From Rhizobium jaguaris (GTDB lineage Bacteria > Pseudomonadota > Alphaproteobacteria > Rhizobiales > Rhizobiaceae): DNA of 64,000 bases. Positions within the stretch are counted from its first letter, which is position 1; each line of letters begins with the position of its first letter. The position numbers were made by a program, and so were the translations under genes. The notes under the pieces are model-generated. The model searched no databases. It was given only the letters and a program-made list of their open reading frames with translations, and was not told the origin of the DNA. The stretch covers positions 124,001 through 188,000 of the forward strand of contig NZ_CP032697.1 in NCBI RefSeq assembly GCF_003627755.1, in the 5' to 3' direction. This document shows positions 1 to 64,000 of this stretch, piece by piece.

Positions 1-252
1 AACGAGACCGGCGAATTTGAAGAGGTAGATCGCCACGGCGCAGCAAAACCCGATCAGCACCGCGTTGAACAGCAGGTAAAACGCCAGCACGAGCACGGTA
101 TAGGCGAGATTGTCCAGGGGATGGACATAGACCTGCTGCGCCTCGGCCGTGACCCAAACTCCGCCGATCGTGGCAATGCCAGCGACCACGATGATCGCGA
201 TGACGATCTCGGTGGGGCCAAGCCGCTGAATGAACCAGATCTCCTTGCGCAT
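1..252 (-). CDS. Membrane protein, partial (3' end outside window)
   Basis: The minus-strand frame opens with ATG at 252 and stays open to the window edge, so the C-terminus is missing. The visible 84 residues start MRKEIWFIQRLGPTE and contain two strongly hydrophobic stretches, about residues 14-32 (rich in I, V, A, G) and 51-80. This suggests a small inner-membrane protein with two or more spans. It lies just downstream of another minus-strand gene and diverges from the virB operon. I do not recognise the family; an accessory role in the secretion system is inferred only from position. Confidence 0.55.
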   Translation of the reverse strand, partial: MRKEIWFIQRLGPTEIVIAIIVVAGIATIGGVWVTAEAQQVYVHPLDNLAYTVLVLAFYLLFNAVLIGFCCAVAIYLFKFAGLV

Positions 253-300
253 GTCCCTTACCTTTCTTCAACCTCTGCGGCTCATGCCGATGCCTGCGTC

Positions 301-777
301 TCACGGACTGAGATCGAACCAGGCCCGCGTCGTCGTCCCGCCCGGCTGCCGGATGTCGAAATAATAAGGCTTTTCCCTCAGCGTCCGCGGCTTGCGATCG
401 AGCTCGATGCGCTCGCCACGCTCGGTCGTAAACTTGGAGCAGTAGCTCTCCGAATTGCCGCCATGGCCGGACTGGACTTCGGCTTCCGAATAGCCGGCCG
501 GGCAATCCTCAAAGGCCTCGTATCCGGGCGCGCCGGTACCGGCGCCCGTGCAGACCGGCCAGGAAAAGCCCGGCAGCGCCATGGCGGCAATCAGCTTTTC
601 CATTGGCGGCACGCAATAGGGAATGCCGTGCCAACTGGGCGTCTGCGCGGCCACACACAACACGATCTGGCAGCCCCAATCCGCATCGGCGGCTTGCGCC
701 AGCGTTTGCCCGGAAAGCCACGCGGCAAGCGCGGATGAGGCAAAGAGACCGCACCGAGTGACGACAGACATAGGCAT
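301..777 (-). CDS. Exported Cys-rich protein next to the T4SS operon
   Basis: The protein has 158 residues. Residues 1-30 look like a signal peptide (basic start, hydrophobic core, AQA site), so it is probably periplasmic. The mature part has seven or so cysteines in the pattern WGCQIVLC...YCVPP...WPVC...DCPAGY...SYC, which suggests disulphides. Proteins with a similar CQIVLC/CVPP pattern are known to me as hypothetical proteins encoded beside T4SS genes in alphaproteobacteria, but I cannot name a function. It is transcribed divergently from virB1, and its stop is 48 bp before the start of the partial membrane-protein gene, so the two may form one operon. Confidence 0.65.
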   Translation of the reverse strand: MPMSVVTRCGLFASSALAAWLSGQTLAQAADADWGCQIVLCVAAQTPSWHGIPYCVPPMEKLIAAMALPGFSWPVCTGAGTGAPGYEAFEDCPAGYSEAEVQSGHGGNSESYCSKFTTERGERIELDRKPRTLREKPYYFDIRQPGGTTTRAWFDLSP

Positions 778-799
778 TCCTTTTCTTTTACGAAGTCAC

Positions 800-827
800 T
801 TGCACATGGATCATGATTTTATATATA
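800..827 (+). promoter_or_regulatory. Putative promoter of the virB operon
   Basis: TTGCAC at 800-805 is followed after 16 bp by TATATA at 822-827, inside an AT-rich stretch that is unusual for this GC-rich region. It lies 27 bp before the chosen virB1 start and argues against using the ATG at 827 as start codon. No operator was recognised. Confidence 0.45.
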
Positions 828-853
828 TGAACAATATAAACCGGAAACGCCAG

Positions 854-1549
854 ATGTCCAGAGCCCCCGCACACATTGCTTTCCTGCTTGCTAGCCTCGT
901 TGTCCCATCGATCACGCGCGCAGATGACCTCAAGCCAATTGCGGCTCCTACCGTAGCCTCCACCGCGTGCCGCGACGGCGCCGTGGAGCCGGACACTATC
1001 AAGCAGCTGATCGTCAAAGAGGCCGCACGGCAAGGCGTTGATAGTCGACTGGCACTCGCCATCGCCGAACAGGAGTCCGGCTTCGGCAGCCGCGTCAATT
1101 CGCCGGCCGGCGCGCGTGGGGTCATGCAGCTGATGCCGGCGACCGCGGCGCGCTACGACGTGTCTGACATCTGCGATGCGGCAGACAACATCCGCGGCGG
1201 CGTCAGTTATCTCAAGGATCTGACCGCGATGTTCGGCGGTAATATCATGCTTGTGGTTGCTGCGTACAATGCCGGAGAAGCCCGCGTAGTTGCAGCGCGT
1301 GGTGTGCCATCGATCGGTGAGACCGTGTCTTATACGGCCCTCGTCACCAATGCCTACTACGGCTTCGACAATGTCTTGAGCGGCAGGCGAGCAGGGCGGG
1401 TTGTTCGGCCCGACTCTTTGGCTCGTTCGTCCGGCGTCGATTTGCTGGCGGCAACGCCACCGTCAGACAAACCCATTCCGATCAATCAAACAAGGGCTGA
1501 TACCGGCGGTCACGACTGGATCGGCGGCTCGGTCCTCTACGTGCAATAG
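854..1549 (+). CDS. virB1: VirB1-like lytic transglycosylase
   Basis: This is a periplasmic peptidoglycan lytic transglycosylase that locally opens the cell wall for assembly of the type IV secretion channel. The protein has 231 residues with a signal peptide at about 1-22 (cut near ITRA). The SLT fold is clear: catalytic Glu in the ES pair at about residue 74 (AEQESGFG), the GARGVMQLMPAT motif at 87-98, and AAYNAGE at 136-142. I chose ATG 854 because an upstream ATG at 827 overlaps the likely -10 box and would put charged residues before the signal peptide. It is the first gene of the virB operon; virB2 follows 17 bp later. Confidence 0.88.
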   Translation: MSRAPAHIAFLLASLVVPSITRADDLKPIAAPTVASTACRDGAVEPDTIKQLIVKEAARQGVDSRLALAIAEQESGFGSRVNSPAGARGVMQLMPATAARYDVSDICDAADNIRGGVSYLKDLTAMFGGNIMLVVAAYNAGEARVVAARGVPSIGETVSYTALVTNAYYGFDNVLSGRRAGRVVRPDSLARSSGVDLLAATPPSDKPIPINQTRADTGGHDWIGGSVLYVQ

Positions 1550-1566
1550 ACAACAAGGAGCATGGC

Positions 1567-1917
1567 ATGAAGACAAAATTCTTTGATCTGGCCCGGTCGG
1601 TCTCTCGGCGCTCGCTCAACGTCAAAGCTTTCGCGTTGGCCGGAATTGCTGTTGCAATATCGACGGGCAATGCCGATTTGGCCTATGCCGCCGGCGACAT
1701 CTTTCAGCCGATCAATTCGGTCTTCACTACCCTCCTCAATTTCATGACCGGAACCTTTGCGACGACGTCAGCGACGATCGCCTGCGCGGCCGTCGGTTAT
1801 ATGGCGCTCACCAGCCGCATCCCCTGGAGCTGGTGCTTCTCAATTATCGTCGGCATCGCCTTCATCTTCGGCGGTGCCCAGCTCGTCCAGTCCGTGTCCT
1901 CCGGATTGGGTGGCTGA
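1567..1917 (+). CDS. virB2: VirB2 major pilin
   Basis: This is the pilin subunit of the T4SS. The 116-residue precursor has a long basic leader (residues 1-20), a hydrophobic segment and a likely cleavage near AYA at about residue 41. The mature product of about 75 residues has two membrane-spanning segments (about 52-76 and 86-110) separated by a short SRIPW loop. This matches the size and topology of VirB2/TrbC pilins. The start has a good ribosome site (AAGGAGCATGGC). Its stop codon overlaps the virB3 start (TGATGA), which indicates translational coupling. Confidence 0.85.
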   Translation: MKTKFFDLARSVSRRSLNVKAFALAGIAVAISTGNADLAYAAGDIFQPINSVFTTLLNFMTGTFATTSATIACAAVGYMALTSRIPWSWCFSIIVGIAFIFGGAQLVQSVSSGLGG

Positions 1918-2213
1918 TGAGCGGGACCCAGGCAAAGGCGGAGGTGGCGCCCCTCGTTCTCGGCCTCACTCGGCCGCGGATGTTCTGGGGCGTGCCGATC
2001 GGTCTTTTTGTCGGGGAAATGATGATCGTCGTCATGACCTTCCTCAACACCAAGAACCTCGCCATGTTCTTGCTGTTCCTGCCCTTGCACGCGCTTTCCT
2101 ACGTGATCACCGTGCGCGATCCCCATCTGCCGAACGTCGTTCGGGTCCGGATCGCCAAATGCCCGTGGACGAAGAACCGTCACTTCTGGGGCGGCAATTC
2201 CTATGAGCCGTAA
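1917..2213 (+). CDS. virB3: VirB3 inner-membrane T4SS protein
   Basis: The 98-residue protein has the typical VirB3 layout: the short N-terminal TRP motif (LGLTRPRMFWGVP, about 17-29), two adjacent membrane spans (about 26-45 and 48-64) and a basic C-terminal tail. VirB3 sits in the inner membrane and works with the VirB4 ATPase. I chose ATG 1917, which overlaps the virB2 stop, rather than the further upstream in-frame start, because the shorter protein matches family length. virB4 follows 11 bp downstream. Confidence 0.86.
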   Translation: MSGTQAKAEVAPLVLGLTRPRMFWGVPIGLFVGEMMIVVMTFLNTKNLAMFLLFLPLHALSYVITVRDPHLPNVVRVRIAKCPWTKNRHFWGGNSYEP

Positions 2214-2224
2214 CGGAGTTTTCC

Positions 2225-4669
2225 ATGCAAAGGGCGGTTCGCAGAAATCTTCGATTTGGCGCCGAGATCGGCCGGGAAAAGCCGATATCCGCCCACATTC
2301 CCTATCTCAGGCATGTCGATGAAGAAACCTTGCGGACCAAGGACGGCATGCTGCTGTCGGTGATCAAGATCGACGGCTTCTGCCATCAGACGGCCGACCA
2401 GGAGATCATCGACGTCGAGGCGACGGTGCGCAACACGCTGATCCGGGCGCTCGCCGACAGCCGCTTTGCCGTCTACTCCCATATTGTCCGCCGACGCATC
2501 CCGCCGAATATCGGCGGCGAGTTCGATATCCCCTTCTGCCGGGATCTCGACGAGCGCTATCGGATGGGTCTCGCCGACAGTCGCATGTACACGAACGAGC
2601 TCTATCTGACGGTCATCCGCCGCGGCTTCCAGGGCAAGGTCGGTCTTGCTGATGCGTTGCTGTCGCGCTTCCGCAAGGCAGCCGGTGTCTCCGAACAGGC
2701 ACTCGATCGTGAGGCGCGTCAGGAGCTGCGCCAGCATCTCGCCAATATCGTCAAGGGAATGGAAGGCTACGGCGCCAGGATCCTGAAGGCGGTGGTTCGC
2801 GATCACAGTGTCGCGTCCGAGTTGCTTGAGTTTCTGGCCATGCTGTTGAATGGCGGCCAGCCCGTCAACATGGCTCTCCCCCGCATGGCGCTCGACGAAT
2901 ATCTGCCGACCCGGCGCATTACCTTCGGTCGGCGCCTGCTGGAGATGCGTGGCGGTAGCGATAACGAGACCCGCTTTGGGGCGATGTTGTCGATCCGCGA
3001 ATACGCACCCTATACGGCAGCCGGCATGATCGACGGGCTGCTAAAGATCCCGGGCGAGTTCGTCCTCTCGCAAAGCTTTTCCTTGGCCGACCGTGCGCCG
3101 ATTCTCTCCGAGATGGATCGCATCGAGCGACAGATCAGCGTCTCGGACGAGCGCGGCACGAGCCTCGAAAGCGCAATTTCGATTGCCAGGGACGAGTTGG
3201 TCAATGGCCGGGCTGTGATGGGCTACCACCATCTTTCCGTCATGGCGCTCGGCAATTCCATCAAGGAAACCGAGACCAGTGCCCAGGCGATCACCAAGGA
3301 ACTGCAGCACGCCGGCATGGTGGTGGTGCGCGAGGACCTGAATGCCGAACCGGCCTTCTTCGCGCAGCTGCCCGGAAACTTTGCCTATATAGCCCGGCGG
3401 GCGCTGATCTCGTCGCGGAATTTCTGCGGGTTGGCTTCCTTTCATAATTTTGCGCTCGGCAAGCCCAGCGGCAATTATTGGGGACCGGCGATCTCGCTGC
3501 TGCAGACCACGTCGATGACGCCGTATTTCTTCAATTTCCATAAGGGCGAGGTCGGCAATTTTATCGTCACCGGCCCGACAGGCTCCGGCAAGACGGTGGC
3601 GCTACTGTTTTTGCTGGCGCAGGCGATGCGAGTCAGACCGCAGCCGCGTTTTGCCTTCTTCGACAAGGACCGCGGTGGCGAGATTTTTATTCGTGCCTGT
3701 GGTGGCCAATATGAAGTGCTGCAGCCTGGCATTCCGACCGGCTTCAATCCGCTGCAGCTCGAAGATAACCCCGACAACAGGTCTTTTGTCTATGAGCTGT
3801 TAAGCTACATCGTCCGCCCGAGGGACGAGGCGGAAAAGCTCGGTCCCGAACAGGAAAAGATCCTCGCCCGCGCCGTCGGGCAGATTTTTGACGTGCCGAT
3901 CCGCGAGCGTCTGTTCTCCGACGTTGTCCATCTGCTCCGCGGCGGCGAAGTCGCCGGCCGTGACGATCTCGCCTCGCGCTTTGAGGCCTGGTGCGACACG
4001 CGCGGATGGTTGTTCGACAATCCCGTGGACCTTTGGGATACCGACCGCGGTATTTTTGGTTTCGATCTGACTGCGGTCCTCGATGATCCTGAGATCAGAA
4101 CGGCCGCACTTGGTTATATCTTCTTCCGCGCCGGCCAGATGCTCGATGGTATCAGGCCGATGATGCTTTTCGTCGACGAAGGCTGGAAAGTCGTCAGCGA
4201 CGACAAGGCCGGCGCCTTCATCAACGATCAGCTCAAAACCATCCGCAAGAAAAACGGCATTGTTGGCATCGGCACGCAGTCGCCGCGCGATATCACGACG
4301 TCGCCGATCGCGCACACGCTGCTCGAGCAAAGCCCGACGAATATCTTTTTCCCCAACCCAAAGGCCGATCGCGACAGTTATGTCAGAGGATTTGGTCTCT
4401 CGGAGGTCGAGTTCGAGTGGGTGAAATCCACGTCCTCGACCAGCCGCCAGTTCCTGGTCAAACATGACCATGACAGCGTCATTGCCCGCCTCGATCTCTC
4501 AGCGCTGCCCGAGTTTATCAAGGTTTTGTCCGGCCGCGCCGAAACCGTTGCGGAATGTGAGCGGCTGCGCCGGCGTTACGGCGATGCCCCGGAACATTGG
4601 CTGCCGTATTTCTGCGGCTGGGCTCAGGAGCCTTCCAGTGCCTTCGAACCGATGGGGGACGAGCCATGA
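2225..4669 (+). CDS. virB4: VirB4 T4SS ATPase
   Basis: This is the largest T4SS ATPase, 814 residues long, which energises pilus assembly and transport at the inner membrane. The C-terminal ATPase domain shows a Walker A motif, GPTGSGKT, at about 450-457 and a Walker B motif, MMLFVDEGWK, at about 643-652. A conserved GTQSPRD segment follows at about 687-693. The N-terminal half (CagE/TrbE/VirB family) is complete, and length is normal for VirB4. The stop overlaps the next start by 4 nt (ATGA), so it is co-translated with the VirB5-like gene. Confidence 0.93.
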   Translation: MQRAVRRNLRFGAEIGREKPISAHIPYLRHVDEETLRTKDGMLLSVIKIDGFCHQTADQEIIDVEATVRNTLIRALADSRFAVYSHIVRRRIPPNIGGEFDIPFCRDLDERYRMGLADSRMYTNELYLTVIRRGFQGKVGLADALLSRFRKAAGVSEQALDREARQELRQHLANIVKGMEGYGARILKAVVRDHSVASELLEFLAMLLNGGQPVNMALPRMALDEYLPTRRITFGRRLLEMRGGSDNETRFGAMLSIREYAPYTAAGMIDGLLKIPGEFVLSQSFSLADRAPILSEMDRIERQISVSDERGTSLESAISIARDELVNGRAVMGYHHLSVMALGNSIKETETSAQAITKELQHAGMVVVREDLNAEPAFFAQLPGNFAYIARRALISSRNFCGLASFHNFALGKPSGNYWGPAISLLQTTSMTPYFFNFHKGEVGNFIVTGPTGSGKTVALLFLLAQAMRVRPQPRFAFFDKDRGGEIFIRACGGQYEVLQPGIPTGFNPLQLEDNPDNRSFVYELLSYIVRPRDEAEKLGPEQEKILARAVGQIFDVPIRERLFSDVVHLLRGGEVAGRDDLASRFEAWCDTRGWLFDNPVDLWDTDRGIFGFDLTAVLDDPEIRTAALGYIFFRAGQMLDGIRPMMLFVDEGWKVVSDDKAGAFINDQLKTIRKKNGIVGIGTQSPRDITTSPIAHTLLEQSPTNIFFPNPKADRDSYVRGFGLSEVEFEWVKSTSSTSRQFLVKHDHDSVIARLDLSALPEFIKVLSGRAETVAECERLRRRYGDAPEHWLPYFCGWAQEPSSAFEPMGDEP

Positions 4670-5310
4670 CCAGACGCCCGCTCAGCCATCTCGTTCACTT
4701 GCTGCTGCTGACGACGAGCACCCTCCCCTCACCTGCTCAGGCGCAGGTGCCGGTCAATGATGCGGCGCGGACCACTCAAGAGACGAACACCGCCGTCTGC
4801 ATGCAACGCGCTCGGACCTTCAAGCAATCATCCGTGTCGCCCTCGCGCAGTGTGACAAACAGCGTGACAACGAAGAATGACCTTGCCGGCATGCAGCAGG
4901 TCAGTGGCGCCAGCGTCTCCGGATCGCCACTCTCCGGAACCGCGATTGGCAATGCCGACCTGTCGATCCTTCTGGCCTTCGGCCAAGGTATCCAGGCCCT
5001 TAAAACCAAAAATGTCGGCCAGGCGGTGAGCGGCATGGCGGCGGTCACATCCGCGATCACCGCAAATACTGCGACGTTGAAGACCCAGGCAACCACAATC
5101 GGCACGGCCAATTCGCTGCAGGGCGCCTTCGACCAGAATACCACGGCGCGCCTGTCCGGGGCTCAGGTCTGGAACCAGGCGATCCAGGCAACGACCACCA
5201 CCGTCCAATTGCGCAACCAGCATCTGATCGATCAGGCGGCGGCCGAAAGCGCTGCGTCGAAAGTCATGACCTACGATCCCGGCGCGGTGTCGTTTGTCGG
5301 CAGCCAATAA
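4666..5310 (+). CDS. virB5: VirB5-like minor pilus protein (first copy)
   Basis: The 214-residue protein has a signal peptide (about 1-26, cut after PAQAQ). The mature part is rich in Ala, Thr, Gln and Ser and probably helical, as in VirB5/TraC pilus-tip adhesins. Its last 14 residues (MTYDPGAVSFVGSQ) resemble the end of the following gene product (MTYDAGKLSFVGQ), so the two are paralogs. ATG 4666 was chosen because it overlaps the virB4 stop and opens directly into the signal peptide. Family assignment rests on position between virB4 and virB6 plus the secreted helical character. Confidence 0.72.
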   Translation: MTRRPLSHLVHLLLLTTSTLPSPAQAQVPVNDAARTTQETNTAVCMQRARTFKQSSVSPSRSVTNSVTTKNDLAGMQQVSGASVSGSPLSGTAIGNADLSILLAFGQGIQALKTKNVGQAVSGMAAVTSAITANTATLKTQATTIGTANSLQGAFDQNTTARLSGAQVWNQAIQATTTTVQLRNQHLIDQAAAESAASKVMTYDPGAVSFVGSQ

Positions 5311-5326
5311 ACAGGAGGATCAGGAG

Positions 5327-6064
5327 ATGAACAGAGGCACCACCACAATCAGGGGCATCTTGCTCGCGGCGTCAATGTTGGCTCCCACAGCAAGTGCCTA
5401 CGCCCAGGTCCCGGTGATCGACAACGCGACGCTGGAGCAGGCCACGAAAACCGCCTCGAACACAGCCGAGATCATGTCGTCGAACAGCGACATCCTGCAG
5501 ACGGTGAATAAGACGCTTGCCGCCGTCACGGGAAACCGTTCCACGAGCGAGATCGCCAATGCCGCACTCGGGTCCGGCTTTTCGATCGGCAATGCGCCGG
5601 ACTTTTCCACGCTGCTCAGCGGTCAGATGTCCTGGGGTAATCTCGGCTCGTACGGCAATACCGCCGCAACGATCCTGAATGGCCTTAACCTGGTCAAGAC
5701 CCTCTCTGGGCAGGCGGACAGCGCTGCCTTCACTCGCGGCGACAAGGCTTATCAGGGCCTGGTCAACACGGCGACGGCGCTGACGGCCTCCATTGCCGGA
5801 ACACAAAGCGGTGCCCAGCAACGCTCCACCGCCTTCCAGGCCGTACAGGGACAAATCGGCACGGCCACCGACATCAAAGGTTCGATCGACCAGAATTCGC
5901 AGGTGCAGACGCAGACGGCGCAAACGGTCAACGAGCTCGTCGGTGCGGTCAATGCTGGCAATGCTGCGCTCAACGCGGAACAGATGCGGCAGTTAGCGGC
6001 AGAAGCGGCGACGTCGCAGTTCATGACCTATGACGCAGGCAAACTCTCCTTTGTCGGACAGTGA
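5327..6064 (+). CDS. virB5: VirB5-like minor pilus protein (second copy)
   Basis: The 245-residue protein has a signal peptide (about 1-27, ending SAYAQ) and a mature Ala/Thr/Asn/Gln-rich region that looks alpha-helical. This is the second tandem VirB5-type protein; both share the QVPV start of the mature chain and the MTYD..SFVG C-terminus. ATG 5327 has a strong ribosome site (AGGAG, 5321-5326) and is preferred to the in-frame upstream codon inside the preceding gene. The next gene overlaps the stop. Two diverged copies may give two minor pilins or pilus-tip variants; this is inference. Confidence 0.72.
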   Translation: MNRGTTTIRGILLAASMLAPTASAYAQVPVIDNATLEQATKTASNTAEIMSSNSDILQTVNKTLAAVTGNRSTSEIANAALGSGFSIGNAPDFSTLLSGQMSWGNLGSYGNTAATILNGLNLVKTLSGQADSAAFTRGDKAYQGLVNTATALTASIAGTQSGAQQRSTAFQAVQGQIGTATDIKGSIDQNSQVQTQTAQTVNELVGAVNAGNAALNAEQMRQLAAEAATSQFMTYDAGKLSFVGQ

Positions 6065-6072
6065 AAGGGTCG

Positions 6073-6342
6073 ATGATGCAGGCGCTTCGAATCCTCTCCC
6101 TGGCATTGGTCGTTGCTGCCTTCGCGGGCCTGCCCGGATGCGCCAGCCACAAGGAGCTGAAGGCGCCATGCTCGCCTGAGACGAGCTTCCTCTCCACGCA
6201 GGCTTATGCCGGCGGCCTCACCGATCGCTGTGGGCCGATGGTCCGCCAGCTCGGCGTCATCAGCAGCGATGATCCCGGCGTCACAACTCTTGGTAATCCC
6301 CGCGTCACCAATCCTGGTGATCGCGCCGTGACGGTGTTTTAG
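6073..6342 (+). CDS. virB7: VirB7-like small lipoprotein
   Basis: The roughly 89-residue protein has a lipoprotein signal: a hydrophobic stretch ending in the lipobox GLPGC at about residues 19-23 counted from ATG 6073. The mature part contains two further cysteines (APCSPE, DRCGP), which could pair with VirB9. VirB7 is the small outer-membrane lipoprotein that stabilises VirB9 in the core complex. The position just before virB6 is common in alphaproteobacterial operons. A GTG at 6061 overlaps the previous stop; ATG 6073 has AAAGGG in front and is preferred. Confidence 0.72.
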   Translation: MMQALRILSLALVVAAFAGLPGCASHKELKAPCSPETSFLSTQAYAGGLTDRCGPMVRQLGVISSDDPGVTTLGNPRVTNPGDRAVTVF

Positions 6343-6356
6343 AGCCGGGAAGATCC

Positions 6357-7403
6357 ATGAACCCCTTCGATATTCTGTTTGGCAAGATCGATAGCATGGG
6401 CGTCAGCGCCGTTCAGACCATGTATTCGACCCTCGCCAGCTCCCTTGGGCCGCTGTTCCTGGCCGGTCTCACGGTTTATGTCGTCTGGTGGGGCTACGAG
6501 ATGTTGTTCGGCCGCGCCCAGATGACCGCCGGCGCCTTCGTCTGGCGGTTCGGCCGGGCCTTCATCTGCTACACGCTCATCGTCTCCTGGGCCACCTACC
6601 AGCCTCTGATCGTTCAGCCTTTGATTTCCGCCCCCGACGGCATGGCAACCATCGTTTGCCAATCGACCGGTGGCAGCAATTGCGGTGGCGACGGCAGCTC
6701 CGGCTCGTCCGTCACGCAAGGGCTGACTGATATCTGGAATGGTGGTATTGCCGTGGTCAAGGCGATGGTTGACGCCGGCGGCATCACCGCGGTCGGCATG
6801 TATATCTTGGCCATCGTCGTGCTCGCCGTCGTCTGTATCCTCTGCGCCATCACCGTCACCCTGTTGATGATCGGCAAGATGACGATGTTCATCCTGCTGG
6901 CGATCGGCCCGATCGTTTTGTGCTGCGCCCTCTTCAATCTGACCTCGCGGGTCGTCGATGGCTGGATCACCAGCCTTGCCGGCTATGCGCTGCTGCCGAT
7001 TATTGTCTATGTCATCCTCGGCTTCATGCTGACTCTCCTGAAGGGCCGCGTCGATGCGCTGACCGCTGATGCCAGCGCAGCCAATATGACGACGTTGGCG
7101 CCGTTTCTGCTGATGTCGATCGTGACGGCCTTCCTCCTCACCCATTCGATCTCGATTGCGCTCGCCATCGCCGGCGGCGGCCCCAGGATCGATGCGCTTG
7201 GCGCAACCGCCGGCGTAATGGCGGCAAGACTCGGCTGGAGAGCCGGCGCGCTGACGGCTCTGGGGATTGCGACTACCGGCCGGGGCGTCGGTCAGGCCGG
7301 AGGATCATGGTTCAACAACACGCGTGGCGGGCCAGCCACCATTGGTGACGGGGATCCTGCCGCCGCACAGGTCCGTGCCGCAGCCGCCAATGCGCGCCAA
7401 TAG
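6357..7403 (+). CDS. virB6: VirB6 polytopic T4SS membrane protein
   Basis: The 348-residue integral membrane protein has about six hydrophobic segments (around 31-50, 60-85, 142-170, 172-195, 200-228 and 240-270), separated by a Gly/Ser-rich periplasmic loop (GGSNCGGDGSSGSS). This matches VirB6/TrbL, which forms part of the inner-membrane channel. A conserved Trp pair occurs in VYVVWWGYEM. The start codon follows the lipoprotein gene by 14 bp, and virB8 begins 20 bp after the stop. Length and topology are normal for the family. Confidence 0.87.
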   Translation: MNPFDILFGKIDSMGVSAVQTMYSTLASSLGPLFLAGLTVYVVWWGYEMLFGRAQMTAGAFVWRFGRAFICYTLIVSWATYQPLIVQPLISAPDGMATIVCQSTGGSNCGGDGSSGSSVTQGLTDIWNGGIAVVKAMVDAGGITAVGMYILAIVVLAVVCILCAITVTLLMIGKMTMFILLAIGPIVLCCALFNLTSRVVDGWITSLAGYALLPIIVYVILGFMLTLLKGRVDALTADASAANMTTLAPFLLMSIVTAFLLTHSISIALAIAGGGPRIDALGATAGVMAARLGWRAGALTALGIATTGRGVGQAGGSWFNNTRGGPATIGDGDPAAAQVRAAAANARQ

Positions 7404-7423
7404 CCAGCCATGGAGAGTTGAGA

Positions 7424-8155
7424 ATGGCCAAGAGTGAACACGAGGCGGCTGAGGTCAGTGCGCCTGCTGGGACAGTCGATCCCCGCTACTATACCGAAGG
7501 CGAGCGCTGGGAGCGTTCGGTCTATCGATCCGTGGCTATTTCTCGCGGGGCCTGGAGGACGGTGGCCGTGTTGCTTGGTGTCGCCTTGGCGGGTGCGATC
7601 GGGCTGCTGTGGATGCTGCTGCCGCTCAAGTCCTTCGATGTCGTCGTGCTCGAGGTCGACAAGACGACTGGCTTTGTCGAAGCCAGCCGGCCGCTGCAGG
7701 AGCGTGGCGATCTCACGCAGAACGAAGCGGTGACACGGGCGAACATTGTGCGCTTCATCCGGGCGCGCGAGACTTATGATCCCAAGGGATTGCGGGATAA
7801 TTTCGACCTGGCGTCGCTTTATTCGACCGGCAAGGCGGCGGCGGATCTCGCCAACACCTATTCCGGCGCCAACCCGACCAATCCCGTCAAACTCTATGGC
7901 CCCAGCACCGCAGTGACCGTCTTCGTCAAGAGCGTCATCTTCCTGAATGACAGTACAGCGGCAGTGCGGTTTTCGACGACGCGCTCCGGTTCGGGAGGTC
8001 CGACCGTGACCGAGCATTGGGTCGCGAATGTCCGGTTCAAATACACCTCCGAACCGATGCGCAATGACTGGCGCTTCGACAATCCGCTTGGCTTCCAGGT
8101 GACGGAATATCGCCGTGATCAGGAAACAGTGACGCCCGACGAGGATAACCAGTGA
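7424..8155 (+). CDS. virB8: VirB8 T4SS assembly factor
   Basis: The 243-residue bitopic protein has a short cytoplasmic N-terminus, one membrane span (about residues 43-63) and a periplasmic VirB8 domain. Diagnostic features are the YYTEGERWE segment before the span and the VTRANIVRFIRARETYD helix followed by NFDLASLYS. VirB8 nucleates assembly and contacts VirB9 and VirB10. ATG 7424 was taken as the start; a TTG two codons earlier is possible. The stop overlaps the virB9 GTG start by 4 nt. Confidence 0.9.
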   Translation: MAKSEHEAAEVSAPAGTVDPRYYTEGERWERSVYRSVAISRGAWRTVAVLLGVALAGAIGLLWMLLPLKSFDVVVLEVDKTTGFVEASRPLQERGDLTQNEAVTRANIVRFIRARETYDPKGLRDNFDLASLYSTGKAAADLANTYSGANPTNPVKLYGPSTAVTVFVKSVIFLNDSTAAVRFSTTRSGSGGPTVTEHWVANVRFKYTSEPMRNDWRFDNPLGFQVTEYRRDQETVTPDEDNQ

Positions 8156-8958
8156 AGATAAGTCCTCTCCTAGGTGCCGGCATGATCGCAGCATGCGTAC
8201 TTTCACACACGCCGATCGTCCTGGCCGAAGTGCAGCCGCAGGCGGTGAGAGCCGACGAACGGATCCGCACCGTGCCGTTCCAGAAGGACAATATCGTCTA
8301 TCTCGCCGGCATGATGGGTGTGTCGACGATGATCGTCTTCAATCAAGACGAACAAATCGCAACCGTTGCCATGGGTGACAGTCTCGCCTGGCAGGCGGTT
8401 CCCGATCAGTCGAAACGCTTTCTGTTCATCAAGCCGCTGCAGCCGGATGCGCAGACGAACATGAACGTCATCACGTCCAAGCGCGTCTACACCTTCTTCT
8501 TAAATGGCGCGAAGCCCGGCAACACCAGGAACGCCGTCGTCAAATTGCGCTTCTCTTATCCGGAGGATTCGCTTGATGCGAATTTGTTGGCGACAGCCCG
8601 CCAGAACGTGGCCATGCCGAATGTCCGGGCGGCGTTGGCCAATCCCGGTCGGCTCAACTATGACTATGGCTATAAGGGTGCGGTGGAAAGCAGGCCGACG
8701 TCGATGTTCGACGACGGCACAAAGACCTTCTTCCAGTTCAGTGGCGAGGTGCCGGCCTTTTTCGCGGTCAAATCCGATGGCAGCGAGTCCCTTGTCAATT
8801 ATCGCCGCGAGGGCGACTACATCGTCATCGACAAGGTCGCCGGTCAATGGACGCTGCGATCCGGCAAAGTGGCGACCTGCGTCTTCAACATAAAGCCGAA
8901 CATCACGACCCCGAAGCCGGCTGAATCAAGGCCGCAGGAGATCAGCCATGGCCATTGA
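8152..8958 (+). CDS. virB9: VirB9 outer-membrane core component
   Basis: The 268-residue secreted protein has a signal peptide (about 1-25, VLAEV). The N-terminal domain has the VirB9 pattern RIRTVPFQKDNIVYL, the middle contains SKRVYTFFL, and the C-terminal domain (NYDYGYKG...PTSMFDDGTKTFFQF) is the part that binds VirB7 and VirB10 in the core complex. It uses a GTG start that overlaps the virB8 stop (GTGA). The end overlaps virB10 by 11 bp. All expected blocks are present, so it looks functional. Confidence 0.9.
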   Translation: MKISPLLGAGMIAACVLSHTPIVLAEVQPQAVRADERIRTVPFQKDNIVYLAGMMGVSTMIVFNQDEQIATVAMGDSLAWQAVPDQSKRFLFIKPLQPDAQTNMNVITSKRVYTFFLNGAKPGNTRNAVVKLRFSYPEDSLDANLLATARQNVAMPNVRAALANPGRLNYDYGYKGAVESRPTSMFDDGTKTFFQFSGEVPAFFAVKSDGSESLVNYRREGDYIVIDKVAGQWTLRSGKVATCVFNIKPNITTPKPAESRPQEISHGH

Positions 8959-10228
8959 TTTCGAGGAAGAGGCGCGCATCGTCGAAACCGTTGCCAGACC
9001 CCCCGATGGTCGTCGCGGTAAGCTTATGCCGATCTTGCTGGCATCGGCCGCGCTGGTCGTTCTCGCCTATGCCGGCTATGTCAGCTTCATCAAACCCAAT
9101 ACGCCTAGGAAGACCGGTGCGAACGAGGAGTTCAAGACGGCGAGCCATGCCGGCAATCTAAACTTCGATCCGGAGAAACCGGTGCCGGCGCCAACCGACA
9201 ACAAGCTCGTGCTCTCGCCACCGACACCAACGCCGATGGTGGTGCAGCCGCCACCGATTGAGCAGAAGATCCAGGCGCCGGCCGTGGTCCAGCCCGCCGT
9301 TGACGAAGACGCCGCACGTCGTGCTGCAGAAGAAGCGGAACGGGCGAAGAAGGAAGAAGAGCTTCGGCAGGCGCGGTTGCGCTCGAATATGATCGTCTTC
9401 GACCAGGCGGCCAGAGGGGACCAATCCGCCGCTGTTGTCGGCGCCTCATCATCGCAAAATGCGGGATCTGCCGTGAGCGCTGATGACGATCCCAATCGCA
9501 AGTTTGTGCAGTCGGTGGGTTCGCAAGACGTCGAAACAGTAACCGCCTCGCGTAACGACCGCATCGATGCTCTTATTCCACAAGGCACGTTGATCCGCGG
9601 GGTGCTGGAGACAGCAATCCAGTCCGATTTGCCGGGCATGGTGCGGGCCGTGATCTCCAACGATGTCTATTCCTTCGACGGCCGCCGCATCCTGCTGCCG
9701 AAGGGAACCATGCTGACCGGCGAATACAAAAGCGGCATGGCGCGTGGCCAAACGCGGGTACTGATCGTCTGGACGCGGGCGCTTCGCAGCGACGGCACAT
9801 CCGTCGCCCTTGGTTCTTATGGAACCGACGATCTCGGCCGTTCCGGCCTCACCGGCTTCGTCGACAAACACTATCTCGAGCGTTTTGGGGCTGCCGCGGT
9901 CTTGAGCCTGGTCGGCGGTGTTTCTTCCTTTGTCGCCGGTCTCAACAGCGACGGATCCAGCAATTCCTCATCGTCTTCGACGAGCTCGGATGCTCAAACG
10001 CAGGCGCAGCAGACGCTGTCGCAGACCATGGCCGAGATGGCCAATATTGCGCTGAAGGATTCGATCAACATCCCACCGACGATCTATGTCGACCAGGGGA
10101 CCGAGATCATGGTCTTCGTCCGCAGGGATCTCGACTTTTCCTCGCTTTATCCCGATCCGGTGAAGGAAGCCGTCGATGAACTTCGTCGCGCCCAAACTGG
10201 AAATTCGACCGGCAAATCCGGCCAATGA
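8948..10228 (+). CDS. virB10: VirB10 core-complex scaffold
   Basis: The 426-residue protein spans from inner to outer membrane. It has a cytoplasmic N-terminus, one membrane span (about 28-48), a long proline-rich periplasmic linker (about 75-125) and a C-terminal VirB10/TrbI beta-barrel domain (about 200-415, with LIPQGTLIRGVLETAIQSD and a Ser-rich antenna loop near 340). VirB10 senses ATP use by VirB4, VirB11 and VirD4 and gates the outer-membrane pore. The stop overlaps the virB11 ATG (ATGA). Confidence 0.92.
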   Translation: MAIDFEEEARIVETVARPPDGRRGKLMPILLASAALVVLAYAGYVSFIKPNTPRKTGANEEFKTASHAGNLNFDPEKPVPAPTDNKLVLSPPTPTPMVVQPPPIEQKIQAPAVVQPAVDEDAARRAAEEAERAKKEEELRQARLRSNMIVFDQAARGDQSAAVVGASSSQNAGSAVSADDDPNRKFVQSVGSQDVETVTASRNDRIDALIPQGTLIRGVLETAIQSDLPGMVRAVISNDVYSFDGRRILLPKGTMLTGEYKSGMARGQTRVLIVWTRALRSDGTSVALGSYGTDDLGRSGLTGFVDKHYLERFGAAAVLSLVGGVSSFVAGLNSDGSSNSSSSSTSSDAQTQAQQTLSQTMAEMANIALKDSINIPPTIYVDQGTEIMVFVRRDLDFSSLYPDPVKEAVDELRRAQTGNSTGKSGQ

Positions 10229-11289
10229 ATGAAGTGCTAAAATCTGAAGATTCAAAATCCATGTGGGACGGCCTGCCCATCTATATCAGGCAGACTGCTC
10301 AGCCGATCCGCAGCTGGTTGGAGGATCCAGCCGTGATCGAGATCATGTGCAATCGACCTGGAGAAATCTGGATCGAGAGCGTCAAAAGCCATCATATGAT
10401 CCGTTACGACGTGCCAGCGCTCGACGAAAAGGCGATCACGGCGCTGGCGCAGATGATTGCCGGTACGACGCAGCAAAGCGTCAACGAGGAGACGCCGCTT
10501 TTGTCCGCTGCCATGCCCCATGGCGAGCGCTTCCAGGCGGTGCTTTCTCCGGTCGCGGTTCTGGGCGGCGCCTTCGCGATCCGCAAACAGGTGATCCGCG
10601 ACATGACGCTGGATGATTATGTCGCGCTCGGCGGTCTCGATGGCGTCCGGGTGACCGGGGCCGGCTTAGCGGCCGGCGAGCAATTGAGCGATCTCGAACA
10701 GGAGTTGATCGCACGCCTAGTGGATCCGTCGCCGACGGCACGCCGCGGATGGCTGCGTTTTGCCGTCGAAAATCGCGTCACCATGTTGATTTCCGGGGGG
10801 ACATCGAGCGGCAAGACGACCTTTTTCAACGGCCTCTTGAAAGACGTGCCAGTGTGGGAACGTTTGGTGTCGATCGAAGACACGCGGGAGCTAAAACCCT
10901 CACAGCCGAACTATCTGGCACTCGTCACCTCAAAAGGCGGACAGGGCAGGGCGCGGACGACGATCCAGGAGTGCCTGGAGGCAGCGTTGCGTCTCCGTCC
11001 GGACCGCATCTTCATGGGCGAGATTCGCGGCGCCGAAGCCTTCAGTTTCCTGCAGGCGGTCAACACCGGCCATCCAGGGTCGCTATCGACCCTCCATGCC
11101 GACAGTCCGCGCGGCGCCTTTGAGCGCCTCGCCATGGCGACGATGCAGGCAGGGCTCGGACTGACGAAGGCGGAGCTGATGGAGTTCGTGCGCTTCGTCG
11201 TTCCGGTCGTCATCCAGGTGGCTCGCGATCCCGCCACCATGAAGCGCGGCGTGCGGGAAATCTATTTCAGCAAATGGAGCGGTCGATGA
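10225..11289 (+). CDS. virB11: VirB11 traffic ATPase
   Basis: The 354-residue cytoplasmic hexameric ATPase belongs to the type II/IV secretion family. Visible motifs are Walker A GGTSSGKT at about 190-197, an Asp box SIEDTRELK (about 216-224), Walker B RPDRIFMGEIRG (about 258-269) and a His box TGHPGSLSTLHAD (about 279-291). VirB11 switches VirB4 and VirD4 between pilus building and substrate transfer. It overlaps virB10 upstream and the coupling-protein gene downstream by 4 nt each, so translation is coupled along the whole 3' part of the operon. Confidence 0.93.
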   Translation: MNEVLKSEDSKSMWDGLPIYIRQTAQPIRSWLEDPAVIEIMCNRPGEIWIESVKSHHMIRYDVPALDEKAITALAQMIAGTTQQSVNEETPLLSAAMPHGERFQAVLSPVAVLGGAFAIRKQVIRDMTLDDYVALGGLDGVRVTGAGLAAGEQLSDLEQELIARLVDPSPTARRGWLRFAVENRVTMLISGGTSSGKTTFFNGLLKDVPVWERLVSIEDTRELKPSQPNYLALVTSKGGQGRARTTIQECLEAALRLRPDRIFMGEIRGAEAFSFLQAVNTGHPGSLSTLHADSPRGAFERLAMATMQAGLGLTKAELMEFVRFVVPVVIQVARDPATMKRGVREIYFSKWSGR

Positions 11290-13715
11290 GACGCCTTAAG
11301 AAGGCCGCAGTCGTGATCGCAGGCTCTTCCATCGGCGTTGGCGCCGCGTTTTACGTTTGGTCGGGCAGTTATGCGGCTGCTTCGTACCTGATGCTGAAGA
11401 GCTCGACCATGTGGAAGAGTTTTACTGGCGGCGACGTGCTGATGCCGGCGAAACAAGCCTGGTATTATCTTGGAAATCCGACTGTCACGAAGCTGATTTC
11501 TGTCGCAACGGTCTCGACGCTGGTGCTGAGTGCTGCCGTCGCTGTTGGGATCACACTCGCCGTCAAGCGGCCCTGGCAAGTCCGACCGCCGGCTGACGGC
11601 TCCCGCTTTGCAACGCTCAAAGATCTCAAGAGCGCCGGGCTGCTGAGCGGTAAACCTGGCAAGTCGGTGCTGCTCGGCACCTTCGGCAAAGGCAGTTCAG
11701 CCGTAGACGTCCGCTATAGTGGTGACAGCCATTTCTTCGTTAACGGTCCGTCCCGCTCAGGCAAAGGCCGCGGCTTCGTCATGCCGAACCTCCTTGAATA
11801 TGAGGGATCGGTGATCGTGCTCGACGTCAAGCTCGAAAACTATTCGCTTACGGGGCCGGCGCGCCTGGCCATCGGACAGCAATGTTATGTCTTTGCGCCC
11901 GGATCGGCTCACTCGCACCGCTGGAACCCGCTCGATTTTGTTCGAGAGTGGCCGGAGCGTTCCACGGACCTTGTCAACCTTGCGGCGACGCTGTTGCCCA
12001 TCGGAGAAAGGGAGGATGGCTACTGGAAACAGACTGCCCGCGGCTTGCTTGCCGGCGTACTGGGATATGCATTGGAATCGGGGACCATGGAGGGTCGTCG
12101 CAACCTGCGCTCCGTGTTGCGGATGTTCTCGACCGGCCGCTCTTTCTCATCCGTGCTCCAGGACATCATCAACGATGAGCCCGATCTCGATCAGTTTATT
12201 GTCGGCAGCTTTCGCCAGCATCTCGGACGTGACGAGGAACAGCGTCCTTCCTTCGAAGGACACGTCACGACGGCGCTTGCCCCCTTCAACAATCTTCTGA
12301 TGGCGGAGGCTTGCTCGGAGAGCGATTTCGACATTCGCAACCTTCGTCGCAAGCCATTTTCGCTGTTCATTGCTGCGCCGGTTTCAGATTTCGGGACGGT
12401 CGAGCCGATTGTTCGGCTTCTGATCCAGCAGGTCCACGACGTGATGCTGAGGACGCTTCCAGGCAAGGACGAGCCCCACACGATCCTGATGATGCTCGAC
12501 GAGTTCTACCAGTTCGAACGATTGCCGGAAATCATCAAGCGAGCACCGCTGGTCGCCGGTTACGGCTTGACGATCGCGCTTATCGCACAAAACATTCCAC
12601 AGCTCGACGAACGTTATGGCCAGCAGACGCGGAACGCCCTGCTCGGCAATATGGATGTCAAGCTTAGTATTGCGGTCGGCGATGACGCCACCGCGAAAAT
12701 CATCTCTGACAATCTCGGGCGCAAATATGAGGCGCGCGAGGGCTGGGGCAGACACACTGGTCTGCTCTTGGCAAAGAATGCGTCGTCCGGACGGTTCGAG
12801 GCCGTGCCACTTATGGATCCGGGCTCTATCCAGCGCCTGGATGACGATAAGACGATCCTGCAGGTGCGCAGCGGTTACGGCGCGATCCTGAACAAGCTGA
12901 ACTTTTACAGCGACGCGCGGTTCATAGCGCGGCGTCGGGGAGTTGAAGCATGGAAGAGCGAGCTTGTGATCCCGGAGCTCAGGATTCAAACCGAATGGCC
13001 ACTATTCGTGGCCCAGCCGCTGGAGCTCATCACCGAATCGCATGCAACTCAGAATGAGCAGCGGCAATTCAAGGCCGCTGACCACGAGATGATCGTGCTC
13101 GAGCATGCGAGAGCCGTGTTTGTCGAACCTGCTCTGTTTATGCATCGATATAGATCGGCAATCTCCGCTACCGGGGATCAGCCGACCGCCGATCTTCTGT
13201 TTCGGCTGCGCACGGTGCCCGAGACAATTGGCAACGTCAGAGGGGTGACAGGACGCTTTGGCGGCAGCAAGGAATCGCGGGCGCGAAAGCTAGCGCTGGC
13301 GTCGGTCTGGCCGCTGCGCCAGGCAGTTTCAGAGGCCCGGTGGGCTGTCATCGCTTTGCGACTTGCCGAAAGGGCGAAGCCCGAGGAGATATTTTTCTCA
13401 CCGGGCTCAGGTTCATCCTCGACAACCGATGCACGTAGCGCCGTCAGCGTGAATGTGGCAACGGAATCCCCGTCCAGCACAGCTCCTACTCATAGTTTCG
13501 ATGCCGAGGAGGATGAAACGAACCGGCTGGATTTCGAGGTTTCTTCTGCCGAGGAAACGATGGGAAAAGTCGTCGGTATGGCCGAAGATGCGATTGGCCT
13601 TGGACAGGCGAATGATCCGGATGCTCTTGCGGGAGCGCTCATCAAGCTCAAGGCTGCTCTTGAGCAATCCACGTCGGATTTTGAGGAAGAGAACCACCTT
13701 CTGGCTTCATCCTGA
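11286..13715 (+). CDS. virD4: VirD4-type coupling protein
   Basis: The 809-residue inner-membrane ATPase delivers substrates to the T4SS channel. It has two N-terminal membrane segments (about 6-25 and 68-92). The Walker A motif GPSRSGKGRG lies at about 154-163, a conserved VLDVKLENY stretch at about 178-186, and Walker B LMMLDEFYQF near 402-411. The last 130 residues form an acidic, Ser/Thr-rich tail (SSAEETMGKV...DFEEEN) that is longer than in minimal TraG/VirD4 proteins and could help select substrates. ATG 11286 overlaps the virB11 stop and is preferred to an in-frame ATG 12 bp upstream. Confidence 0.92.
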   Translation: MRRLKKAAVVIAGSSIGVGAAFYVWSGSYAAASYLMLKSSTMWKSFTGGDVLMPAKQAWYYLGNPTVTKLISVATVSTLVLSAAVAVGITLAVKRPWQVRPPADGSRFATLKDLKSAGLLSGKPGKSVLLGTFGKGSSAVDVRYSGDSHFFVNGPSRSGKGRGFVMPNLLEYEGSVIVLDVKLENYSLTGPARLAIGQQCYVFAPGSAHSHRWNPLDFVREWPERSTDLVNLAATLLPIGEREDGYWKQTARGLLAGVLGYALESGTMEGRRNLRSVLRMFSTGRSFSSVLQDIINDEPDLDQFIVGSFRQHLGRDEEQRPSFEGHVTTALAPFNNLLMAEACSESDFDIRNLRRKPFSLFIAAPVSDFGTVEPIVRLLIQQVHDVMLRTLPGKDEPHTILMMLDEFYQFERLPEIIKRAPLVAGYGLTIALIAQNIPQLDERYGQQTRNALLGNMDVKLSIAVGDDATAKIISDNLGRKYEAREGWGRHTGLLLAKNASSGRFEAVPLMDPGSIQRLDDDKTILQVRSGYGAILNKLNFYSDARFIARRRGVEAWKSELVIPELRIQTEWPLFVAQPLELITESHATQNEQRQFKAADHEMIVLEHARAVFVEPALFMHRYRSAISATGDQPTADLLFRLRTVPETIGNVRGVTGRFGGSKESRARKLALASVWPLRQAVSEARWAVIALRLAERAKPEEIFFSPGSGSSSTTDARSAVSVNVATESPSSTAPTHSFDAEEDETNRLDFEVSSAEETMGKVVGMAEDAIGLGQANDPDALAGALIKLKAALEQSTSDFEEENHLLASS

Positions 13716-13843
13716 ATAAGCCATATCGTTCCGCGCAATAGCCGTTGTCTTGCAGCCCGAACGTCTGATCTATATGAAGTCGAAGAGCGGCTGTGCCCGT
13801 TCGATCCACTTACTCTCCTCGCGCCCTCGGCTTCACGATCATC

Positions 13844-14479
13844 ATGACATCACGTGAGAAATACAATGCCTATCGTCGGGCCTGGTGGGCCAAATCGCTC
13901 GGTGATCATCTCGCGGAGTCTCGTGTCTTCCTGCCGCGGGAAGCACACGATTGGGTCGTGCGTTTCGCTGCTGAGGTTGAGGAAAGAATTCCGGTCGTAT
14001 TGGGTAAGCTCGTCGTAGCGCAGATAAAAGCTGCTGATGAGACCGCCGGGATCGAGTCCTCCGAGAGCGGGCTAAAGCCCGAGTCGAAAGCTGAAAGGGT
14101 AGACGGCGCTGAAGTAATGTCGACGGACGACCTTCATAAGCTCTTCGCCGTTATTCTTGCGTCGCGTTTTCCAGGTGATACCGGAGCATCGCGATTAAGG
14201 CAGGTCGGTTTTATCGGGGCCATCGTCGCAGAGATTGCAGCCGGCCGAAAACCGACTGCCAGTTCTATTGCGAATTGTACGGACAATCATACCTCGCAAA
14301 TCACCGTTCTGGCGAGAACGATGAAAGACAGAGGTGTCATTGAAGTTCGACATGCGGCGTCTGTTCGTAAGGGCAAGGCCGCTAAGATCTTCAGTATTCG
14401 GCCAGACGCTGTCAAAGCCATCCATGCTGCTCACCTCGACGTCACAGGCCAGGTGATCGCGGACATGACAACCCCCTAA
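13844..14479 (+). CDS. Winged-helix-like protein after virD4
   Basis: About 211 residues from ATG 13844 (an in-frame GTG at 13793 would add 17). The N-terminal half is helical and charged (REKYNAYRRAWWAKSLGDHL). The C-terminal half resembles a winged-helix DNA-binding domain: a helix pair around ASSIANCTDNHTSQITVLAR, then a turn and DRGVIEVRHA with basic residues in the wing. It may be a transcription regulator of the virB operon or of replication, since it lies between them. I do not recognise a named family. No good ribosome site is visible before either start. Confidence 0.55.
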   Translation: MTSREKYNAYRRAWWAKSLGDHLAESRVFLPREAHDWVVRFAAEVEERIPVVLGKLVVAQIKAADETAGIESSESGLKPESKAERVDGAEVMSTDDLHKLFAVILASRFPGDTGASRLRQVGFIGAIVAEIAAGRKPTASSIANCTDNHTSQITVLARTMKDRGVIEVRHAASVRKGKAAKIFSIRPDAVKAIHAAHLDVTGQVIADMTTP

Positions 14480-14688
14480 ATGCACGCTGTTGAAACCCAA
14501 CCGTCACTGCTTCCGTAAGCGGAGGACGGGAGCTGCTTGCTTGTATTCACCGCATTGTTTGGTATATTTATCATTTAAGCGGTGTCGTTTAACCGCTTAA
14601 TTGAACAGCTTCAATATCAACGACTTACACCATCGACTGATCACTGTGATTCGACTGACGATGTGAAAGGACAGCGCACGGCAAAACG

Positions 14689-14771
14689 AAAAAGACCTCG
14701 AAAGTTGGCGCTTTCGAGGTCGATCCGTCAAAGCTCAATGCTTGAATGTAGGGAAATCACCCACAAGAAGT
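14689..14771 (-). ncRNA. Countertranscript RNA (ctRNA) controlling repC
   Basis: The minus strand carries a perfect 11-bp hairpin (GACCTCGAAAG at 14694-14704 pairing with CTTTCGAGGTC at 14711-14721, 6-nt loop). On that strand it is followed by five U (14689-14693), a Rho-independent terminator. Upstream, on the same strand, a TTGACA box (complement of 14801-14806) sits 17 bp from GAAGAT (14778-14783), so transcription should start near 14771 and give an RNA of about 80 nt. In RepABC plasmids such a small antisense RNA between repB and repC blocks repC expression and sets copy number and incompatibility. The mapping is from sequence; the function is by analogy. Confidence 0.75.
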
Positions 14772-14777
14772 AAGGTG

Positions 14778-14806
14778 ATCTTCTCCGTAAAAGATATCGG
14801 TGTCAA
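14778..14806 (-). promoter_or_regulatory. Promoter of the ctRNA
   Basis: On the minus strand a consensus TTGACA (14806 to 14801) and GAAGAT (14783 to 14778) are separated by 17 bp. A perfect -35 box is expected for a constitutive antisense RNA of the RepABC type. Confidence 0.6.
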
Positions 14807-14865
14807 GCAGTGACGCTATTTTGGCGAATGATTTTCTGCTGCCGTGTCCTTGGAAGGGGACGCGA

Positions 14866-16167
14866 ATGAAAAGCATGCCAATTTCCAGTCGTGCATATGC
14901 TAACCGGCGAGTAACGGCCGCCAGCCTTCAGACAGATCGCGCTGTTACACGTTACCGAAGCGATCATCGGAGCAGATCCAGTATGTGCCGTCCTTCGCGA
15001 ACGCAGGCGCTGCAGGTGGCAAAACGCTATGCTGCGGCAATCGGACTTAAGGCCGCGAAAATTGCGCTCATTGACCAGTTATTTGCGTTCTCCAAGGCCG
15101 TGGACTGGACCGACACCGAGATTTCTCCGATCGTTTGGCCTACGAACGAATTATTAGCGCGACGGCTGGGCATAAAGGTTTCGACGCTAAAACATCATCT
15201 CGCTGGATTAGTAAAAGCTGGATTGATTTGCTATTCGGACCATCCGACTTACCAACGAGGCGGCCGTCGCAGTGAACATGGCCATATCGTCGAGGCCTAT
15301 GGCATCAATTTATCGCCGATTGCGGCCCGCTATAGCGAGTTGCTCGATCTCGCGGACGCAGCAGACTTTGAAGCAAGACAGTGCAAGAGCCTCTCTAATC
15401 GGCGCACTCTGCTAAGAAGGTCTATGGCGGCAATCATTGAGGCGGCGAGGCGGGAGTTGGGATCACTCGATGAAGAGTGGAATTTGCTGCTGGCACGCCT
15501 TGACCGGCTCCTTGAGCGGCGTGCGCAGGGATCGCTCGAATCGGCAGAAGTCGTTGACGCGCTTGAGGCCCTGCGCGCCGAAGCAGCCGAACTCCTCGAA
15601 GCCCTCTATGACAGCCGAGATTCTAGCACCGCGCTGGCGAAATTTCGGCCTCTACAAACTACAGCTGACGATCCACATTCTGAATCTTGTAGTGATCAGC
15701 GGAATTGCGCTGACGCGCAATACATCAATGAGTCTCGCGCCATCGGCGCGATGGCTTATGAAAATAAGCCTTCAGATGCTTCTGCAGAAATCAAGCGAAG
15801 AACGCAATCGGCGGAGCCGGGCGACGACATTGTCAACGTTTCATTGCCGCTATTGCGGTCGGCATTTGTCCATCTGTCCGAGATGGTGCCGGAAGTGTTC
15901 AATCATTGGGCGGTGTTCCGCTCGTCCGGTGGGCTTCTTTGCCGACTGTGCCATATCAATCCCCAAGTCTATCAGGAAGCCGTGGAGGTGCTTGGGCCGG
16001 ATCTCGCGATCGTCGCGTTGGCGCTTACCGCTGAACGCAGTGCCAATGGCTCTGTGTCGAATTCCGGCGGCTATCTGCGAGAACTGGTCAATCGAAGCCG
16101 CCAAGGGACCTTGCGACTAAGTCGCTCACTCTTTTCGATGGCAGCATCGGCCCGGCAGTCACATTAG
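14866..16167 (+). CDS. repC: RepC replication initiator (stand-alone)
   Basis: This is the replication initiator of RepABC-type plasmids, 433 residues long. The N-terminal winged-helix region reads LIDQLFAFSKAVDW...PIVWPTNELLARRLGIKVSTLKHHLAGLVKAGLI (about 70-125), followed by the diagnostic GHIVEAYGINLSPIAARY (about 144-161). The C-terminal domain ends with GGYLRELVNRSRQGTLRLSRSLFSM, the typical RepC close. ATG 14866 has an AAGGGGA ribosome site 5 bp ahead. No repA or repB lies upstream; virD4 and an unknown gene do. repC-only replicons of this kind with a preceding ctRNA are known in Rhizobiales. In relatives oriV lies inside repC. It may be the active replicon or an extra copy. Confidence 0.88.
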   Translation: MKSMPISSRAYANRRVTAASLQTDRAVTRYRSDHRSRSSMCRPSRTQALQVAKRYAAAIGLKAAKIALIDQLFAFSKAVDWTDTEISPIVWPTNELLARRLGIKVSTLKHHLAGLVKAGLICYSDHPTYQRGGRRSEHGHIVEAYGINLSPIAARYSELLDLADAADFEARQCKSLSNRRTLLRRSMAAIIEAARRELGSLDEEWNLLLARLDRLLERRAQGSLESAEVVDALEALRAEAAELLEALYDSRDSSTALAKFRPLQTTADDPHSESCSDQRNCADAQYINESRAIGAMAYENKPSDASAEIKRRTQSAEPGDDIVNVSLPLLRSAFVHLSEMVPEVFNHWAVFRSSGGLLCRLCHINPQVYQEAVEVLGPDLAIVALALTAERSANGSVSNSGGYLRELVNRSRQGTLRLSRSLFSMAASARQSH

Positions 16168-17713
16168 TGGCCGGTTGCTCTCATGCTATGGATGAAAGGA
16201 CATCGTGGTGTTTAGCATCTGGCGGCAAACTTCGGTCGACGCACTGCCGTTGAACTGCAACGACAGATGGGCCATCGCCGCCACTCCTTGAGCTCCCTCC
16301 GCAAACCCAGATGTGAGCGATCAGGGTGAAAATGTTCGGTTTCCAATTGCTGCGCTGCGAGCTACCGCGGCCCGTTGGCCACCAAGTTCGCCGAAACTGG
16401 CGCGTTAATCCATGTCAGTTGTTTTCCTCTGTTCTCCAGAGGCGGAGGACAACCTCGTACCCAAAGGTGCTCAATAGCCCTTCAGGTTTCTCATTGCTGT
16501 TTTCTGCAACGTCGATAGAATCCTTTTCGCGAACCTCCCCTGAAATCTGCAGTGCCTGGTCAAAGCAATGCACAGACCATTCCGCAAACGATGGATAACC
16601 TTGATGCCTTGCAAACTGATCGAGGGCAAAACCCCGCGCGCTGTTTTTGCTCAACCCCGTGTGTGGGACACTTACGACAATTATGCTGATCGCATCCATA
16701 GCCATATTCATTTTCCTAGGGCCATTCATAAACGTCATGTTGGCTGCATCAAAAATCGATTTGGTGCTTACACCCCTTAGAAGTTCGCAGAGGATAGAGG
16801 GTGGCGATTTCGAGTCGTTAATCTCCATTCGTTTCCTGTCGGTTATGTCGAACGGTTGCGGTTTCGGAAAAGGATCGGGTGCCGGCCGGAGAAGAGGCAG
16901 CAGTGCCATGGCGAGAAACATGGCGGGGTCGAGGCCAACTACGTCGGCCGCTTGAGAAATTTCGACAATAGGGGCCTCGCGGGAATATGCCAGAAGTCCA
17001 TCAGTTCTACTCTGCGCTTGTTCAAACGGCAGCCGCTGCTGCGTATGATCGAGGCGTCGCCCATATTGTCCACGGCGAGCCGGAGGACCGCTTATGTTGC
17101 GTACCTGCCAGCTGGATCGCGGTCCAGTTCCACGAAAGCTGCGCGAGGGGCCCGGAAAATGTTCGGCACGGCAGCGCCTAGCTCGGAAAAAATGTTTGTT
17201 GGGCCGGATCTGGATCGGCCGACGACGCGGCAGGCCCAAGCCTGCGACGACTGCACGGCAACTCGCTTCACCACCATCATCGATGCCGATCAGATAAGTC
17301 ATGGAGCCCGCCTGTTTGGACGCGTGTTTGAGGTGGAGAACCGGCATTTGCTCCCCACGCACTCCGATAGTATGTTCGTGCGTCGCACAAACCACAAGGC
17401 ATGTCAATCGATTTAAAGACATGAAAACTCCGCAACTGCAAACGTGATAGTCGAAAAAAGAACCACTTTGTGCCACCGCGTTGCGCTGGGCGAACACGTG
17501 CCGGTGATCGCAACCCAGCCGCCGGGACATCACGGTCCGCAGCGGTGAAGCGAACGATGTGGATGTAGTATCAGCCTCGCTGCACAAGTTGATCATATCG
17601 GAATTGAACCGAGCGCGAGCGATAAACCCGATCCGAACTCTTTAGGAAATCCGCGGGGACAAAGGCGGCTTTTCCCCTCAACCTCTCAGCATGCCAGGTA
17701 ACCTCTATCGAAA
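16168..17713. other. 1.5 kb without a convincing gene (decayed DNA)
   Basis: No frame here has normal coding character. A 393-codon minus-strand frame (17596 to 16415) exists, but its composition is uneven and it lacks a recognisable domain. One part (ARGFALDQFARHQGYPSF, near 16640-16580) and another (ADVVGLDPAMFLAMALL, near 16960-16900, like the end of a Cro/C1-type HTH) look like remnants of separate genes. Confidence 0.4.
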
Positions 17714-18016
17714 CTAAGCCACATCGATCGTCTCGATGATCTCGTAGTGGTGGACGATGGCGCCTATCCCGTCATTGAGCAACGCTAAGATCGCCGATTC
17801 CGTCATGGGAACCGTTTCGATTCTTTCGAGGCAAATAGCCGTGGGCACTGGTTCCTCGTCTTCCGCAATCTCGGCACGCACCTCCAGCAAATCGCGCCTG
17901 GCCGATTCTACGTCTTCGAAAAACTGATCGGGCCGGTCGCGATCGTTCCAGCGTCCCTCGCCTAGATGGGCGGTGGTGGTGTAAGTGTAGAGCGTAAGAA
18001 TGGGAGCCATCTGCAT
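17714..18016 (-). CDS. Small protein, paralog of the gene at 22418-22714
   Basis: The 100-residue acidic protein has no signal peptide or membrane span. The start at 18016 is set by a clear AGGAGAG ribosome site 4 bp ahead. It has the pattern LYTYTTTAHLGEGRWNDRD, then FFEDVESARRDLLEVRAEI, then LERIETVPMTESAILALLND, then GIGAIVHHYEI. The gene at 22418-22714 encodes a 98-residue protein with the same blocks in the same order (FIFYTYG, WANTDIPETFF, LEKIETLPVSRESIFALLND, GIGAFVNNYEI). Function is unknown. Both copies are surrounded by IS debris and have kept good coding quality. Confidence 0.7.
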   Translation of the reverse strand: MQMAPILTLYTYTTTAHLGEGRWNDRDRPDQFFEDVESARRDLLEVRAEIAEDEEPVPTAICLERIETVPMTESAILALLNDGIGAIVHHYEIIETIDVA

Positions 18017-18757
18017 TAGTCTCTCCTGTGCGAATAAAGCTCTGACGGCATCGGAGGTTAGACATATTGCTGGCCTGGGCAATACTGTGAATTCACCGTA
18101 GTTGGGTCGTTGCGGCTGGGGGCGAAATGACACTGCAACAGCGTTTGACGACCGCCTTCAGCCAGCAGACAACGAATAAGTCATGCCAATCGATTACCGG
18201 CACACCCGTGCTACTAACCACGACCTCTCAGTCGGTGCCGGCGGCGATGGCTGCTCCACTGTGATGCTTCCCTTTTGGGACGAGTGCAGCGCCGATTCGC
18301 GCGAAAGCGCAATACCCTCGGCCCCAACAGAGGAGACGTTCGTCCTCGACGGCAATAAAATTCCCAACCCTCTGCGCTCTTCATTCTACCTGTAGAAATT
18401 GTAGACCGAGTGAAGGGAGATCCGGTAAGCAAGCCTGCTGGCTACGTGACGGTCAGGTACCACTTTCCGGACTTGTCGGTACGCCTGATAACCAGACCGC
18501 TACGGAGGCACACAACGCCGAATTTCGCGATTACGCCAGAAACACTCTGGCCCACTTTGAAGTGCACCTCGATTTTGGGCCGGCAGGAGCTGGAATTTTC
18601 CGGGGTTATGGCGACATCCGACATCCACGCATAGTTCTTTCTGAACCTCATCTGATCAGTACCCCTGCGCCGAGGACCGCCTTGTTTAATTGAGGAATTC
18701 CCGTTGTTTTCGTGAGGTGAGCGCTTTCGCCACGTTGCAAACCACGAGGATAACGAC
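18017..18757. other. 740 bp with no supported gene
   Basis: Only short frames occur. The minus-strand frame 18651-18442 has a possibly beta-rich segment (VHFKVGQSVSGVIAKFGVV) that could be a relic of a small beta-barrel or PilZ-like domain, but it has no supporting start site or neighbours. The left end of the IS66 remnant should lie in the last 100 bp, yet I could not identify its terminal repeat. Confidence 0.35.
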
Positions 18758-19138
18758 GTGTCTATTCACCGTCTTGAGATTTTGGCCGGTAGTGTTCGGC
18801 GACGCAAGTTTACGCAGGCCGCTAAGGAAGCGATCGTCTCGGAAACGTTGAGAGGCGACGCCAGCGTGACGGATATTGCCCGTCGCCATGACCTTGATCG
18901 GTCGTTGGTGTACAGATGGCGACGTGAGCTTGGTGTGGTCGAAAAGGTCGAGGCGGCAATCGGATTTGTCCCGGTTAACGTCGCGGCTGCGGTGCCTGTC
19001 TTTCGGGATGCAAACATCGTCGGACAGATCCCCGGTGCAATCGAAATCCATGTCGGCCATGGCCGGAGCGTTCGGGTGGGAACGGGCTTTGATACGGCCA
19101 CCTTGTCTCGTGTCCTTGATGTGCTGGCGGCGCGATGA
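18758..19138 (+). CDS. tnpA: IS66-family TnpA (OrfA)
   Basis: The 126-residue helix-turn-helix accessory protein of IS66 elements has the HTH RRRKFTQAAKEAIVSETLRG...SVTDIARRHDLDRSLVYRWRREL at about 14-58 and the C-terminal GRSVRVGTGFDTATLSRVL block typical of IS66 OrfA. It starts with GTG preceded by GAGG. The stop overlaps the start of tnpB by 4 nt (ATGA), as in intact IS66 elements. The third gene, tnpC, is missing, so the element cannot transpose by itself. Confidence 0.88.
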   Translation: MSIHRLEILAGSVRRRKFTQAAKEAIVSETLRGDASVTDIARRHDLDRSLVYRWRRELGVVEKVEAAIGFVPVNVAAAVPVFRDANIVGQIPGAIEIHVGHGRSVRVGTGFDTATLSRVLDVLAAR

Positions 19139-19482
19139 TTCCGATTGAAAACGGGGTTAGGGTATGGCTTGCGACGGGCTATACGGATATGCGGCGCGGC
19201 TTTCCCGGTCTGGCGTTGCAGGTCCAGGAGATTTTGAAGCAGGATCCGTTCGGTGGACATTTGTTTTGCTTTCGGGGTCGCAGTGGTGGTCTTTTGAAAG
19301 TGATCTGGCATGACGGCCAGGGCAGCTGTACTTTTACGAAAAAGCTCGAGCGCGGCAGGTTCATTTGGCCGAAGGTCGCGGACGGCGCCGTGACGATCTC
19401 CTCGGCACAGCTGAGCTATCTCCTGTCCGGACTTGACTGGCGAAATCCGCAACAGACATGGCGTCCGACGAGCGCCGGATAG
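19135..19482 (+). CDS. tnpB: IS66-family TnpB (OrfB)
   Basis: The 115-residue IS66 Orf2-like protein is complete, with GVRVWLATGYTDMRRGF at the start, GGHLFCFRGR and VIWHDGQGSCTFTKKLERGRFIWP in the middle, and a normal C-terminus (WRPTSAG). It is required together with TnpA and TnpC for IS66 transposition; its exact role is not settled. tnpC should follow but is absent: the sequence changes within a few tens of bases into a truncated deoR on the opposite strand. Confidence 0.88.
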   Translation: MIPIENGVRVWLATGYTDMRRGFPGLALQVQEILKQDPFGGHLFCFRGRSGGLLKVIWHDGQGSCTFTKKLERGRFIWPKVADGAVTISSAQLSYLLSGLDWRNPQQTWRPTSAG

Positions 19483-19494
19483 GTGCATTTTGCG

Positions 19495-19631
19495 GCTCGA
19501 TGTTGGTTGATATCCCGTCGTGCGGTCTCCTCTGAAATATTGAAATGCAACATCAGATCACGGATCCGGACTTCGCCGTCCGTTTGGACCATCTCGATGA
19601 GCTTCTTATGGCGATTGTGACTGAGCGACAT
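19495..19631 (-). pseudogene. DeoR-family regulator, N-terminal fragment
   Basis: From ATG 19631 (ribosome site GAGGGAAGA) the minus strand encodes MSLSHNRHKKLIEMVQTDGE and then a DeoR-type HTH (RIRDLMLHFNISEETARRDIN). The homology ends abruptly after the recognition helix, about 40 residues in, where the IS66 remnant begins. The sugar-phosphate-binding domain is lost, so this is a broken regulator and its target is unknown. Confidence 0.65.
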
Positions 19632-19649
19632 TCTTCCCTCTCGCGACAT

Positions 19650-20168
19650 TTTCGAGAGAGTAACTAAACCAAACTGTCGATACCACCAATGCAGAAAGGC
19701 CCGACACCGATATATCCACTATCGAGAAGCTCACGTTTAAAGAACTTTCCAGGGCGCGCGGGACGGGTCAAACCTGCAACGCTATCCCGAGGATACACCC
19801 CCCGCACTGCCATCATGCTAGCCTACCGGACGGCGCCACGGTTCGCCTCTAACACTCTTTGCCCGGACCACGAGATTGGCGATCCCCGTCTCGTCTTCCA
19901 GGACGATGACCATCACAGGCCGGCTTAGCTTTATCTGGAATATCAGAACGCAGGCTTTCACCGGCCAGTGAAATAGCGCCTCTCATCGGCGCCGTTTCGA
20001 GAGCGTCAGGGATGGCCGCCCGAACGGGGGAAGACCTACCAGGAGCTTCAGCGCAGCCAACATCCCGTCCTGAAGGGGACGCCGACTTTCTTCCGGTCGA
20101 GCCTAGCGGGTCTTTTGAACGGACGGGCCACTGCCAAGCCTAAATCGCTCTTTCATCTCCTCGGTGGG
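19650..20168. other. 520 bp without a gene; possible dnaE2 relic
   Basis: No intact frame. On the minus strand near 19925-19855 the translation contains VLEDETGIANLVV, which matches ITIEDETGIANLVV in the broken dnaE2 at about 51.2 kb. This suggests a second, even shorter dnaE2 fragment. Nothing else was recognised. Confidence 0.35.
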
Positions 20169-21516
20169 GAGCGGGAAAAACTTGGGGGTAAGAGTCTTCG
20201 GATAGTCGGGTGCTTTTTGGAAAGGGCACTCGTTGACAACGCAATTGAAAATGAACATCTGGGTCGAGCTTGTTGGAGGGGATGGCGTTTCGCAGCGTCT
20301 TGAGATTTCCAGTGTCGAACGCACTGTCGAAGGGGCTCGTCTCGGCGATTTCGGTCTTTCTCTGGAAGAAGGCAAGGAGATACAGCGGCGTCTACAAGGC
20401 GGGTTGACCCAATTTCAGGCCGACCAGGCCGGCCGGCAGGATCGTAAATGCCACGACTGTAATGGCCTCCGGACGGTTCATGACTACAGATCCCGTACGA
20501 TCCACTCGCTCTTCGGCCCTTGTTGTGCGCGCGTGCCACGGTGGCACAGCTGTGCATGCGGAAGGGCGCAAGATTCGGGCACATCAAGCCTCGATACATT
20601 GCTGAATGGAAGAGCAACACCAGAATTGGAGCGAATTCAGGCGGAACTGGGCTCTCGGCTATCCTTTCGAGAAGCAGCCCGAGTGCTTGACCTCTTTGTG
20701 CCGGTTGAATCGACCACACATCGACATAACCACCGGACTGTCAGTCAACGGCTCGCCAAGGTCGCCGATCAGATCGAAAAGTGGGACATTGCAAGCCTCT
20801 ATCGTATCAGCCGAGTTGGCGAATCTGCCGTTTCTGTTTTCATTGATGGCGCTTATATTCGCGCAGTTCCCGGCTTATCAAAGCCGGCATTTCGAGATCG
20901 CCATGGGACGGGTTGTTGCGGAGGGCCGGCTACCGCGCCAGTTTGCTGCTGCGCCTAATATTGCCACCGGCAAGCACGATGTCGTTCGCGCGGCGATGCG
21001 CGCACAAGGGTGGCTTCCAGGTCGAGACGTTACTGTCTTCAGTGACGGAGAGATCGGACTGCAAAACATCGTGTTAAGCGCAACGCGCCAGCCTGTGACG
21101 CATATTCTTGACTGGTTCCATCTATCAATGCGGCTTCGGCACATCGAACAGGCCTGGGAGGGCATCAGACATCTGCAAGATCTGAACATCTATCTTCGCG
21201 ACGTCGCGCGCGACACCACCAACAAGCTTAGGCGCCTATATGAGCTGATCACCAATCTTCGCACCTATCTGGTCCAGAACAAGGCTTCGATTGTCAACTA
21301 CTGCCAGCGATATTGGTCAGGCAAGCCCATATCCAGTTCCCCGGCTGAAAGTGCCGCCAACAGTCTCGTTAATGCCCGCATGAATGAGAAGCGACAGATG
21401 CGTTGGTCGCCGATTGGCGCTCATCGGGTCCTGCAGGTCCGAGCCGCCGTCGCCGACGGCCGTCTCAAACAAGCAAAGCTCAACCTGGCAGCGTAACCCC
21501 CGGCTTTTTCCCGCTC
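20169..21516 (+). mobile_element. ISKra4-family insertion sequence, inactivated
   Basis: The element is bounded by imperfect inverted repeats. The left end has GCGGGAAAAACTTGGGGGTA (20171-20190), and the right end, read on the minus strand from 21514, has GCGGGAAAAAGCCGGGGGTT. The length is about 1.35 kb. It contains a single transposase gene with a frameshift. No clear target duplication was seen. Confidence 0.65.
20233..21496 (+). pseudogene. ISKra4-family transposase, frameshifted
   Basis: The first part (20233 to about 20878) has a zinc-ribbon-like stretch with CHDCNGL and CACG and the segment SVFIDGAYIRAVPG. The second part, in another frame from about 20879, continues with YQSRHFEIAMGRVVAEGR and contains THILDWFHLSMRLRHIEQAW and VNYCQRYWSGKPISSSPAES. 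The same blocks occur in the intact ISKra4 transposase at 62029-63405. One extra base near 20877 (GGCTTATC) breaks the frame. Programmed frameshifting cannot be excluded, but no slippery run is present. Confidence 0.72.
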
Positions 21517-21860
21517 TCGGCTTCAGATCTCTACGGCTCCCCGGGAGACTGCTGCGGGCCGCATGACGTTCACAGTACGTTCGATCTTAGCGCAGGTTTT
21601 TACACTGTTCTTGTTGTCGCCCCAACTATGCGGCTTCGCAAGCGCTCGGCGAGCAGGTGCCCGCAACCGGTGGCGCCGGTATCCTCTATGACAGCCCCAG
21701 GCACAGGGCTGGCGTAAAACGTTGCCGCACTTCGACTGCGGAACATCCGGGATGTTACGCAGACCAGTTAGAGATCACGGTGTCGGCAGGAGGCAGGCGG
21801 ATTGCGCTGCGAAAACTCTCCAGTTGAGGACGGGAACAAGGCAACAGCAAAACTCTGCGG
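21517..21860. other. 340 bp spacer with no gene
   Basis: Only short unsupported frames were seen between the ISKra4 element and the IS1182-type fragment; nothing was recognised. Confidence 0.35.
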
Positions 21861-22124
21861 CTACTGAGATAGCCGGTATAAGTGGCAGGCCCAGCAGATA
21901 CTCCAGGCAATCCGCCTTCGCATGGCGTCCGCTGCCTGCCGATCGGACAGACCCTCCGCGAATTGTAGCAAGGTGATAAGCGCCAGGCGCCAGGGCGCTT
22001 TGGCACGTTGACCGAGGATGGGAAACAACGCCACGAATTGTCGGTCATCGAAGATCGGCCCCAGAGCGTCGCGCAAAACCATCAGCACACAGCCTCGCGG
22101 AAAAGCAGACTTGGCAATCTGCAC
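21861..22124 (-). pseudogene. IS1182-family transposase, N-terminal fragment
   Basis: Minus-strand translation gives LGPIFDDRQFVALFPILGQR, then APWRLALITLLQFAEGLSDR, then QAADAMRRRIAW. This is the typical N-terminal domain of IS1182/IS5-like transposases that begin by matching a target hub domain. After RRIAW the frame shifts (the next expected block, YLLGL, is in another frame) and homology is soon lost. The catalytic domain is absent. Confidence 0.62.
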
Positions 22125-22417
22125 CGTTTACTCCGGATTTCGACTGAAAGATCTGGCAGCAGCGACTCCTCGAATCATTGGAATGCCCAGAGAATCAGGG
22201 ATTTCCGCGTTCGTCGAGACCAAAAGTGCGGACTTCGCCAATAGTATCGAGTATGCGCCAGACACCGCATCATCGTTTTTGGAGGACAACCCATATGGAC
22301 TGTCTGAAATCGAAAGCACTGCGTTGCATTGCGCCGGCAGTCAGAAAGCGACTGCTTCCTGGCACCCGAGGTGATCAGTGCGCATCCGTGCTCCCCTCCC
22401 GTCCAATACAGCGGCTA

Positions 22418-22714
22418 TCAATCGATAATATCGAGGATCTCATAGTTATTTACAAACGCGCCGATACCGTCATTCAGTAGAGCAAAAATGCTTTCCCTAG
22501 AGACGGGAAGGGTTTCGATCTTCTCCAGCTGCATCGGCCACCATCTGTTCCCCGGTTCGCTCTCAATATCTCCGCGTAATTCGCGAAGCGCTTCGCGCGC
22601 ACTATCCTCGTCGTAAAAGAAGGTCTCCGGAATATCTGTATTGGCCCAGCGGTCGTCACGGCCGTTGTCGACACGTCCATAGGTGTAAAAGATGAACGAC
22701 TCGCCCTGGGACAT
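22418..22714 (-). CDS. Small protein, paralog of the gene at 17714-18016
   Basis: The 98-residue acidic protein has no membrane segment. The start at 22714 has a strong ribosome site (GGAGGTAAAGC). It shares all conserved blocks with the other copy: FIFYTYG near the start, a WAN..IPETFF segment, an acidic helix AREALRELRGDIE, LEKIETLPVSRESIFALLND and GIGAFVNNYEI at the end. Function is unknown. The conservation of two copies inside otherwise decayed DNA suggests selection. The C-terminal blocks are more conserved than the N-terminus. Confidence 0.72.
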   Translation of the reverse strand: MSQGESFIFYTYGRVDNGRDDRWANTDIPETFFYDEDSAREALRELRGDIESEPGNRWWPMQLEKIETLPVSRESIFALLNDGIGAFVNNYEILDIID

Positions 22715-22886
22715 GCTTTACCTCCAAATGTTTTCCGGCACTGCCGGGGAACTGACGCGGCTGGACGTGACCCAGATCGCTACTCGCAAAAGTGTTAGTC
22801 AGCCGTCGATTGTAGGTTTCTACCGCTGCTGTGGCCGTCGCCAGGCGCGCAGAATTTGGGACAAGTAAGGAACTACGTGGGACATC

Positions 22887-23080
22887 ATGACTGAAACCGA
22901 AACAGCCAACCGGGTCCAGGAGATTCTGACCGGCATAAAGCCTCTGACCGCCGAATATTATCCGCCGACGGACAAGTCTCTCGGCGTTACCGGTGAGCTT
23001 GCCGTAGCGGTTAGAGCCGAAATCCTCGGCCTGGATCTTGCGTCCGACGGCACCGAAACCGTAGATGCCGAGTCGGAGCC
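22887..23080 (+). pseudogene. N-terminal fragment of an unknown rhizobial gene
   Basis: From ATG 22887 the translation begins MTETETANRVQEILTGIKPL and continues with SLGVTGELAVAVRAEILGLDL, a pattern I associate with a conserved hypothetical family in which a KxLGVTGE..E..AAE.LGL motif precedes a DALR..QIKGR motif. The second motif is missing, and the frame runs into sequence with no homology and then into the opposite-strand acetyltransferase remnant. It probably marks one side of a deletion. Confidence 0.35.
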
Positions 23081-23239
23081 GACTAGGCCCCGAACCGCTG
23101 TCACGCTGACGGCACTATTCCCTGTCCGGCAACTTTGCCTCACAAAGCGGTCGATGGCGAGGATATTGCGTGTCGAGGCTATGATGAGGCCCATGGCGAA
23201 ATCCGCAACACTCGATGATTTGCCGCCAGGGCTATGCGT

Positions 23240-23626
23240 TACAGTCAGCCTCTGGCGGAAGCCCGTCGAAAGATAGGTTCGGGTATATCCGAGTAACGCA
23301 GCGTTTTCTTCAAACGCGAGCACGACACGGCGTGCTAGGCCCTGGCGCCGAATGGAGGGATGTGTCCATATCCGCTTCAGCTCTTCCGTTTCGTCGTCAT
23401 GGCTCAGAAAGGCCCGGCCGGTGATGGTTTGGCCGTCGCGCTGCAGGGGGAGGAAATCGCCAAGCGGCGAAAAAAACACGGCCTCCGGATATTCCATGAT
23501 TTCGGAACGATTGCCATCCGGATGGCTGATCTCGCCATAGCGGAGATCAGGTTCCCGCATAAGCCCATCGATCAACGGACGAGCGGCTGGATGTAGCAAA
23601 GACGATCGGATCAGTACGTCGGTCAT
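23240..23626 (-). pseudogene. GNAT N-acetyltransferase, C-terminally truncated
   Basis: The first 126 residues from ATG 23626 are a good GNAT domain: MTDVLIRSSLLHPAARPLID, the beta-strand region DGQTITGRAFLSHDDETEELKRIWTHP, and the acetyl-CoA loop RRQGLARRVV (motif A, R/QxxGxG/A). After YLSTGFRQ the expected C-terminal strand is replaced by unrelated Ser/Thr/Arg-rich sequence reading to 22958. The enzyme lacks its last strand pair and is probably inactive. It follows the MFS gene by 22 bp on the same strand, so it was once the last gene of that operon. Confidence 0.6.
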
Positions 23627-23648
23627 ATCATCCCCCGAAGTTTTGCGC

Positions 23649-24890
23649 CTAGTAACGCGTTACCTCTGCCACGCCAAAAGTCGATGCTTGGCGTAGCGAT
23701 GTGGAGAAGCGCCTGTAGCTTTCCGGCGAATACCGCACCGCTAGCACAATCATCGCCAACGAACCAACCGCCATGACCAGCCAGACACGGCTGAGATCCG
23801 ACAGTGAATCACGTGCTGCACCTGCGAAAAGCGGGACAAAGCTTGCCAGGATGTAACCTCCTCCCTGAACGAAGGAGGTGAAATTTCCGGCGGTCGTCGG
23901 GTCATCGATATGATCAATTGCCACGATGATCGACAGCGGAAACAGGATACCGATGCCAACGCCGAGCAAAGCCATGGCTGCGTGGGCAAGTTCCACGGGC
24001 CATCCATGGAGCACTACAAAGCCCAGTGCGGTGACCAGAAGGGAAAATACCAGCGGGCCGCGACGGTCAGGGAAATGATGAATGAAGGCCGCCACGCCAA
24101 GAGCGGTCACTGCTTCTATGACGGTGAGCACGGAGAGCAACAGGCCGGCATTGCCTCGCCCCACGCCCTGCTCGAGGTAAAACGGCGGGATCCAAGCCAT
24201 GGCGAGCATGAAGGCCCCCGTGCCGACACCGAAGAATATCATAAGGGACCAGCATCGGGCGTTGCGCCAGAAGGACGGCGAGCGTGCCCCTGCGATCGGC
24301 GCGTTGACGACCCTTTCGCTTGCGGCATGACGGGAGGAAACTCCCCAAAGCAGCACCGCGACGATCGCGGGGGCGCTCCATGCGGCAAGCGTGCCGGACC
24401 AGCCTATGGCATCACTGATCCCGGCAGCGGTGCCGGCGGCAATCGATGCGCCGACAACGATGCCTGTCGAATAAAGGCCGATTACCCGGCTTGTCGAGCT
24501 GCCGAAGTTTCGCTTGGCAAACCCTGGCATAAGCGATTGAACGAGGGTAATCCCGATGCCTGCTGCGGCAGCGGTGACCAGCAGTCCCGATCCAGAGGGG
24601 AGCCAATAGCGTGCTATGCTGGAACCGGCAACGATCAGGACTCCGAGGGCAATTCCACCACGCTCGCCGAGCGCGGCACGCACCTGTCGGACATAGATGG
24701 CTCCAACGCCCATGAGAAAGACGGGGATCATAGTCAACAATCCTACCGCGGTGGAATTGATCCCGGTATCCCCGATGATCTTTGAGACGAGTGGACCGAT
24801 GGCAGCAACGGCCGGGCGCAGATTGATCGAGACTAGGAAAATCGCGATCGATAACAATATTGGCGAAGCTTTCCGTAGATGATCAGACAT
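23649..24890 (-). CDS. MFS transporter, CynX/NimT type
   Basis: The 413-residue protein has about 12 hydrophobic segments and a short central loop (about 195-210). The N-terminal SINLRPAVAAIGPLVSKI block is typical of the CynX/NimT branch, which includes cyanate and 2-nitroimidazole transporters. The start at ATG 24890 has AAAGGATC ahead and is preferred to an upstream in-frame codon inside the tautomerase gene. It overlaps the tautomerase stop by 8 bp. It is therefore the transporter of the pigment-synthetase operon and could export its product, though this is inference. Confidence 0.82.
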   Translation of the reverse strand: MSDHLRKASPILLSIAIFLVSINLRPAVAAIGPLVSKIIGDTGINSTAVGLLTMIPVFLMGVGAIYVRQVRAALGERGGIALGVLIVAGSSIARYWLPSGSGLLVTAAAAGIGITLVQSLMPGFAKRNFGSSTSRVIGLYSTGIVVGASIAAGTAAGISDAIGWSGTLAAWSAPAIVAVLLWGVSSRHAASERVVNAPIAGARSPSFWRNARCWSLMIFFGVGTGAFMLAMAWIPPFYLEQGVGRGNAGLLLSVLTVIEAVTALGVAAFIHHFPDRRGPLVFSLLVTALGFVVLHGWPVELAHAAMALLGVGIGILFPLSIIVAIDHIDDPTTAGNFTSFVQGGGYILASFVPLFAGAARDSLSDLSRVWLVMAVGSLAMIVLAVRYSPESYRRFSTSLRQASTFGVAEVTRY

Positions 24891-25155
24891 GGCTAGGATC
24901 CTTTCTTTCGTCCTTCGAGGCTGGCAGCCCCGCATAATCCGGGGTTTTGATAAGTTCCGCGCTAAGGCGGCTGATGTCGGGGATAAAGACGGCCTCGTTC
25001 CAATCTGCCGGAGGCACAGGCCGCAATGCGATCGACACGGCATCGGGAGCGCAGCGGAGGACATCAGTCAGGGTTCGGGTGATGGTATCGGCCAACGCTG
25101 CCTTGTTCGCATCCGTCAGTACCGTGTCGAAATATTTGATGATGACGTGCGGCAT
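24883..25155 (-). CDS. PptA-like tautomerase
   Basis: The 90-residue protein belongs to the 4-oxalocrotonate tautomerase superfamily. After Met removal the N-terminal Pro (MPHVIIKYF) is the catalytic base. The layout (DANKAALADTITRTL helix, VSIALRPVPPADW strand, then LIKTPDY) resembles E. coli PptA. Such enzymes move protons between keto and enol forms. It sits 4 bp after the synthetase stop and overlaps the MFS start, so it is co-expressed. A role in aromatising or isomerising the pigment intermediate is possible but unproven. Confidence 0.75.
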   Translation of the reverse strand: MPHVIIKYFDTVLTDANKAALADTITRTLTDVLRCAPDAVSIALRPVPPADWNEAVFIPDISRLSAELIKTPDYAGLPASKDERKDPSHV

Positions 25156-25159
25156 AGGT

Positions 25160-28100
25160 TTATACACTTTCCTCAAGCGAAAGCCGTTGCGAATGGCTGC
25201 GTTGCCAGGCAGGTGCGTGCCGCCGGATCGCTTGTGCAAGTTCTACGACCCTGCTCTGTTTCAGGAGTTCGTAATGGTCCGGCGAGAGGGAGACGACGCT
25301 GGCAGGTTGTCTGAGTGTCCCGATCGCCTGCTCGAGGAAGGAGAGATCGTCGCCTCGCGCCTTGAACAGGCAGACGTGCGCAAGTAATTCCCGCTCTTTC
25401 ATCTGCAATCCGTATTCCGGCGTATAGGTTTGGGCGACGAGCCTCGTGATCCTTGTGATTACGCCGATGTCGAGTTCGGGCTTTTCGGCCGCGATAAAAT
25501 TGATGAAAGACGTTTCATCGCGAACCGTCGCAATCACTGGAGCCACCCGCTCCGGTGCGATCGTCTGGGCAAAGACTGAATAGAGGATGGTCAGGAAGGA
25601 TGCATCGCGGAACAGGGTTGCCAAGTCGCCGCGAACCGGGTCACCACCCGGTAGCCGGGGAGAACCGGGAGCAATGAGGATCAGTTCGGCAACCTCTTCA
25701 CCGGCTTGCTCAAGATACCAGGCTGTCTCGTAGGCGACACGAGCACCGAAGGAATAACCCCACAGCGTGTAGGGCCCTTTTGGCTGCATCTCGCGCATCA
25801 TCAACGTGTCGCGAAGGGACATCTCATGGATAGAGTGGCAGATATTCTCACCTGCGTTTACGCCGAGCGCTTGCACGCCGATGAAAGGCCGGGCTGTGTT
25901 GAGGGCATTGGCGAGATGGCGGAGGTTCATCGGATATCCGCCGAGGCCCGGCCAGCAGAAGATGGGTTTACCACTGCCATTTTTGAGGGTAACGGCGCGC
26001 GACACCGTGTGGCGGGGGCCGTTGGCATCCAGTCGCCGCGCGAGGTCCGCGATCGTCGAGTCCTCGAACAGCACCTGGACCGGCAGATCTACGCCAAAGG
26101 CATTGTTGACGCTGAGCACCAGCTGCACCGCCTGCAACGAGTCGCCCCCGATCTCAAAGAAGTCGTCGTGTATCGAAAGGTCTTCGACGTCGAGTTCTTC
26201 GCTCCAGATGCGGGCTAGGTGCTCTTCAGTCTCGTTGCGTGGCATGACCACTTCGCGTTCGGCGTCTCCATCCTGAAACTCAGGGAGAGCTTTAAGAGCG
26301 TTCACATCGACCTTGCCTGATGCGCTGTGGGGCATCTTGGCGATCAGGGCGATCTTACTTGGCACCATGTAGTCGGGCAGCGTCGTCTGAAGATCCTTGC
26401 GGATCAACTCGGCGGGCCCCTCCATATGAACAGTGTCTTCGTGCATACCCTCATGCGTCTGTTGGGCAGCGCTGACCTTACCGAACACCGCCGAATAGCA
26501 GACGTCCGCTTTCAGCCCACGTTCCGTGAGGATGTCGCGGAGCCGCACGGCGGCGGCGAGATCGTTGCCGGACTTGGAACTGTAGCCCGAGGACATGGTG
26601 CCGATGCGTTGTTCGTTCTGCTGGAGCCTCTGTAAGGCGCGTCCAAGGTCGATATAGGCGTGCCAGCTTTCGGCGCTGCGGCTGATCATCGAAATCATCC
26701 CGCTGGCACGTTCATAAACACGTTGGTTAATCGCGATGACGTGACGCGCTTCAAGAATATGCGGAGAAAAGGGCACGAGGGCGCCGTCGCGATAGGCATA
26801 TTGCCCTTGTGCAAGCCCTTCTATCCGGTTGCCGTGGGCCTGTAGGAAGAAGTCTACGGCAATCTGCGTCTGTCGCTCATCATTTGCGACGATATCGTAA
26901 GCGGCGAGATAGATGTGGCCTTCTGCACAATCGAGGTACGGCATGGCGCCCGGATCGGCATAACCCGCGCCGACGCCAAGGCCGTACTGGGGTAAGACAT
27001 GGTCGAGCAAACCAAGGATGTGACCGGTTTCGAATTCCAGCACCTCGCGAATATTGTTCTTGTACACGGACTCGATCGCCTTGATCTTGCCGACGAAGTG
27101 AAAGCGCATACGCGGTCTGTCGGTGGCATCCCGCGGTTTCGTCCGGACAAGTTCGTGCCTTGCGGGGTGGTAATAGTAGTATCCGGCATCCAAGCCGGCC
27201 ATGCCCGACAGCTCCAGATAGACTTGGGTAGCATAGAGTGCGCCCGGCGAGGCATAAGCCAATTTCGGCAGCAAGCGCTCAGTGCTGGTGAACCGACCGA
27301 GATGGCGCAATAGATGACCAAGCGTCTCAGCGGTCAGTTCGTCAGGGCCGTTGGCCTTGGCAGCTTCCCGTTCCGGCTGGGCGAGGAGTGAGAGCAGGTC
27401 TGTAACCGTTGTGTCTCCGCCTTCGAAAAAGCGATACGTCTTGCGGGCGAATGCGAACGCGCGTTGGGCGGCAGTCGTGTTCGTACCGGCAAGCTTGATC
27501 GCAGGATGGCTCTTGAGTTCGTCGGTGCTGCGCAAACCGCCGTCGGAAAGCTGGGCTCGGACCTGCAGGCGGCTCTTTTTGCTTCTGTGATGTGCGCTCG
27601 CAACGCCCTGATCCATCAGTTGCGCTTCGCGCGGATTGAGTTCGATACCGGCAACGAGCATCGGTTGTTGGGTGCGTGGGTGGGGTTTCACGAAAACGCC
27701 GGCGGATTTGACCCAATCATGGTTTTCGATCGCAACTCTGATTTCGTCGAGTTCGATGCGGTAGCCGCGAAACTTGACCTGGTTGTCGACACGCCCTTGA
27801 AACACCAGCACGCCGTCTTTGTTCCTGTGTACGAAATCTCCCGTTTTATAGAGGCGCAACGGGATGCCTTTTGAGCTGTCGAACCAGTGGATAAAGCGCT
27901 GCGCGGTAAGGTCGTCGCGCTCGTGATATCCTTCGGCCAACTGCGGACCGCCGATATAAAGTTCGCCGACTTCTCCGTCGCTCACCTCTATAAGCGCTTC
28001 GTTCAGGACGTGGCAGGTCGTATTCGCGACCGGCATCCCAATCGGTATCATGTCCGGCGCGTCGTCGACGGTCGTCGGATCAACGGAGTAGGCGGTGGCG

Positions 28101-29089
28101 TTGATGGTGCACTCGGTCGGCCCATAGAGATTGACAAGACGGCAGCCGGGTCGCGCCTCGAAAACACGACTGGATAGTTTTCGGGTTAGAGCCTCACCGC
28201 CACTGAATATACTGGTCAGTGTCGTGCAGGAACCGAATTCGGAAATGTCGACGAGCGCCTGGAGAAGCGTTGGAACCCCTTGCAGCATGGTGACCCGATG
28301 GCTTCGGATTTGTTCAATAATCCCCGTTGGGTCTCGATAAACGCCAGGACGTCCCATGACGACCTGCGCTCCGCAACATACCGCCAGCAATTCCCATTGT
28401 GCGGCATCGAAACTTGCGGGCGTCTTTTGAAGAATAATTTCCCCCACGCACAAATGCTGCTCGTTTTGCAACCAGGTCAGCTGGTTGAGGATTGCTGCCT
28501 GGGAAATGCCGACGCCTTTCGGGGCGCCCGTCGTACCCGAGGTGTAGATTATGTAGGCAAGCTCGGTGCCGAGCAGTTCTGGCGCACCCACGGCATCCGT
28601 GCCTTCGTCAGGATCAGCGTTGGGCAGACCGTCGAGAGCGACGACCACAAGGTCTGGAAGGATCATTCCCGCGAGCTTCTTGCGAAGCTTTTCCTGCGTA
28701 ACGATTACCTTGATGCCGGCATCGCGGATCATATATGTCAGCCGGTCAACCGGATAATCCGCGCCAAGCGGCAAATAGGCGCCGCCGGCAAACAGAATGC
28801 CCCAGAGTCCCACCATCATATCTATCGAGGATTCTACGAAGAGGCCGACCGGACTTCCCCCGCCAACCCCTACTCGTTTCAGCACAACTCCCACAGCCGC
28901 GGCATTCTTAACCAGATCGCGGTAGCGCAAAGCGCTTGAGTCGTCGCACACGGCAATATCGTCGCTTCTGCAGCGCTCTTGCCGAAGCAGGAGGTCTACG
29001 AGCGATGTCGGAGACTGCATCGCTAATGGGTGAGCCGCGTCAAGTTCGTGCGGTTGGAGGGACGTGGAGAGGCTTTGTAAGGTGGTCAT
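25160..29089 (-). CDS. indC: Single-module NRPS (A-Ox-T-TE), indigoidine-synthetase type
   Basis: The 1309-residue synthetase has an AMP-binding domain (about 25-520) with core motifs YIIYTSGTTGAPKGV, NLYGPTECTINAT, YKTGDF and GRVDNQVKFRGYRIELDEI. An oxidase domain of the SagB/nitroreductase fold is inserted before the last adenylation motif (about 565-830; KTYRFFEGGD, YASPGALYATQVYLEL, AGYYYYHP). The A10 motif MPHSASGKVD, a carrier domain (DDFFEIGGDSLQAV) and a thioesterase (WGYSFGARV, PDHYELL) follow. This A-Ox-T-TE order and length match BpsA/IndC, which cyclise and oxidise L-glutamine to the blue pigment indigoidine. ATG 29089 has an AGGAGC site. Substrate was not read from the pocket code, so an analogue is possible. 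Confidence 0.85.
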   Translation of the reverse strand: MTTLQSLSTSLQPHELDAAHPLAMQSPTSLVDLLLRQERCRSDDIAVCDDSSALRYRDLVKNAAAVGVVLKRVGVGGGSPVGLFVESSIDMMVGLWGILFAGGAYLPLGADYPVDRLTYMIRDAGIKVIVTQEKLRKKLAGMILPDLVVVALDGLPNADPDEGTDAVGAPELLGTELAYIIYTSGTTGAPKGVGISQAAILNQLTWLQNEQHLCVGEIILQKTPASFDAAQWELLAVCCGAQVVMGRPGVYRDPTGIIEQIRSHRVTMLQGVPTLLQALVDISEFGSCTTLTSIFSGGEALTRKLSSRVFEARPGCRLVNLYGPTECTINATAYSVDPTTVDDAPDMIPIGMPVANTTCHVLNEALIEVSDGEVGELYIGGPQLAEGYHERDDLTAQRFIHWFDSSKGIPLRLYKTGDFVHRNKDGVLVFQGRVDNQVKFRGYRIELDEIRVAIENHDWVKSAGVFVKPHPRTQQPMLVAGIELNPREAQLMDQGVASAHHRSKKSRLQVRAQLSDGGLRSTDELKSHPAIKLAGTNTTAAQRAFAFARKTYRFFEGGDTTVTDLLSLLAQPEREAAKANGPDELTAETLGHLLRHLGRFTSTERLLPKLAYASPGALYATQVYLELSGMAGLDAGYYYYHPARHELVRTKPRDATDRPRMRFHFVGKIKAIESVYKNNIREVLEFETGHILGLLDHVLPQYGLGVGAGYADPGAMPYLDCAEGHIYLAAYDIVANDERQTQIAVDFFLQAHGNRIEGLAQGQYAYRDGALVPFSPHILEARHVIAINQRVYERASGMISMISRSAESWHAYIDLGRALQRLQQNEQRIGTMSSGYSSKSGNDLAAAVRLRDILTERGLKADVCYSAVFGKVSAAQQTHEGMHEDTVHMEGPAELIRKDLQTTLPDYMVPSKIALIAKMPHSASGKVDVNALKALPEFQDGDAEREVVMPRNETEEHLARIWSEELDVEDLSIHDDFFEIGGDSLQAVQLVLSVNNAFGVDLPVQVLFEDSTIADLARRLDANGPRHTVSRAVTLKNGSGKPIFCWPGLGGYPMNLRHLANALNTARPFIGVQALGVNAGENICHSIHEMSLRDTLMMREMQPKGPYTLWGYSFGARVAYETAWYLEQAGEEVAELILIAPGSPRLPGGDPVRGDLATLFRDASFLTILYSVFAQTIAPERVAPVIATVRDETSFINFIAAEKPELDIGVITRITRLVAQTYTPEYGLQMKERELLAHVCLFKARGDDLSFLEQAIGTLRQPASVVSLSPDHYELLKQSRVVELAQAIRRHAPAWQRSHSQRLSLEESV

Positions 29090-29235
29090 GGACGGCTCCT
29101 GGCAACGGGATATGGAACGATTGTTACACAATGGATGCGACAGCAGTGGGCAATCGGATCGCGATCGCATGTAAATGGTCATCGAAGACAGCGAGGCTGA
29201 CTGTGGAATAGCTCGGGGCTCGACTGAAAAGGTGC

Positions 29236-29985
29236 TTAATGCTTTTCGTAAAGCACTCCACGGTCCGGAATTGGATCGGATATGCCGCAACTGCGCAATG
29301 CGTGCCAGTACAGAGCGGCGTTGTTGGAAAGCACAGGCTTGCCAATCCAGTTTTCCGCCATCTGGGCGAAAGCCGCCATCGGTACATTGGTGCCGACTTG
29401 GACCACGGCCTCCACCTCTGGGCGGTTCACGTTGACTACAGCATCCCTGAGATCCGCCAAGGTGACATGAGAAATATTTGATGGAGTGCGGCCGCCCAAA
29501 CCGTGGGTGGCGATGACCTCAATCCCGCTATCGGCGAAAAAGCGGGAGACCGGCTCGTCGCCGAGTTCCAGATAGGGCGAGATCAAGCCGATGCGACGTA
29601 CGCCGCCAAGTGCTTCGAGGGCAGAAGTGATGGCGTCCGCGCTTGTGATGATCTTGGGGCCGCCGCCGGCGACGGTCAGTTCCCGATGCAGGGCGAGATG
29701 AGCTTCTCGCCCTTTCCAGTAACCGTCCGGCGATACCGCTGCAATTATAGCCGCAAGGCCGCAATGGCGGAGGCTACGAACCGCATCGGGTGTAGCGCGG
29801 CGAATATCTTCGATTACTTTGTTGAAGCCCGCTTGATGCGTCAGCGAGTCATCTTCGATGACGATCCGGGCGATGTGGTTTGTTACGTCAAATGGGCGCA
29901 TGTCGTCCATTTCCGGCTGCGCAGATGTATTGGTAGAAGGGACGGCGATCCCAATCCGCAGACGTTTTCCTAAGAAGTTGCTCAC
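29236..29985 (-). CDS. Maleate isomerase / arylmalonate decarboxylase-like protein
   Basis: About 249 residues of the Asp/Glu racemase superfamily. The N-terminal RIGIAVPSTNTSAQPEM and the C-terminal GKPVLSNNAALYWHALRSCG match maleate cis-trans isomerase and AMDase proteins. The two positions that normally carry catalytic Cys appear replaced (AAIIAAVSPDG and VVQVGTNVPMAAF lack Cys), so activity may differ. AGGAG lies directly before ATG 29991 but 6 bp before GTG 29985, which favours the GTG as start. It is the first gene of the operon; the synthetase begins 146 bp further on. Confidence 0.7.
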   Translation of the reverse strand: MSNFLGKRLRIGIAVPSTNTSAQPEMDDMRPFDVTNHIARIVIEDDSLTHQAGFNKVIEDIRRATPDAVRSLRHCGLAAIIAAVSPDGYWKGREAHLALHRELTVAGGGPKIITSADAITSALEALGGVRRIGLISPYLELGDEPVSRFFADSGIEVIATHGLGGRTPSNISHVTLADLRDAVVNVNRPEVEAVVQVGTNVPMAAFAQMAENWIGKPVLSNNAALYWHALRSCGISDPIPDRGVLYEKH

Positions 29986-30215
29986 GCCCATCTCCTGAAT
30001 TCGATATACTCTTTGTCGAATGCTCGACGGCCACGGCCGCCCCCGATTTTCTGAACTATTTGGCGCTGCCGGGTCATGAAGACCCGGACGCTGCGTTCGC
30101 GGTTGAGTAGGCTAGAGCTACATCGATTGCCCTGAGATCCTTCCGACCGGACGGCTTCCTGCTCACAAACATCCTATGGTTGCTAACATGAAACGTTGGA
30201 TCAATGCTGCGCTGC

Positions 30216-30245
30216 ATTATGGAATGAACGTTCATTAACAGTCAA
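30216..30245 (-). promoter_or_regulatory. Promoter of the isomerase-synthetase operon
   Basis: Minus-strand TTGACT (30245 to 30240), an 18-bp spacer and CATAAT (30221 to 30216). The operator fills the spacer, so binding of the repressor would exclude RNA polymerase. Confidence 0.6.
30217..30238. promoter_or_regulatory. TetR-type operator 1 (synthetase operon)
   Basis: 22-bp sequence with left half TTATGGAATGA and right half GTTCATTAA; the centre contains the 14-bp perfect palindrome AATGAACGTTCATT. It lies between the -35 and -10 boxes of the minus-strand promoter. Near-identical sequences occur before tetR and before the reductase gene. Confidence 0.72.
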
Positions 30246-30617
30246 GACGAATTTTCGCAAAGGCAAAAAATTTCTTACATTTATACTGTTGACATTATTA
30301 CACTCAATCCATTAGCACCGAGATGGCATAGGCGACATGTTTCAGAAACACTACAAATGATTTCATGTATAGATTGCTGTATTATTTTCACATTGCAGGC
30401 TTGCGGGAATATTGAAATTATAGTTGTAGCAAACGTTCCTTCACGCCATGAATATATACGTTCATTACACCTGGGAGCGCCACCGCTGTCTGTCGTCGTT
30501 TGTAAAACCTGTGGGCATATTGCGAAGCAACGTGAGCAACAGCATGTTTTGCGATCTCAAATTTTCACCGCCATCAATTTCGGGTGACGGGTAGTGCTGC
30601 GGTCGTATTGTTAACCA
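30246..30617. other. AT-rich intergenic region with a possible half-operator
   Basis: This is the intergenic DNA between the divergent operons. It is distinctly AT-rich. ACGTTCATT at 30458-30466 repeats half of operator 1, perhaps an auxiliary site. The one short frame (30357-30587) has no ribosome site or recognised domain. Confidence 0.4.
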
Positions 30618-30645
30618 TTGACATACACGCAGATTTGGTTATGGT
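30618..30645 (+). promoter_or_regulatory. tetR promoter
   Basis: TTGACA at 30618-30623 and TATGGT at 30640-30645 are separated by 16 bp. Operator 2 overlaps the -10 box, which implies autorepression. Confidence 0.62.
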
Positions 30646-30660
30646 ACGGTCATTCCATAA
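30639..30660. promoter_or_regulatory. TetR-type operator 2 (tetR promoter)
   Basis: On the minus strand this 22-bp site reads TTATGGAATGA in its first half and GTACCATAA in its last nine bases. The outer ends TTATGG and CCATAA are exact inverted repeats. It covers the -10 box and ends just before the AGGGG ribosome site of tetR. Confidence 0.72.
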
Positions 30661-30672
30661 AGGGGATTCGTT

Positions 30673-31260
30673 TTGGCCCGACCGAGAGAATTCGACGAGG
30701 ACCGTGTTCTGGACGCTGTAATGGACACCTTCTGGCGCAATGGCTACGAGGGTACCTCGGCGCAAAACCTCGTTGACGCCACTGGTTTGGGGAGAGGTAG
30801 TCTTTATGCGGCTTTCTCCAACAAGGATGGTCTTTTTGAACAGGCTCTTCTTCGCTACCGCAAGTGCAGCCAGGCGCATGTCGACCAACTCCGACAGGAT
30901 GGTTCGCCGGTGGGACGCCTGCGCGAGATGATGATGAATATGATCAACGCCGATATGGAAGCCTCCTCGGAGAAGCGTGGTTGTCTCGCCACCAACAGTG
31001 CGATCGAGATGGCGGGCCGTGACCCGCGCGTAGCAGGCCTCGTGCGTGAGAATTTCACCATTTTGATGCAGGGTATTGAGGAGACCATCCGACGGAGTCA
31101 GGCAGCGGGAGAAGTCCGGCCAGAAGTTGACACAGCCAGCCTAGCGCTTTTTGTCTTTAATGCGGTGCAAGGTCTGCGTGTGCTAGCCAAATCCGCCCGG
31201 CCGCAGGACCGCAAAAAGCTGATCACAATCATCGATCAGACACTGGCTGTGATGACCTGA
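30673..31260 (+). CDS. TetR-family repressor
   Basis: The 195-residue regulator begins with TTG, which is supported by AGGGG 7 bp upstream and by the typical N-terminus MARPREFDEDRVLDAVMDTF. The HTH is GTSAQNLVDATGLGRGSLYAAFSNKDGLF (about 28-56). The C-terminal domain (RGCLATNSAIEMAGRDPRVAG) is of the TetR_C_16/YxaF-like type with a Cys that may respond to electrophiles or oxidants. Three 22-bp operator-like sites flank it: in its own promoter, before the synthetase operon and before the downstream reductase. It probably represses all three units until an unknown ligand appears. Confidence 0.85.
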   Translation: MARPREFDEDRVLDAVMDTFWRNGYEGTSAQNLVDATGLGRGSLYAAFSNKDGLFEQALLRYRKCSQAHVDQLRQDGSPVGRLREMMMNMINADMEASSEKRGCLATNSAIEMAGRDPRVAGLVRENFTILMQGIEETIRRSQAAGEVRPEVDTASLALFVFNAVQGLRVLAKSARPQDRKKLITIIDQTLAVMT

Positions 31261-31280
31261 TCGTCCTCTTTTTTGATCAA

Positions 31281-31302
31281 TTATGGAATGATAGTTCAAT
31301 AA
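31281..31302. promoter_or_regulatory. TetR-type operator 3 (reductase gene)
   Basis: 22-bp site with left half TTATGGAATGA and right half GTTCAATAA, located 26 bp before the reductase start. A TTGATC at 31273-31278 and AATAAT at 31298-31303 may be the promoter it covers, although the 19-bp spacing is long. Confidence 0.7.
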
Positions 31303-31327
31303 TTCCCACCTTTAACAGGAGCACTTT

Positions 31328-32203
31328 ATGACAGATATCCAGCCCGCTCAATCTACCCGCGCTGTTGCGGTGCTCGGCACCGGTCTTATCGGCGCAGCGG
31401 TCGCACGAAATCTTGCCCGCAAAGGCTTCGAAGTGCGAGCGTGGAACCGCTCGGCGCAGAAAGCTCGTGCACTCGCCACAGACGGCGTCACACCGTTCGA
31501 AGACATCAGTGCAGCGGTGCGTGGGGCCACGATTGTCATAACTGTGTTAAAGGATGGTCCGGCCACAAGGGAGGTGATGGCGGCGGCGCTCCCGAGCCTC
31601 GACAAGGGCACAGTATGGCTCCAGCTTAGCACCGTTGGACTCGAAGCGATCGAAGCTTTGGCCGACTTCGCGGCCGAGAAAGGCTTTATCTTCTACGATG
31701 CACCCGTGCAGGGGACTCGACAACCCGCCGAACAGGGCAAGCTGGTTATTCTGGCATCCGGGCCCGAAAGTGAGCGCCATATCGCCCAACCAATCTTCGA
31801 CGCCATCGGACAACGGACCCTTTGGGTATCCGACACGCCTGGAACCAGCAGCCGGCTCAAGCTCGCTCTTAACGCCTATGTTTTTGCGCTTACCCACGGG
31901 ACCGCAGAGACCCTGGCAATTGCGCGCGCACTCGGCGTCGACCCGGCACAGGTGATCGAGGCCGTGACGGGCGGTCCGCTCGACAGCGGCTATTTCCAGG
32001 TCAAGAGCGCGGCGATGCTGAAAGGCGACTTCACCACCAGCTTTTCGATCGAAAACGGCGTGAAAGACGCTGCACTGGTAGTTGAGGCGCTGGCCGGGAC
32101 GAACGTTCGTGCCGATCTCGCAGAGTCCGGCCTCGCGCGCTTCCAGCGCACGGCCAAAGCCGGCCACGGCGACAAAGACATCGCCGCCACTTTTCTCGCC
32201 TGA
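31328..32203 (+). CDS. NAD(P)-dependent beta-hydroxyacid dehydrogenase / imine reductase family
   Basis: The 291-residue enzyme has an N-terminal Rossmann fold with VLGTGLIGAAVARNLARKGF (about 14-33) and WNRS for cofactor binding. The substrate motif is FYDAPVQGTRQPAEQGKL, and the catalytic-lysine helix reads SRLKLALNAYVFALTHGTAE (about 178-197). This is the 3-hydroxyisobutyrate dehydrogenase superfamily, which includes imine reductases; the exact substrate is not readable. The start has AGGAG. An operator identical in half to those of the synthetase operon lies just upstream, so it probably belongs to the same regulon. Confidence 0.82.
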   Translation: MTDIQPAQSTRAVAVLGTGLIGAAVARNLARKGFEVRAWNRSAQKARALATDGVTPFEDISAAVRGATIVITVLKDGPATREVMAAALPSLDKGTVWLQLSTVGLEAIEALADFAAEKGFIFYDAPVQGTRQPAEQGKLVILASGPESERHIAQPIFDAIGQRTLWVSDTPGTSSRLKLALNAYVFALTHGTAETLAIARALGVDPAQVIEAVTGGPLDSGYFQVKSAAMLKGDFTTSFSIENGVKDAALVVEALAGTNVRADLAESGLARFQRTAKAGHGDKDIAATFLA

Positions 32204-32284
32204 ATGGATGATGATGACCGCACCATCCGGCTAGTAGGCCAATACGAACCTTTAGCGTCAACCACGTAGAGAAGAGGAGATAAC

Positions 32285-32794
32285 ATGTCGACGAAAAACT
32301 TTGAGTGGGGTCCGCAAGCCAAGGCCCTGCATGTGCAACTTCAGCATCCCATTTCAAAATTTGCCGGCAACTTTCGCTGGAGCGCTGACGTGTGGCCCGA
32401 CGAAGATGATCTTTCCAAGAAGGAGACGTGGGAGGGCACTTCTACACACGTCCTGGCGTGCCAAGGCCGTTTTGTTCACATGGTCATGCATGGCAAAATG
32501 GACGACAGCGACTGGGAAGGAAATCACATCTTCGGCCTCGGCCCCGACGGCGTGAGCATCCAAGAAGTTAGCTTTAACAAATATGGAACCTTCGCCACTG
32601 CCACGTCAAAAGGTGTCGTAAGCGGTAACAGCTTCGCCGTGTATGGTTCAACAACGGAGCCGTCACGCGGCATTGAGCCCTATCGCACCATCTATACTGT
32701 GCTGAATGACAATGAGATCGAAATCGAGATCTTCATGACGTCGCCAGCCGGGCGCGAGAGCAAGGCTAAACATCTCAAACTGACGCGCGTCTAA
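32285..32794 (+). CDS. Conserved hypothetical protein, beta-rich
   Basis: The 169-residue soluble protein has a clear AGAGGAGA ribosome site. It is rich in Trp and beta-forming residues (FRWSADVWPDEDD, VHMVMHGKMDDSDWEG, YRTIYTVLNDNEIEIEIFM). This resembles DUF1579-like or lipocalin-like barrels, but I cannot assign a family with confidence. Its stop is 12 bp before the first precursor-peptide gene, so it may share a transcript with the RiPP cluster or simply lie next to it. No signal peptide. Confidence 0.6.
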   Translation: MSTKNFEWGPQAKALHVQLQHPISKFAGNFRWSADVWPDEDDLSKKETWEGTSTHVLACQGRFVHMVMHGKMDDSDWEGNHIFGLGPDGVSIQEVSFNKYGTFATATSKGVVSGNSFAVYGSTTEPSRGIEPYRTIYTVLNDNEIEIEIFMTSPAGRESKAKHLKLTRV

Positions 32795-32806
32795 TGGGAG
32801 GCGATC

Positions 32807-32977
32807 TTGACAATAGGGCACAGTGACGGCTTGACCGAGTCTAACGACGAAAAAAACGTAGCCGGCCCGGATGAGTGCGGGAGCGTGCTCATCTTGGAGC
32901 AAATAGAGCTTGCCGGCGATGAGGACGAAACAATGATCGTATTCACGAAATGCTGTTGCACGAGCTCGACATCGTGA
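32807..32977 (+). CDS. RiPP precursor peptide 1 (TTG start)
   Basis: A 56-residue peptide that starts with TTG, supported by GGGAGG 5 bp upstream. The first 48 residues form an acidic leader containing LEQIELAGDEDETMIVFTK; the C-terminus is CCCTSSTS, all residues that YcaO cyclodehydratases can turn into thiazol(in)es or (methyl)oxazol(in)es. The second small gene 54 bp downstream has the same plan and a matching leader end (ELxxDE, then IVF, a basic residue, then Cys). The position directly before an E1-like protein and three YcaO genes supports the assignment. The cleavage site is unknown; after Lys48 or inside IVFTK is possible. Confidence 0.82.
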   Translation: MTIGHSDGLTESNDEKNVAGPDECGSVLILEQIELAGDEDETMIVFTKCCCTSSTS

Positions 32978-33031
32978 CCTTTCCCCAGACTGCATAGTCG
33001 AAACCAGCGTCTTTCCGGAGGAGCGGAAAAT

Positions 33032-33199
33032 ATGACTGAAAATCAGGAGAATCCAGCAGTTTTCATTTTCAAAGACATCCCGGAGCCGGGGACAACACTT
33101 GGCGAGCTTTCCATCGAGACCGTGGAACTGAATGACGACGAGCAGCCGCTTGATATCGTATTCGTGCGCTGCAGCACCACCTCGACCTGCTCATCGTAA
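33032..33199 (+). CDS. RiPP precursor peptide 2
   Basis: A 55-residue peptide with ATG 33032 and a GGAGGAG site 8 bp ahead. The acidic leader contains LSIETVELNDDEQPLDIVF, and the C-terminus is VRCSTTSTCSS, giving a nine-residue Cys/Ser/Thr-only core CSTTSTCSS if cut after Arg46. Leader residues shared with precursor 1 are ELxxDE and IVF followed by one residue and a basic residue. Neither peptide has a Gly-Gly cleavage motif or a nitrile-hydratase leader. This fits a TOMM (thiazole/oxazole-modified microcin) precursor; the product structure cannot be read from sequence. Confidence 0.85.
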   Translation: MTENQENPAVFIFKDIPEPGTTLGELSIETVELNDDEQPLDIVFVRCSTTSTCSS

Positions 33200-33279
33200 G
33201 CGCGCCAACTTATTGCCAGTATTCAACCGGAAGCTGAAATGGACAGTCACGACCGTGACGTCCACAGGGAGCCTCGCAT

Positions 33280-34344
33280 ATGGTGTTCGACGTAAGGGTC
33301 CGACTATCCGATTTGCAATGGACGGTCACAGCCGACGATGGATTCATTATCGGCAAGAAAGCGACCGTCCTGCGCAAAATTCGAGGCTCGGTTTTGCTGC
33401 GCCGGATTGGTGATGCCTTGCTTGATCGCTTACGAGGACAAACCATACCGCTCGTGCAGTTGCGTGCCGATCTCTGCCAAGAGTTCCCCCCAGCCGTCGT
33501 CGAAGACGCTCTACGTCAATTTCATAGCTTGCAGATAATCGAATACACAGAACAGGCTGAAGAAAGTGGTCCGATCGTGGATCACCCCTTCCACGACTAT
33601 TTCAGGTCTGCCAGCACCGACCCAGCCATTCCATTGGATAGGCTCCGACAGAGTAGGATCGTCGTCGTTGGAGGGGGGCAGCTCACGGCTGCAGCGACAT
33701 GGGAACTAATGGGATCAGGCATCGGTGACGTGTCGGTGATTCCGCTCTCGGATGTTGCGGGCGCATTGGCTCGCGCTTGCAATGGATGGGAAGTCGTACC
33801 CAGGGTTCTGCCTTTGATGGCATTTGATGATCCGGGCTTTGGCGAGGAGTTGCGGCAGAGCGACTTGGTCGTCATGTGCGCTGATCAACCCCTGAGCCGT
33901 CTACGTGAATTTCCCCAACTCAATGCGCTTTGCCTGGAGCTGGAGAAACCTTGGCTTTGCGTCGCACTCGATGGGGATCGCATCGATTTAGGTCCTCTCT
34001 TCGTGCCAGGTGACACAGGGTGTTTCCGTTGTTTGGAATTACGCGAAGAAAGTCATCTGCCTCACCGGGCGGAGTACTTCGCCTTCAAGCGCAATATTGC
34101 TGCACCTTGGATGGTAGTAAACGCCGATTCGCCGCCTCCAGCTTTACGCATGGCGGCAGCAATGGTGTCGCTGGAAGCGGTGCGCATCCTCTCGCGCCAG
34201 TCCTTTCCTAGCACTTTCCAGACTTTGGTAGAGCTCGAATTGTCCACTTATAACCTGCAGACACACACCCTGGTGCGGGTGCCTTTTTGCGATGCTTGCG
34301 GACCACAAAATCGACAACCCCTCCGACGGGCATGGAGCATTTGA
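33280..34344 (+). CDS. TOMM E1-like partner protein (ocin-ThiF type)
   Basis: The 354-residue protein of the ThiF/E1 superfamily is the kind that binds the precursor leader and activates YcaO. The N-terminal ~90 residues are a winged-helix-like region with TVLRKIRGSVLLRRIGDALL, likely the RiPP recognition element. A Rossmann-like strand RIVVVGGGQLTAAATWELMG follows at about 126. Two zinc-type Cys pairs, CFRC (about 248-251) and CDAC (about 338-341), are intact. The adenylation motif of true E1 enzymes is not evident, as in other TOMM C proteins. The start at ATG 33280 has AGGGAG. It overlaps or abuts the first YcaO gene. Confidence 0.83.
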   Translation: MVFDVRVRLSDLQWTVTADDGFIIGKKATVLRKIRGSVLLRRIGDALLDRLRGQTIPLVQLRADLCQEFPPAVVEDALRQFHSLQIIEYTEQAEESGPIVDHPFHDYFRSASTDPAIPLDRLRQSRIVVVGGGQLTAAATWELMGSGIGDVSVIPLSDVAGALARACNGWEVVPRVLPLMAFDDPGFGEELRQSDLVVMCADQPLSRLREFPQLNALCLELEKPWLCVALDGDRIDLGPLFVPGDTGCFRCLELREESHLPHRAEYFAFKRNIAAPWMVVNADSPPPALRMAAAMVSLEAVRILSRQSFPSTFQTLVELELSTYNLQTHTLVRVPFCDACGPQNRQPLRRAWSI

Positions 34345-34346
34345 AA

Positions 34347-35636
34347 ATGAGCGTGTTGGCCGCAGAACGAGCTTGCTTGGATAGAGCGGGACTGCTTTTC
34401 GGATCGGGTCGCCTGGGACCGGTATCTAAGCTGCGCCACCATCGAAATATGGCCGACTATCCGGGTTTTTTTTCTGTGACGGCCGAAGTGATGAGCCGCA
34501 ATTCCCTCGGTTCGCTGATCGCCGCGGGTGGTGGTCTAACCGCGTCCCGAGCGCTGAGCGCGGCATGCGGCGAGGCAATGGAGCGATTGTGCTTGCAAAC
34601 GCCGGCTGTATCCACGGACCCGGTCACGGCGAATACCCTTTCTGGCGAAGTGATTGATCCTCGACGATTATTGTACTTCACGCCCGAACAATATGCACAA
34701 ACAAATTTCCCTTTGAAGCCGTACAAGTCAAGTGTGCCGATCCACTGGGTCTCTGGTCATTCGCTTGTCGACGAACGCCCGGTTTGGGTTCCCGCTTTTG
34801 CCGTCTATGGCGCAACAGCGGTGAGCGACCCGTTTGGACCACATGACCATATAGTTTCGACCGGCTGCGCCTGTGCCCTGACGAAAGATGCAGCTATTCT
34901 TAACGGCCTCTATGAGGTTATTGAACGCGATAGCTTCATGATCCATTGGGAAAACCGTTGGCCAGGAAGCGACAGACCACTTCCCGACTATTGTTTGTCG
35001 CTCAGCGACCGATTGGCGAAATGCGGATTCCAGCTCGAAGTGCGATGCCTAGATAATGACTTGGCTATACCGGTTGCTGTCGCAGCCGTGGCGGATCAGG
35101 AGAACGGCAGAGCGTCCATGGCCTTTGGGGCTGCCGCCCGCGCCAATTGGAATCAGGCGGCCGAACGTGCTTGTGAAGAAGCCGTTTTGACGAGTTTCTG
35201 GGTCACGGGACAACTCAGTCGCGCTCATGCCGACTTCTCGGACGTCTACCGCGAAATGGACGGCCTTGCCGATCCAGCGCGCCATGCCTTCCTTTACGGG
35301 TTTGACGAGATGAAGGAGACGGCGAGATGTTTGTTCGAACCGATCGATGAAATTCCTGAGCTCGACAGCGGCCCTGCAAACCCAGATGCCGAAATGACGT
35401 GGCTGCTCGGCAAACTTGTCGGTGCTGGCATGGAGCCATTCTTCGTGGACATCACGCTGGATTCAATTGCAGCTCTCGGTTTTACAGTTCAAAAAGTGCT
35501 CGTTCCGGGTCTAACGCCGTTGGCGCGCGGGCGACACGCACGACCGCTTGCCAATGGACGATTGGCCAACGTCCCGCGGCGGCTTGGTCGAGTTGCTTGT
35601 CGGGATTTCAATCCTGAACCTCACCCATTTCCCTGA
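34347..35636 (+). CDS. YcaO cyclodehydratase 1
   Basis: The 429-residue YcaO protein uses ATP to cyclise Cys/Ser/Thr in RiPP precursors, or for related backbone chemistry. ATP-site blocks are SRALSAACGEAMERLC (E76, E79, R80), AILNGLYEVIERDSFMIHWE (about 183-202) and AAERACEEAVLTSF. It ends in EPHPFP, the proline-rich C-terminus required by azoline-forming YcaOs. Of the three YcaOs here it alone keeps Asn in the second block (NGLYEVIER). ATG 34347 has GGAG 8 bp ahead and lies 2 bp after the E1-like stop, so it is the best candidate for the direct partner of that protein. Confidence 0.87.
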   Translation: MSVLAAERACLDRAGLLFGSGRLGPVSKLRHHRNMADYPGFFSVTAEVMSRNSLGSLIAAGGGLTASRALSAACGEAMERLCLQTPAVSTDPVTANTLSGEVIDPRRLLYFTPEQYAQTNFPLKPYKSSVPIHWVSGHSLVDERPVWVPAFAVYGATAVSDPFGPHDHIVSTGCACALTKDAAILNGLYEVIERDSFMIHWENRWPGSDRPLPDYCLSLSDRLAKCGFQLEVRCLDNDLAIPVAVAAVADQENGRASMAFGAAARANWNQAAERACEEAVLTSFWVTGQLSRAHADFSDVYREMDGLADPARHAFLYGFDEMKETARCLFEPIDEIPELDSGPANPDAEMTWLLGKLVGAGMEPFFVDITLDSIAALGFTVQKVLVPGLTPLARGRHARPLANGRLANVPRRLGRVACRDFNPEPHPFP

Positions 35637-35645
35637 GGAACGAAG

Positions 35646-36461
35646 ATGATGGATTCTGTCATTCCCTTTTGCGAACGTGCTGCCGAAGCTCGAAACTGGT
35701 TTGAGGATCCCGAACTGTGGGTAGTAGCAACTGATTTTGAAAGATCATACCGCCGTTTGCCGCATCAATTGCACTTCGAGATCGCTCTTTGCAAACTTGG
35801 GCACGTGCCGAGGCGGATTTGTGTGACGTCCGTAAGGGATGGGCAGGCGTTGGCTCCCGTCGCTGAGCGTTTGCCGGGGGTTATTCTGAGAGCGAGAGAA
35901 CCTTTTCCTGCATTCCTACCGCAAGCCCGAGCCGCATTACCGACAAACGTTTCAATCGAATGCGGATGGCCGCACGAGCAGGACACCGAATGTGAGCCGT
36001 TCGATTTGATTTGTGGTTATTCCGATATGCGGCTGTGGCCCGAACTCGCCGCCGGGCTGACGCGCGTAAAATCGCTTCTTGCACCAAATGGCATGGCCTA
36101 TTTTCAGGACTTTCGCGCCGACATGTCCGAAGCAATCAGGCGCGAGCTTATCAGTTCGATTCCCGATCCTCACCAGCGCGAGTTCTTTGCAGTACAAGCT
36201 AACGCTGCACTGCCGGCGGGAGTTGTCACCAACGCCCTGCGGACAGCCGGTTTCAAGACTTGGTCTCTAAGTTGGGGGGGATTGGGTGGAGCGCCAGCAC
36301 GAAGCGCCGCTGCCTTGTCGATGATCCAATGCAGTCCGGAATTGGCGCGCCTGCTGTTCCAATTACAAAGCTTTGGCTTCCGGCGCGCGTCAGCGGCCGA
36401 ATTGATGTTTCATTTGTTCGTCTTTGGAGATGGAAGGAAACCAAATGAAGCAAACTGCTAG
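35646..36461 (+). CDS. Methyltransferase-like protein of the RiPP cluster
   Basis: The 271-residue soluble protein is coupled to its neighbours (9 bp after YcaO 1; end overlaps the dehydrogenase start by 17 bp). The segment FDLICGYSDMRLWPELAAGLTRVKSLLAPNG-like pattern (about 120-150) resembles strands 4 and 5 of class I SAM-dependent methyltransferases. The usual glycine-rich motif I is not obvious (RRICVTSVRDGQALAPVAER is at its place), so it could be a degenerate fold or a binding protein. It has no close named family known to me. Start ATG ATG has GAGGAA ahead. Confidence 0.6.
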   Translation: MMDSVIPFCERAAEARNWFEDPELWVVATDFERSYRRLPHQLHFEIALCKLGHVPRRICVTSVRDGQALAPVAERLPGVILRAREPFPAFLPQARAALPTNVSIECGWPHEQDTECEPFDLICGYSDMRLWPELAAGLTRVKSLLAPNGMAYFQDFRADMSEAIRRELISSIPDPHQREFFAVQANAALPAGVVTNALRTAGFKTWSLSWGGLGGAPARSAAALSMIQCSPELARLLFQLQSFGFRRASAAELMFHLFVFGDGRKPNEANC

Positions 36462-37287
36462 CGTTGGCAATTTCTGGTTTGTTCAACCCGACGATCTCAG
36501 AACGACGCTCGCCGGGGACTATCACGGTCACAGCAAAATCACGGAGTTTTCCGTGGAGTTCGGCACTGCGGATCCGAAGAAAACGCAAAAAACGCAGAAG
36601 CTTATCGATGCGGTGGCGGGCCACGGACACGACTTTTCCTTCTATCCGAAGATCGCACTGGATCCGCTTGACTGGCCAAGCATCAACGTTCCGCTCGGTC
36701 AGTTGTTGCAGGCCCGACGCTCCAAGCGCGTCTTTTCGGAAATGCCGCCATCCTTTCGGCAGATATCAACGCTCCTCGCACGCGGAGCCGGGCCTAACGG
36801 TACTTTGAGGATGGAGGGTGGTGTCACTCGCCCGCTACGGACCTATCCTTCTGGAGGTGGCCTCTATCCCTTGGAGGTCTATGTCCTGGTATTGTCCTGC
36901 GAGGGTATCGCGCCGGGCCTTTACCATCACGATGTCGATGTCAGCGCCCTTACTTTGCTCCAAGAGGGTGACCTGAGCGCAAAGGCGCGCAGCGCATTCA
37001 TCAATGACCCCATGTTGAACAGGACAGGTATCGTCATACTGATTAGCGCGGTCTTCCAGCGAAGCAGCTTCAAGTACGGTGAGCGTTCATATCGCCTAGT
37101 GCACCTGGAAGCGGGTCATCTCGTCCAGAATCTTATCCTGACAGGTCAGGCCGTTGGCCTTTCGGTAGTGCCTGTCATGGGTTTTGTCGATCGCCGGATT
37201 GAAGACATCATCGGTGTCGATGGCGTCGAGGAGTCAATCCTCTATTGCGCCGCCGTGGGGCAAGCCGAACATGAAGAAGCGGTTTGA
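36445..37287 (+). CDS. SagB/ThcOx-type dehydrogenase of the RiPP cluster
   Basis: The 280-residue flavin-dependent dehydrogenase oxidises azolines to aromatic azoles in TOMM pathways. The nitroreductase fold is seen in LLQARRSKRVFSEMPPSFRQ (FMN phosphate binding), RPLRTYPSGGGLYPLEVYVL (central strand) and GHLVQNLILTGQAVGLSVVPV (helix before the second FMN block). The N-terminal ~85 residues are a SagB-type extension. ATG 36445 has a GGAAGG site and is inside the previous gene. Its presence suggests that at least some rings become thiazoles or oxazoles, not only azolines. Confidence 0.86.
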   Translation: MKQTASVGNFWFVQPDDLRTTLAGDYHGHSKITEFSVEFGTADPKKTQKTQKLIDAVAGHGHDFSFYPKIALDPLDWPSINVPLGQLLQARRSKRVFSEMPPSFRQISTLLARGAGPNGTLRMEGGVTRPLRTYPSGGGLYPLEVYVLVLSCEGIAPGLYHHDVDVSALTLLQEGDLSAKARSAFINDPMLNRTGIVILISAVFQRSSFKYGERSYRLVHLEAGHLVQNLILTGQAVGLSVVPVMGFVDRRIEDIIGVDGVEESILYCAAVGQAEHEEAV

Positions 37288-37957
37288 AATCGTCGGGAGT
37301 TCATCTTCGATGATAAGTGTGCCCTCTTTTGATGCCGACATGCCGGACCATGCGGTCGAGTATGCGGCGTCGGAACTGCTCTCGCACACTGCACGTCTCT
37401 TAGGCATTTGCGCACGACCGGTAGTTTTGTTTATCATTGACGACTGCGACTTCTTTGCCGCCACGCGTCAGTGCCGGCTGCCCAGTAAGCCGGTAGTCTG
37501 CGTATCCGCCGATAATTTGCGCGCCGACGTGATTGCCCATGAGTTTGTTCACGCTCTCCTACCCACCAACTGGCTATTTCTTGCGGAAGGCTTCGCAGGA
37601 GCAATGGGCTGCCATATCGGAAACGATTGTTCGCACCTGCTTTTCGAATCACTGACGCCAAATGAAGCGATCTGTCACTTCTGGTCGGGGACGCCTACCC
37701 TAGAAGATTTGATTGATGCCCGTGTCGGACAACCGTCCCTTCTTTCTGCGGAACGATTTATCGAACCGGAGGGTCGGATGGCGCATCTGCTTGCCGCCTC
37801 GTTTTGCGGATTTTGCCTGGCAGAATGGCCCGAGATTGCCGTCACGCTCGGAAACGAAATTGTCTCCGATTGCCGTGAATTCCTCGCCAGAGTGACGGGA
37901 ACAGCGATCGAGGACCTTTTCGTGCAATGGGAGGAGAGCCTTGCAATTTGTAAGTGA
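37271..37957 (+). CDS. HExxH metallopeptidase-like protein, candidate leader peptidase
   Basis: The 228-residue protein has HEFVH at 90-94 and a glutamate at 106 (WLFLAEGFAGA). This is the gluzincin arrangement for a zinc ligand set His-His-Glu with the catalytic Glu91. The rest matches no family I can name. It overlaps the dehydrogenase stop by 17 bp, and YcaO 2 follows 16 bp later, so it is inside the modification operon. The inferred role is removal of the acidic leader from the two precursors. No signal peptide, so it acts in the cytoplasm. Confidence 0.72.
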   Translation: MKKRFEIVGSSSSMISVPSFDADMPDHAVEYAASELLSHTARLLGICARPVVLFIIDDCDFFAATRQCRLPSKPVVCVSADNLRADVIAHEFVHALLPTNWLFLAEGFAGAMGCHIGNDCSHLLFESLTPNEAICHFWSGTPTLEDLIDARVGQPSLLSAERFIEPEGRMAHLLAASFCGFCLAEWPEIAVTLGNEIVSDCREFLARVTGTAIEDLFVQWEESLAICK

Positions 37958-37973
37958 AAGGAGGACTGGCACC

Positions 37974-39290
37974 ATGAGACGATCCGCCAGGATGGATGCG
38001 TTCGAGGCGGCGACATCCCAGATGGGACGGCTCATCAGCCCCCGCGGCGGGCCGATCTGCAAACTTAGCGAGCGACGTGCATGGCGCGACGGTTTGGCAA
38101 TTGCCGACTATATTACGCAAATCGGTTTTGGCGAGATGGCTCACCATTCCCCCGATCCCACAGGGGGTGGTTCCGTTGCGAAATCGCGCGCTCTGTTGGC
38201 AGCAGCCGGGGAAGCCTTGGAGCGGTATTGCTTGAGCCTGTGCCCAGTTGAAGGCCTAAGCTTTTCAATCGTAGAGGAAAATTTCGGTGCATGCTACTCT
38301 CTCGATGACTTAAAGTGGTTTATCGATCAACAGTACAGTACGCCTGGTTTTCCTTTCGAACCACCTCGAGCTGACACACCGTTTGCATGGATCCCAGGGT
38401 TCTCACTTTTGCGCACCAGCGAGGTGAGCGTACCCGCCAGCCTTGTCTATCTGCCTTACCGATTGCGCGCGGGCGAACAGGCAACAAGCTGGCAAACTTC
38501 CGCAGGAACGAGCTGCATGGATTGTCCTGACGAGGCAGCAGTTCGGGCCGTCCTTGAGCTCGTCGAGCGCGAAGCCCTGACGATTTGTTGGGAAAGCCGC
38601 TGTCCGTTTCCGCCTGTTAATGCCGAACAGCTAGCTGATGTTTGCGCGGAGTTTGCCTTTCACCGCAGCCCGATAATGATCAAAGCCTTCGATCTGACGA
38701 CGGACATCGGCATTCCTGTTGTTCTGGCAATCGCGTTTGCCACTGGTCGGGGGCCTGCCTTGGCCATCGGCACGGCCGCCGAGCTTTGTGCAGAACATGC
38801 TTTGAAAAAGGCAGTTGAAGAAGCTTGCACCTCATGGCGCTCGGTCACGTACCTTTATCGCGACCAGGGATCGATGCCAGACGATCTGATGGCTCGAATG
38901 GAGGCTGGCGCTCGATCATCAGATCATTCGGTTTACTACGCCTATCCACAAAACCGACATCACTTTGATTTTCTCCTGTCGTCGCCGCTGGTCCCCCGCG
39001 TCCTGTGTTCGACCGCGCGCCATTCGACAACCCGTCTCGCAACGATTGCAGATTTGTTGAAGGCAGCACATCAAGAGGTGGTTCTGATTGACGTGACTTC
39101 GACCGAAATAGCCGATCATGGGCTCTTCGTGGTGCGGGCCGTTTCACCAACATTGGTGCGTCCAACCCTTGGACGCCAAGCCCGTCATCTCAGAAATCCG
39201 CGTATAAGGGAAATCCCTATGAAGCTCGGTTACGTCGACGATATCCCCACTACCGCGAGCCTCTATCAAAACGCACACCCATTTCCATAG
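37974..39290 (+). CDS. YcaO protein 2
   Basis: The 438-residue YcaO family member has ATG 37974 with AGGAGG 9 bp ahead. ATP-site blocks are SRALLAAAGEALERYC (E80, E83, R84), AAVRAVLELVEREALTICWE and ALKKAVEEACTSWR, and it ends in NAHPFP. Sequence outside these blocks differs strongly from the other two (for example YAYPQNRHHFDFLL), so it is not a recent duplicate. In the second block Asn is replaced (RAVLELVER). It may act on another precursor or catalyse a different YcaO reaction (thioamide, amidine); this is inference. Confidence 0.85.
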   Translation: MRRSARMDAFEAATSQMGRLISPRGGPICKLSERRAWRDGLAIADYITQIGFGEMAHHSPDPTGGGSVAKSRALLAAAGEALERYCLSLCPVEGLSFSIVEENFGACYSLDDLKWFIDQQYSTPGFPFEPPRADTPFAWIPGFSLLRTSEVSVPASLVYLPYRLRAGEQATSWQTSAGTSCMDCPDEAAVRAVLELVEREALTICWESRCPFPPVNAEQLADVCAEFAFHRSPIMIKAFDLTTDIGIPVVLAIAFATGRGPALAIGTAAELCAEHALKKAVEEACTSWRSVTYLYRDQGSMPDDLMARMEAGARSSDHSVYYAYPQNRHHFDFLLSSPLVPRVLCSTARHSTTRLATIADLLKAAHQEVVLIDVTSTEIADHGLFVVRAVSPTLVRPTLGRQARHLRNPRIREIPMKLGYVDDIPTTASLYQNAHPFP

Positions 39291-39356
39291 ACCGGTCTCG
39301 CAAATGTCAGAAGAATTTTCGACGGCAAGACATATGCAAGCGAGGGTAGAATAACC

Positions 39357-40661
39357 ATGTCGTGCCATGACCGAATCCGCACCGACCCAATAGATGTCTT
39401 GCGAATCCTTGGCGGACGCGGAGCGCCATTGGAGCCTTTGATTGTAGATAGAAACCAAGTCGACGACATGCCGTTTCATTCAATGACCGTGACGGGGCGT
39501 GCGGTTGGAGGAAGACAGTTCAGCGGCGCAGGCATCGGCCAGTCGTGTGCAGCATCGTTATGGTCAACGCTTGGAGAAGGTGTCGAGCGGCTATGTTTGG
39601 CAAGCCCGCCTCCGGATCTTCCTGTTGGCCGCGCGCAAGATTTGCCCGGACAGGCGCTGACGGCGGAACAGTGGCCGCTTTTTACCGAAGAGCAGCTCCG
39701 CGCCCATGACTTTCCTTGGTCCAATTTGTGCGAGGACCTCATCTGCCGTTGGTCATGCGGGGTTCGCCTCCTCACTGGTGTTCCTTATTGGGCACCGGCC
39801 TCGCTCATTTGGGTTGACCGCCACGCTGATCGCTTCACCGCCGGATTTTCGACCGGTACGGCCTGCCACACTGATCCTGCACAAGCCACTCTTTCGGCCA
39901 TATTGGAGGTGGTGGAGCGGGACGCATTTGCCATTCTTTGGGAAGCAAGGGCCTGCGTCCCCTGTCTGGACCCCCAAGCTCAGTGGCAAAGACCGATGGT
40001 GCGGCAACTTGATAGAGCTCTGGCGCACAGGAGGCAGCGCCTCCTCTTGCGCGATATGACGACAGATCTTGGAATTCCCGCTGTTTGCGCCGTCATTCAA
40101 GACCTCCAAGCCAGACGCCCGGCCCTGGTAGTGGGCACGGCCGCCGACCAAACATATGAAGCAGCATGCTTTCGGGCCGCGAGCGAGGCATGGTTTTGCT
40201 GGACTTGGATGCGGGATCAACATCGGCGAGATCTCAACGCCTCCTTCGACAGGGCGTGGGAAGAGACCACCGTCCCGAAGGACATGCGGGCGCATGCTTT
40301 TCTGTATGGCTTTCCTGAGGCCGGGTTCATGGCTCAACATCTGACCGCGCCAGCGTTCAGATTTCGCTCTGTCGCGGCAGAGACTAGGTCGGAACGGCCC
40401 GCGCTCGCGACCCAGCTATTAATCCAGAAGCTCGAGGCGGCAGGTTTTCCTGTCCTTGAGTTTCAGATCACGCTGCCAGAGATTGCGGCACTGGGACTTG
40501 TCGTCCACAAGGTGCTTGTACCGAAGCTGACGCCGCTTAGCATAGGCCGTTTTTGTCGAGCACTTGCCAACAGTCGAATTAGGACGGTGCCGCTATGCTG
40601 CGGCTGGTCGCATCATGGCGTTTTACCACCCGCTGCCGCCTATCCGCATCCGCTGCCGTAA
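39357..40661 (+). CDS. YcaO protein 3
   Basis: The 434-residue third YcaO is the last gene of the cluster. Blocks: AASLWSTLGEGVERLC (E74, E77, R78), ATLSAILEVVERDAFAILWE and ACFRAASEAWFCWTW; the C-terminus is AYPHPLP. The third block has AASEAW instead of the usual EEA, and an unusual Cys/Trp-rich stretch (ARACVPC, WFCWTW). The C-terminal region (IAALGLVVHKVLVPKLTPLS) is closer to YcaO 1 than to YcaO 2. A 66-bp gap separates it from YcaO 2; the ribosome site is weak. No transporter or immunity gene follows. Confidence 0.84.
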   Translation: MSCHDRIRTDPIDVLRILGGRGAPLEPLIVDRNQVDDMPFHSMTVTGRAVGGRQFSGAGIGQSCAASLWSTLGEGVERLCLASPPPDLPVGRAQDLPGQALTAEQWPLFTEEQLRAHDFPWSNLCEDLICRWSCGVRLLTGVPYWAPASLIWVDRHADRFTAGFSTGTACHTDPAQATLSAILEVVERDAFAILWEARACVPCLDPQAQWQRPMVRQLDRALAHRRQRLLLRDMTTDLGIPAVCAVIQDLQARRPALVVGTAADQTYEAACFRAASEAWFCWTWMRDQHRRDLNASFDRAWEETTVPKDMRAHAFLYGFPEAGFMAQHLTAPAFRFRSVAAETRSERPALATQLLIQKLEAAGFPVLEFQITLPEIAALGLVVHKVLVPKLTPLSIGRFCRALANSRIRTVPLCCGWSHHGVLPPAAAYPHPLP

Positions 40662-41425
40662 CGGAGCTGTGGCTCCCCTTTCCGACACTACCAACTTGCA
40701 CTCATAGAAAGCGGTTCCTCGAGGATGAAGTCTGTCAATGCCGATCGAAACTTACTCAGTATCGGGGAGTTGCTCCAGCGATGACGCCGAGCGCGGTGTT
40801 CGAACCTGGACGTCGCCGGCCGATGTCGTGCGCCTTCTCCTGATGCGACGCGTGTCGAGACACCCATTCCGTGAGAGGGGCTCTGTTGCACATATTCCGC
40901 TTGGTCGCGTGAAGGCGTCTTCAACCGTGATCTAATTCATGCGGTTGTCCGGGTCTGCTGATAGAGCTCCCCCAACGACCTCCCTGTGATTTGACAAACT
41001 AGCTCCGGCGAAGTGCCGTTGTCCCACAAGACCACCCTTTCAGTCGCCGACGAATCGCAATCGCCGATCGAGGCGCGGGCTTCGCAAGTTGCCTTCACCA
41101 ACAAAGGTCATCGAGAAATCAACGATTCTTCCACGGCGGCAGCTCCGGAAATCTCTTGCGCGTGGACCGCACGGCGCCTGCTCAGGTCCGAACGCGTTTG
41201 CGGATTGCTAAGCACATACCTCGAGGCGTTCCTTCTTGTCACGTCGACAACAGATCGCCCCTGCCTGCGGAACTTCGAAAGCCGTATCGCGCTGTTTACT
41301 CGCCACCGTGGTCATGCACGCCCCTTCATGTGACAAAGCATCCTTGTAGCGTAGATTTAGTTGCACAACATGAAGACGAACCATCCGGGGGGCCGGTGCG
41401 TTATCAAGCGAACGAGCAGGAGGAA
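40662..41425. other. 760 bp without a supported gene
   Basis: After YcaO 3 only short frames occur, with no ribosome sites and no recognised domains. A weak hairpin (GGAGC and GCTCC around 40663-40676, followed by a short T run) could end the RiPP transcript. Confidence 0.35.
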
Positions 41426-42064
41426 ATGTTGGCTTCCGAGATCGAACTGAAGCTGGAACCTACACCCGAAGCTGTCGAGGCCGCTCTTGGTTCGGTCCTG
41501 CTTGGCGAACCGACAAGTATCCTTCAGCAAACATCGACGTATTTCGATACGGCAGATCGAAAACTATTCTACCGCGGCTTCACCCTCCGCATCCGGAAGA
41601 CCGGAAATAGTCTCATCCAGACAGTGAAGGCCACCGGGGAAAGTGCGTCGCTATTTGCCCGGTCGGAATGGGAGACACCGGTCGAGCAAGGCCAGCCAGT
41701 CCTCGATCATACCAGCCCGATCGAAAACGAGTTCGGAACGGACATCGTTCTCGTGCCAAAGTTCGTCGTCGAGATCGAGCGTCGCATCTGGAATGTCGAC
41801 GAACAGCGTTCGAAGATCGACGTTGCAGCTCCCGGCCGTGATGCGCGCCATCCTGCGCAAAAGGCTTACATACGAGGCTTCATACAACGCGAATTCACCG
41901 ACCAGCGTCCCGACTTTTATCGCGAAGCCGGAACATGGATCTCCGAAGGCCGGCTCAAGTACAAGGAAGACATCGTCGACGGGCTCGAAAACGCTCCGGA
42001 GGCTTTTCTCGGTCTGCTGGAAGGAAGGAATTTCGGAAAGCTGATCGTGCGCGTCGCATCCTGA
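41426..42064 (+). pseudogene. CYTH triphosphatase fused to an oxidoreductase fragment
   Basis: From ATG 41426 the first ~130 residues are a CYTH domain (signature EIELKLEP, then STYFDTADRKLF, RIRKTGNSLIQTVKA, VVEIERRIWNVDEQ). From about 41826 the DNA matches the 3' part of the NADP-dependent oxidoreductase gene at 55.99-56.22 kb: QLPAVMRAILRKRLT is encoded in another frame, then a one-base deletion near 41868 brings RGFIQREFTDQRPDFYREAG into the CYTH frame, ending LLEGRNFGKLIVRVAS. So the long frame is a chance fusion of two truncated genes. The CYTH part lacks its C-terminal CHAD or tail region. Confidence 0.72.
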
Positions 42065-42257
42065 GCGGCAATGGGCGTTCAGTGGTCAAACATGCCGGTG
42101 TCCCGTCCCGACGGGATACCGGCAGATGCTGGATGCTCCGGTCTTGCCCCGTCCAGCTTATGGAAGCTCACCCTGTCGGATTTCGCGTTCCCCTCCCCAC
42201 CGGACCTTCATCATGATCGATGCAGCAGAAACCGTTGGAAACGGACGCCTGCAATCG

Positions 42258-43487
42258 TCAAGCCGGCGTACCAATCCGCCACTGATAAGGCGGCGGCGTT
42301 CCGTTGACCGCGAAGTCTCCGATAATGCGGTCCTTGTAGATACGAGGGTTGTGAGAGGAGAGCGTGCGGGCGTTGCGCCAGTGGCGGTCCAGCCCATTCG
42401 GCTTCTTGGTCGCCGAGGCGCCCAGTGCGTCGAAAAGGATGGTGGATGCCTGCAGGGTCAGATCCGAAACGACAGTCTGGGCTTGCGCCGTTTCGAGTTC
42501 GGCGATCGCGTTCGCCTTTTCCTCCAGCTCCGGATCATCGATGAAGCGGGTGTCGAACGCCCGCTGGATCGCAGCAGCCGCCTGGATTACAATTGCACTT
42601 GAACTATAGGCGCCGCCGCGAATGCGCCCGATGACCTGCAGAACCTGCGGGTCTTGGCTGGAACGGGGGGCTGCCGCATGCGTGTAAGTCCGCGTGCGCT
42701 CCGCGACGGCCTTGGCGACATCGTTGGTGATCGCCCGACCGATGCCCGCAAGGGTCGCCAGGTGAACGAGCTGATAAAAGGCAGCACCATATTTGAAGCG
42801 ATCATCATCAAGGACGATGTCGTCCTCGGTCACCTTGACGTTGGTGAATGTTGTCGTGCCGCTTGCCGTAAGGACCTGACCAAACCCATCCCAGTCGTCG
42901 ACCACCTCAATGCCTTCGGCATGACGGCGCACGGCAACCGCAATCCCCTCGCCGTTTGCATTGGAGGCCCCGACGTCGATCCAGTCGGCGTAGAGCGAGC
43001 CGGTCGTATAATATTTGGCGCCATTGAGAACCGGGGAACCGCCGTCGTTCGAGACATGTGTCGAGAAGCGGTCGAGCCCTGCTCCGTTTCCAATCTCCGT
43101 CCACGCGCTGCCGACAATCTCACCACGACCAATCCGCTCGAACCAGACTTTCTGTCGCTCAGTCGACTTCGAATTAAGAATGTCCTCGGTGAAGCCGAAA
43201 TGGGCGCGCAGCGCCTGGGTGATGTTGGAATCCGCTGCCGAAAGTTCGATCAGCAGATTGAAGAATTCCGGCAGCGTCGCGCCCTGCCCGCCATGTGCGC
43301 GCGGTAGACGAACCGCGCCGAAACCAGCCTGCTTCAGCCGATCGATGGCATCGTAGGGCAGATCGCGCTCCAGTTCGCGGCGGTTGGCATCCTTGGCGAT
43401 ATCGGCGAAAATCGGGCGAAACCGCGCCGCGATCGTCTCGTATCTCTCACTCGGGCCGGCGGCCCAGCCTTGTGCGATCTGTGTCAT
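42258..43487 (-). CDS. Acyl-CoA dehydrogenase-like flavin monooxygenase (SfnB/DszC family)
   Basis: The 409-residue protein has an acyl-CoA dehydrogenase fold. N-terminal helices read YDAIDRLKQAGFGAVRLPRAHGGQGAT, the middle beta domain GSAWTEIGNGAGLDRFSTHV, and the C-terminal region GASATKKPNGLDRHWRNARTLSSHNPRIYK. The last segment (LDRHWRNxRTxxxHxP) marks the DszC/SfnB branch of reduced-flavin oxygenases acting on sulphur or nitrogen compounds. It is the last gene of a minus-strand operon whose first gene is an LLM-type monooxygenase. Its ATG overlaps the livF stop by 1 bp. The substrate is unknown. Confidence 0.82.
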   Translation of the reverse strand: MTQIAQGWAAGPSERYETIAARFRPIFADIAKDANRRELERDLPYDAIDRLKQAGFGAVRLPRAHGGQGATLPEFFNLLIELSAADSNITQALRAHFGFTEDILNSKSTERQKVWFERIGRGEIVGSAWTEIGNGAGLDRFSTHVSNDGGSPVLNGAKYYTTGSLYADWIDVGASNANGEGIAVAVRRHAEGIEVVDDWDGFGQVLTASGTTTFTNVKVTEDDIVLDDDRFKYGAAFYQLVHLATLAGIGRAITNDVAKAVAERTRTYTHAAAPRSSQDPQVLQVIGRIRGGAYSSSAIVIQAAAAIQRAFDTRFIDDPELEEKANAIAELETAQAQTVVSDLTLQASTILFDALGASATKKPNGLDRHWRNARTLSSHNPRIYKDRIIGDFAVNGTPPPYQWRIGTPA

Positions 43488-44284
43488 CAGTGTGGGTATC
43501 CCTGTTGATCCTGTGTTTCGCCGCGGTTGCCGCCGAGATAGAAATCATGGACGTCGTCACGCGCCCGCAGCTCCTCCGCCGTCCCGGAAATGGCGACGCG
43601 GCCGTTTTCGAGAATGTAGCAGTAGTCGGCATAGCGCAGCGCCAGGTTGACGTTCTGCTCGGCGATCAGAAAGCTGACGCCGCCCTGCTTGTTGAGCGTA
43701 TGGATGATCTCGAAGATCTCCTGCACGATGATCGGCGCAAGGCCCATTGACGGCTCATCCAGAAGCAGGAGACGCGGCTTGGTCATCAGCGCACGGCCGA
43801 TGGCGACCATCTGTTGTTCACCGCCGGAGGTAAGGCCGGCTTTCGTCCGACGCTTTTCCTTGAGCCGCGGAAACCAGCTGTAGATCTGCTCCAGATCGGC
43901 CTGCAGGTCGCGCCGCCTGGGGCGGCGCAGGAAGCCGCCCGACAGGATATTTTCCTCGACCGTCAACTGCGGAAAGCAGTGTCGGCCTTCAAGAACCTGG
44001 ACGACACCCTTGGCCACCAGCCGCGAGGCGGACAGGCGATTGATCGCCTCCCCGTCCCAGGTGATCGACCCTCGGCTTATGTGGCCACGCTCCGGCCCGA
44101 GCAGGTTCGATATCGCCTTTAGCGTCGTCGTCTTTCCGGCGCCATTGGCTCCAAGGAGGGCGACGACCGCCCCCGCCTCGACCTTGAGCGAGACATCCCT
44201 CACGGCCAGGATCGCCTGGCCGTAAAGAGCCTCGATGGTGTGGATCTCAAGCTGTCCGCCCTGTGTTGCGCCAACGACGCTCAT
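43487..44284 (-). CDS. livF: ABC transporter ATP-binding protein, LivF type
   Basis: The 265-residue ATPase has Walker A LLGANGAGKTT (about 43-53), Q-loop near VVQVLEGRHCFPQLTVEEN, signature LTSGGEQQMVAIGRALM (about 150-166) and Walker B LLLLDEPSMGLAP. It matches LivF of branched-chain amino-acid importers (HAAT family). It lies between the substrate-binding protein and the SfnB-like gene on the minus strand and pairs with LivG at 47692. HAAT importers move amides, ureas and aromatic acids as well as amino acids, so the name does not fix the substrate. Confidence 0.9.
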   Translation of the reverse strand: MSVVGATQGGQLEIHTIEALYGQAILAVRDVSLKVEAGAVVALLGANGAGKTTTLKAISNLLGPERGHISRGSITWDGEAINRLSASRLVAKGVVQVLEGRHCFPQLTVEENILSGGFLRRPRRRDLQADLEQIYSWFPRLKEKRRTKAGLTSGGEQQMVAIGRALMTKPRLLLLDEPSMGLAPIIVQEIFEIIHTLNKQGGVSFLIAEQNVNLALRYADYCYILENGRVAISGTAEELRARDDVHDFYLGGNRGETQDQQGYPH

Positions 44285-44299
44285 CGGTTCATCCGCCCG

Positions 44300-45637
44300 T
44301 CAGTTCGCCACCGGCTCGCGCGGGGGCAGGTTCTTTTCCTTGGCATAGGCGGCGGCCTTGGCGAAGATCGCATCCTTGAAGAGCGGCCTGTCACCCTTCA
44401 GCCAACCGGTGACGGCATTCCATTTGGTGCCCTCCCACTGCACGATCTTGGCGGCCGGCTGGCCCTCGTGGTCCTGCGGGGTCACCTTGAGCGGGCTCAG
44501 CAAGCCGGTCGCGCCGAGTTCCTCGATCCGCTGAGCCGTGATGTCCAAATGCTCGACGGCCCAATGGCCTTCCTCCTTGGTCAGCGGACGGTTACCGAAC
44601 TTCGCCTGCCCTGTGCGCAGGACCTCGGTGAAGATGATCGCCTGCACGAGGCCGGCATTGTAATAGACCGAGCCGAACTTCGTGGGGTCCTTGAGGTCGC
44701 CCTTGCCCGCGTCGATGATGTTCTTCTTCAGCTCCTGGCTGATCTTGAAGTCGGTGCCGGAAGGATAGACGGAAACGGCGAGGTAATTCTTGGCCGCGGC
44801 ACCTGCCGGGCGCGCGTCCTCCTCGGAACCGGTCCAGATATCGCCGATGATCCGGTCTGCCGGGAAGCCGACGCGAGCGGCCGTCTTCAGGCCGACCGGC
44901 GACATCACGCCCCAGGCGCGGAAGAACACCCAGTCGACACCGGCGCGCTTGATCTGCTGCCATTGTGCTTGCTGCTGCTCGCCCGGATGCGGCACGGGGA
45001 TCTGGATGTCCTCGAAGCCGTATTTCTTGGCGAGGATTCCCATCGGCTGGATGGTTTCGCGTCCATATCCGGAATCGTGGTAGAGCGTGGCGATCTTCAG
45101 GCCCTTCAGCTTGTCGTAGCCACCTACTTGATTGGCGATATGCTCGACGACGATCGAGGCTTCCGTCCAGTAATCGAAAAGAAGCGGAAACTGGTAGGGG
45201 AAGACACTGCCATCAACGGCATCGCCCCGGCCGCCGGCGACCGACACGATCGGCAGTTGATCGATGCGCGCCTTGTCGGAAATTGCGGCGTCGAAGCCGC
45301 TCGACGTGGTGAAGAGGGCCGCGACCGGCGCGCCGGCATAGCCGTTCTTGTAGCGCTCATAGCATTCGAATGCGCGCTCCAGCGTATAGGCGGTCTCACA
45401 TTCCTGCACGAAAATCTTGACGCCGTTGACGCCGCCCTTCTCGTTTATGTAGTTGAAATAGTCGCGATATCCGGCCCATTGGGGAATGCCCGATGGCGCA
45501 TAGGGACCGGTGCGATAGGAAAACAGCGGGAAGAGCTGCTGCCCTGTCCCTTCCTCCGCAAAAGATGGCGTAGCTGCCGCAGACGCTGCGATAGCGAGCG
45601 CCCCGGCCAGTGCGAGTGTTTTCTTCAAAAATGACAT
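44300..45637 (-). CDS. ABC transporter substrate-binding protein, LivK-like
   Basis: The 445-residue periplasmic protein has a Sec signal (MSFLKKTLALAGALAIAASA, cut near SFAEE). The mature chain has the Peripla_BP_6 pattern: PLFSYRTGPYAPSGIPQWAGY, then INEKGGVNGVKIFVQECET, then LKIATLYHDSGYGRE. It binds the imported substrate for the LivHMGF-type transporter in this operon. It is longer than LivK (about 370 residues), as in HAAT members for amides and aromatic compounds. ATG 45637 opens directly into the signal peptide and is preferred to an upstream start. Confidence 0.87.
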   Translation of the reverse strand: MSFLKKTLALAGALAIAASAAATPSFAEEGTGQQLFPLFSYRTGPYAPSGIPQWAGYRDYFNYINEKGGVNGVKIFVQECETAYTLERAFECYERYKNGYAGAPVAALFTTSSGFDAAISDKARIDQLPIVSVAGGRGDAVDGSVFPYQFPLLFDYWTEASIVVEHIANQVGGYDKLKGLKIATLYHDSGYGRETIQPMGILAKKYGFEDIQIPVPHPGEQQQAQWQQIKRAGVDWVFFRAWGVMSPVGLKTAARVGFPADRIIGDIWTGSEEDARPAGAAAKNYLAVSVYPSGTDFKISQELKKNIIDAGKGDLKDPTKFGSVYYNAGLVQAIIFTEVLRTGQAKFGNRPLTKEEGHWAVEHLDITAQRIEELGATGLLSPLKVTPQDHEGQPAAKIVQWEGTKWNAVTGWLKGDRPLFKDAIFAKAAAYAKEKNLPPREPVAN

Positions 45638-45733
45638 TGGAAACCCCGTTGGTTGCAATGAAAGAAGGCGGTGCCTGACTTCTTGGGAGGAGGAACCCGA
45701 CACCGGAGGTTCGCCCTTGTTTGAAAAGAGTGC

Positions 45734-46795
45734 CTATGTCGCCGAGCGCCTCCACTTGGCGATGGCGGCGACTGCCCGGCGTATGAGAGCGGCAAGCCCG
45801 TCCGGCTCCTTGATCAGGATCAGGATGATGATCACCCCGAAGTTGACACGCTGGAGATTGGTCAGCGCGCCCTGGTCGCCAAGGAACGAGAGGTTGGCGG
45901 CAAGGACGATGCGGTCGAGCAGGATCGGCGTCAGCACGATGAAGGCCGCGCCGAGGAAATTGCCGAAGATCGTTGCGGTGCCGCCGATCAGCACGATGAA
46001 GAGCACTTGAAACGACTTGTCGAGATTGAAGGTGTGGGCATCGGAGGTGCCGAGATAGGCAAAGCCCCAGAGAACGCCGGTCACCCCCAGAAAGAACGAA
46101 CTGATCGCATAGGCCTGTAGCTTGCGGCGCGCAATACGGATGCCGATCACCGAAGCGGCAGTGTCCATATCGCGGATCGCCATCCACTCGCGCCCGAGAC
46201 GGCTCCTCACGATCAGGAAGGCAAGGCCGATCAGCGCCGTGGCAACCGAGATCGCCAGCAGGTATTGACCGGCGGGAGACTGCAGGTCGTACCCAAGAAA
46301 CGCGAGACGCGGCGCCGAGATCGTCAGCGACTGGCTGTCGTTGGAGAACCAAGTGAAATTGCTGAAGACCCATTCGAAGAAGAACTGCGCGCCAAGCGTC
46401 GAAGCACCGAGATAGAAGCCTTTTATCCGAAGGGCCGGAAGCCCGAAGACGACGCCGGCAGCAGCGGCGACAAGGCCTGAGAGCACAAGCACCACCGGAA
46501 GCGGCAGGAAAGGAGCTCGCAGGATCAGATTATAGGCGGTGAATGCCCCGATCGACATGAAGGCAGCCGATCCGAGCGAAACCAATCCAGCATAGCCCAT
46601 CAGGAGGTTGAGGCTGATCCCGGCAAGGCCCATGACCAGCGTCGGGAGGATGATCGAGCTCAGCCAATAGTCGCTGGCGCCAAACGGCACCGCGACGAAG
46701 AGCACCAATAGTCCGGCGATGACAGCCAGAATACGCAGATTGCTCTTCGACGATATGGAGGTGGCCTCCGCGAGCACGTTGTTGAAAACGCTCAT
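45734..46795 (-). CDS. livM: ABC transporter permease, LivM type
   Basis: The 353-residue membrane protein has about nine spans. The conserved LMGYAGLVSLGSAAFMSIGAFTAYN block (about 65-88) and the EAA-like loop AIRDMDTAASVIGIRIARRKLQAYAISSFFLGVTG-type region (about 205-235) identify it as LivM. It pairs with LivH, whose stop lies 3 bp before this start. The two permeases form the channel through the inner membrane for the substrate delivered by the binding protein at 44300. Confidence 0.88.
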   Translation of the reverse strand: MSVFNNVLAEATSISSKSNLRILAVIAGLLVLFVAVPFGASDYWLSSIILPTLVMGLAGISLNLLMGYAGLVSLGSAAFMSIGAFTAYNLILRAPFLPLPVVLVLSGLVAAAAGVVFGLPALRIKGFYLGASTLGAQFFFEWVFSNFTWFSNDSQSLTISAPRLAFLGYDLQSPAGQYLLAISVATALIGLAFLIVRSRLGREWMAIRDMDTAASVIGIRIARRKLQAYAISSFFLGVTGVLWGFAYLGTSDAHTFNLDKSFQVLFIVLIGGTATIFGNFLGAAFIVLTPILLDRIVLAANLSFLGDQGALTNLQRVNFGVIIILILIKEPDGLAALIRRAVAAIAKWRRSAT

Positions 46796-46798
46796 GGA

Positions 46799-47680
46799 TC
46801 AGACCCTTTCGATGGCGCGGTCGCCGAAAAGGCCGGCGGGGCGGACGAGGAGGAAGGCGACCGCCAGGATGTAGGCGAACCAGGTGGAAACGCTGCCGCC
46901 GACCAATGGGCCGATATAGATGTCGGCCAAGGATTCCGCTGCACCGACGATCAGACCACCGACAATGGCGCCGGGAATGGAGGAGAAACCGCCGATGATC
47001 AGCACCGGCAGAGCTTTCAGCGTAATCAGCGACAGCGAATATTGCACCCCTTGCCGCGCGCCCCACAAAAGCCCGGCAACCAGTGCCACGATGCCCGCGA
47101 CGCTCCAGACGATGCGCCAGATCTGCGGCAGGCGGATACCGATCGACTGGGCGGCAAGCGTATCGTCGGCAACCGCGCGCAGGGAGATTCCCATGCGCGT
47201 CTTGCTGAAGACGATGGCAAGGACAATGACGAGCCCGATCACGATCAGCGAGGCGACGATGTCGAACTGGCTGATCAATATGCCGCCGAAATCGGTGGCA
47301 ATGTCATCGATGCCGATATCGAGCATATGCACATCCGTACCGAGGAAAAATTGCGTCGCGCCTTCGATGACGAAGCTCAGGCCCAGCGTCGCCATGAACA
47401 GGGTCAGCGGATCGCGGTTGCGCAGAGGCCTCAGAACGAGCGCCTCGATCGCGACCGCCGTCGCGATCATCACGCCACAGGTGATGGCAAAGGCGATCCA
47501 GAAGGAATTGCCCCGTTCGACCAGCGTGACGAATGTCAGCGCCGAGAGAAAGACCATCGCGCCCTGCGCGAAATTGAAGACACCGGAAGCCTTGTAGATC
47601 AGCACGAATCCGATGGCGACCAGGCCGTACATCAAGCCTGCAAAGAGGCCGGTGATCAGGGTTTCGAGAAAGTATCCCAT
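46799..47680 (-). CDS. livH: ABC transporter permease, LivH type
   Basis: The 293-residue membrane protein has about eight spans. It starts with GLFAGLMYGLVAIGFVLIYKASGVFNFAQGAM (about 11-42), the classic LivH N-terminus, and has the loop AVADDTLAAQSIGIRLPQIW (about 188-207) that contacts the ATPases. Gly-rich GGFSSIPGAIVGGLIVGAAE follows. The start lies 11 bp after the livG stop. All parts are complete. Confidence 0.9.
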   Translation of the reverse strand: MGYFLETLITGLFAGLMYGLVAIGFVLIYKASGVFNFAQGAMVFLSALTFVTLVERGNSFWIAFAITCGVMIATAVAIEALVLRPLRNRDPLTLFMATLGLSFVIEGATQFFLGTDVHMLDIGIDDIATDFGGILISQFDIVASLIVIGLVIVLAIVFSKTRMGISLRAVADDTLAAQSIGIRLPQIWRIVWSVAGIVALVAGLLWGARQGVQYSLSLITLKALPVLIIGGFSSIPGAIVGGLIVGAAESLADIYIGPLVGGSVSTWFAYILAVAFLLVRPAGLFGDRAIERV

Positions 47681-47691
47681 TATGGCAATCC

Positions 47692-48459
47692 CTAATGAAC
47701 CGTACCGAGATAGGCGGAAATGACCTCGGGATTGGTGCGGATCTCGTCGGGTCCGCCGTCTGCGACCTTGCGACCGTAATCCAGCACGACCACATGGCTC
47801 GCCAGACCAAGCACGATGCCGACATCATGTTCGATCAGGACGATAGTCGTGCCGAAGGTGCGATTGACCTCGGCGATCACCCGGCTCATGTCCCGTTTCT
47901 CTTCCTGGTTCATACCGGCCATCGGTTCGTCGAGGAGCAGGAGCTTGGGCGAGGCCGCAAGAGCCCGCCCGAGATCGACCCGCTTCTGAACGCCATATGA
48001 CAAGGTCGAAGCGACCGTGTCGGCATGGGGTTCGAGGCCGAGGAAGGAGATGATCTTCCGGGACCGAGCCTCGAAATCGCGCCGTTCGGCGGCGTCGCGG
48101 CCGAACCGGAAGATGTTTTCAAGGAAGCTCGCCTTGCCGTGGCGGGAAATGCCCGCAAGCACGTTTTCCCTCACCGTCAGGCGGCGAAACAGTGCATTGT
48201 GCTGAAAGGTGCGGCCGATACCGAGATGAGCGGCCTTGAAGGGATGGATGGCCTCGAACCGCTCGCCATCGAAGACCACATCGCCGGAATCGGCGCGGTA
48301 AACACCATTGATGACATTGAGCAGGGAACTTTTGCCCGCGCCGTTGGGGCCGATCAGCGCGCAGATTTCTCCTTTTGCGACACTGAAGCTCAAGGCATTG
48401 AGCGCCCGTACGCCCTTGAAGGACAGGGATACGTCATGGAGTTCAAGCAGGCCGGCCAT
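47692..48459 (-). CDS. livG: ABC transporter ATP-binding protein, LivG type
   Basis: The 255-residue ATPase has Walker A IGPNGAGKSS (about 36-45), the LivG-specific insertion after GIGRTFQHNALFRRLTVREN, signature LSYGVQKRVDLGRALA and Walker B LLLLDEPMAGMNQEE. LivG and LivF form the ATPase pair. ATG 48459 shares one base with the stop of the upstream monooxygenase gene (TGATG), so translation is coupled; a GTG one codon earlier is possible. The order monooxygenase-livG-livH-livM-binding protein-livF-SfnB-like forms one operon. Confidence 0.9.
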   Translation of the reverse strand: MAGLLELHDVSLSFKGVRALNALSFSVAKGEICALIGPNGAGKSSLLNVINGVYRADSGDVVFDGERFEAIHPFKAAHLGIGRTFQHNALFRRLTVRENVLAGISRHGKASFLENIFRFGRDAAERRDFEARSRKIISFLGLEPHADTVASTLSYGVQKRVDLGRALAASPKLLLLDEPMAGMNQEEKRDMSRVIAEVNRTFGTTIVLIEHDVGIVLGLASHVVVLDYGRKVADGGPDEIRTNPEVISAYLGTVH

Positions 48460-49883
48460 CACGCACCGACCGATTTTAACGGCAGGGACGCATCGGCCGC
48501 CTCTGCCTCGCGCCGCTTCACCGCCTCTATGTCGCGCAAGCCGTTCGCCGGGTGGTTGACGGGCAGATAAGGTCCGTCACCGAAGAGTTTTTCACGCAAG
48601 GTTCCCGGCTTGTAGGCAGTGGGATAGGCACCCCGCCTTTGCAGTTCCGGCACGATATGGCCGACAATATCCTCGAAGCTGTCGGGCGTAACCGCATAGG
48701 CGATGTTGAAGCCGTCGACGTCGGTATCCTCGGCCCACTCCTGCAGGATATCGGCGACACGTTCGGATGAGCCGACGAAGACAGGCCCCATGCCGCCGAT
48801 GCCACCGAACTGCGCGAGCTCGTCGATGGTCCAGGACTTGTCGCCGCCGGCAATGTGCTCGACGAAGGAGTGGATCGCATTGGTTTCGATCCTCTCGACC
48901 ACGTCGGTCGGCGCATATTGCCCGAAGTCGATGCCGCTCCAGCCGGACATGAAGGTCAGCGAGCCGTCATAGGAAACGTAGCTCTTGTAATCCTCGAACT
49001 TCTTCTGCGCCTTCTCTTCCGTCTCGTCGGTGATGATGGTGATCAGCGTATAGATGAACACCTTCTTCGGATCGCGGCCGGCCGCGGCAATGCGCTCGCG
49101 AATATCGGTGACATAGCGCTTGAGGACGGATTTCGTCGGCGCGGCGACGAAGATGCACTCGGCATGCCCCGCCGCAAATGTCTTGCCTGGCCCTGAAGCA
49201 CCCGCCTGATAGAGCACCGGTGTGCGTTGCGGCGAAGGCTCCGACAGATGATAGCCCGGGACCTCGAAATATTTGCCCTTATGGCCGATCTCGTGAACCT
49301 TGGATGGATCGGTGAAGATGCGACGGTCGCGGTCGCGCTGCACGGCGCCCTCTTCCCAACTCCCCTCGAAGAGCTTGTAGAGCACCTCGACATATTCGGT
49401 CGCGACTTCATAACGGTTGTGGTGCCGGCGAAGTCCGCCCTGCCCGATATTCTTCGCGCCGCTCTCCAGATAGGAGGTGACGATGTTCCAGCCGACGCGA
49501 CCCTTCGTATGGTGGTCCGCCGTCGAAAGGCGCCGCGCAAAGGTGTAGGGATGCTCGAAGGACGTCGAAGCCGTGATGCCTATGCCGAGATGCTCCGTCG
49601 CAAGCGCGATGGGCGCTGCAAGCTGCAGGGGATCGTTGACCGGAATCTGTGCCGCCTGCTCGATGGCGTGATAATTCGAGCCCTCGTAGACATCATAGTA
49701 GCCGATGACGTCGGCGATGAAGACGCCATCGAAGATGCCGCGCTCCAGCGTGCGGGCGAGATCCTGCCAGTAGTCCAGATCCTTGTATTTCCAAGACTTG
49801 TCGCGAGGATGCGCCCATAGGCCCGGCGATTGATGACCCACGCAGTTCATGTCGAAGGCGTTAAAACGAATTTGGCGGCTCAT
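48459..49883 (-). CDS. LLM-class flavin monooxygenase (NtaA/SnaA/DszA family)
   Basis: The 474-residue reduced-flavin-dependent monooxygenase of the bacterial luciferase fold begins with IRFNAFDMNCVGHQSPGLWAHP (NtaA/DszA type). It has YWQDLARTLERGIFDGVFIADV, the FMN-binding region STSFEHPYTFARRLSTADHHTKGRVGWNIV and YQAGASGPGKTFAAGHAECIF. Relatives oxidise nitrilotriacetate, dibenzothiophene sulphone, alkyl sulphones or pristinamycin intermediates. It needs a flavin reductase, none of which is nearby. It is the first gene of the operon and suggests that the imported compound is oxidised, perhaps to release sulphur or nitrogen. Confidence 0.88.
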   Translation of the reverse strand: MSRQIRFNAFDMNCVGHQSPGLWAHPRDKSWKYKDLDYWQDLARTLERGIFDGVFIADVIGYYDVYEGSNYHAIEQAAQIPVNDPLQLAAPIALATEHLGIGITASTSFEHPYTFARRLSTADHHTKGRVGWNIVTSYLESGAKNIGQGGLRRHHNRYEVATEYVEVLYKLFEGSWEEGAVQRDRDRRIFTDPSKVHEIGHKGKYFEVPGYHLSEPSPQRTPVLYQAGASGPGKTFAAGHAECIFVAAPTKSVLKRYVTDIRERIAAAGRDPKKVFIYTLITIITDETEEKAQKKFEDYKSYVSYDGSLTFMSGWSGIDFGQYAPTDVVERIETNAIHSFVEHIAGGDKSWTIDELAQFGGIGGMGPVFVGSSERVADILQEWAEDTDVDGFNIAYAVTPDSFEDIVGHIVPELQRRGAYPTAYKPGTLREKLFGDGPYLPVNHPANGLRDIEAVKRREAEAADASLPLKSVGA

Positions 49884-49948
49884 GAAATTCCCCTGCTGAG
49901 TGTCTGGACAAGGCGAGTGCTGGGGACAGTAGGGATCTCAATTGTATT

Positions 49949-49967
49949 ATTATAGAAAACCTATAAT
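49949..49967. promoter_or_regulatory. Palindrome upstream of the monooxygenase operon
   Basis: ATTATAG, a 5-bp AAAAC spacer and CTATAAT form a perfect 7-bp inverted repeat 66 bp before the start. On the minus strand it contains TATAAT, so it may be both the -10 box and an operator. T-N11-A spacing is compatible with a LysR-type site, but the regulator is unknown. Confidence 0.45.
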
Positions 49968-50129
49968 TTTTATGGATAACGTTGCGGATTATTTTTCTTC
50001 CGAAGCGCTGCAAGTGAGGCAAAGGAGCGAACGTCTACCACTGGTTTAGGTAGACAAAAGACCAATGCACGCACAAAGACGCAGCACTCAGCAGACAACA
50101 ATATCAGCGATGAGCGGCCAACCGCTCGC

Positions 50130-50846
50130 TCAGTCCACAAACATTCGGCAGGAGCGTCTTTGGTGCTCCTGCCGGAACAGCTTCAATGTGCGGCCTACTT
50201 CAGTGGTGATCACGCCGACTGCGATATCAGGCGTCGCCGGGATAATCCCGCTTTTCACATACCACTCCGCTATGGTGCCGATTTGCTTCACGTCGGCATC
50301 GGTAACAGCGGTCATCGGCACCGCGTTGTTTTCGCCGATTTTCGCACCAAGTTCGGCCGGAATGTTCATTTCCTTTGCCCAGATCGCGCACAGGCATTCT
50401 CGCTTTTCCACAACATCGAAGATGGCCTGCAATTGATCCAGCTTCTTGGACGCAAACTCGCGGCTTGCGACGAGGACGACAGGATTGTCGGACCCAATCG
50501 CCGCGCCGTCGGCAAGGACTTTGCCGTCATAGGTTTTCTCGGCAATCGTCAGAAAGGGGTCCCAGGTTGCGCAGGCATCGACATGGCCTTGAACGAAGCT
50601 CGGCCCGCTGTCGCTGGGGCTGAGATAAACGCGCCTGACGGTCGATGGATCGACGCCGTTCTTTTCGAGGCCACGCATCAGCAGATATTCGCCGGTCCCG
50701 CCGCGGTTTACGGCGAACTTCTTGCCGGCAATGTCCTTCAGTGATGAAATGCCTGAGGCATTCTTAACAATGACACCTTCGGAACCGGCCGCCATCTTCT
50801 GATACGCGAAGGCTGGGATCCGGACTCGCGACCACTCCGTCGCCAA
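50130..50846 (-). pseudogene. SsuA/TauA-type substrate-binding protein, N-terminally truncated
   Basis: The minus-strand frame encodes the C-terminal two thirds of an aliphatic-sulphonate or nitrate/taurine-type binding protein: GVIVKNASGISSLKDIAGKK, FAVNRGGTGEYLLMRGLEKNG, VYLSPSDSGPSFVQGHVDACATWDPF and VVLVASREFASKKLDQLQAI. The signal peptide and the first lobe are missing; the first residues (MATEWSRVRIP) come from unrelated DNA beside the dnaE2 remnant. This fits the sulphur theme of the neighbouring operon, but the gene is broken. Confidence 0.65.
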
Positions 50847-50847
50847 C

Positions 50848-52400
50848 TACCTAAAATCCCGCGTCTTCACCTTGATCGCATCAAGATGCGGATAGGGATC
50901 GACGATATCCCGCGCCCGAGGCCCCTTCGGAAACCCGCGCGGATCCGGCGTCGGCGACCATGATGAAACTCATCGCCTCGTCCATGCGGCAACGGAAACG
51001 GCCGCATCACGATCCCCGACACTTGCCAGATCCCCCGACAGATCCGTCAGCCTATGTGCCACGAGATGCACGACGTCGCCTTCCCGCTGGATGCGGCCAT
51101 AGACGCCGATCATGCCGGCACTGAGCACGACACGGCGGTATTTTTCAAAGGTCTTTAGCCAGACGACGAGGTTGGCTATGCCGGTCTCATCCTCGATGGT
51201 GATGAACATTACCCCCTTGGCGGTACCCGGCCGCTGGCGAACAAGCACGAGGCCGGCGGCTTCCAGCCATGTACCGTCGCGGGCCTGCATCGCCTCGCGG
51301 CAGGTGGCGATACGGCGCTTGGCGAGATCGGCGCGCAGGAAGGAGAGGGGATGGCCGCGCAGGGTCAACCCGACACGACCGTAGTCCTCGACCACCTCGC
51401 CGCCTGATGTCATCGGTCTCAGCGCCACCGTCGGCTCATCAAGCTCAGCCACGAGGCCGGAGATCATCGACCGATGAGAAGAGCTGCTCCGCACGCGCCG
51501 CGACGATTGCCGCGGCGGCGGCATTGGCAAGACCCTTGACCATCCGCAGGCCGAGACGCACGGCAAACCGGTCCTCGTCATTCTTCGGCTCCAGCGTGCA
51601 GTCCCAGAGGCTGGCGTTGACGCAGACGGGCCGCACCTCGACGCCATGATTGCGGGCGTCGCGGACGATCTGTGCGGGTGCATAAAAGCCCATCGGCTGA
51701 GCGTTGAGCAACGCGGCGCAAAAGACGTCGGGATGCCAGCATTTCAGCCAGGAGGAGGCATAGGCAATGAGCGCGAAGGAGGCCGCGTGGCTTTCCAAAA
51801 ATCCGTAGCTGCCGAATCGTTCGAGCTGCTTGAAGGTCTTTTCGGCGAACTCCCGCTCATAGCCATTCGCCACCATTCCAGCAATCAGTTTCTGGCCGAA
51901 TTTCGAAACGCCGCCGTTGTGTTTGAAGGTTGCCATGGCGCGCCGCAGCTGATCGGCTTCGCCTGGTGTAAAACCGGCGCACTCGATCGCCACTCGCATC
52001 GCCTGCTCCTGGAAGAGCGGCACACCGAGCGTCTTGCCGAGCACGTTCTCCAGTTCCGGTTTCGGATAGTCGACCTTCTCCTTGCCCTCGCGGCGGCGGA
52101 GATAGGGATGCACCATGTCGCCCTGGATCGGACCGGGGCGGACGATCGCCACCTCGATCACGAGATCATAGAATGTGCGCGGCTTGATCCGCGGCAGCAT
52201 CGACATCTGCGCCCGGCTCTCGATCTGGAAGGTGCCGAGCGTGGCGGCCTTCCGGATCATCGCATAGGTGCGCGGGACCATGGCAGCCGGCTCGATCGGC
52301 ACCAGTTCGTCGAGGCGGTCACGGGTGAGCACAAAGCCCCCCGGGTGACGCCGCACGCGCCTGCCTGGAGACCCGCGACACAGTCCTATGCTTTGAGAAA
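50848..52400 (-). pseudogene. dnaE2: Error-prone DNA polymerase DnaE2/ImuC, heavily deleted
   Basis: Blocks of DnaE2 appear in order but are broken. They are [20 protein letters not shown], then (after an internal deletion) [65 protein letters not shown], then another deletion, RVGLTLRGHPLSFLRADLAKRR, the OB-fold part MFITIEDETGIANLVVW, and the tail IVDPYPHLDAIKVKTRDFR in a third frame. The N-terminal PHP domain and part of the palm are absent. About 1.55 kb remain of a normal ~3.2 kb gene. It cannot be functional. Confidence 0.75.
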
Positions 52401-52522
52401 ACTCTTGTGGCATCCAAGCCGTCTTCGTTCCTGGATAGCCCACGTCTTCTTATATTAGAATTCTATTCCGCGATCGCGCAGCTATTTGGTATCGATGACA
52501 ATGGTCGGTCGCACCCACCACG

Positions 52523-52549
52523 TTTATAGTCTATAAAATTGATAGACTA
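52523..52549. promoter_or_regulatory. Overlapping palindromes before small gene 52618
   Basis: TTTATAG-T-CTATAAA is a perfect 7-bp repeat (52523-52537), and TAGTCTAT (52527-52534) repeats inverted as ATAGACTA (52542-52549). AT-rich; possible operator and promoter for the short gene that starts 68 bp downstream. Confidence 0.4.
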
Positions 52550-52617
52550 ACTCACTCGCAATGCCGTGCCTCGCTCTTCATCTCATCCGCAAGAATGGAT
52601 TTCAACAGGTGATCGCA

Positions 52618-52815
52618 ATGACCAGACAAGTGATCGAATACGCCGGCATTCCGGTCGGCATCGTCATTCCGGACAGCAATTCATTGAAGTTCATCGCCGT
52701 CAAATTTCATGTCTACGATCTCGATGGTCAACACTTTGCGACGACATCGGACGTGCTGCGGGCAATCCATAAGCTGATGTCGACATCCGCTGACGGCGTC
52801 AATCGCGCCGCCTAG
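52618..52815 (+). CDS. Small conserved-looking hypothetical protein
   Basis: The 65-residue protein starts MTRQVIEYAGIPVGIVIPDS and continues with KFIAVKFHVYDLDGQHFATTSDVLRAIHKLM, a compact alpha/beta pattern with no membrane segment. I have the impression of a short protein family common in rhizobia, but I cannot name it. An upstream in-frame ATG at 52561 exists; 52618 has a better spaced AGGTGAT. The next small gene starts 13 bp after its stop. Confidence 0.5.
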   Translation: MTRQVIEYAGIPVGIVIPDSNSLKFIAVKFHVYDLDGQHFATTSDVLRAIHKLMSTSADGVNRAA

Positions 52816-52828
52816 GGAAACCTGCGCC

Positions 52829-53020
52829 ATGAGTAGGTTACATTACTTCTTTCATCTCTCGGCACAGCGCGACGACATCGAGGCCAGATTGCTAGCTCAA
52901 GAATATCGGATGCTGCTTCTCGAAGATCATGTCGATGACGGCACCAGCAGCGAACTGCAGTCGAAATGCACGGAGCTTTCCCGTGAAATTTATTCATACC
53001 GGCACCGGCGTCACCGTTGA
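52829..53020 (+). CDS. Small hypothetical protein
   Basis: The 63-residue, His/Arg-rich, probably helical protein contains YFFHLSAQRDDIEARLLAQEYRMLL and a basic end YRHRRHR. A GGGAAA sequence precedes it. Its main support is the close position behind the gene at 52618. No domain recognised. Confidence 0.4.
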   Translation: MSRLHYFFHLSAQRDDIEARLLAQEYRMLLLEDHVDDGTSSELQSKCTELSREIYSYRHRRHR

Positions 53021-53322
53021 CAATCAAATCCCGAGCGACGCCTGCATTAACAGTCATCAATATCCTCCAATCCGTCAGCCTTGCAAATTCCTCGCACGAT
53101 CAGCAATCGGCTCCGTTCGACCTCCGGATACGATCACTGATATCGCAGATGGTTTGACATGGCAGTGATGTTACAGCTTCCGCCCTCCGTACTCCAAAAA
53201 GGATCAAGCGGAGGCTGGAGGCTTAAAAACAGCCAGCAATGCCTGCCAGCGGCGTGATGATGGATAGGACAAGCGCAAGATCAACGCGAAATGAATACCG
53301 GAATCGACGAGGAAAATTGCCG
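53021..53322. other. 300 bp intergenic region
   Basis: No gene or clear regulatory motif seen. A TTGACA occurs near 53159-53164 in a different context, but no matching -10 box was found. Confidence 0.3.
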
Positions 53323-54201
53323 ATGCTACGCAGAATTTACATCAAGAATACCTTCTCAATCGCTGCCAAGTTCGGCGCAGCAATTGTTCTGACTATTGCC
53401 GTCGCGCTGGCGCTTCACAGTGCTGCGACCGCAGGGGAGAAGGTACTTCTATCCTATGAAGCCACGCCTTCTTCGGGCTTCAAGCTGCCAGGGCTCGCCC
53501 ATGCAAGTTACGATGACCGGGCGGCATTCTCGGCGCAAGTGCTGGAGGAGATCGTGCCGAAAATCATATCGGCAAATGGCATTGATCCGGCAACCCTGGA
53601 GACCGAGGTCACGCCCGGCGGGTATCTGCTGAAAACGAATGCATCGCTTCAGACGGAAGGAGAGCTCGATGACCACATCGCCGATCGGCTTGCCGGCTCA
53701 TTTGGTTACGTTTTTCGTCAGTACAGCGTGCTCGTCTCGCGCCTTGACGATACGTCGGGTAAGACCGGCTTTGTTGTCGTACGATTTCCCAAGGACACGC
53801 TCAACGCGGCTGTCGCACAGAAGTTCTTCGAGACGGCCGACGCGACGAAGAAGGGCTTGGGAGGCGGCTATACGGCGTTCGCGGACGAACAGATCTACCT
53901 TAACGTCGTAAATTCCGAAGGAAAGCCTTACAGCGGCCTTGATGACATGGCCTTCCTGGACGGATTGAAACAAACTGCGGCATCCTTCGCAGATCCCAAG
54001 CCGGAAATTGCCGCGTCAGGCAAAGCAACCGCGCGCTTCATTAGCAACGATTGGGACAAATCCGGTCAAGGCGAAGACTATGTAGGCCAGCTCGGCGGCC
54101 CCAATTCCGATCTGGTGCAAAAACTCGAAGTGATCGGTAAGACCTATGCATCGCTGATCGCGGCATCAGCCGAAAAGAATGGCTGGAACCGCGGCCAATA
54201 G
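53323..54201 (+). CDS. Exported hypothetical protein
   Basis: The 292-residue protein has an N-terminal signal or anchor (residues about 12-38, AAKFGAAIVLTIAVALALHS, with TAGEK after it) and a soluble periplasmic part that looks alpha/beta (LEEIVPKIISANGIDPATLE, YVFRQYSVLVSRLDDTSGKTGFVVVRFP, KLEVIGKTYASLIAA). ATG 53323 has GAGGAAAA ahead. No family recognised. It is complete, unlike most neighbours. Confidence 0.65.
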   Translation: MLRRIYIKNTFSIAAKFGAAIVLTIAVALALHSAATAGEKVLLSYEATPSSGFKLPGLAHASYDDRAAFSAQVLEEIVPKIISANGIDPATLETEVTPGGYLLKTNASLQTEGELDDHIADRLAGSFGYVFRQYSVLVSRLDDTSGKTGFVVVRFPKDTLNAAVAQKFFETADATKKGLGGGYTAFADEQIYLNVVNSEGKPYSGLDDMAFLDGLKQTAASFADPKPEIAASGKATARFISNDWDKSGQGEDYVGQLGGPNSDLVQKLEVIGKTYASLIAASAEKNGWNRGQ

Positions 54202-54315
54202 ACTTTCCTCTCAGAACCATATCCGACGCGGGCTTTGGCAAGTAATGGAAATGCGAGCCGGCCAGCTGCCGCTAGAAGACGACCATTTGATCCATCTTCA
54301 TATTGGGAGACACTG

Positions 54316-55160
54316 ATGGCTGTTACGGCCCAACCACTCATCCTTGATCACGCGGTCGTTGGCGTCCTTGACCGACTGCACGAAGCAGCCGCCGTCTACC
54401 GCAAGCTCGGTTTCAACCTCACGCCGCGAGGCCATCACACACTGGGCTCCATCAATCATCTTGCCGTTTTCGGTGAAAACTATCTGGAGCTGCTGGGATT
54501 CCCGCAGGAGAATGACAGGAAACGAAGCGATCTCTGGTCCTATCCGATCGGTTTGAACGGGCTTGCGTTTCGCGCGACCGATGCTGCCGGTCTGCGACGA
54601 GAGTTGGTCAGCGCCGGCTCCGTTACGGAATGGCGGAATTTTTCGCGGCCGGTAGCTTCCGCACCTTCCAGATCGGCAAGGAGGCGATTTCCAACGGCCG
54701 CTTCTTCTTTTGCCAGCACAACACGCCGGAACTGGTGTGGCAACCGGGCGATCAGGACCATCCGAACGGCGTCCTCAATATTGTCGACGTGTTTATCGTC
54801 AGCCGCGCTCCTCAAACGATTACCGAACTGCTGGCTGGATTTCCCAATACCGCGGCGCCACAAGTCGCCAAGGACGGTATTGCAATTCAAGCCGGTATCG
54901 TCACGGTTCATATCATCTCCGAGGCCGACGCTGCCTCGCGAATTGGATCCGCCATTCCTCAAGGCTTTGCGGGCAACGAAAGAAAGATAGCCCTTGGTCT
55001 GAACGTCCGCTCACTCAAGGTAGCGGCGGATATCCTCGCGCAAGGAGGCTTTTCGCCGCGCGCCTTCGAGGGAGGCTTGCTCGTCGATGCCGACGCCGCC
55101 AACGGCGTTGCGCTGTGGTTCAAGGAGGAAACTTCAAGAGCCGGACCTCGCGGACGATAG
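54316..55160 (+). pseudogene. VOC/glyoxalase-like protein, frameshifted
   Basis: ATG 54316 (GGGAGA ahead) starts a glyoxalase-like domain: LDHAVVGVLDRLHEAAAVYR, KLGFNLTPRGHHTLGSINHL, FGENYLELLGF. Near 54650 the frame breaks after WRNFSRPV; the continuation FRTFQIGKEAISNGRFFFCQHNTPELVW is in another frame and reads to the stop at 55160. A one-base change would restore a ~280-residue protein of the Glyoxalase_3/VOC family. A sequencing error is possible, since both halves are otherwise good. The next gene starts 31 bp later. Confidence 0.68.
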
Positions 55161-55190
55161 TAACGGATAAGAAGAGAGAAGGAACTCCGT

Positions 55191-56219
55191 ATGGCCAACC
55201 CGTCCGTCACCACACGCATCGTGCTTGCCTCGCGCCCCTCCGGGAAGCCCATAACTGCGAACTTCCGCCTCGAGCAGGAAACGCTAAGGGATCTGGTCGA
55301 AGGCGAAATCCTTCTCCAGATCCTTTATCTGTCCCTTGATCCCTATATGCGTGGCCGCATGGATGACGCGAAGTCCTATGCCGCGCCCGTCGCAATTGGC
55401 GGCGTGATGGAAGGCGGGACGGTGGCGCGCGTCGTCAGTTCGCGCAATCCGGCATTCAAGCCTGGAGACATTGTTCTCTCCCATTCCGGCTGGCAGAGCC
55501 ATACGATTTCAGACGGCAATGGATTGCGCAAACTCGACCCAGATGCGGCGCCGATCTCGACGGCACTCGGGATTCTTGGAATGCCGGGCTTCACCGCCTA
55601 TGCGGGGCTACGCAATATCGGAAGGCCCAAGGCGGGCGAAACATTGGTCGTTGCGGCTGCAAGCGGCGCGGTGGGTTCGGCAGTCGGCCAGATAGGGAAG
55701 ATCTTCGGCGCAAGGGCGGTTGGGATTGCAGGTGGCCCCGACAAATGCCGCTATCTATACGAAGAGCTTGGCTTCGATGCGGCAATAGACCATCGTGCGA
55801 GCGACTTTCAAACCCAGCTTGCATCGGCCTGTCCGAATGGCATCGACGTCTATTTCGAAAATGTCGGCGGGCATGTCTGGAACGCGGTATTTCCGTTGCT
55901 GAATGATTTCGCGCGCATCCCGATCTGCGGGCTGATTGCGCACTATAACGATGACGCCGGCGCATCGCGAGACCCCGACCAATTGCCAGCGGTGATGCGT
56001 ACGATATTGCGGAAGAGCCTGACGCTACGAGGTTTCATACAGCGCGAATTTGCCGATCAACGCCCGGATTTCTATCGCGAAGCGGAACAATGGATCGCCG
56101 AAGGACGCCTCAGATACAAGGAGGACATCGTGGATGGGATTGAAAACGCTCCGGAGGCTTTTATCGGCCTCCTGGAAGGACGAAATTTCGGCAAGCTGGT
56201 GGTGCGCATCGCGCCATGA
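55191..56219 (+). CDS. NADP-dependent medium-chain oxidoreductase (curcumin/crotonyl reductase-like)
   Basis: The 342-residue zinc-independent MDR enzyme has the N-terminal ILYLSLDPYMRGRMDDAKSY (about 43-62), typical of the leukotriene B4 dehydrogenase / CurA branch. The Rossmann motif is AASGAVGSAVGQIGKIFGARAVGIAG, and CGLIAHYND and LRGFIQREFADQRPDFYREAEQW follow. It reduces alkenal or enone double bonds with NADPH. Its 3' end has a diverged relative fused to the CYTH gene at 41.8-42.1 kb. RBS GAAGGA precedes ATG. It probably forms an operon with the broken VOC gene. Confidence 0.88.
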   Translation: MANPSVTTRIVLASRPSGKPITANFRLEQETLRDLVEGEILLQILYLSLDPYMRGRMDDAKSYAAPVAIGGVMEGGTVARVVSSRNPAFKPGDIVLSHSGWQSHTISDGNGLRKLDPDAAPISTALGILGMPGFTAYAGLRNIGRPKAGETLVVAAASGAVGSAVGQIGKIFGARAVGIAGGPDKCRYLYEELGFDAAIDHRASDFQTQLASACPNGIDVYFENVGGHVWNAVFPLLNDFARIPICGLIAHYNDDAGASRDPDQLPAVMRTILRKSLTLRGFIQREFADQRPDFYREAEQWIAEGRLRYKEDIVDGIENAPEAFIGLLEGRNFGKLVVRIAP

Positions 56220-56220
56220 T

Positions 56221-57585
56221 TTAGGGGTGGTCGCTGCGCACACTATCAGCAATAGCTTGGGCGACCTTTCTTGCCTGTATGCGGATATCCGGTACGGCGG
56301 TGATTTCCCAGAACTGGCCTGCGGTCAATGCACCGACCGCATAGAGAGCCACCTTGCTGCCTATCGGCGTGGGAATGCGGGACTGGGCGTCGACAATCAG
56401 TCCAAGATGAAGCGGATCAGCCTCCACCAGGCCTTTGTGCTGCATCTCCTGCAATAATGGCGAGTGCGCTATGCCTGCACGTTCCATGCCGGTGCAATTG
56501 ACGATCCAGTCCGCTTGTATCGACGCCGCAACGCCTCCGCCGCGGGGACGGTAGTGCAAGATTAGAGCCTCTGCGTCCTTCACATTCCGCAGGTAGCCGG
56601 CTCGCACCGAAACCTGGCCGCTTTGCATCATGCTTTCGAACCGGCGAAAAACGTCGGGGGCGACGCGGTGACGGTGGATGTTCCACCATGGCAATGCGTG
56701 GCGCAGAAAGCGGCGGCGTTCGCTATCCGGCAGCCTCAGCCACAGAGCCTGCGTTTTCGGGCGCAGACCATCCATGACCCTGCGCCAGTCGCCGGCGTTC
56801 CTGCTTTCACGACGCAGAGCATGCAGGATTTCACTCATCCTCGTGGGCAATGCCCCAACATCGATTTCCGCAGCCGGCTGTGGATGACTGATATGATTGA
56901 GCGGGACGAGGCCCCGCCGTGAGAGCACGATTACCTTACCCATAAATCCGTGGGCAAATAGCGCCAGGACCTGATCGATCATCGTCAGCCCCGAGCCGAG
57001 AATACAGACCGTGTCGGTCCTCCCCACCCGTCTAAGCCAAGACAGTCGCCATGGATTTTCGATGATATGCGATTGCGCATCGGCCGATAACTGCGACTGA
57101 TCGAACGGCAACTTGGCATTTCCGACGCCAAGACAAAGCACGATGCTTCGGCCGGCAATCTCACCGCCATTGTCCAGCAGAAAACCGAGCGCGGCGCCGT
57201 ATCGCTCGACACATCCGCTGGCCTTTGCCTTGATGAAATCGACCCGGCATCGGCGCTTCCTGCTGCGCAGAAGAGCGGCCAAGCTGTCGCGGAGATACAG
57301 GCCATAATCCTGTCTGGAGGCGAAGTCTCCTCCACCCAATGGCCGCTTGCGCTCACGCAGCCATTCGACAAATGCATCCGGACGGTCCGGAAAGAGGCTC
57401 ATGCGTCCGGCGGGTACGTTCAAGCGATGCAGATAAAGCTCGGTGCGATAAGCCGTTCCCCGGCCAAATCCGGGATCGTCGCCGACAACGGCGATGGATG
57501 CCGTTTCAGGAAGCAGCTCGACGAGGTTGCCGACCGTGGCGATGGCGGAAAAGCCGGAGCCCACAACAACGGCATCATAGATCAT
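56221..57585 (-). CDS. FAD/NAD(P)-binding protein (COG4529-type)
   Basis: The 454-residue flavoprotein begins with the FAD-binding motif VVVGSGFSAIATVGNLVELL (about 6-25) and the GRGTAYRT block after the second strand. A second dinucleotide site, VCILGSGLTMIDQVLALFAHG, appears at about 190-210, and WIVNCTGME near 362-370. This is the FAD/NAD(P)-binding family related to N-hydroxylating monooxygenases. The specific reaction is unknown. It converges on the oxidoreductase gene with 1 bp between stops. Confidence 0.8.
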   Translation of the reverse strand: MIYDAVVVGSGFSAIATVGNLVELLPETASIAVVGDDPGFGRGTAYRTELYLHRLNVPAGRMSLFPDRPDAFVEWLRERKRPLGGGDFASRQDYGLYLRDSLAALLRSRKRRCRVDFIKAKASGCVERYGAALGFLLDNGGEIAGRSIVLCLGVGNAKLPFDQSQLSADAQSHIIENPWRLSWLRRVGRTDTVCILGSGLTMIDQVLALFAHGFMGKVIVLSRRGLVPLNHISHPQPAAEIDVGALPTRMSEILHALRRESRNAGDWRRVMDGLRPKTQALWLRLPDSERRRFLRHALPWWNIHRHRVAPDVFRRFESMMQSGQVSVRAGYLRNVKDAEALILHYRPRGGGVAASIQADWIVNCTGMERAGIAHSPLLQEMQHKGLVEADPLHLGLIVDAQSRIPTPIGSKVALYAVGALTAGQFWEITAVPDIRIQARKVAQAIADSVRSDHP

Positions 57586-57709
57586 CGCTTGTTCTCTCTG
57601 CTTTCAAACGAGCGGGAGAATTACCCGTGTCTCTTTCCCTTACGGTCTGATCTAGGGCAGACGAATTTCCGATCCAATGGCTCCGTCTTCGGAAGATGCC
57701 GGTTTCGCC

Positions 57710-58095
57710 CTACGCGCTTCCGCTCATCAGGTGGACCGGGCGTGTCACGCTTCCCAATTCGTGGATAGCCCAAAGCTCATCAGCAACGAACTTCTGAAGC
57801 CTCCACAGGTTAAGGTCCCGAATCCCCCAGGCCTCGAGATGTTTCACCGTCAAATAAAGATACTCGGCGCACGACCCTCTGGCACGGCACGCCCTTGCCA
57901 GAATGCCTGCTACCGCTTCCTGTGATAGTTTGGAGGTAACATAGCTTCCCTTCGGACCAGCCCAGAAACCAACGCGCGCACGGGGCCTTGCTCGGTCTGC
58001 ACGCGGATCCACCTTATTGCGGCCGCGTCTTCAGGCGTGCCGACTTCACGGCGAAGCATGCGTTGAATCTGGCCCAGGCGATCACCATCATCCAA
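57710..58095 (-). pseudogene. ChaC-like gamma-glutamylcyclotransferase, C-terminal fragment, frameshifted
   Basis: Two minus-strand frames together give the C-terminal half of a ChaC-type protein: LGQIQRMLRREV...WIRVQTEQGPVRALV, then after a shift near 57990 FWAGPKGSYVTSKLSQEAVAG, ILARACRARGSCAEYLYLTV and KHLEAWGIRDLNLWRLQKFV. The N-terminal YGSL motif is absent. ChaC enzymes cleave gamma-glutamyl peptides such as glutathione. The fragment joins directly to an SDR fragment upstream. Confidence 0.55.
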
Positions 58096-58131
58096 TCTGA
58101 AAACGACGGCCTCGCGTCCGCAACAATCACC

Positions 58132-58326
58132 TCAAGCGTTGCCATCAGCCCGTAGGCCTTCTTGCAGCTTTGCAAGTCGATCGCCGCTGCGCGCGGCGAT
58201 TACGACCGCGAGTCCTTCAGCGGCAAAGCGCCGCGCAAGCGCGGCACCAAGCCCCTGTTTGGCTCCGGCTCCGAAAACGACCGCAACACCCGGTAATGCC
58301 GGTATCTTTTTCGGGGCCTTCGCCAC
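58132..58326 (-). pseudogene. Short-chain dehydrogenase, N-terminal fragment
   Basis: The 64-residue frame has the SDR cofactor motif VAVVFGAGAKQGLGAALARR and AEGLAVVIAARSGDRLAKLQ, then stops. The catalytic YxxxK part is missing. It sits 15 bp before the DUF938 methyltransferase start in transcription terms, downstream of it on the same strand. Confidence 0.62.
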
Positions 58327-58341
58327 AAGAAGTCTCCTCGC

Positions 58342-58998
58342 TCAGCGGACACGATCGAAGATCAGGATGAAGTTATTCGCTGGTAGGTCAAGCGTGCGGG
58401 CGAGCTTCAGGCCATGCGGAGCCGCGGCCTTTTCCAGTTCGCCGATGTCCTTGAGACCCCATTCGGTGACACCAGCAGCTAGGATTTCCTTATCGAAAGC
58501 TTCGTTCGAGCCTGTCGTATAGTGGCCGTCGCGCTTGAACGGGCCATAGATCGCCACAAAGCCATCCGCCGCGAGGACCGACGACGAGAGGCGAGCAATG
58601 CCTTCCTGGATCGACACCGGGGCCACCTGAAAGAGGTTGATCACGAAGATCACGTCGAAGGTCTGGTCCTTCGGGTCGGGAAAGGTAGATGGATCGGTGA
58701 GATCGATGCGAATAGGATCGGCGACATTGCTGTTGCCAGCGTCCGCGCGCTTCGATTCGATCGTATCGAAAACATCAGTATCATAGTCGGACGGCAGGAA
58801 ATGCACGCCGGAGAAATGCGGAGCGAAATAATTGATGTGAAGGCCCGCGCCGCTCGCTAATTCAAGAACATTGCCCGACGTTGGGAAGATTTCCTTGAAT
58901 GCCGTTAGGATGGGATCTTTGTTGCGATTGCCGGCCCACGCGACATAGGGGCTCAGGGGATATGGATCGATGTCTGGGCGCTGATCAACTTGGGTCAT
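58342..58998 (-). CDS. DUF938 SAM-dependent methyltransferase-like protein
   Basis: The 218-residue protein shows the SAM-binding motif NVLELASGAGLHINYFAPHF (about 43-62), the acidic-loop strand VHFLPSDYD, and FDVIFVINLFQVAPVSIQEG before the ADGFVAIYGPFKRDG block. This is the DUF938 pattern (PYxxWAxNRNKDPIL at the start). Length is normal. Substrate unknown. The gene starts at ATG 58998 with AGGAGACC upstream. Confidence 0.82.
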   Translation of the reverse strand: MTQVDQRPDIDPYPLSPYVAWAGNRNKDPILTAFKEIFPTSGNVLELASGAGLHINYFAPHFSGVHFLPSDYDTDVFDTIESKRADAGNSNVADPIRIDLTDPSTFPDPKDQTFDVIFVINLFQVAPVSIQEGIARLSSSVLAADGFVAIYGPFKRDGHYTTGSNEAFDKEILAAGVTEWGLKDIGELEKAAAPHGLKLARTLDLPANNFILIFDRVR

Positions 58999-59569
58999 AC
59001 TGGTCTCCTTGGTATTTGGCTCGCCACTGGTCGAACCGGATGGAATTAGACGGGTTGGGCGAGGAGTTCGGAGAGGAAGCCATCGACGGCGGCGTCGAAG
59101 TCAGGATCGACCCCAAAGAGGGCGAGATGGTTCATAGAGCGTTGATTGCTGTCCCCGAGGCGCTGGAACGCCGTTCCAATGACACATATGCGCCAAGATC
59201 AGTGCGGACAGCGGTTGGCTGAATGGATGTGGGTTCCATAATCTGCTCCTCCTGAGCGAGTGCTTTGATGCAGCCTCACTCTGCCAGAGCGCCGGCCGCT
59301 GTTCACTCCTCATGGGATCTAAAGCCGAAGGGGTGCGCCTCACCCGCCCCGATCTGATCTTGCGTTTAGATCAGCCGGTCAGATCGGGGCTGATTGGCAT
59401 GCCGTGTGGCAACCAAAAGGACATTTCTACTTTGCATAAAGGCGGACATTCCAACTTCTTCGCCACACTTCCATGCTGACCTCCCACCGCAGTGATCGTC
59501 GCGGCGCCCTCAAGCTGACGAAGTTGACGAACCTGACGAGACAGCCCATATTTCCGTTGGAGGTGCCCT
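58999..59569. other. 570 bp without an intact gene
   Basis: A minus-strand frame ending at 59046 contains MNHLALFGVDPDFDAAVDGF followed by LSELLAQPV, perhaps the C-terminal end of a lost gene. An 11-bp inverted repeat (CCCCGATCTGA at 59347-59357, TCAGATCGGGG at 59379-59389) lies 180 bp before the antitoxin gene. Confidence 0.4.
59347..59389. repeat. Perfect 11-bp inverted repeat
   Basis: CCCCGATCTGA and TCAGATCGGGG are separated by 21 bp, which contains a second small repeat (TGATC/GATCA). Not followed by a T run, so not an evident terminator; possibly an operator or cruciform site. Confidence 0.5.
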
Positions 59570-60238
59570 ATGGCTATGACCGAAAAAAAAGGCGGTTCCC
59601 GCAAGCGCAACGAGCGCCGTAGGAATCTTATCACCGGATATGCAGGCAAATGGGAGCCGCTCTTTGAGAAAAAAGCGGTAGCCCGCGCGACCGCAGCGCG
59701 CGTGCTTTCTGGCGTGTCCGAAGGTGTCAAGCGCGCCAAAAACACGGGCGGCACCGTTCGTGTGACATATGTCATTCGATCGGCGGACGAAGAGCCTGAA
59801 ATTGAGATTGAAGAGATCGCCCCTCAGAAGGACGCGCTGGACATCGCCCTCGCGGCCGCAAAGCAGCGCGGCGCCGAGCGTGTCGCTGAAATCCTCAAGG
59901 GACCCGAGATGTTGTCTGCGGACGAGTTCGCCGATGAGATCGGCGCCACTCGCGAGACGGTGAACAGAAAGCGCAAGCGTCACGAAATTCTCGGGCTCGA
60001 AGGAGCAAAGCGAGGCGTGCGCTTTCCGAAATGGCAAATCGGCGATGATGGTCAACTGCTTGGCGGTCTCGCTCAACTGTTCGAAGCTTTGAACGGGCAC
60101 CCATGGGCGGTTTACCGGTTTCTCCTTCAGGAAAGCGATAGCCTCGGCGGTCGCACCGGTCTTGAGATGTTGCGGAAGGGCATGATCGAGCATGCTGTGG
60201 GTGCGGCGCGCTCCATCGGCAGAGGTGATTTCTCCTGA
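59570..60238 (+). CDS. Xre/MbcA/ParS-type antitoxin
   Basis: The 222-residue protein has a basic N-terminus ([14 protein letters not shown]), an HTH-like region [31 protein letters not shown] (about 121-151) and a C-terminal toxin-binding region ([32 protein letters not shown]) typical of antitoxins paired with RES toxins. ATG 59570 has GGAGG 6 bp ahead. It is longer than minimal MbcA/Xre antitoxins (about 150 residues). The RES gene follows immediately. Such antitoxins repress their own operon. Confidence 0.78.
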
Positions 60239-60252
60239 GCATCTCGCTGAAT

Positions 60253-60857
60253 TTGCTGCCGCCCGCCGACTTCGGCTCGCGTGAGCTTGTGACCCTAAAA
60301 TTGACTTCTAGCGCTCCGTGGTACCGGCTCTTCCAAAGCCGATATCCCAACCCTCTTGGCTACGGCTTTGGATCAAGCCGCTTCAGTGATCCCGAAGTGA
60401 CCGTGTCTCCTCCCGACCGGTTCGGCGTTGTTTATTTCGGCAGCAGCATAAAAGTCTGCTTTGCCGAAGCGATCTTGCGTGAACGCGCCGTCGGTTCAAA
60501 AGGCTCCTTCCCTATCGGTATTGCGGAGCTTCAGGAGGTTTCTTGCGCGTCGATCGAAATCAACCAACCTCTGCTGCTCGCGGACCTGCGCTCCGATGGA
60601 ATGTGCGCATGCGCATACCGACTGATGCTGCCCGTGCCGCTTCGCATGAACTTGGGAAGCAATGGTCAAGAGCACTCTGGCTCCACGACGAGAAACCGGA
60701 CGGGATCATCTACGACTCCCGCCTGAATGGTGAAACCAATACCGCCCTCTTCGATCGGGCGCTCCCTAAACTCGACGTGAAATCTGCCGGGCCGCTGCTG
60801 GATTCACGAGATGAATTGGCACAAATCCTGGACGATTTCGCACTTGAGATCGTTTGA
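60253..60857 (+). pseudogene. RES-domain toxin, frameshifted
   Basis: The first half has the RES pattern WYRLFQSRYPNPLGYGFGSS, RFSDP and FGVVYFGSSIKVCFAEAILRE, which carry the Arg, Tyr and Glu expected for NAD+-degrading RES toxins. Near 60600 the frame changes: NVRMRIPTDAARAASHELGK, WSRALWLHDEKPDGIIYDSR and TALFDRALPKL are in another frame and read to 60857. The missing ATG is replaced by TTG 60253 or a codon just upstream. As it stands the C-terminal half (with the expected Ser/Arg region) is lost, so the toxin is probably inactive. Confidence 0.68.
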
Positions 60858-60935
60858 TCCCCGACGCGTGTTATTTGCGCACTCGACTCTTGGCACATAT
60901 CGCTTTGCAGTTAATTAGGTTCTTCCTCAATTTCT

Positions 60936-61325
60936 GTGGTTAACAGAGTGTTAGTGCTGCGATTGCTATCTGCGGGGATGCGAACGGAATCGAAATGGTC
61001 ACCCGGCCCAGGGGTCAAAGTTCTGGGTATCACCCTTCAAGATGAAGAAAACTGGATTGTTTCTGCCGCTGCGAAACCTGTCGGTATCTGCCCGGATTGC
61101 GGAATGCGAAGCCGGCACCGGCACGGCTGGCACAACCGCCGCCTCCTGGACTTGCCTGTTCAGGGCCAAGTTGTGAAAATCAAGCTCGCGCTGAACCGGT
61201 GGCAGTGTAGACACCGGAAATGCGGGCGACGAACTTTCACAGACCGGTTGCCCGAGATTGCTTCACCCTACACACGACGAACTAAACGGATGGCTGAGAT
61301 TGTAGGCTTGATTGGCCACAGGATG
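60936..61325 (+). pseudogene. ISL3-family transposase, N-terminal fragment
   Basis: The N-terminal zinc-finger region of an ISL3 transposase is seen: VKVLGITLQDEENWIVSAAA, CPDCGMRSRHRHGWHNRRLL, DLPVQGQVVKIKLALNRWQC, RHRKCGRRTF. The reading frame is cut at the left end of the following ISKra4 element (61325), after KRMAEIVGLIGHRMG. The rest of the ISL3 element is not found on the other side, so a deletion accompanied or followed the insertion. Confidence 0.75.
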
Positions 61326-61394
61326 GGGAGCATGAGGATTTGTGGGGCGGGGTGGAACGGAGTATGTCGCCGTCATTGAATCCTGGCGGAGCGG

Positions 61395-62039
61395 GTGGGT
61401 GTGAAGAGGGCAAAACGGAAGGCAGCAAAGAGTAGCGGGAAGACGCCCGCTTCGGAGGATGAGGCTGTTATCCTGCAATTCCGCATATGGCTAAAGGACG
61501 TGAGCCCGATGGTGTGGCGCAGGGTTCAGGTAGTCTCGACGATGACGTTGCGCGAGTTTCATGGCGTCCTTCAGGTCGCGATGGGATGGGAAGGCATCCA
61601 CCTTTACCAATTTATCATTCACACGGCGCGGTACGGCTCGTGGGAGACGGGTGCCCGTTCTCCGGCCATGATGCTTGGCGAATTGAAGCTGCGCAAAGGC
61701 AGCCGGTTCCTGTACGAATACGACCTCAACATTCCCTGGGAGCACGAGATCCGGCTGGAGGAGCGCCAGCCCGTCAAATCGGGTGCTCACTATCCGGCAT
61801 GCACCGGAGGAGACGGCGACTGCCCGCAGGAGGATTGCGGCGGGCCGGAGGCCTGGATGTGGCGGCGGGACAACGCCTTCGGCTATGAGACGATGGACGA
61901 CCTGGAGATCACGACCGAGTTTTTGCAGGAGGTCGCCGAAACGAAATCCCTTGTTGTGCTGGACGCTCCCGACCGTGCCGAGGAACTGCGCGCCGCACTG
62001 GATAGACTGAAGGAGCGCGCAAGCTGGCATGATGGATGA
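61395..62039 (+). CDS. pRiA4b ORF-3-like passenger protein
   Basis: The 214-residue protein of the plasmid pRiA4b ORF-3 family shows ILQFRIWLKDVSPMVWRRVQV (about 26-46), LREFHGVLQVAMGWEGIHLYQF, the acidic zinc-type block CTGGDGDCPQEDCGGPEAW and a helical C-terminus. Its function is unknown; it is often carried by IS elements or as an IS1096-type TnpR-like gene. It starts with GTG. The stop overlaps the transposase start by 11 bp. Confidence 0.8.
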   Translation: MGVKRAKRKAAKSSGKTPASEDEAVILQFRIWLKDVSPMVWRRVQVVSTMTLREFHGVLQVAMGWEGIHLYQFIIHTARYGSWETGARSPAMMLGELKLRKGSRFLYEYDLNIPWEHEIRLEERQPVKSGAHYPACTGGDGDCPQEDCGGPEAWMWRRDNAFGYETMDDLEITTEFLQEVAETKSLVVLDAPDRAEELRAALDRLKERASWHDG

Positions 62040-63405
62040 TGACGGCGAGACGATCGCGACCGAAACCGTGGCCGATCTGGTGAAGGTGACGAAAGGCGCC
62101 GAGGATCTCGGACTGTCATTATCGGAGGCAAAGACCCTCCTCGCCAAATTGCAGCAGGCGATGGTGGAGACGCAGGTGGAATCGTGGCTCAGGGAAAATC
62201 GCGATCTGAATGGCGCCCGTCTACGCAGCAAGGGAAGTTATCCCGTCACCTTTCATACGCTATTCGGCGACGTGCAGCTGAAGAGCCCGCGCTATTGCCT
62301 GGCACGGATAGACGGCGCGAACGGTCCTGCAACGATCTCACCTCTACGGAAACTGATCCCCGACCACATCGCGCCCGAGCGCCTCTATCTGGAGACCCGG
62401 TGGGCGTCGCTCGTGCCCTATGCCGCCGCCGCCGAGCTATTGGCCGACGTGCTGCCGATCGATTGCGGCGCCAATGCTACGACGGTCCGCCAGCATGCAT
62501 TGCGCGCGGCCCGCCGTATCGAGCGGGAGCTGACGGAAGAAAAAGTCTCCTTCATGCAGGATGCTTGCCCACGCGACTGGATGAACCTGCCCATTCCGGA
62601 TGGCCGCATCGTCATCGGCCTCGATGGCGGATACATCCGCGACCGCAAAGACCGGAAGAGGAACTTCGAGCTGATCGTCGGCCGCTCACTGCCCGAAGAC
62701 GGTGATCCGCGCTACATCGGTTTCGTCCACGGCTACGACCGTAAACCGCAGCGGCGGATTCTCGATCATCTTAAAAAGCAGGGCGTGCAGGCCAATCAGG
62801 ATATCACTTTCATCACAGATGGTGGCGAAGAGGTCCGTTCGCTCGCCGAGATGATCGCACCAGCGAGCGAGCATGTCCTCGACTGGTTCCATATCACCAT
62901 GCGCATCACAGTCCTTCGCCAGTTCGCGCAGGGGTGCGAAAACTACCACGAGCAGGCCGGGCAGGATCTGATTGAAAGCCTACGCAGGATCAAATGGCAT
63001 CTCTGGCATGGCAACGGCTATCGTGCCCGTGACGAAATCGCCGACCTGCAATTCGATGCGGAAGGTCTCGAAACGGACTATCCCAACATGCGCAAGTTCC
63101 TGACCGCCATCGGCGAATTCCAAGTTTACATCGCCTCCAACAGTGCGAGCCTGATCAATTACGGCGAGCGCTATCGGTCCGGCGAGCGCATCTCCTCGGC
63201 TTTCGTCGAGGCCACCGTCAATGCTGTCATCTCCAAGCGGTTCGCGAAAAAGCAGCAGATGCAGTGGAGCAGGACCGGTGCGCACCTTCTGCTACAAACC
63301 CGCACGCAGACCCTTGACGGCTCCCTGCGTTCAACCTTCCTGCAATGGTATCCGGGCATGGCTAACGACAATCATGAGAAGCCCGAAATGGCCCGCGCCG
63401 CCTGA
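62029..63405 (+). CDS. ISKra4-family transposase
   Basis: The 458-residue transposase appears intact. Acidic residues of the DDE-type core lie in GRIVIGLDGGYIRDRKDRK (about 197-215), ITFITDGGEEVRSLAEMI (about 262-279) and the later helix region; HVLDWFHITMRITVLRQFAQ and INYGERYRSGERISSAFVEATVNAVISKRF are the ISKra4 signature blocks shared with the broken element at 20.2-21.5 kb. The stop lies close to the right inverted repeat. It begins with ATG ATG inside the passenger gene. Confidence 0.87.
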   Translation: MMDDDGETIATETVADLVKVTKGAEDLGLSLSEAKTLLAKLQQAMVETQVESWLRENRDLNGARLRSKGSYPVTFHTLFGDVQLKSPRYCLARIDGANGPATISPLRKLIPDHIAPERLYLETRWASLVPYAAAAELLADVLPIDCGANATTVRQHALRAARRIERELTEEKVSFMQDACPRDWMNLPIPDGRIVIGLDGGYIRDRKDRKRNFELIVGRSLPEDGDPRYIGFVHGYDRKPQRRILDHLKKQGVQANQDITFITDGGEEVRSLAEMIAPASEHVLDWFHITMRITVLRQFAQGCENYHEQAGQDLIESLRRIKWHLWHGNGYRARDEIADLQFDAEGLETDYPNMRKFLTAIGEFQVYIASNSASLINYGERYRSGERISSAFVEATVNAVISKRFAKKQQMQWSRTGAHLLLQTRTQTLDGSLRSTFLQWYPGMANDNHEKPEMARAA

Positions 63406-63491
63406 CCGCACCACAAATCCTCATGCCCCCCCTTCTCCCTCGTTTTGATTTTCTGCACTGCGCTGGAGATCGGCAAAGACAGGATCAGACC

Positions 63492-64000
63492 TTAGGGAAT
63501 AAAGGCCGTGAGACGGACCTGGAGTTCCAAATCGGGTGCACTGGTGGCCTGACTGCCCTTGGCGAGTTCCGTCAGCGCAGCTAGAACGTCTTGGTCTTGC
63601 GCGCCCGCGGCAAGGAAAAAGCGTGAGAGCACCGTGTCGAGCACGGTTGCCTCGGCTGCAGCGATGGGCACGAGAATACGAATGGTCGCTTGCTGCTCCT
63701 CCGGCGATAACGACGGATCCGCCAAAGCACGCGCAACGAACCGGGCGGCGATGAGCGGCGGGAACCCGGGGTCGGGAATATTGACCAAGGTCCCCTGTGG
63801 CAGGGGCTGCTCGGCATCCCAGCCTTGATCGATGTTCAATCGCCGAAAGTCCTCGAGCGGTCGCTGGTAGACTTCCGCAAGCTGCGTCAGCGAGGTCGCG
63901 TTCAAGAGTTTATCGGAAAGGGGAATGGTAAACTGAGGATCGCGGTCGGCGTATGTCTCACCCACCTTATGCTGAGCAGCGAAATCGGGTGCCGAAGGGT
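63492..64000 (-). CDS. LysM-like protein, partial (5' end outside window)
   Basis: The minus-strand frame is open from the window edge to a stop at 63492, giving 169 visible residues. The part FTIPLSDKLLNATSLTQLAEVYQRPLEDFRRLNIDQGW...PLPQGTLVNIPDPGFPPLIAARF resembles a LysM-type repeat (LxxLAxxYxxxxxxLxxLN, then GxxVxIP). The C-terminal part is helical and Ala-rich. A GTG at 63965 is not a convincing start because coding continues upstream. LysM domains bind peptidoglycan; the full protein cannot be judged. Confidence 0.55.
   Translation of the reverse strand, partial: PSAPDFAAQHKVGETYADRDPQFTIPLSDKLLNATSLTQLAEVYQRPLEDFRRLNIDQGWDAEQPLPQGTLVNIPDPGFPPLIAARFVARALADPSLSPEEQQATIRILVPIAAAEATVLDTVLSRFFLAAGAQDQDVLAALTELAKGSQATSAPDLELQVRLTAFIP

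Follow-up and report, generated by a model that had tools for sequence, protein, structure and literature searches.

A conserved gene unit with three YcaO proteins on a Rhizobium jaguaris plasmid, read as a candidate TOMM subfamily making a short polyazole

A plasmid-borne locus of Rhizobium jaguaris encodes two short peptides with tails of Cys, Ser, and Thr only, next to an E1-like protein, three YcaO proteins, a SagB-type dehydrogenase, an HExxH protein, and a relative of the plantazolicin-type methyltransferase BpumL, and the unit recurs with the same gene order in three other genomes. The best reading of these data is that the unit represents a new TOMM subfamily, whose product would be a short polyazole that begins with Arg or Lys and carries up to 8–9 contiguous rings. 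On balance, we judge it somewhat probable that the unit makes a TOMM-type RiPP by a scheme that employs the E1-like protein, the three YcaOs, the SagB-type enzyme, an HExxH peptidase, and a BpumL-like binding protein that does not methylate.

The window analyzed is a stretch of 64,000 nt (R. jaguaris NZ_CP032697.1, positions 124,001–188,000), and the positions below are counted from its first letter. The open reading frames that an earlier note on this DNA had placed at 32807–40661 are all present and open, and its gene set stands as listed; the note overlooked the first gene, at 32285, which encodes a DUF1579 protein and opens the conserved unit in all four copies. The genes are as follows.

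32285..32794, + strand: DUF1579 protein, 169 aa (PF07617, 38.2 bits; cut-off 25.2)
32807..32977, + strand: precursor peptide 1, 56 aa, starts with TTG, tail ..MIVFTK-CCCTSSTS (alignable with the other four)
33032..33199, + strand: precursor peptide 2, 55 aa, ends ..DIVFVR-CSTTSTCSS (aligns with the other precursors)
33280..34344, + strand: E1-like TOMM leader-binding protein, 354 aa (TIGR03882, 71.5 bits; cut-off 36.9)
34332..35636, + strand: YcaO1, SagD-type cyclodehydratase, ends PEPHPFP (TIGR03604, orthologue group, motifs)
35646..36461, + strand: BpumL-related methyltransferase-like protein without GxGxG (four-copy profile against PDB)
36445..37287, + strand: SagB-type dehydrogenase, 280 aa (TIGR03605, 140.5 bits; cut-off 78.4)
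37271..37957, + strand: HExxH protein, 228 aa, candidate leader metallopeptidase
37974..39290, + strand: YcaO2, SagD-type, ends NAHPFP (TIGR03604, orthologue group, motifs)
39357..40661, + strand: YcaO3, SagD-type, ends YPHPLP (TIGR03604, orthologue group, motifs)

From the reading frames and the lengths of the database forms P0012 and P0025, the likely start codons are 34332 or 34347 for YcaO1, 36445 for SagB, 37271 for the HExxH protein, and 37974 for YcaO2. Promoter-like and terminator-like sites at the locus showed no excess over shuffled sequences, and Rfam gave zero matches within 30000–42000. An efflux pump is typical of LAP clusters, although not strictly defining (PMC6783444); family scans found none among the genes of the unit, and the closest ABC ATPase found (43487–44284, − strand) adjoins a periplasmic binding protein.

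The other copies lie in R. leguminosarum Vaf10, in R. tibeticum, and in a distantly related Magnetococcales MAG, and precursors and enzymes occur together in all four, as the earlier note had asked of a real cluster. Its proposal of a new class of rhizobial azole peptide fits insofar as the unit looks like that of a TOMM-type RiPP with three YcaOs, but "rhizobial" is too narrow, because one copy sits in the Magnetococcales MAG. With 26%–48% identity to the others, the window copy has diverged most. Between Vaf10 and R. tibeticum there are 45 synonymous and 41 nonsynonymous changes (pN/pS 0.28), and the DUF1579 proteins of Vaf10 and the Magnetococcales MAG share 76% identity, which equals the level for SagB. 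In many of the genomes searched, only a portion of the first-look candidates was scored, so a miss there is not proof of absence.

The precursors are 55–61 aa long with an acidic leader. The terminal run of consecutive Cys, Ser, and Thr comprises 8 residues in precursor 1 and 9 in precursor 2, and in the other copies, each with one tailed frame between DUF1579 and E1 where the window has two, the tail reads R-TTCTTCSTS or R-STCTTCSTS. When aligned, all five precursors read [IV]VF-x-[KR] and then solely Cys, Ser, or Thr up to the stop, so the run is the terminus and there is no follower peptide; elsewhere, leader and core differ among the five. Only precursors 1 and 2, among 633 six-frame window frames of 30–120 aa, end in at least five such residues, and 4426 frames of this size from other loci (with eleven cluster-bearing loci excluded) included none with a run of 8, one with 7, and two with 5. 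These counts place the tails beyond chance and bear out the earlier description of two Cys/Ser/Thr-tailed peptide genes. Neither precursor matched any family at E 0.1. Short precursors with a Cys/Ser/Thr-rich core thus lie beside the enzymes, as is expected of a TOMM cluster.

The E1-like protein shares 36%–39% identity with the three other copies, and its four-copy profile matches MccB, TruD, LynD, and MusD in PDB. The three YcaOs score 243.1, 240.8, and 229.0 against TIGR03604 (cut-off 219.25), so that the pairing of SagD-type YcaO with a leader-binding partner by which TOMMs are recognized is present here with three YcaOs, and the earlier assignment of one E1-like and three YcaO proteins holds at family cut-offs. 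The same is true of its SagB-type dehydrogenase, which shares 45%–48% identity with the other copies and adjoins the cyclodehydratase genes in the manner typical of LAPs. Azole formation is what these enzyme families suggest.

The HExxH protein, also correctly noticed before, had no family match at E 0.1 and no Pfam or PDB sequence match. H90, E91, H94, and E106 are invariant in the four copies, which gives the HExxH motif and downstream Glu of gluzincins, with a short spacing to E106. Only two of five structure models were confident. Modeling suggests a metallopeptidase-like fold, with likeness to M30 or M1 at the fold level alone; the protein looks like a gluzincin-type metallopeptidase and is a candidate leader peptidase. 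An excerpt of PMC10885120 describes leader removal in other RiPPs by metallopeptidases of the M1 type, which have both endo- and aminopeptidase activity. The DUF1579 protein is a candidate immunity or peptide-handling protein.

For the methyltransferase-like protein, the earlier label stands as to kinship and falls as to activity. No Pfam cut-off was reached (best 21.2 against 30), and the best three PDB matches of the four-copy profile were BpumL and two chains like it (5dm2, E 1.4e-9; 4kwc, BpumL itself, 1.8e-9; 5dm1, 5.2e-9). GxGxG is absent from all four copies. The landmarks ILD and YD[LV]I are 39 residues apart in three copies and 57 (counted by hand) in BpumL, so that the cofactor region of these copies is shorter by about 18 residues; the window copy, unlike the others in length, keeps nearly the full BpumL spacing. 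Pfam methyltransferase models, scanned against three copies, matched the window copy only from profile position 7 onward and the R. tibeticum copy only from the second half, all below cut-off, and gave nothing for the Magnetococcales copy at E 0.01. A structure model had a pLDDT of 40.6. The protein is probably not a working methyltransferase.

If it were nevertheless an active N-alpha methyltransferase with an unusual way of binding SAM, the product would be plantazolicin-like, with a dimethylated N-terminal Arg or Lys. The PDB kinship, the spacing in the window copy, and the Arg or Lys before the run in all five precursors speak for this; the lost GxGxG, the shortened spacing in three copies, and the partial, sub-cut-off, or missing Pfam matches make it unlikely. 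Despite the profile kinship, no SAM-binding motif, which the plantazolicin family has in its N-alpha methyltransferase, is present in the four copies. The plantazolicin cluster has one YcaO, whereas the unit described here has three, as well as the HExxH and DUF1579 proteins. The two share the logic of E1-like protein, YcaO, and dehydrogenase, a related methyltransferase-like protein, and a core with Arg (here Arg or Lys) ahead of heterocyclizable residues; in an excerpt of PMC4603692, however, plantazolicin cores run Arg, five heterocyclizable residues, two nonpolar residues, and five to six more, a pattern absent from all five precursors, in which 8–9 Cys, Ser, or Thr extend to the stop.

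The YcaOs of the four copies separate into three clades, one each for YcaO1, YcaO2, and YcaO3 (orthologue groups 100/100, 100/99, and 99/97, respectively), which indicates an old set of three that has been maintained. In 12 of 12 YcaOs, GExxER, ExxER, and a terminal P-x-P are invariant, which favors three azoline-forming enzymes; PxPxP is only partial in YcaO2. That partial motif, together with the second YcaOs of bottromycin and lactazolicins, which have different chemistry or lack PxP (PMC7136475), gives some room to a scheme in which one or two YcaOs form azolines and the rest install a thioamide or amidine. We regard this as quite unlikely, given that all three window YcaOs exceed the SagD-type cut-off, that P-x-P ends all 12, that the tails are purely Cys, Ser, and Thr past the basic residue, and that the TfuA family had no match among the ten proteins scanned.

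A macrocycle closed head to tail, as in the polyazole telomestatin, is improbable. The excerpted account of telomestatin (PMC5469769) describes a TlsC core of eight contiguous residues (CTTSSSSS), which resembles the runs of 8–9 seen here, along with a YcaO and a flavin oxidoreductase; in the same account, the partners are one YcaO (TlsQ), a follower peptide, and TlsO, R, S, and T, a different set. Here the precursors end in the run, and no macrocyclase family was matched by the ten proteins scanned. Decay of the window copy, or spurious peptides, is hardly credible: what speaks for it is the divergence of this copy, the largest of the four, and the different length of its methyltransferase-like protein, but every reading frame is open, the YcaO motifs are intact, the tails far exceed background, and gene order is the same in four copies. 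A thiopeptide reading was rejected, as neither lantibiotic dehydratase nor pyridine synthase families occur among the ten proteins scanned, in agreement with the earlier note.

In the preferred scheme of a TOMM-type RiPP, the E1-like protein would bind the acidic leader and offer the tail to three specialized cyclodehydratases, which together would turn most or all of the 8–9 residues into azolines, each acting on some of them, selected by the kind of residue or by its place in the run. Azolines would be oxidized to azoles by the SagB-type enzyme, and the HExxH protein may cleave at the conserved Lys or Arg, or close to it, and so release the leader, leaving a short, rigid polyazole led by that residue. 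The BpumL-related protein may have lost methylation and retained its fold to bind the Arg/Lys-azole end; its kinship, taken with a passage of PMC11285071, fits the basic residue that precedes the run. The DUF1579 protein would serve in immunity or handling. The fuller version, in which three co-evolved YcaOs cyclize every tail residue, the plantazolicin-type methyltransferase has become a SAM-free azole-peptide binder, and the subfamily is undescribed in the literature searched, is possible but doubtful.

If fully cyclized, the products are predicted to be small, rigid, cationic polyazoles of about 760–880 Da, with a composition like that of telomestatin's core, and we know of no longer unbroken linear azole ribbon from a ribosomal peptide. 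With every tail residue an azole and the basic residue in front, the calculated [M+H]+ values are 759.122 (precursor 1), 852.173 (precursor 2), 880.204 (Vaf10 and R. tibeticum), and 866.188 (Magnetococcales), and N-methylation would raise them by 14 or 28 Da. Three different ring-forming enzymes would act on one tail, where one is usual. Because three conserved paralogues adjoin one short tail of Cys, Ser, and Thr only, the unit is a compact natural system for studying how YcaOs choose among these residues. It also offers a RiPP methyltransferase apparently stripped of its cofactor motif and yet kept across bacterial classes.

As the earlier note had supposed, no described cluster in the literature searched has this gene set. 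Phazolicin and klebsazolicin share the TOMM logic, and phazolicin also comes from Rhizobium, but phzEACBD encodes a single YcaO together with an exporter, and its 27-residue product carries spaced azoles. Lactazolicin (PMC7136475) and coryneazolisin (excerpt of PMC4603692) clusters have two YcaOs with a C protein; the former differs by a YcaO without PxP, long [Cxxx] repeats, and an exporter, and the latter by lanthipeptide-like dehydratases. A cluster of Streptacidiphilus carbonis has three ycaO genes but also two tfuA genes and is of the thioamide type (excerpt of PMC8120280). Gallolytisins have nearly contiguous Cys runs (Cys4XaaCys4), but with Cys only, a spacer residue, and ABC transporters in the cluster (excerpt of PMC4603692).

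At 29 of 30 E1-profile loci, the HExxH, methyltransferase-like, and DUF1579 profiles had no match at E ≤ 1, an absence that is weak on those contigs of just 4–10 kb; several of the 29 carry SagB with a fused or separate YcaO. The E1 protein also matched E. coli plasmids, which made up 27 of 42 records; these were set aside, because the ATCC 25922 region (18.75 kb) carries genes for ThiF, MFS, methyltransferase, and GNAT proteins but none annotated as YcaO. Also rejected were pTiL51_94, with a different gene set (one YcaO split by an IS3 element, SagB, and a 404-aa methyltransferase), and Paracoccus pAMI4, whose neighborhood is that of a thiopeptide-type bacteriocin. Other matches were seen in G338 (E 2.7e-5) and G482 (E 1.2e-5, with one internal stop), and the methyltransferase-like profile had 23 more, at 6.0e-6 or weaker.

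The cluster at positions 32807–40661 of the window is a real, conserved TOMM subfamily that is undescribed as far as the literature was searched. All of the ORFs named in the earlier note are open where it placed them, and its assignments of an E1-like leader-binding protein, three SagD-type YcaO proteins, and a SagB-type dehydrogenase are each backed by curated families. The HExxH protein and both window precursors match no Pfam or curated family. A DUF1579 gene ends 12 bases upstream of precursor 1, and no exporter or recognized immunity gene was found within the unit; the product may leave through pumps of the host or act intracellularly. What stands most firmly is the conservation of three YcaO groups, together with precursor tails composed entirely of Cys, Ser, and Thr.

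A tblastn search of plasmids with YcaO3 gave three matches on plasmid unnamed2 of R. leguminosarum Vaf10, where the genes are annotated, in order, as DUF1579, a hypothetical short protein, E1, YcaO, a methyltransferase, SagB, a hypothetical protein, YcaO, and YcaO. When contigs were scanned with a two-copy E1 profile, the same gene set was found in 1 of 30 loci, that of R. tibeticum (L010). The Vaf10 and R. tibeticum copies have 9078 bp in common at 98.7% identity and thus represent one recent lineage. They differ by 45 synonymous and 41 nonsynonymous changes (pN/pS 0.28 overall), with higher ratios, each based on few changes, for E1 (0.61), the precursor (0.59), and YcaO2 (0.57). Detectable DNA similarity between the window and Vaf10 copies amounts to a single 63 bp stretch. 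In a phylum search, a profile of the methyltransferase-like protein matched 25 of 398 genomes, strongly only in the own genome and in a Magnetococcales genome (G786; E = 4.3e-69); the remaining matches were at 6.0e-6 or weaker. Contig C42 of G786 carries the whole set, precursor included, in unchanged order. Precursor and enzymes therefore occur together in Vaf10, R. tibeticum, and G786, bearing out the co-occurrence in related genomes that had been proposed as a check.

Misses in the genome searches are soft, because many candidates were left unscored. Within the order, the HExxH protein found 2 of 397 genomes (the own genome and a weak match, G338), and within the family the two-copy E1 profile found 2 of 394 (the own genome and a weak match, G482). 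Matches at E ≤ 1e-6 were obtained in 15 of 385 genomes of the own class (full length in the own genome only) and in 5 of 148 of the genus (full length in three); in the class of G786, 1 of 48 genomes matched at E ≤ 1e-15. The gene set looks rare yet present in two bacterial classes. The description of the peptide class as rhizobial holds for three Rhizobium copies and fails for Magnetococcales. Among the best 120 of 2256 matches to a SagB profile, ranks 3–21 (proteins P0027–P0045) are 43–53% identical to the window SagB, and P0027, from a Magnetococcales bacterium, is identical to the G786 SagB. Names in this range include Magnetococcales, Chloroflexota, and Ardenticatena. Judged by SagB similarity, these proteins may mark further copies of the gene set, the gene context having been seen for P0027 alone.

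All five precursors share an acidic leader, then [IV]VF-x-[KR], and then Cys, Ser, and Thr alone up to the stop. The tails are K-CCCTSSTS and R-CSTTSTCSS in the window, R-TTCTTCSTS in Vaf10 and R. tibeticum, and R-STCTTCSTS in G786, whose precursor ends VVFYR-STCTTCSTS. Among 633 ORFs of 30–120 aa in the six frames of the window, only the two precursors end in at least five consecutive Cys, Ser, or Thr residues (8 and 9). No terminal run of 8 was present among 4426 such ORFs from other loci, 11 cluster-bearing loci being excluded; the maximum was 7. Among the sources consulted, the nearest published likeness in composition is the telomestatin core, CTTSSSSS (PMC5469769); plantazolicin cores begin with Arg and five heterocyclizable residues, but these are followed by two nonpolar ones (PMC4603692). 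Our boldest inference is that the product would be a fully contiguous linear polyazole. For another YcaO, the C-terminal residues of truncated substrates are described as staying unmodified (PMC10676384).

Each of the three YcaOs forms a single group with its counterparts from the other copies in a 22-row tree, with support of 100/100 for YcaO1, 100/99 for YcaO2, and 99/97 for YcaO3. All twelve join at 86/91, which is under the tree's own threshold, and the tree has few outgroups, three of them with long branches; duplication within the cluster is thus suggested as the origin of the three YcaOs, and not more. The twelve sequences agree throughout at 35 columns. Among these are G-E-x-x-E-R and E-x-x-E-R, which correspond to ATP/Mg sites of YcaO enzymes, and a final P-x-P. 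The C termini read PHPFP (YcaO1), xHPFP (YcaO2), and P[HI]PLP (YcaO3). As a C-terminal PxP motif is present in azoline-forming YcaOs, according to a review (Travin et al., PMC7136475), the simplest reading is that all three would form azolines. A fourth YcaO of the own genome (L001, C1:4219531–4220475) falls below the SagD cut-off and is nearer to the TIGR03266 and TIGR00702 models.

The protein called methyltransferase-like has sub-threshold Pfam matches only; its kinship with BpumL, a plantazolicin-type methyltransferase, stands. BpumL was found at E = 0.0013 with a two-sequence profile, and with a four-sequence profile BpumL and two similar chains were the best three PDB sequences (E = 1.4e-9 to 5.2e-9). 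An A-x-x-W-[FY]-x-x-P stretch lies within the part common to both. GxGxG is absent from all four copies; the ILDIGCGQG site of BpumL is replaced by ILDGAPAEW or ILDVSPATW in the other copies and by VRDG in the window copy. From this site to a conserved [YF]D[LV]I, three copies have 39 residues and the window copy has 53, compared with 57 in BpumL as counted by hand. Below their cut-offs, Pfam methyltransferase models matched the R. tibeticum copy over the latter half of the domain only, and in the window copy their matches begin at position 7; none was obtained for the Magnetococcales copy at E = 0.01. The predicted structure is of low confidence (pLDDT 40.6). Because the plantazolicin enzyme appears to require Arg followed by thiazole (PMC4603692) and a polyheterocyclic backbone (PMC11285071), a natural guess by analogy is that this protein descends from such an enzyme and would bind the azole peptide without a cofactor.

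Window proteins are 26–48% identical to those of the other copies, the precursor being lowest and SagB highest. Between Vaf10 and Magnetococcales, identity is 76% for DUF1579 and SagB, 62% for YcaO1, 61% for E1, 59% for YcaO2, 55% for YcaO3, 50% for the methyltransferase-like protein and the precursor, and 48% for the HExxH protein. In this comparison DUF1579 equals the dehydrogenase in conservation, which argues that it belongs to the pathway or its immunity; the window DUF1579 (28–30%) is among the less conserved proteins.

No match to the gene set was found in the literature searched, which largely excluded subscription journals and did not cover supplementary tables, in keeping with the claim that the cluster is unlike any described. 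The Vaf10 cluster may be listed as an unnamed node in a genome-mining table.

By genus grouping, the genome that holds the window (four contigs, 8.03 Mb) is a Rhizobium: it groups with G1501 and G1600, in which the E1 coordinates agree with those of R. leguminosarum Vaf10 and R. tibeticum. The window is part of its contig C4 and contains:
2225–4669 and 11274–13715, VirB4- and VirD4-like conjugation ATPases
14800–16167, RepABC-type RepC
Together, these genes point to a conjugative-type plasmid as the probable carrier of the cluster. The 10 flanking ORFs scanned in the window include a TetR regulator, metabolic genes, and an import-type ABC system. Annotated Vaf10 flanks hold transposases and hypothetical proteins. 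Of four ORFs scanned beside the Magnetococcales copy, one matched a transposase, one a metallo-beta-lactamase-fold hydrolase, and one a GmrSD-like domain, while the fourth had no match. Elsewhere in the window, a 1376 aa ORF (25160–29290, minus strand) encodes a single-module NRPS-like protein (AMP-binding, PP-binding, thioesterase), adjoined by a CynX/NimT-type transporter ORF (23649–25064).

Two other loci were met in the searches. The pTi of Rhizobium sp. L51/94 (L007, 8031–12428) carries a different SagB/YcaO/methyltransferase cluster, in which an IS3 element interrupts the YcaO gene. A plasmid of E. coli ATCC 25922 (L042, 8635–13527) has a row of ThiF, MFS, methyltransferase, and GNAT genes that resembles a microcin C-type cluster.
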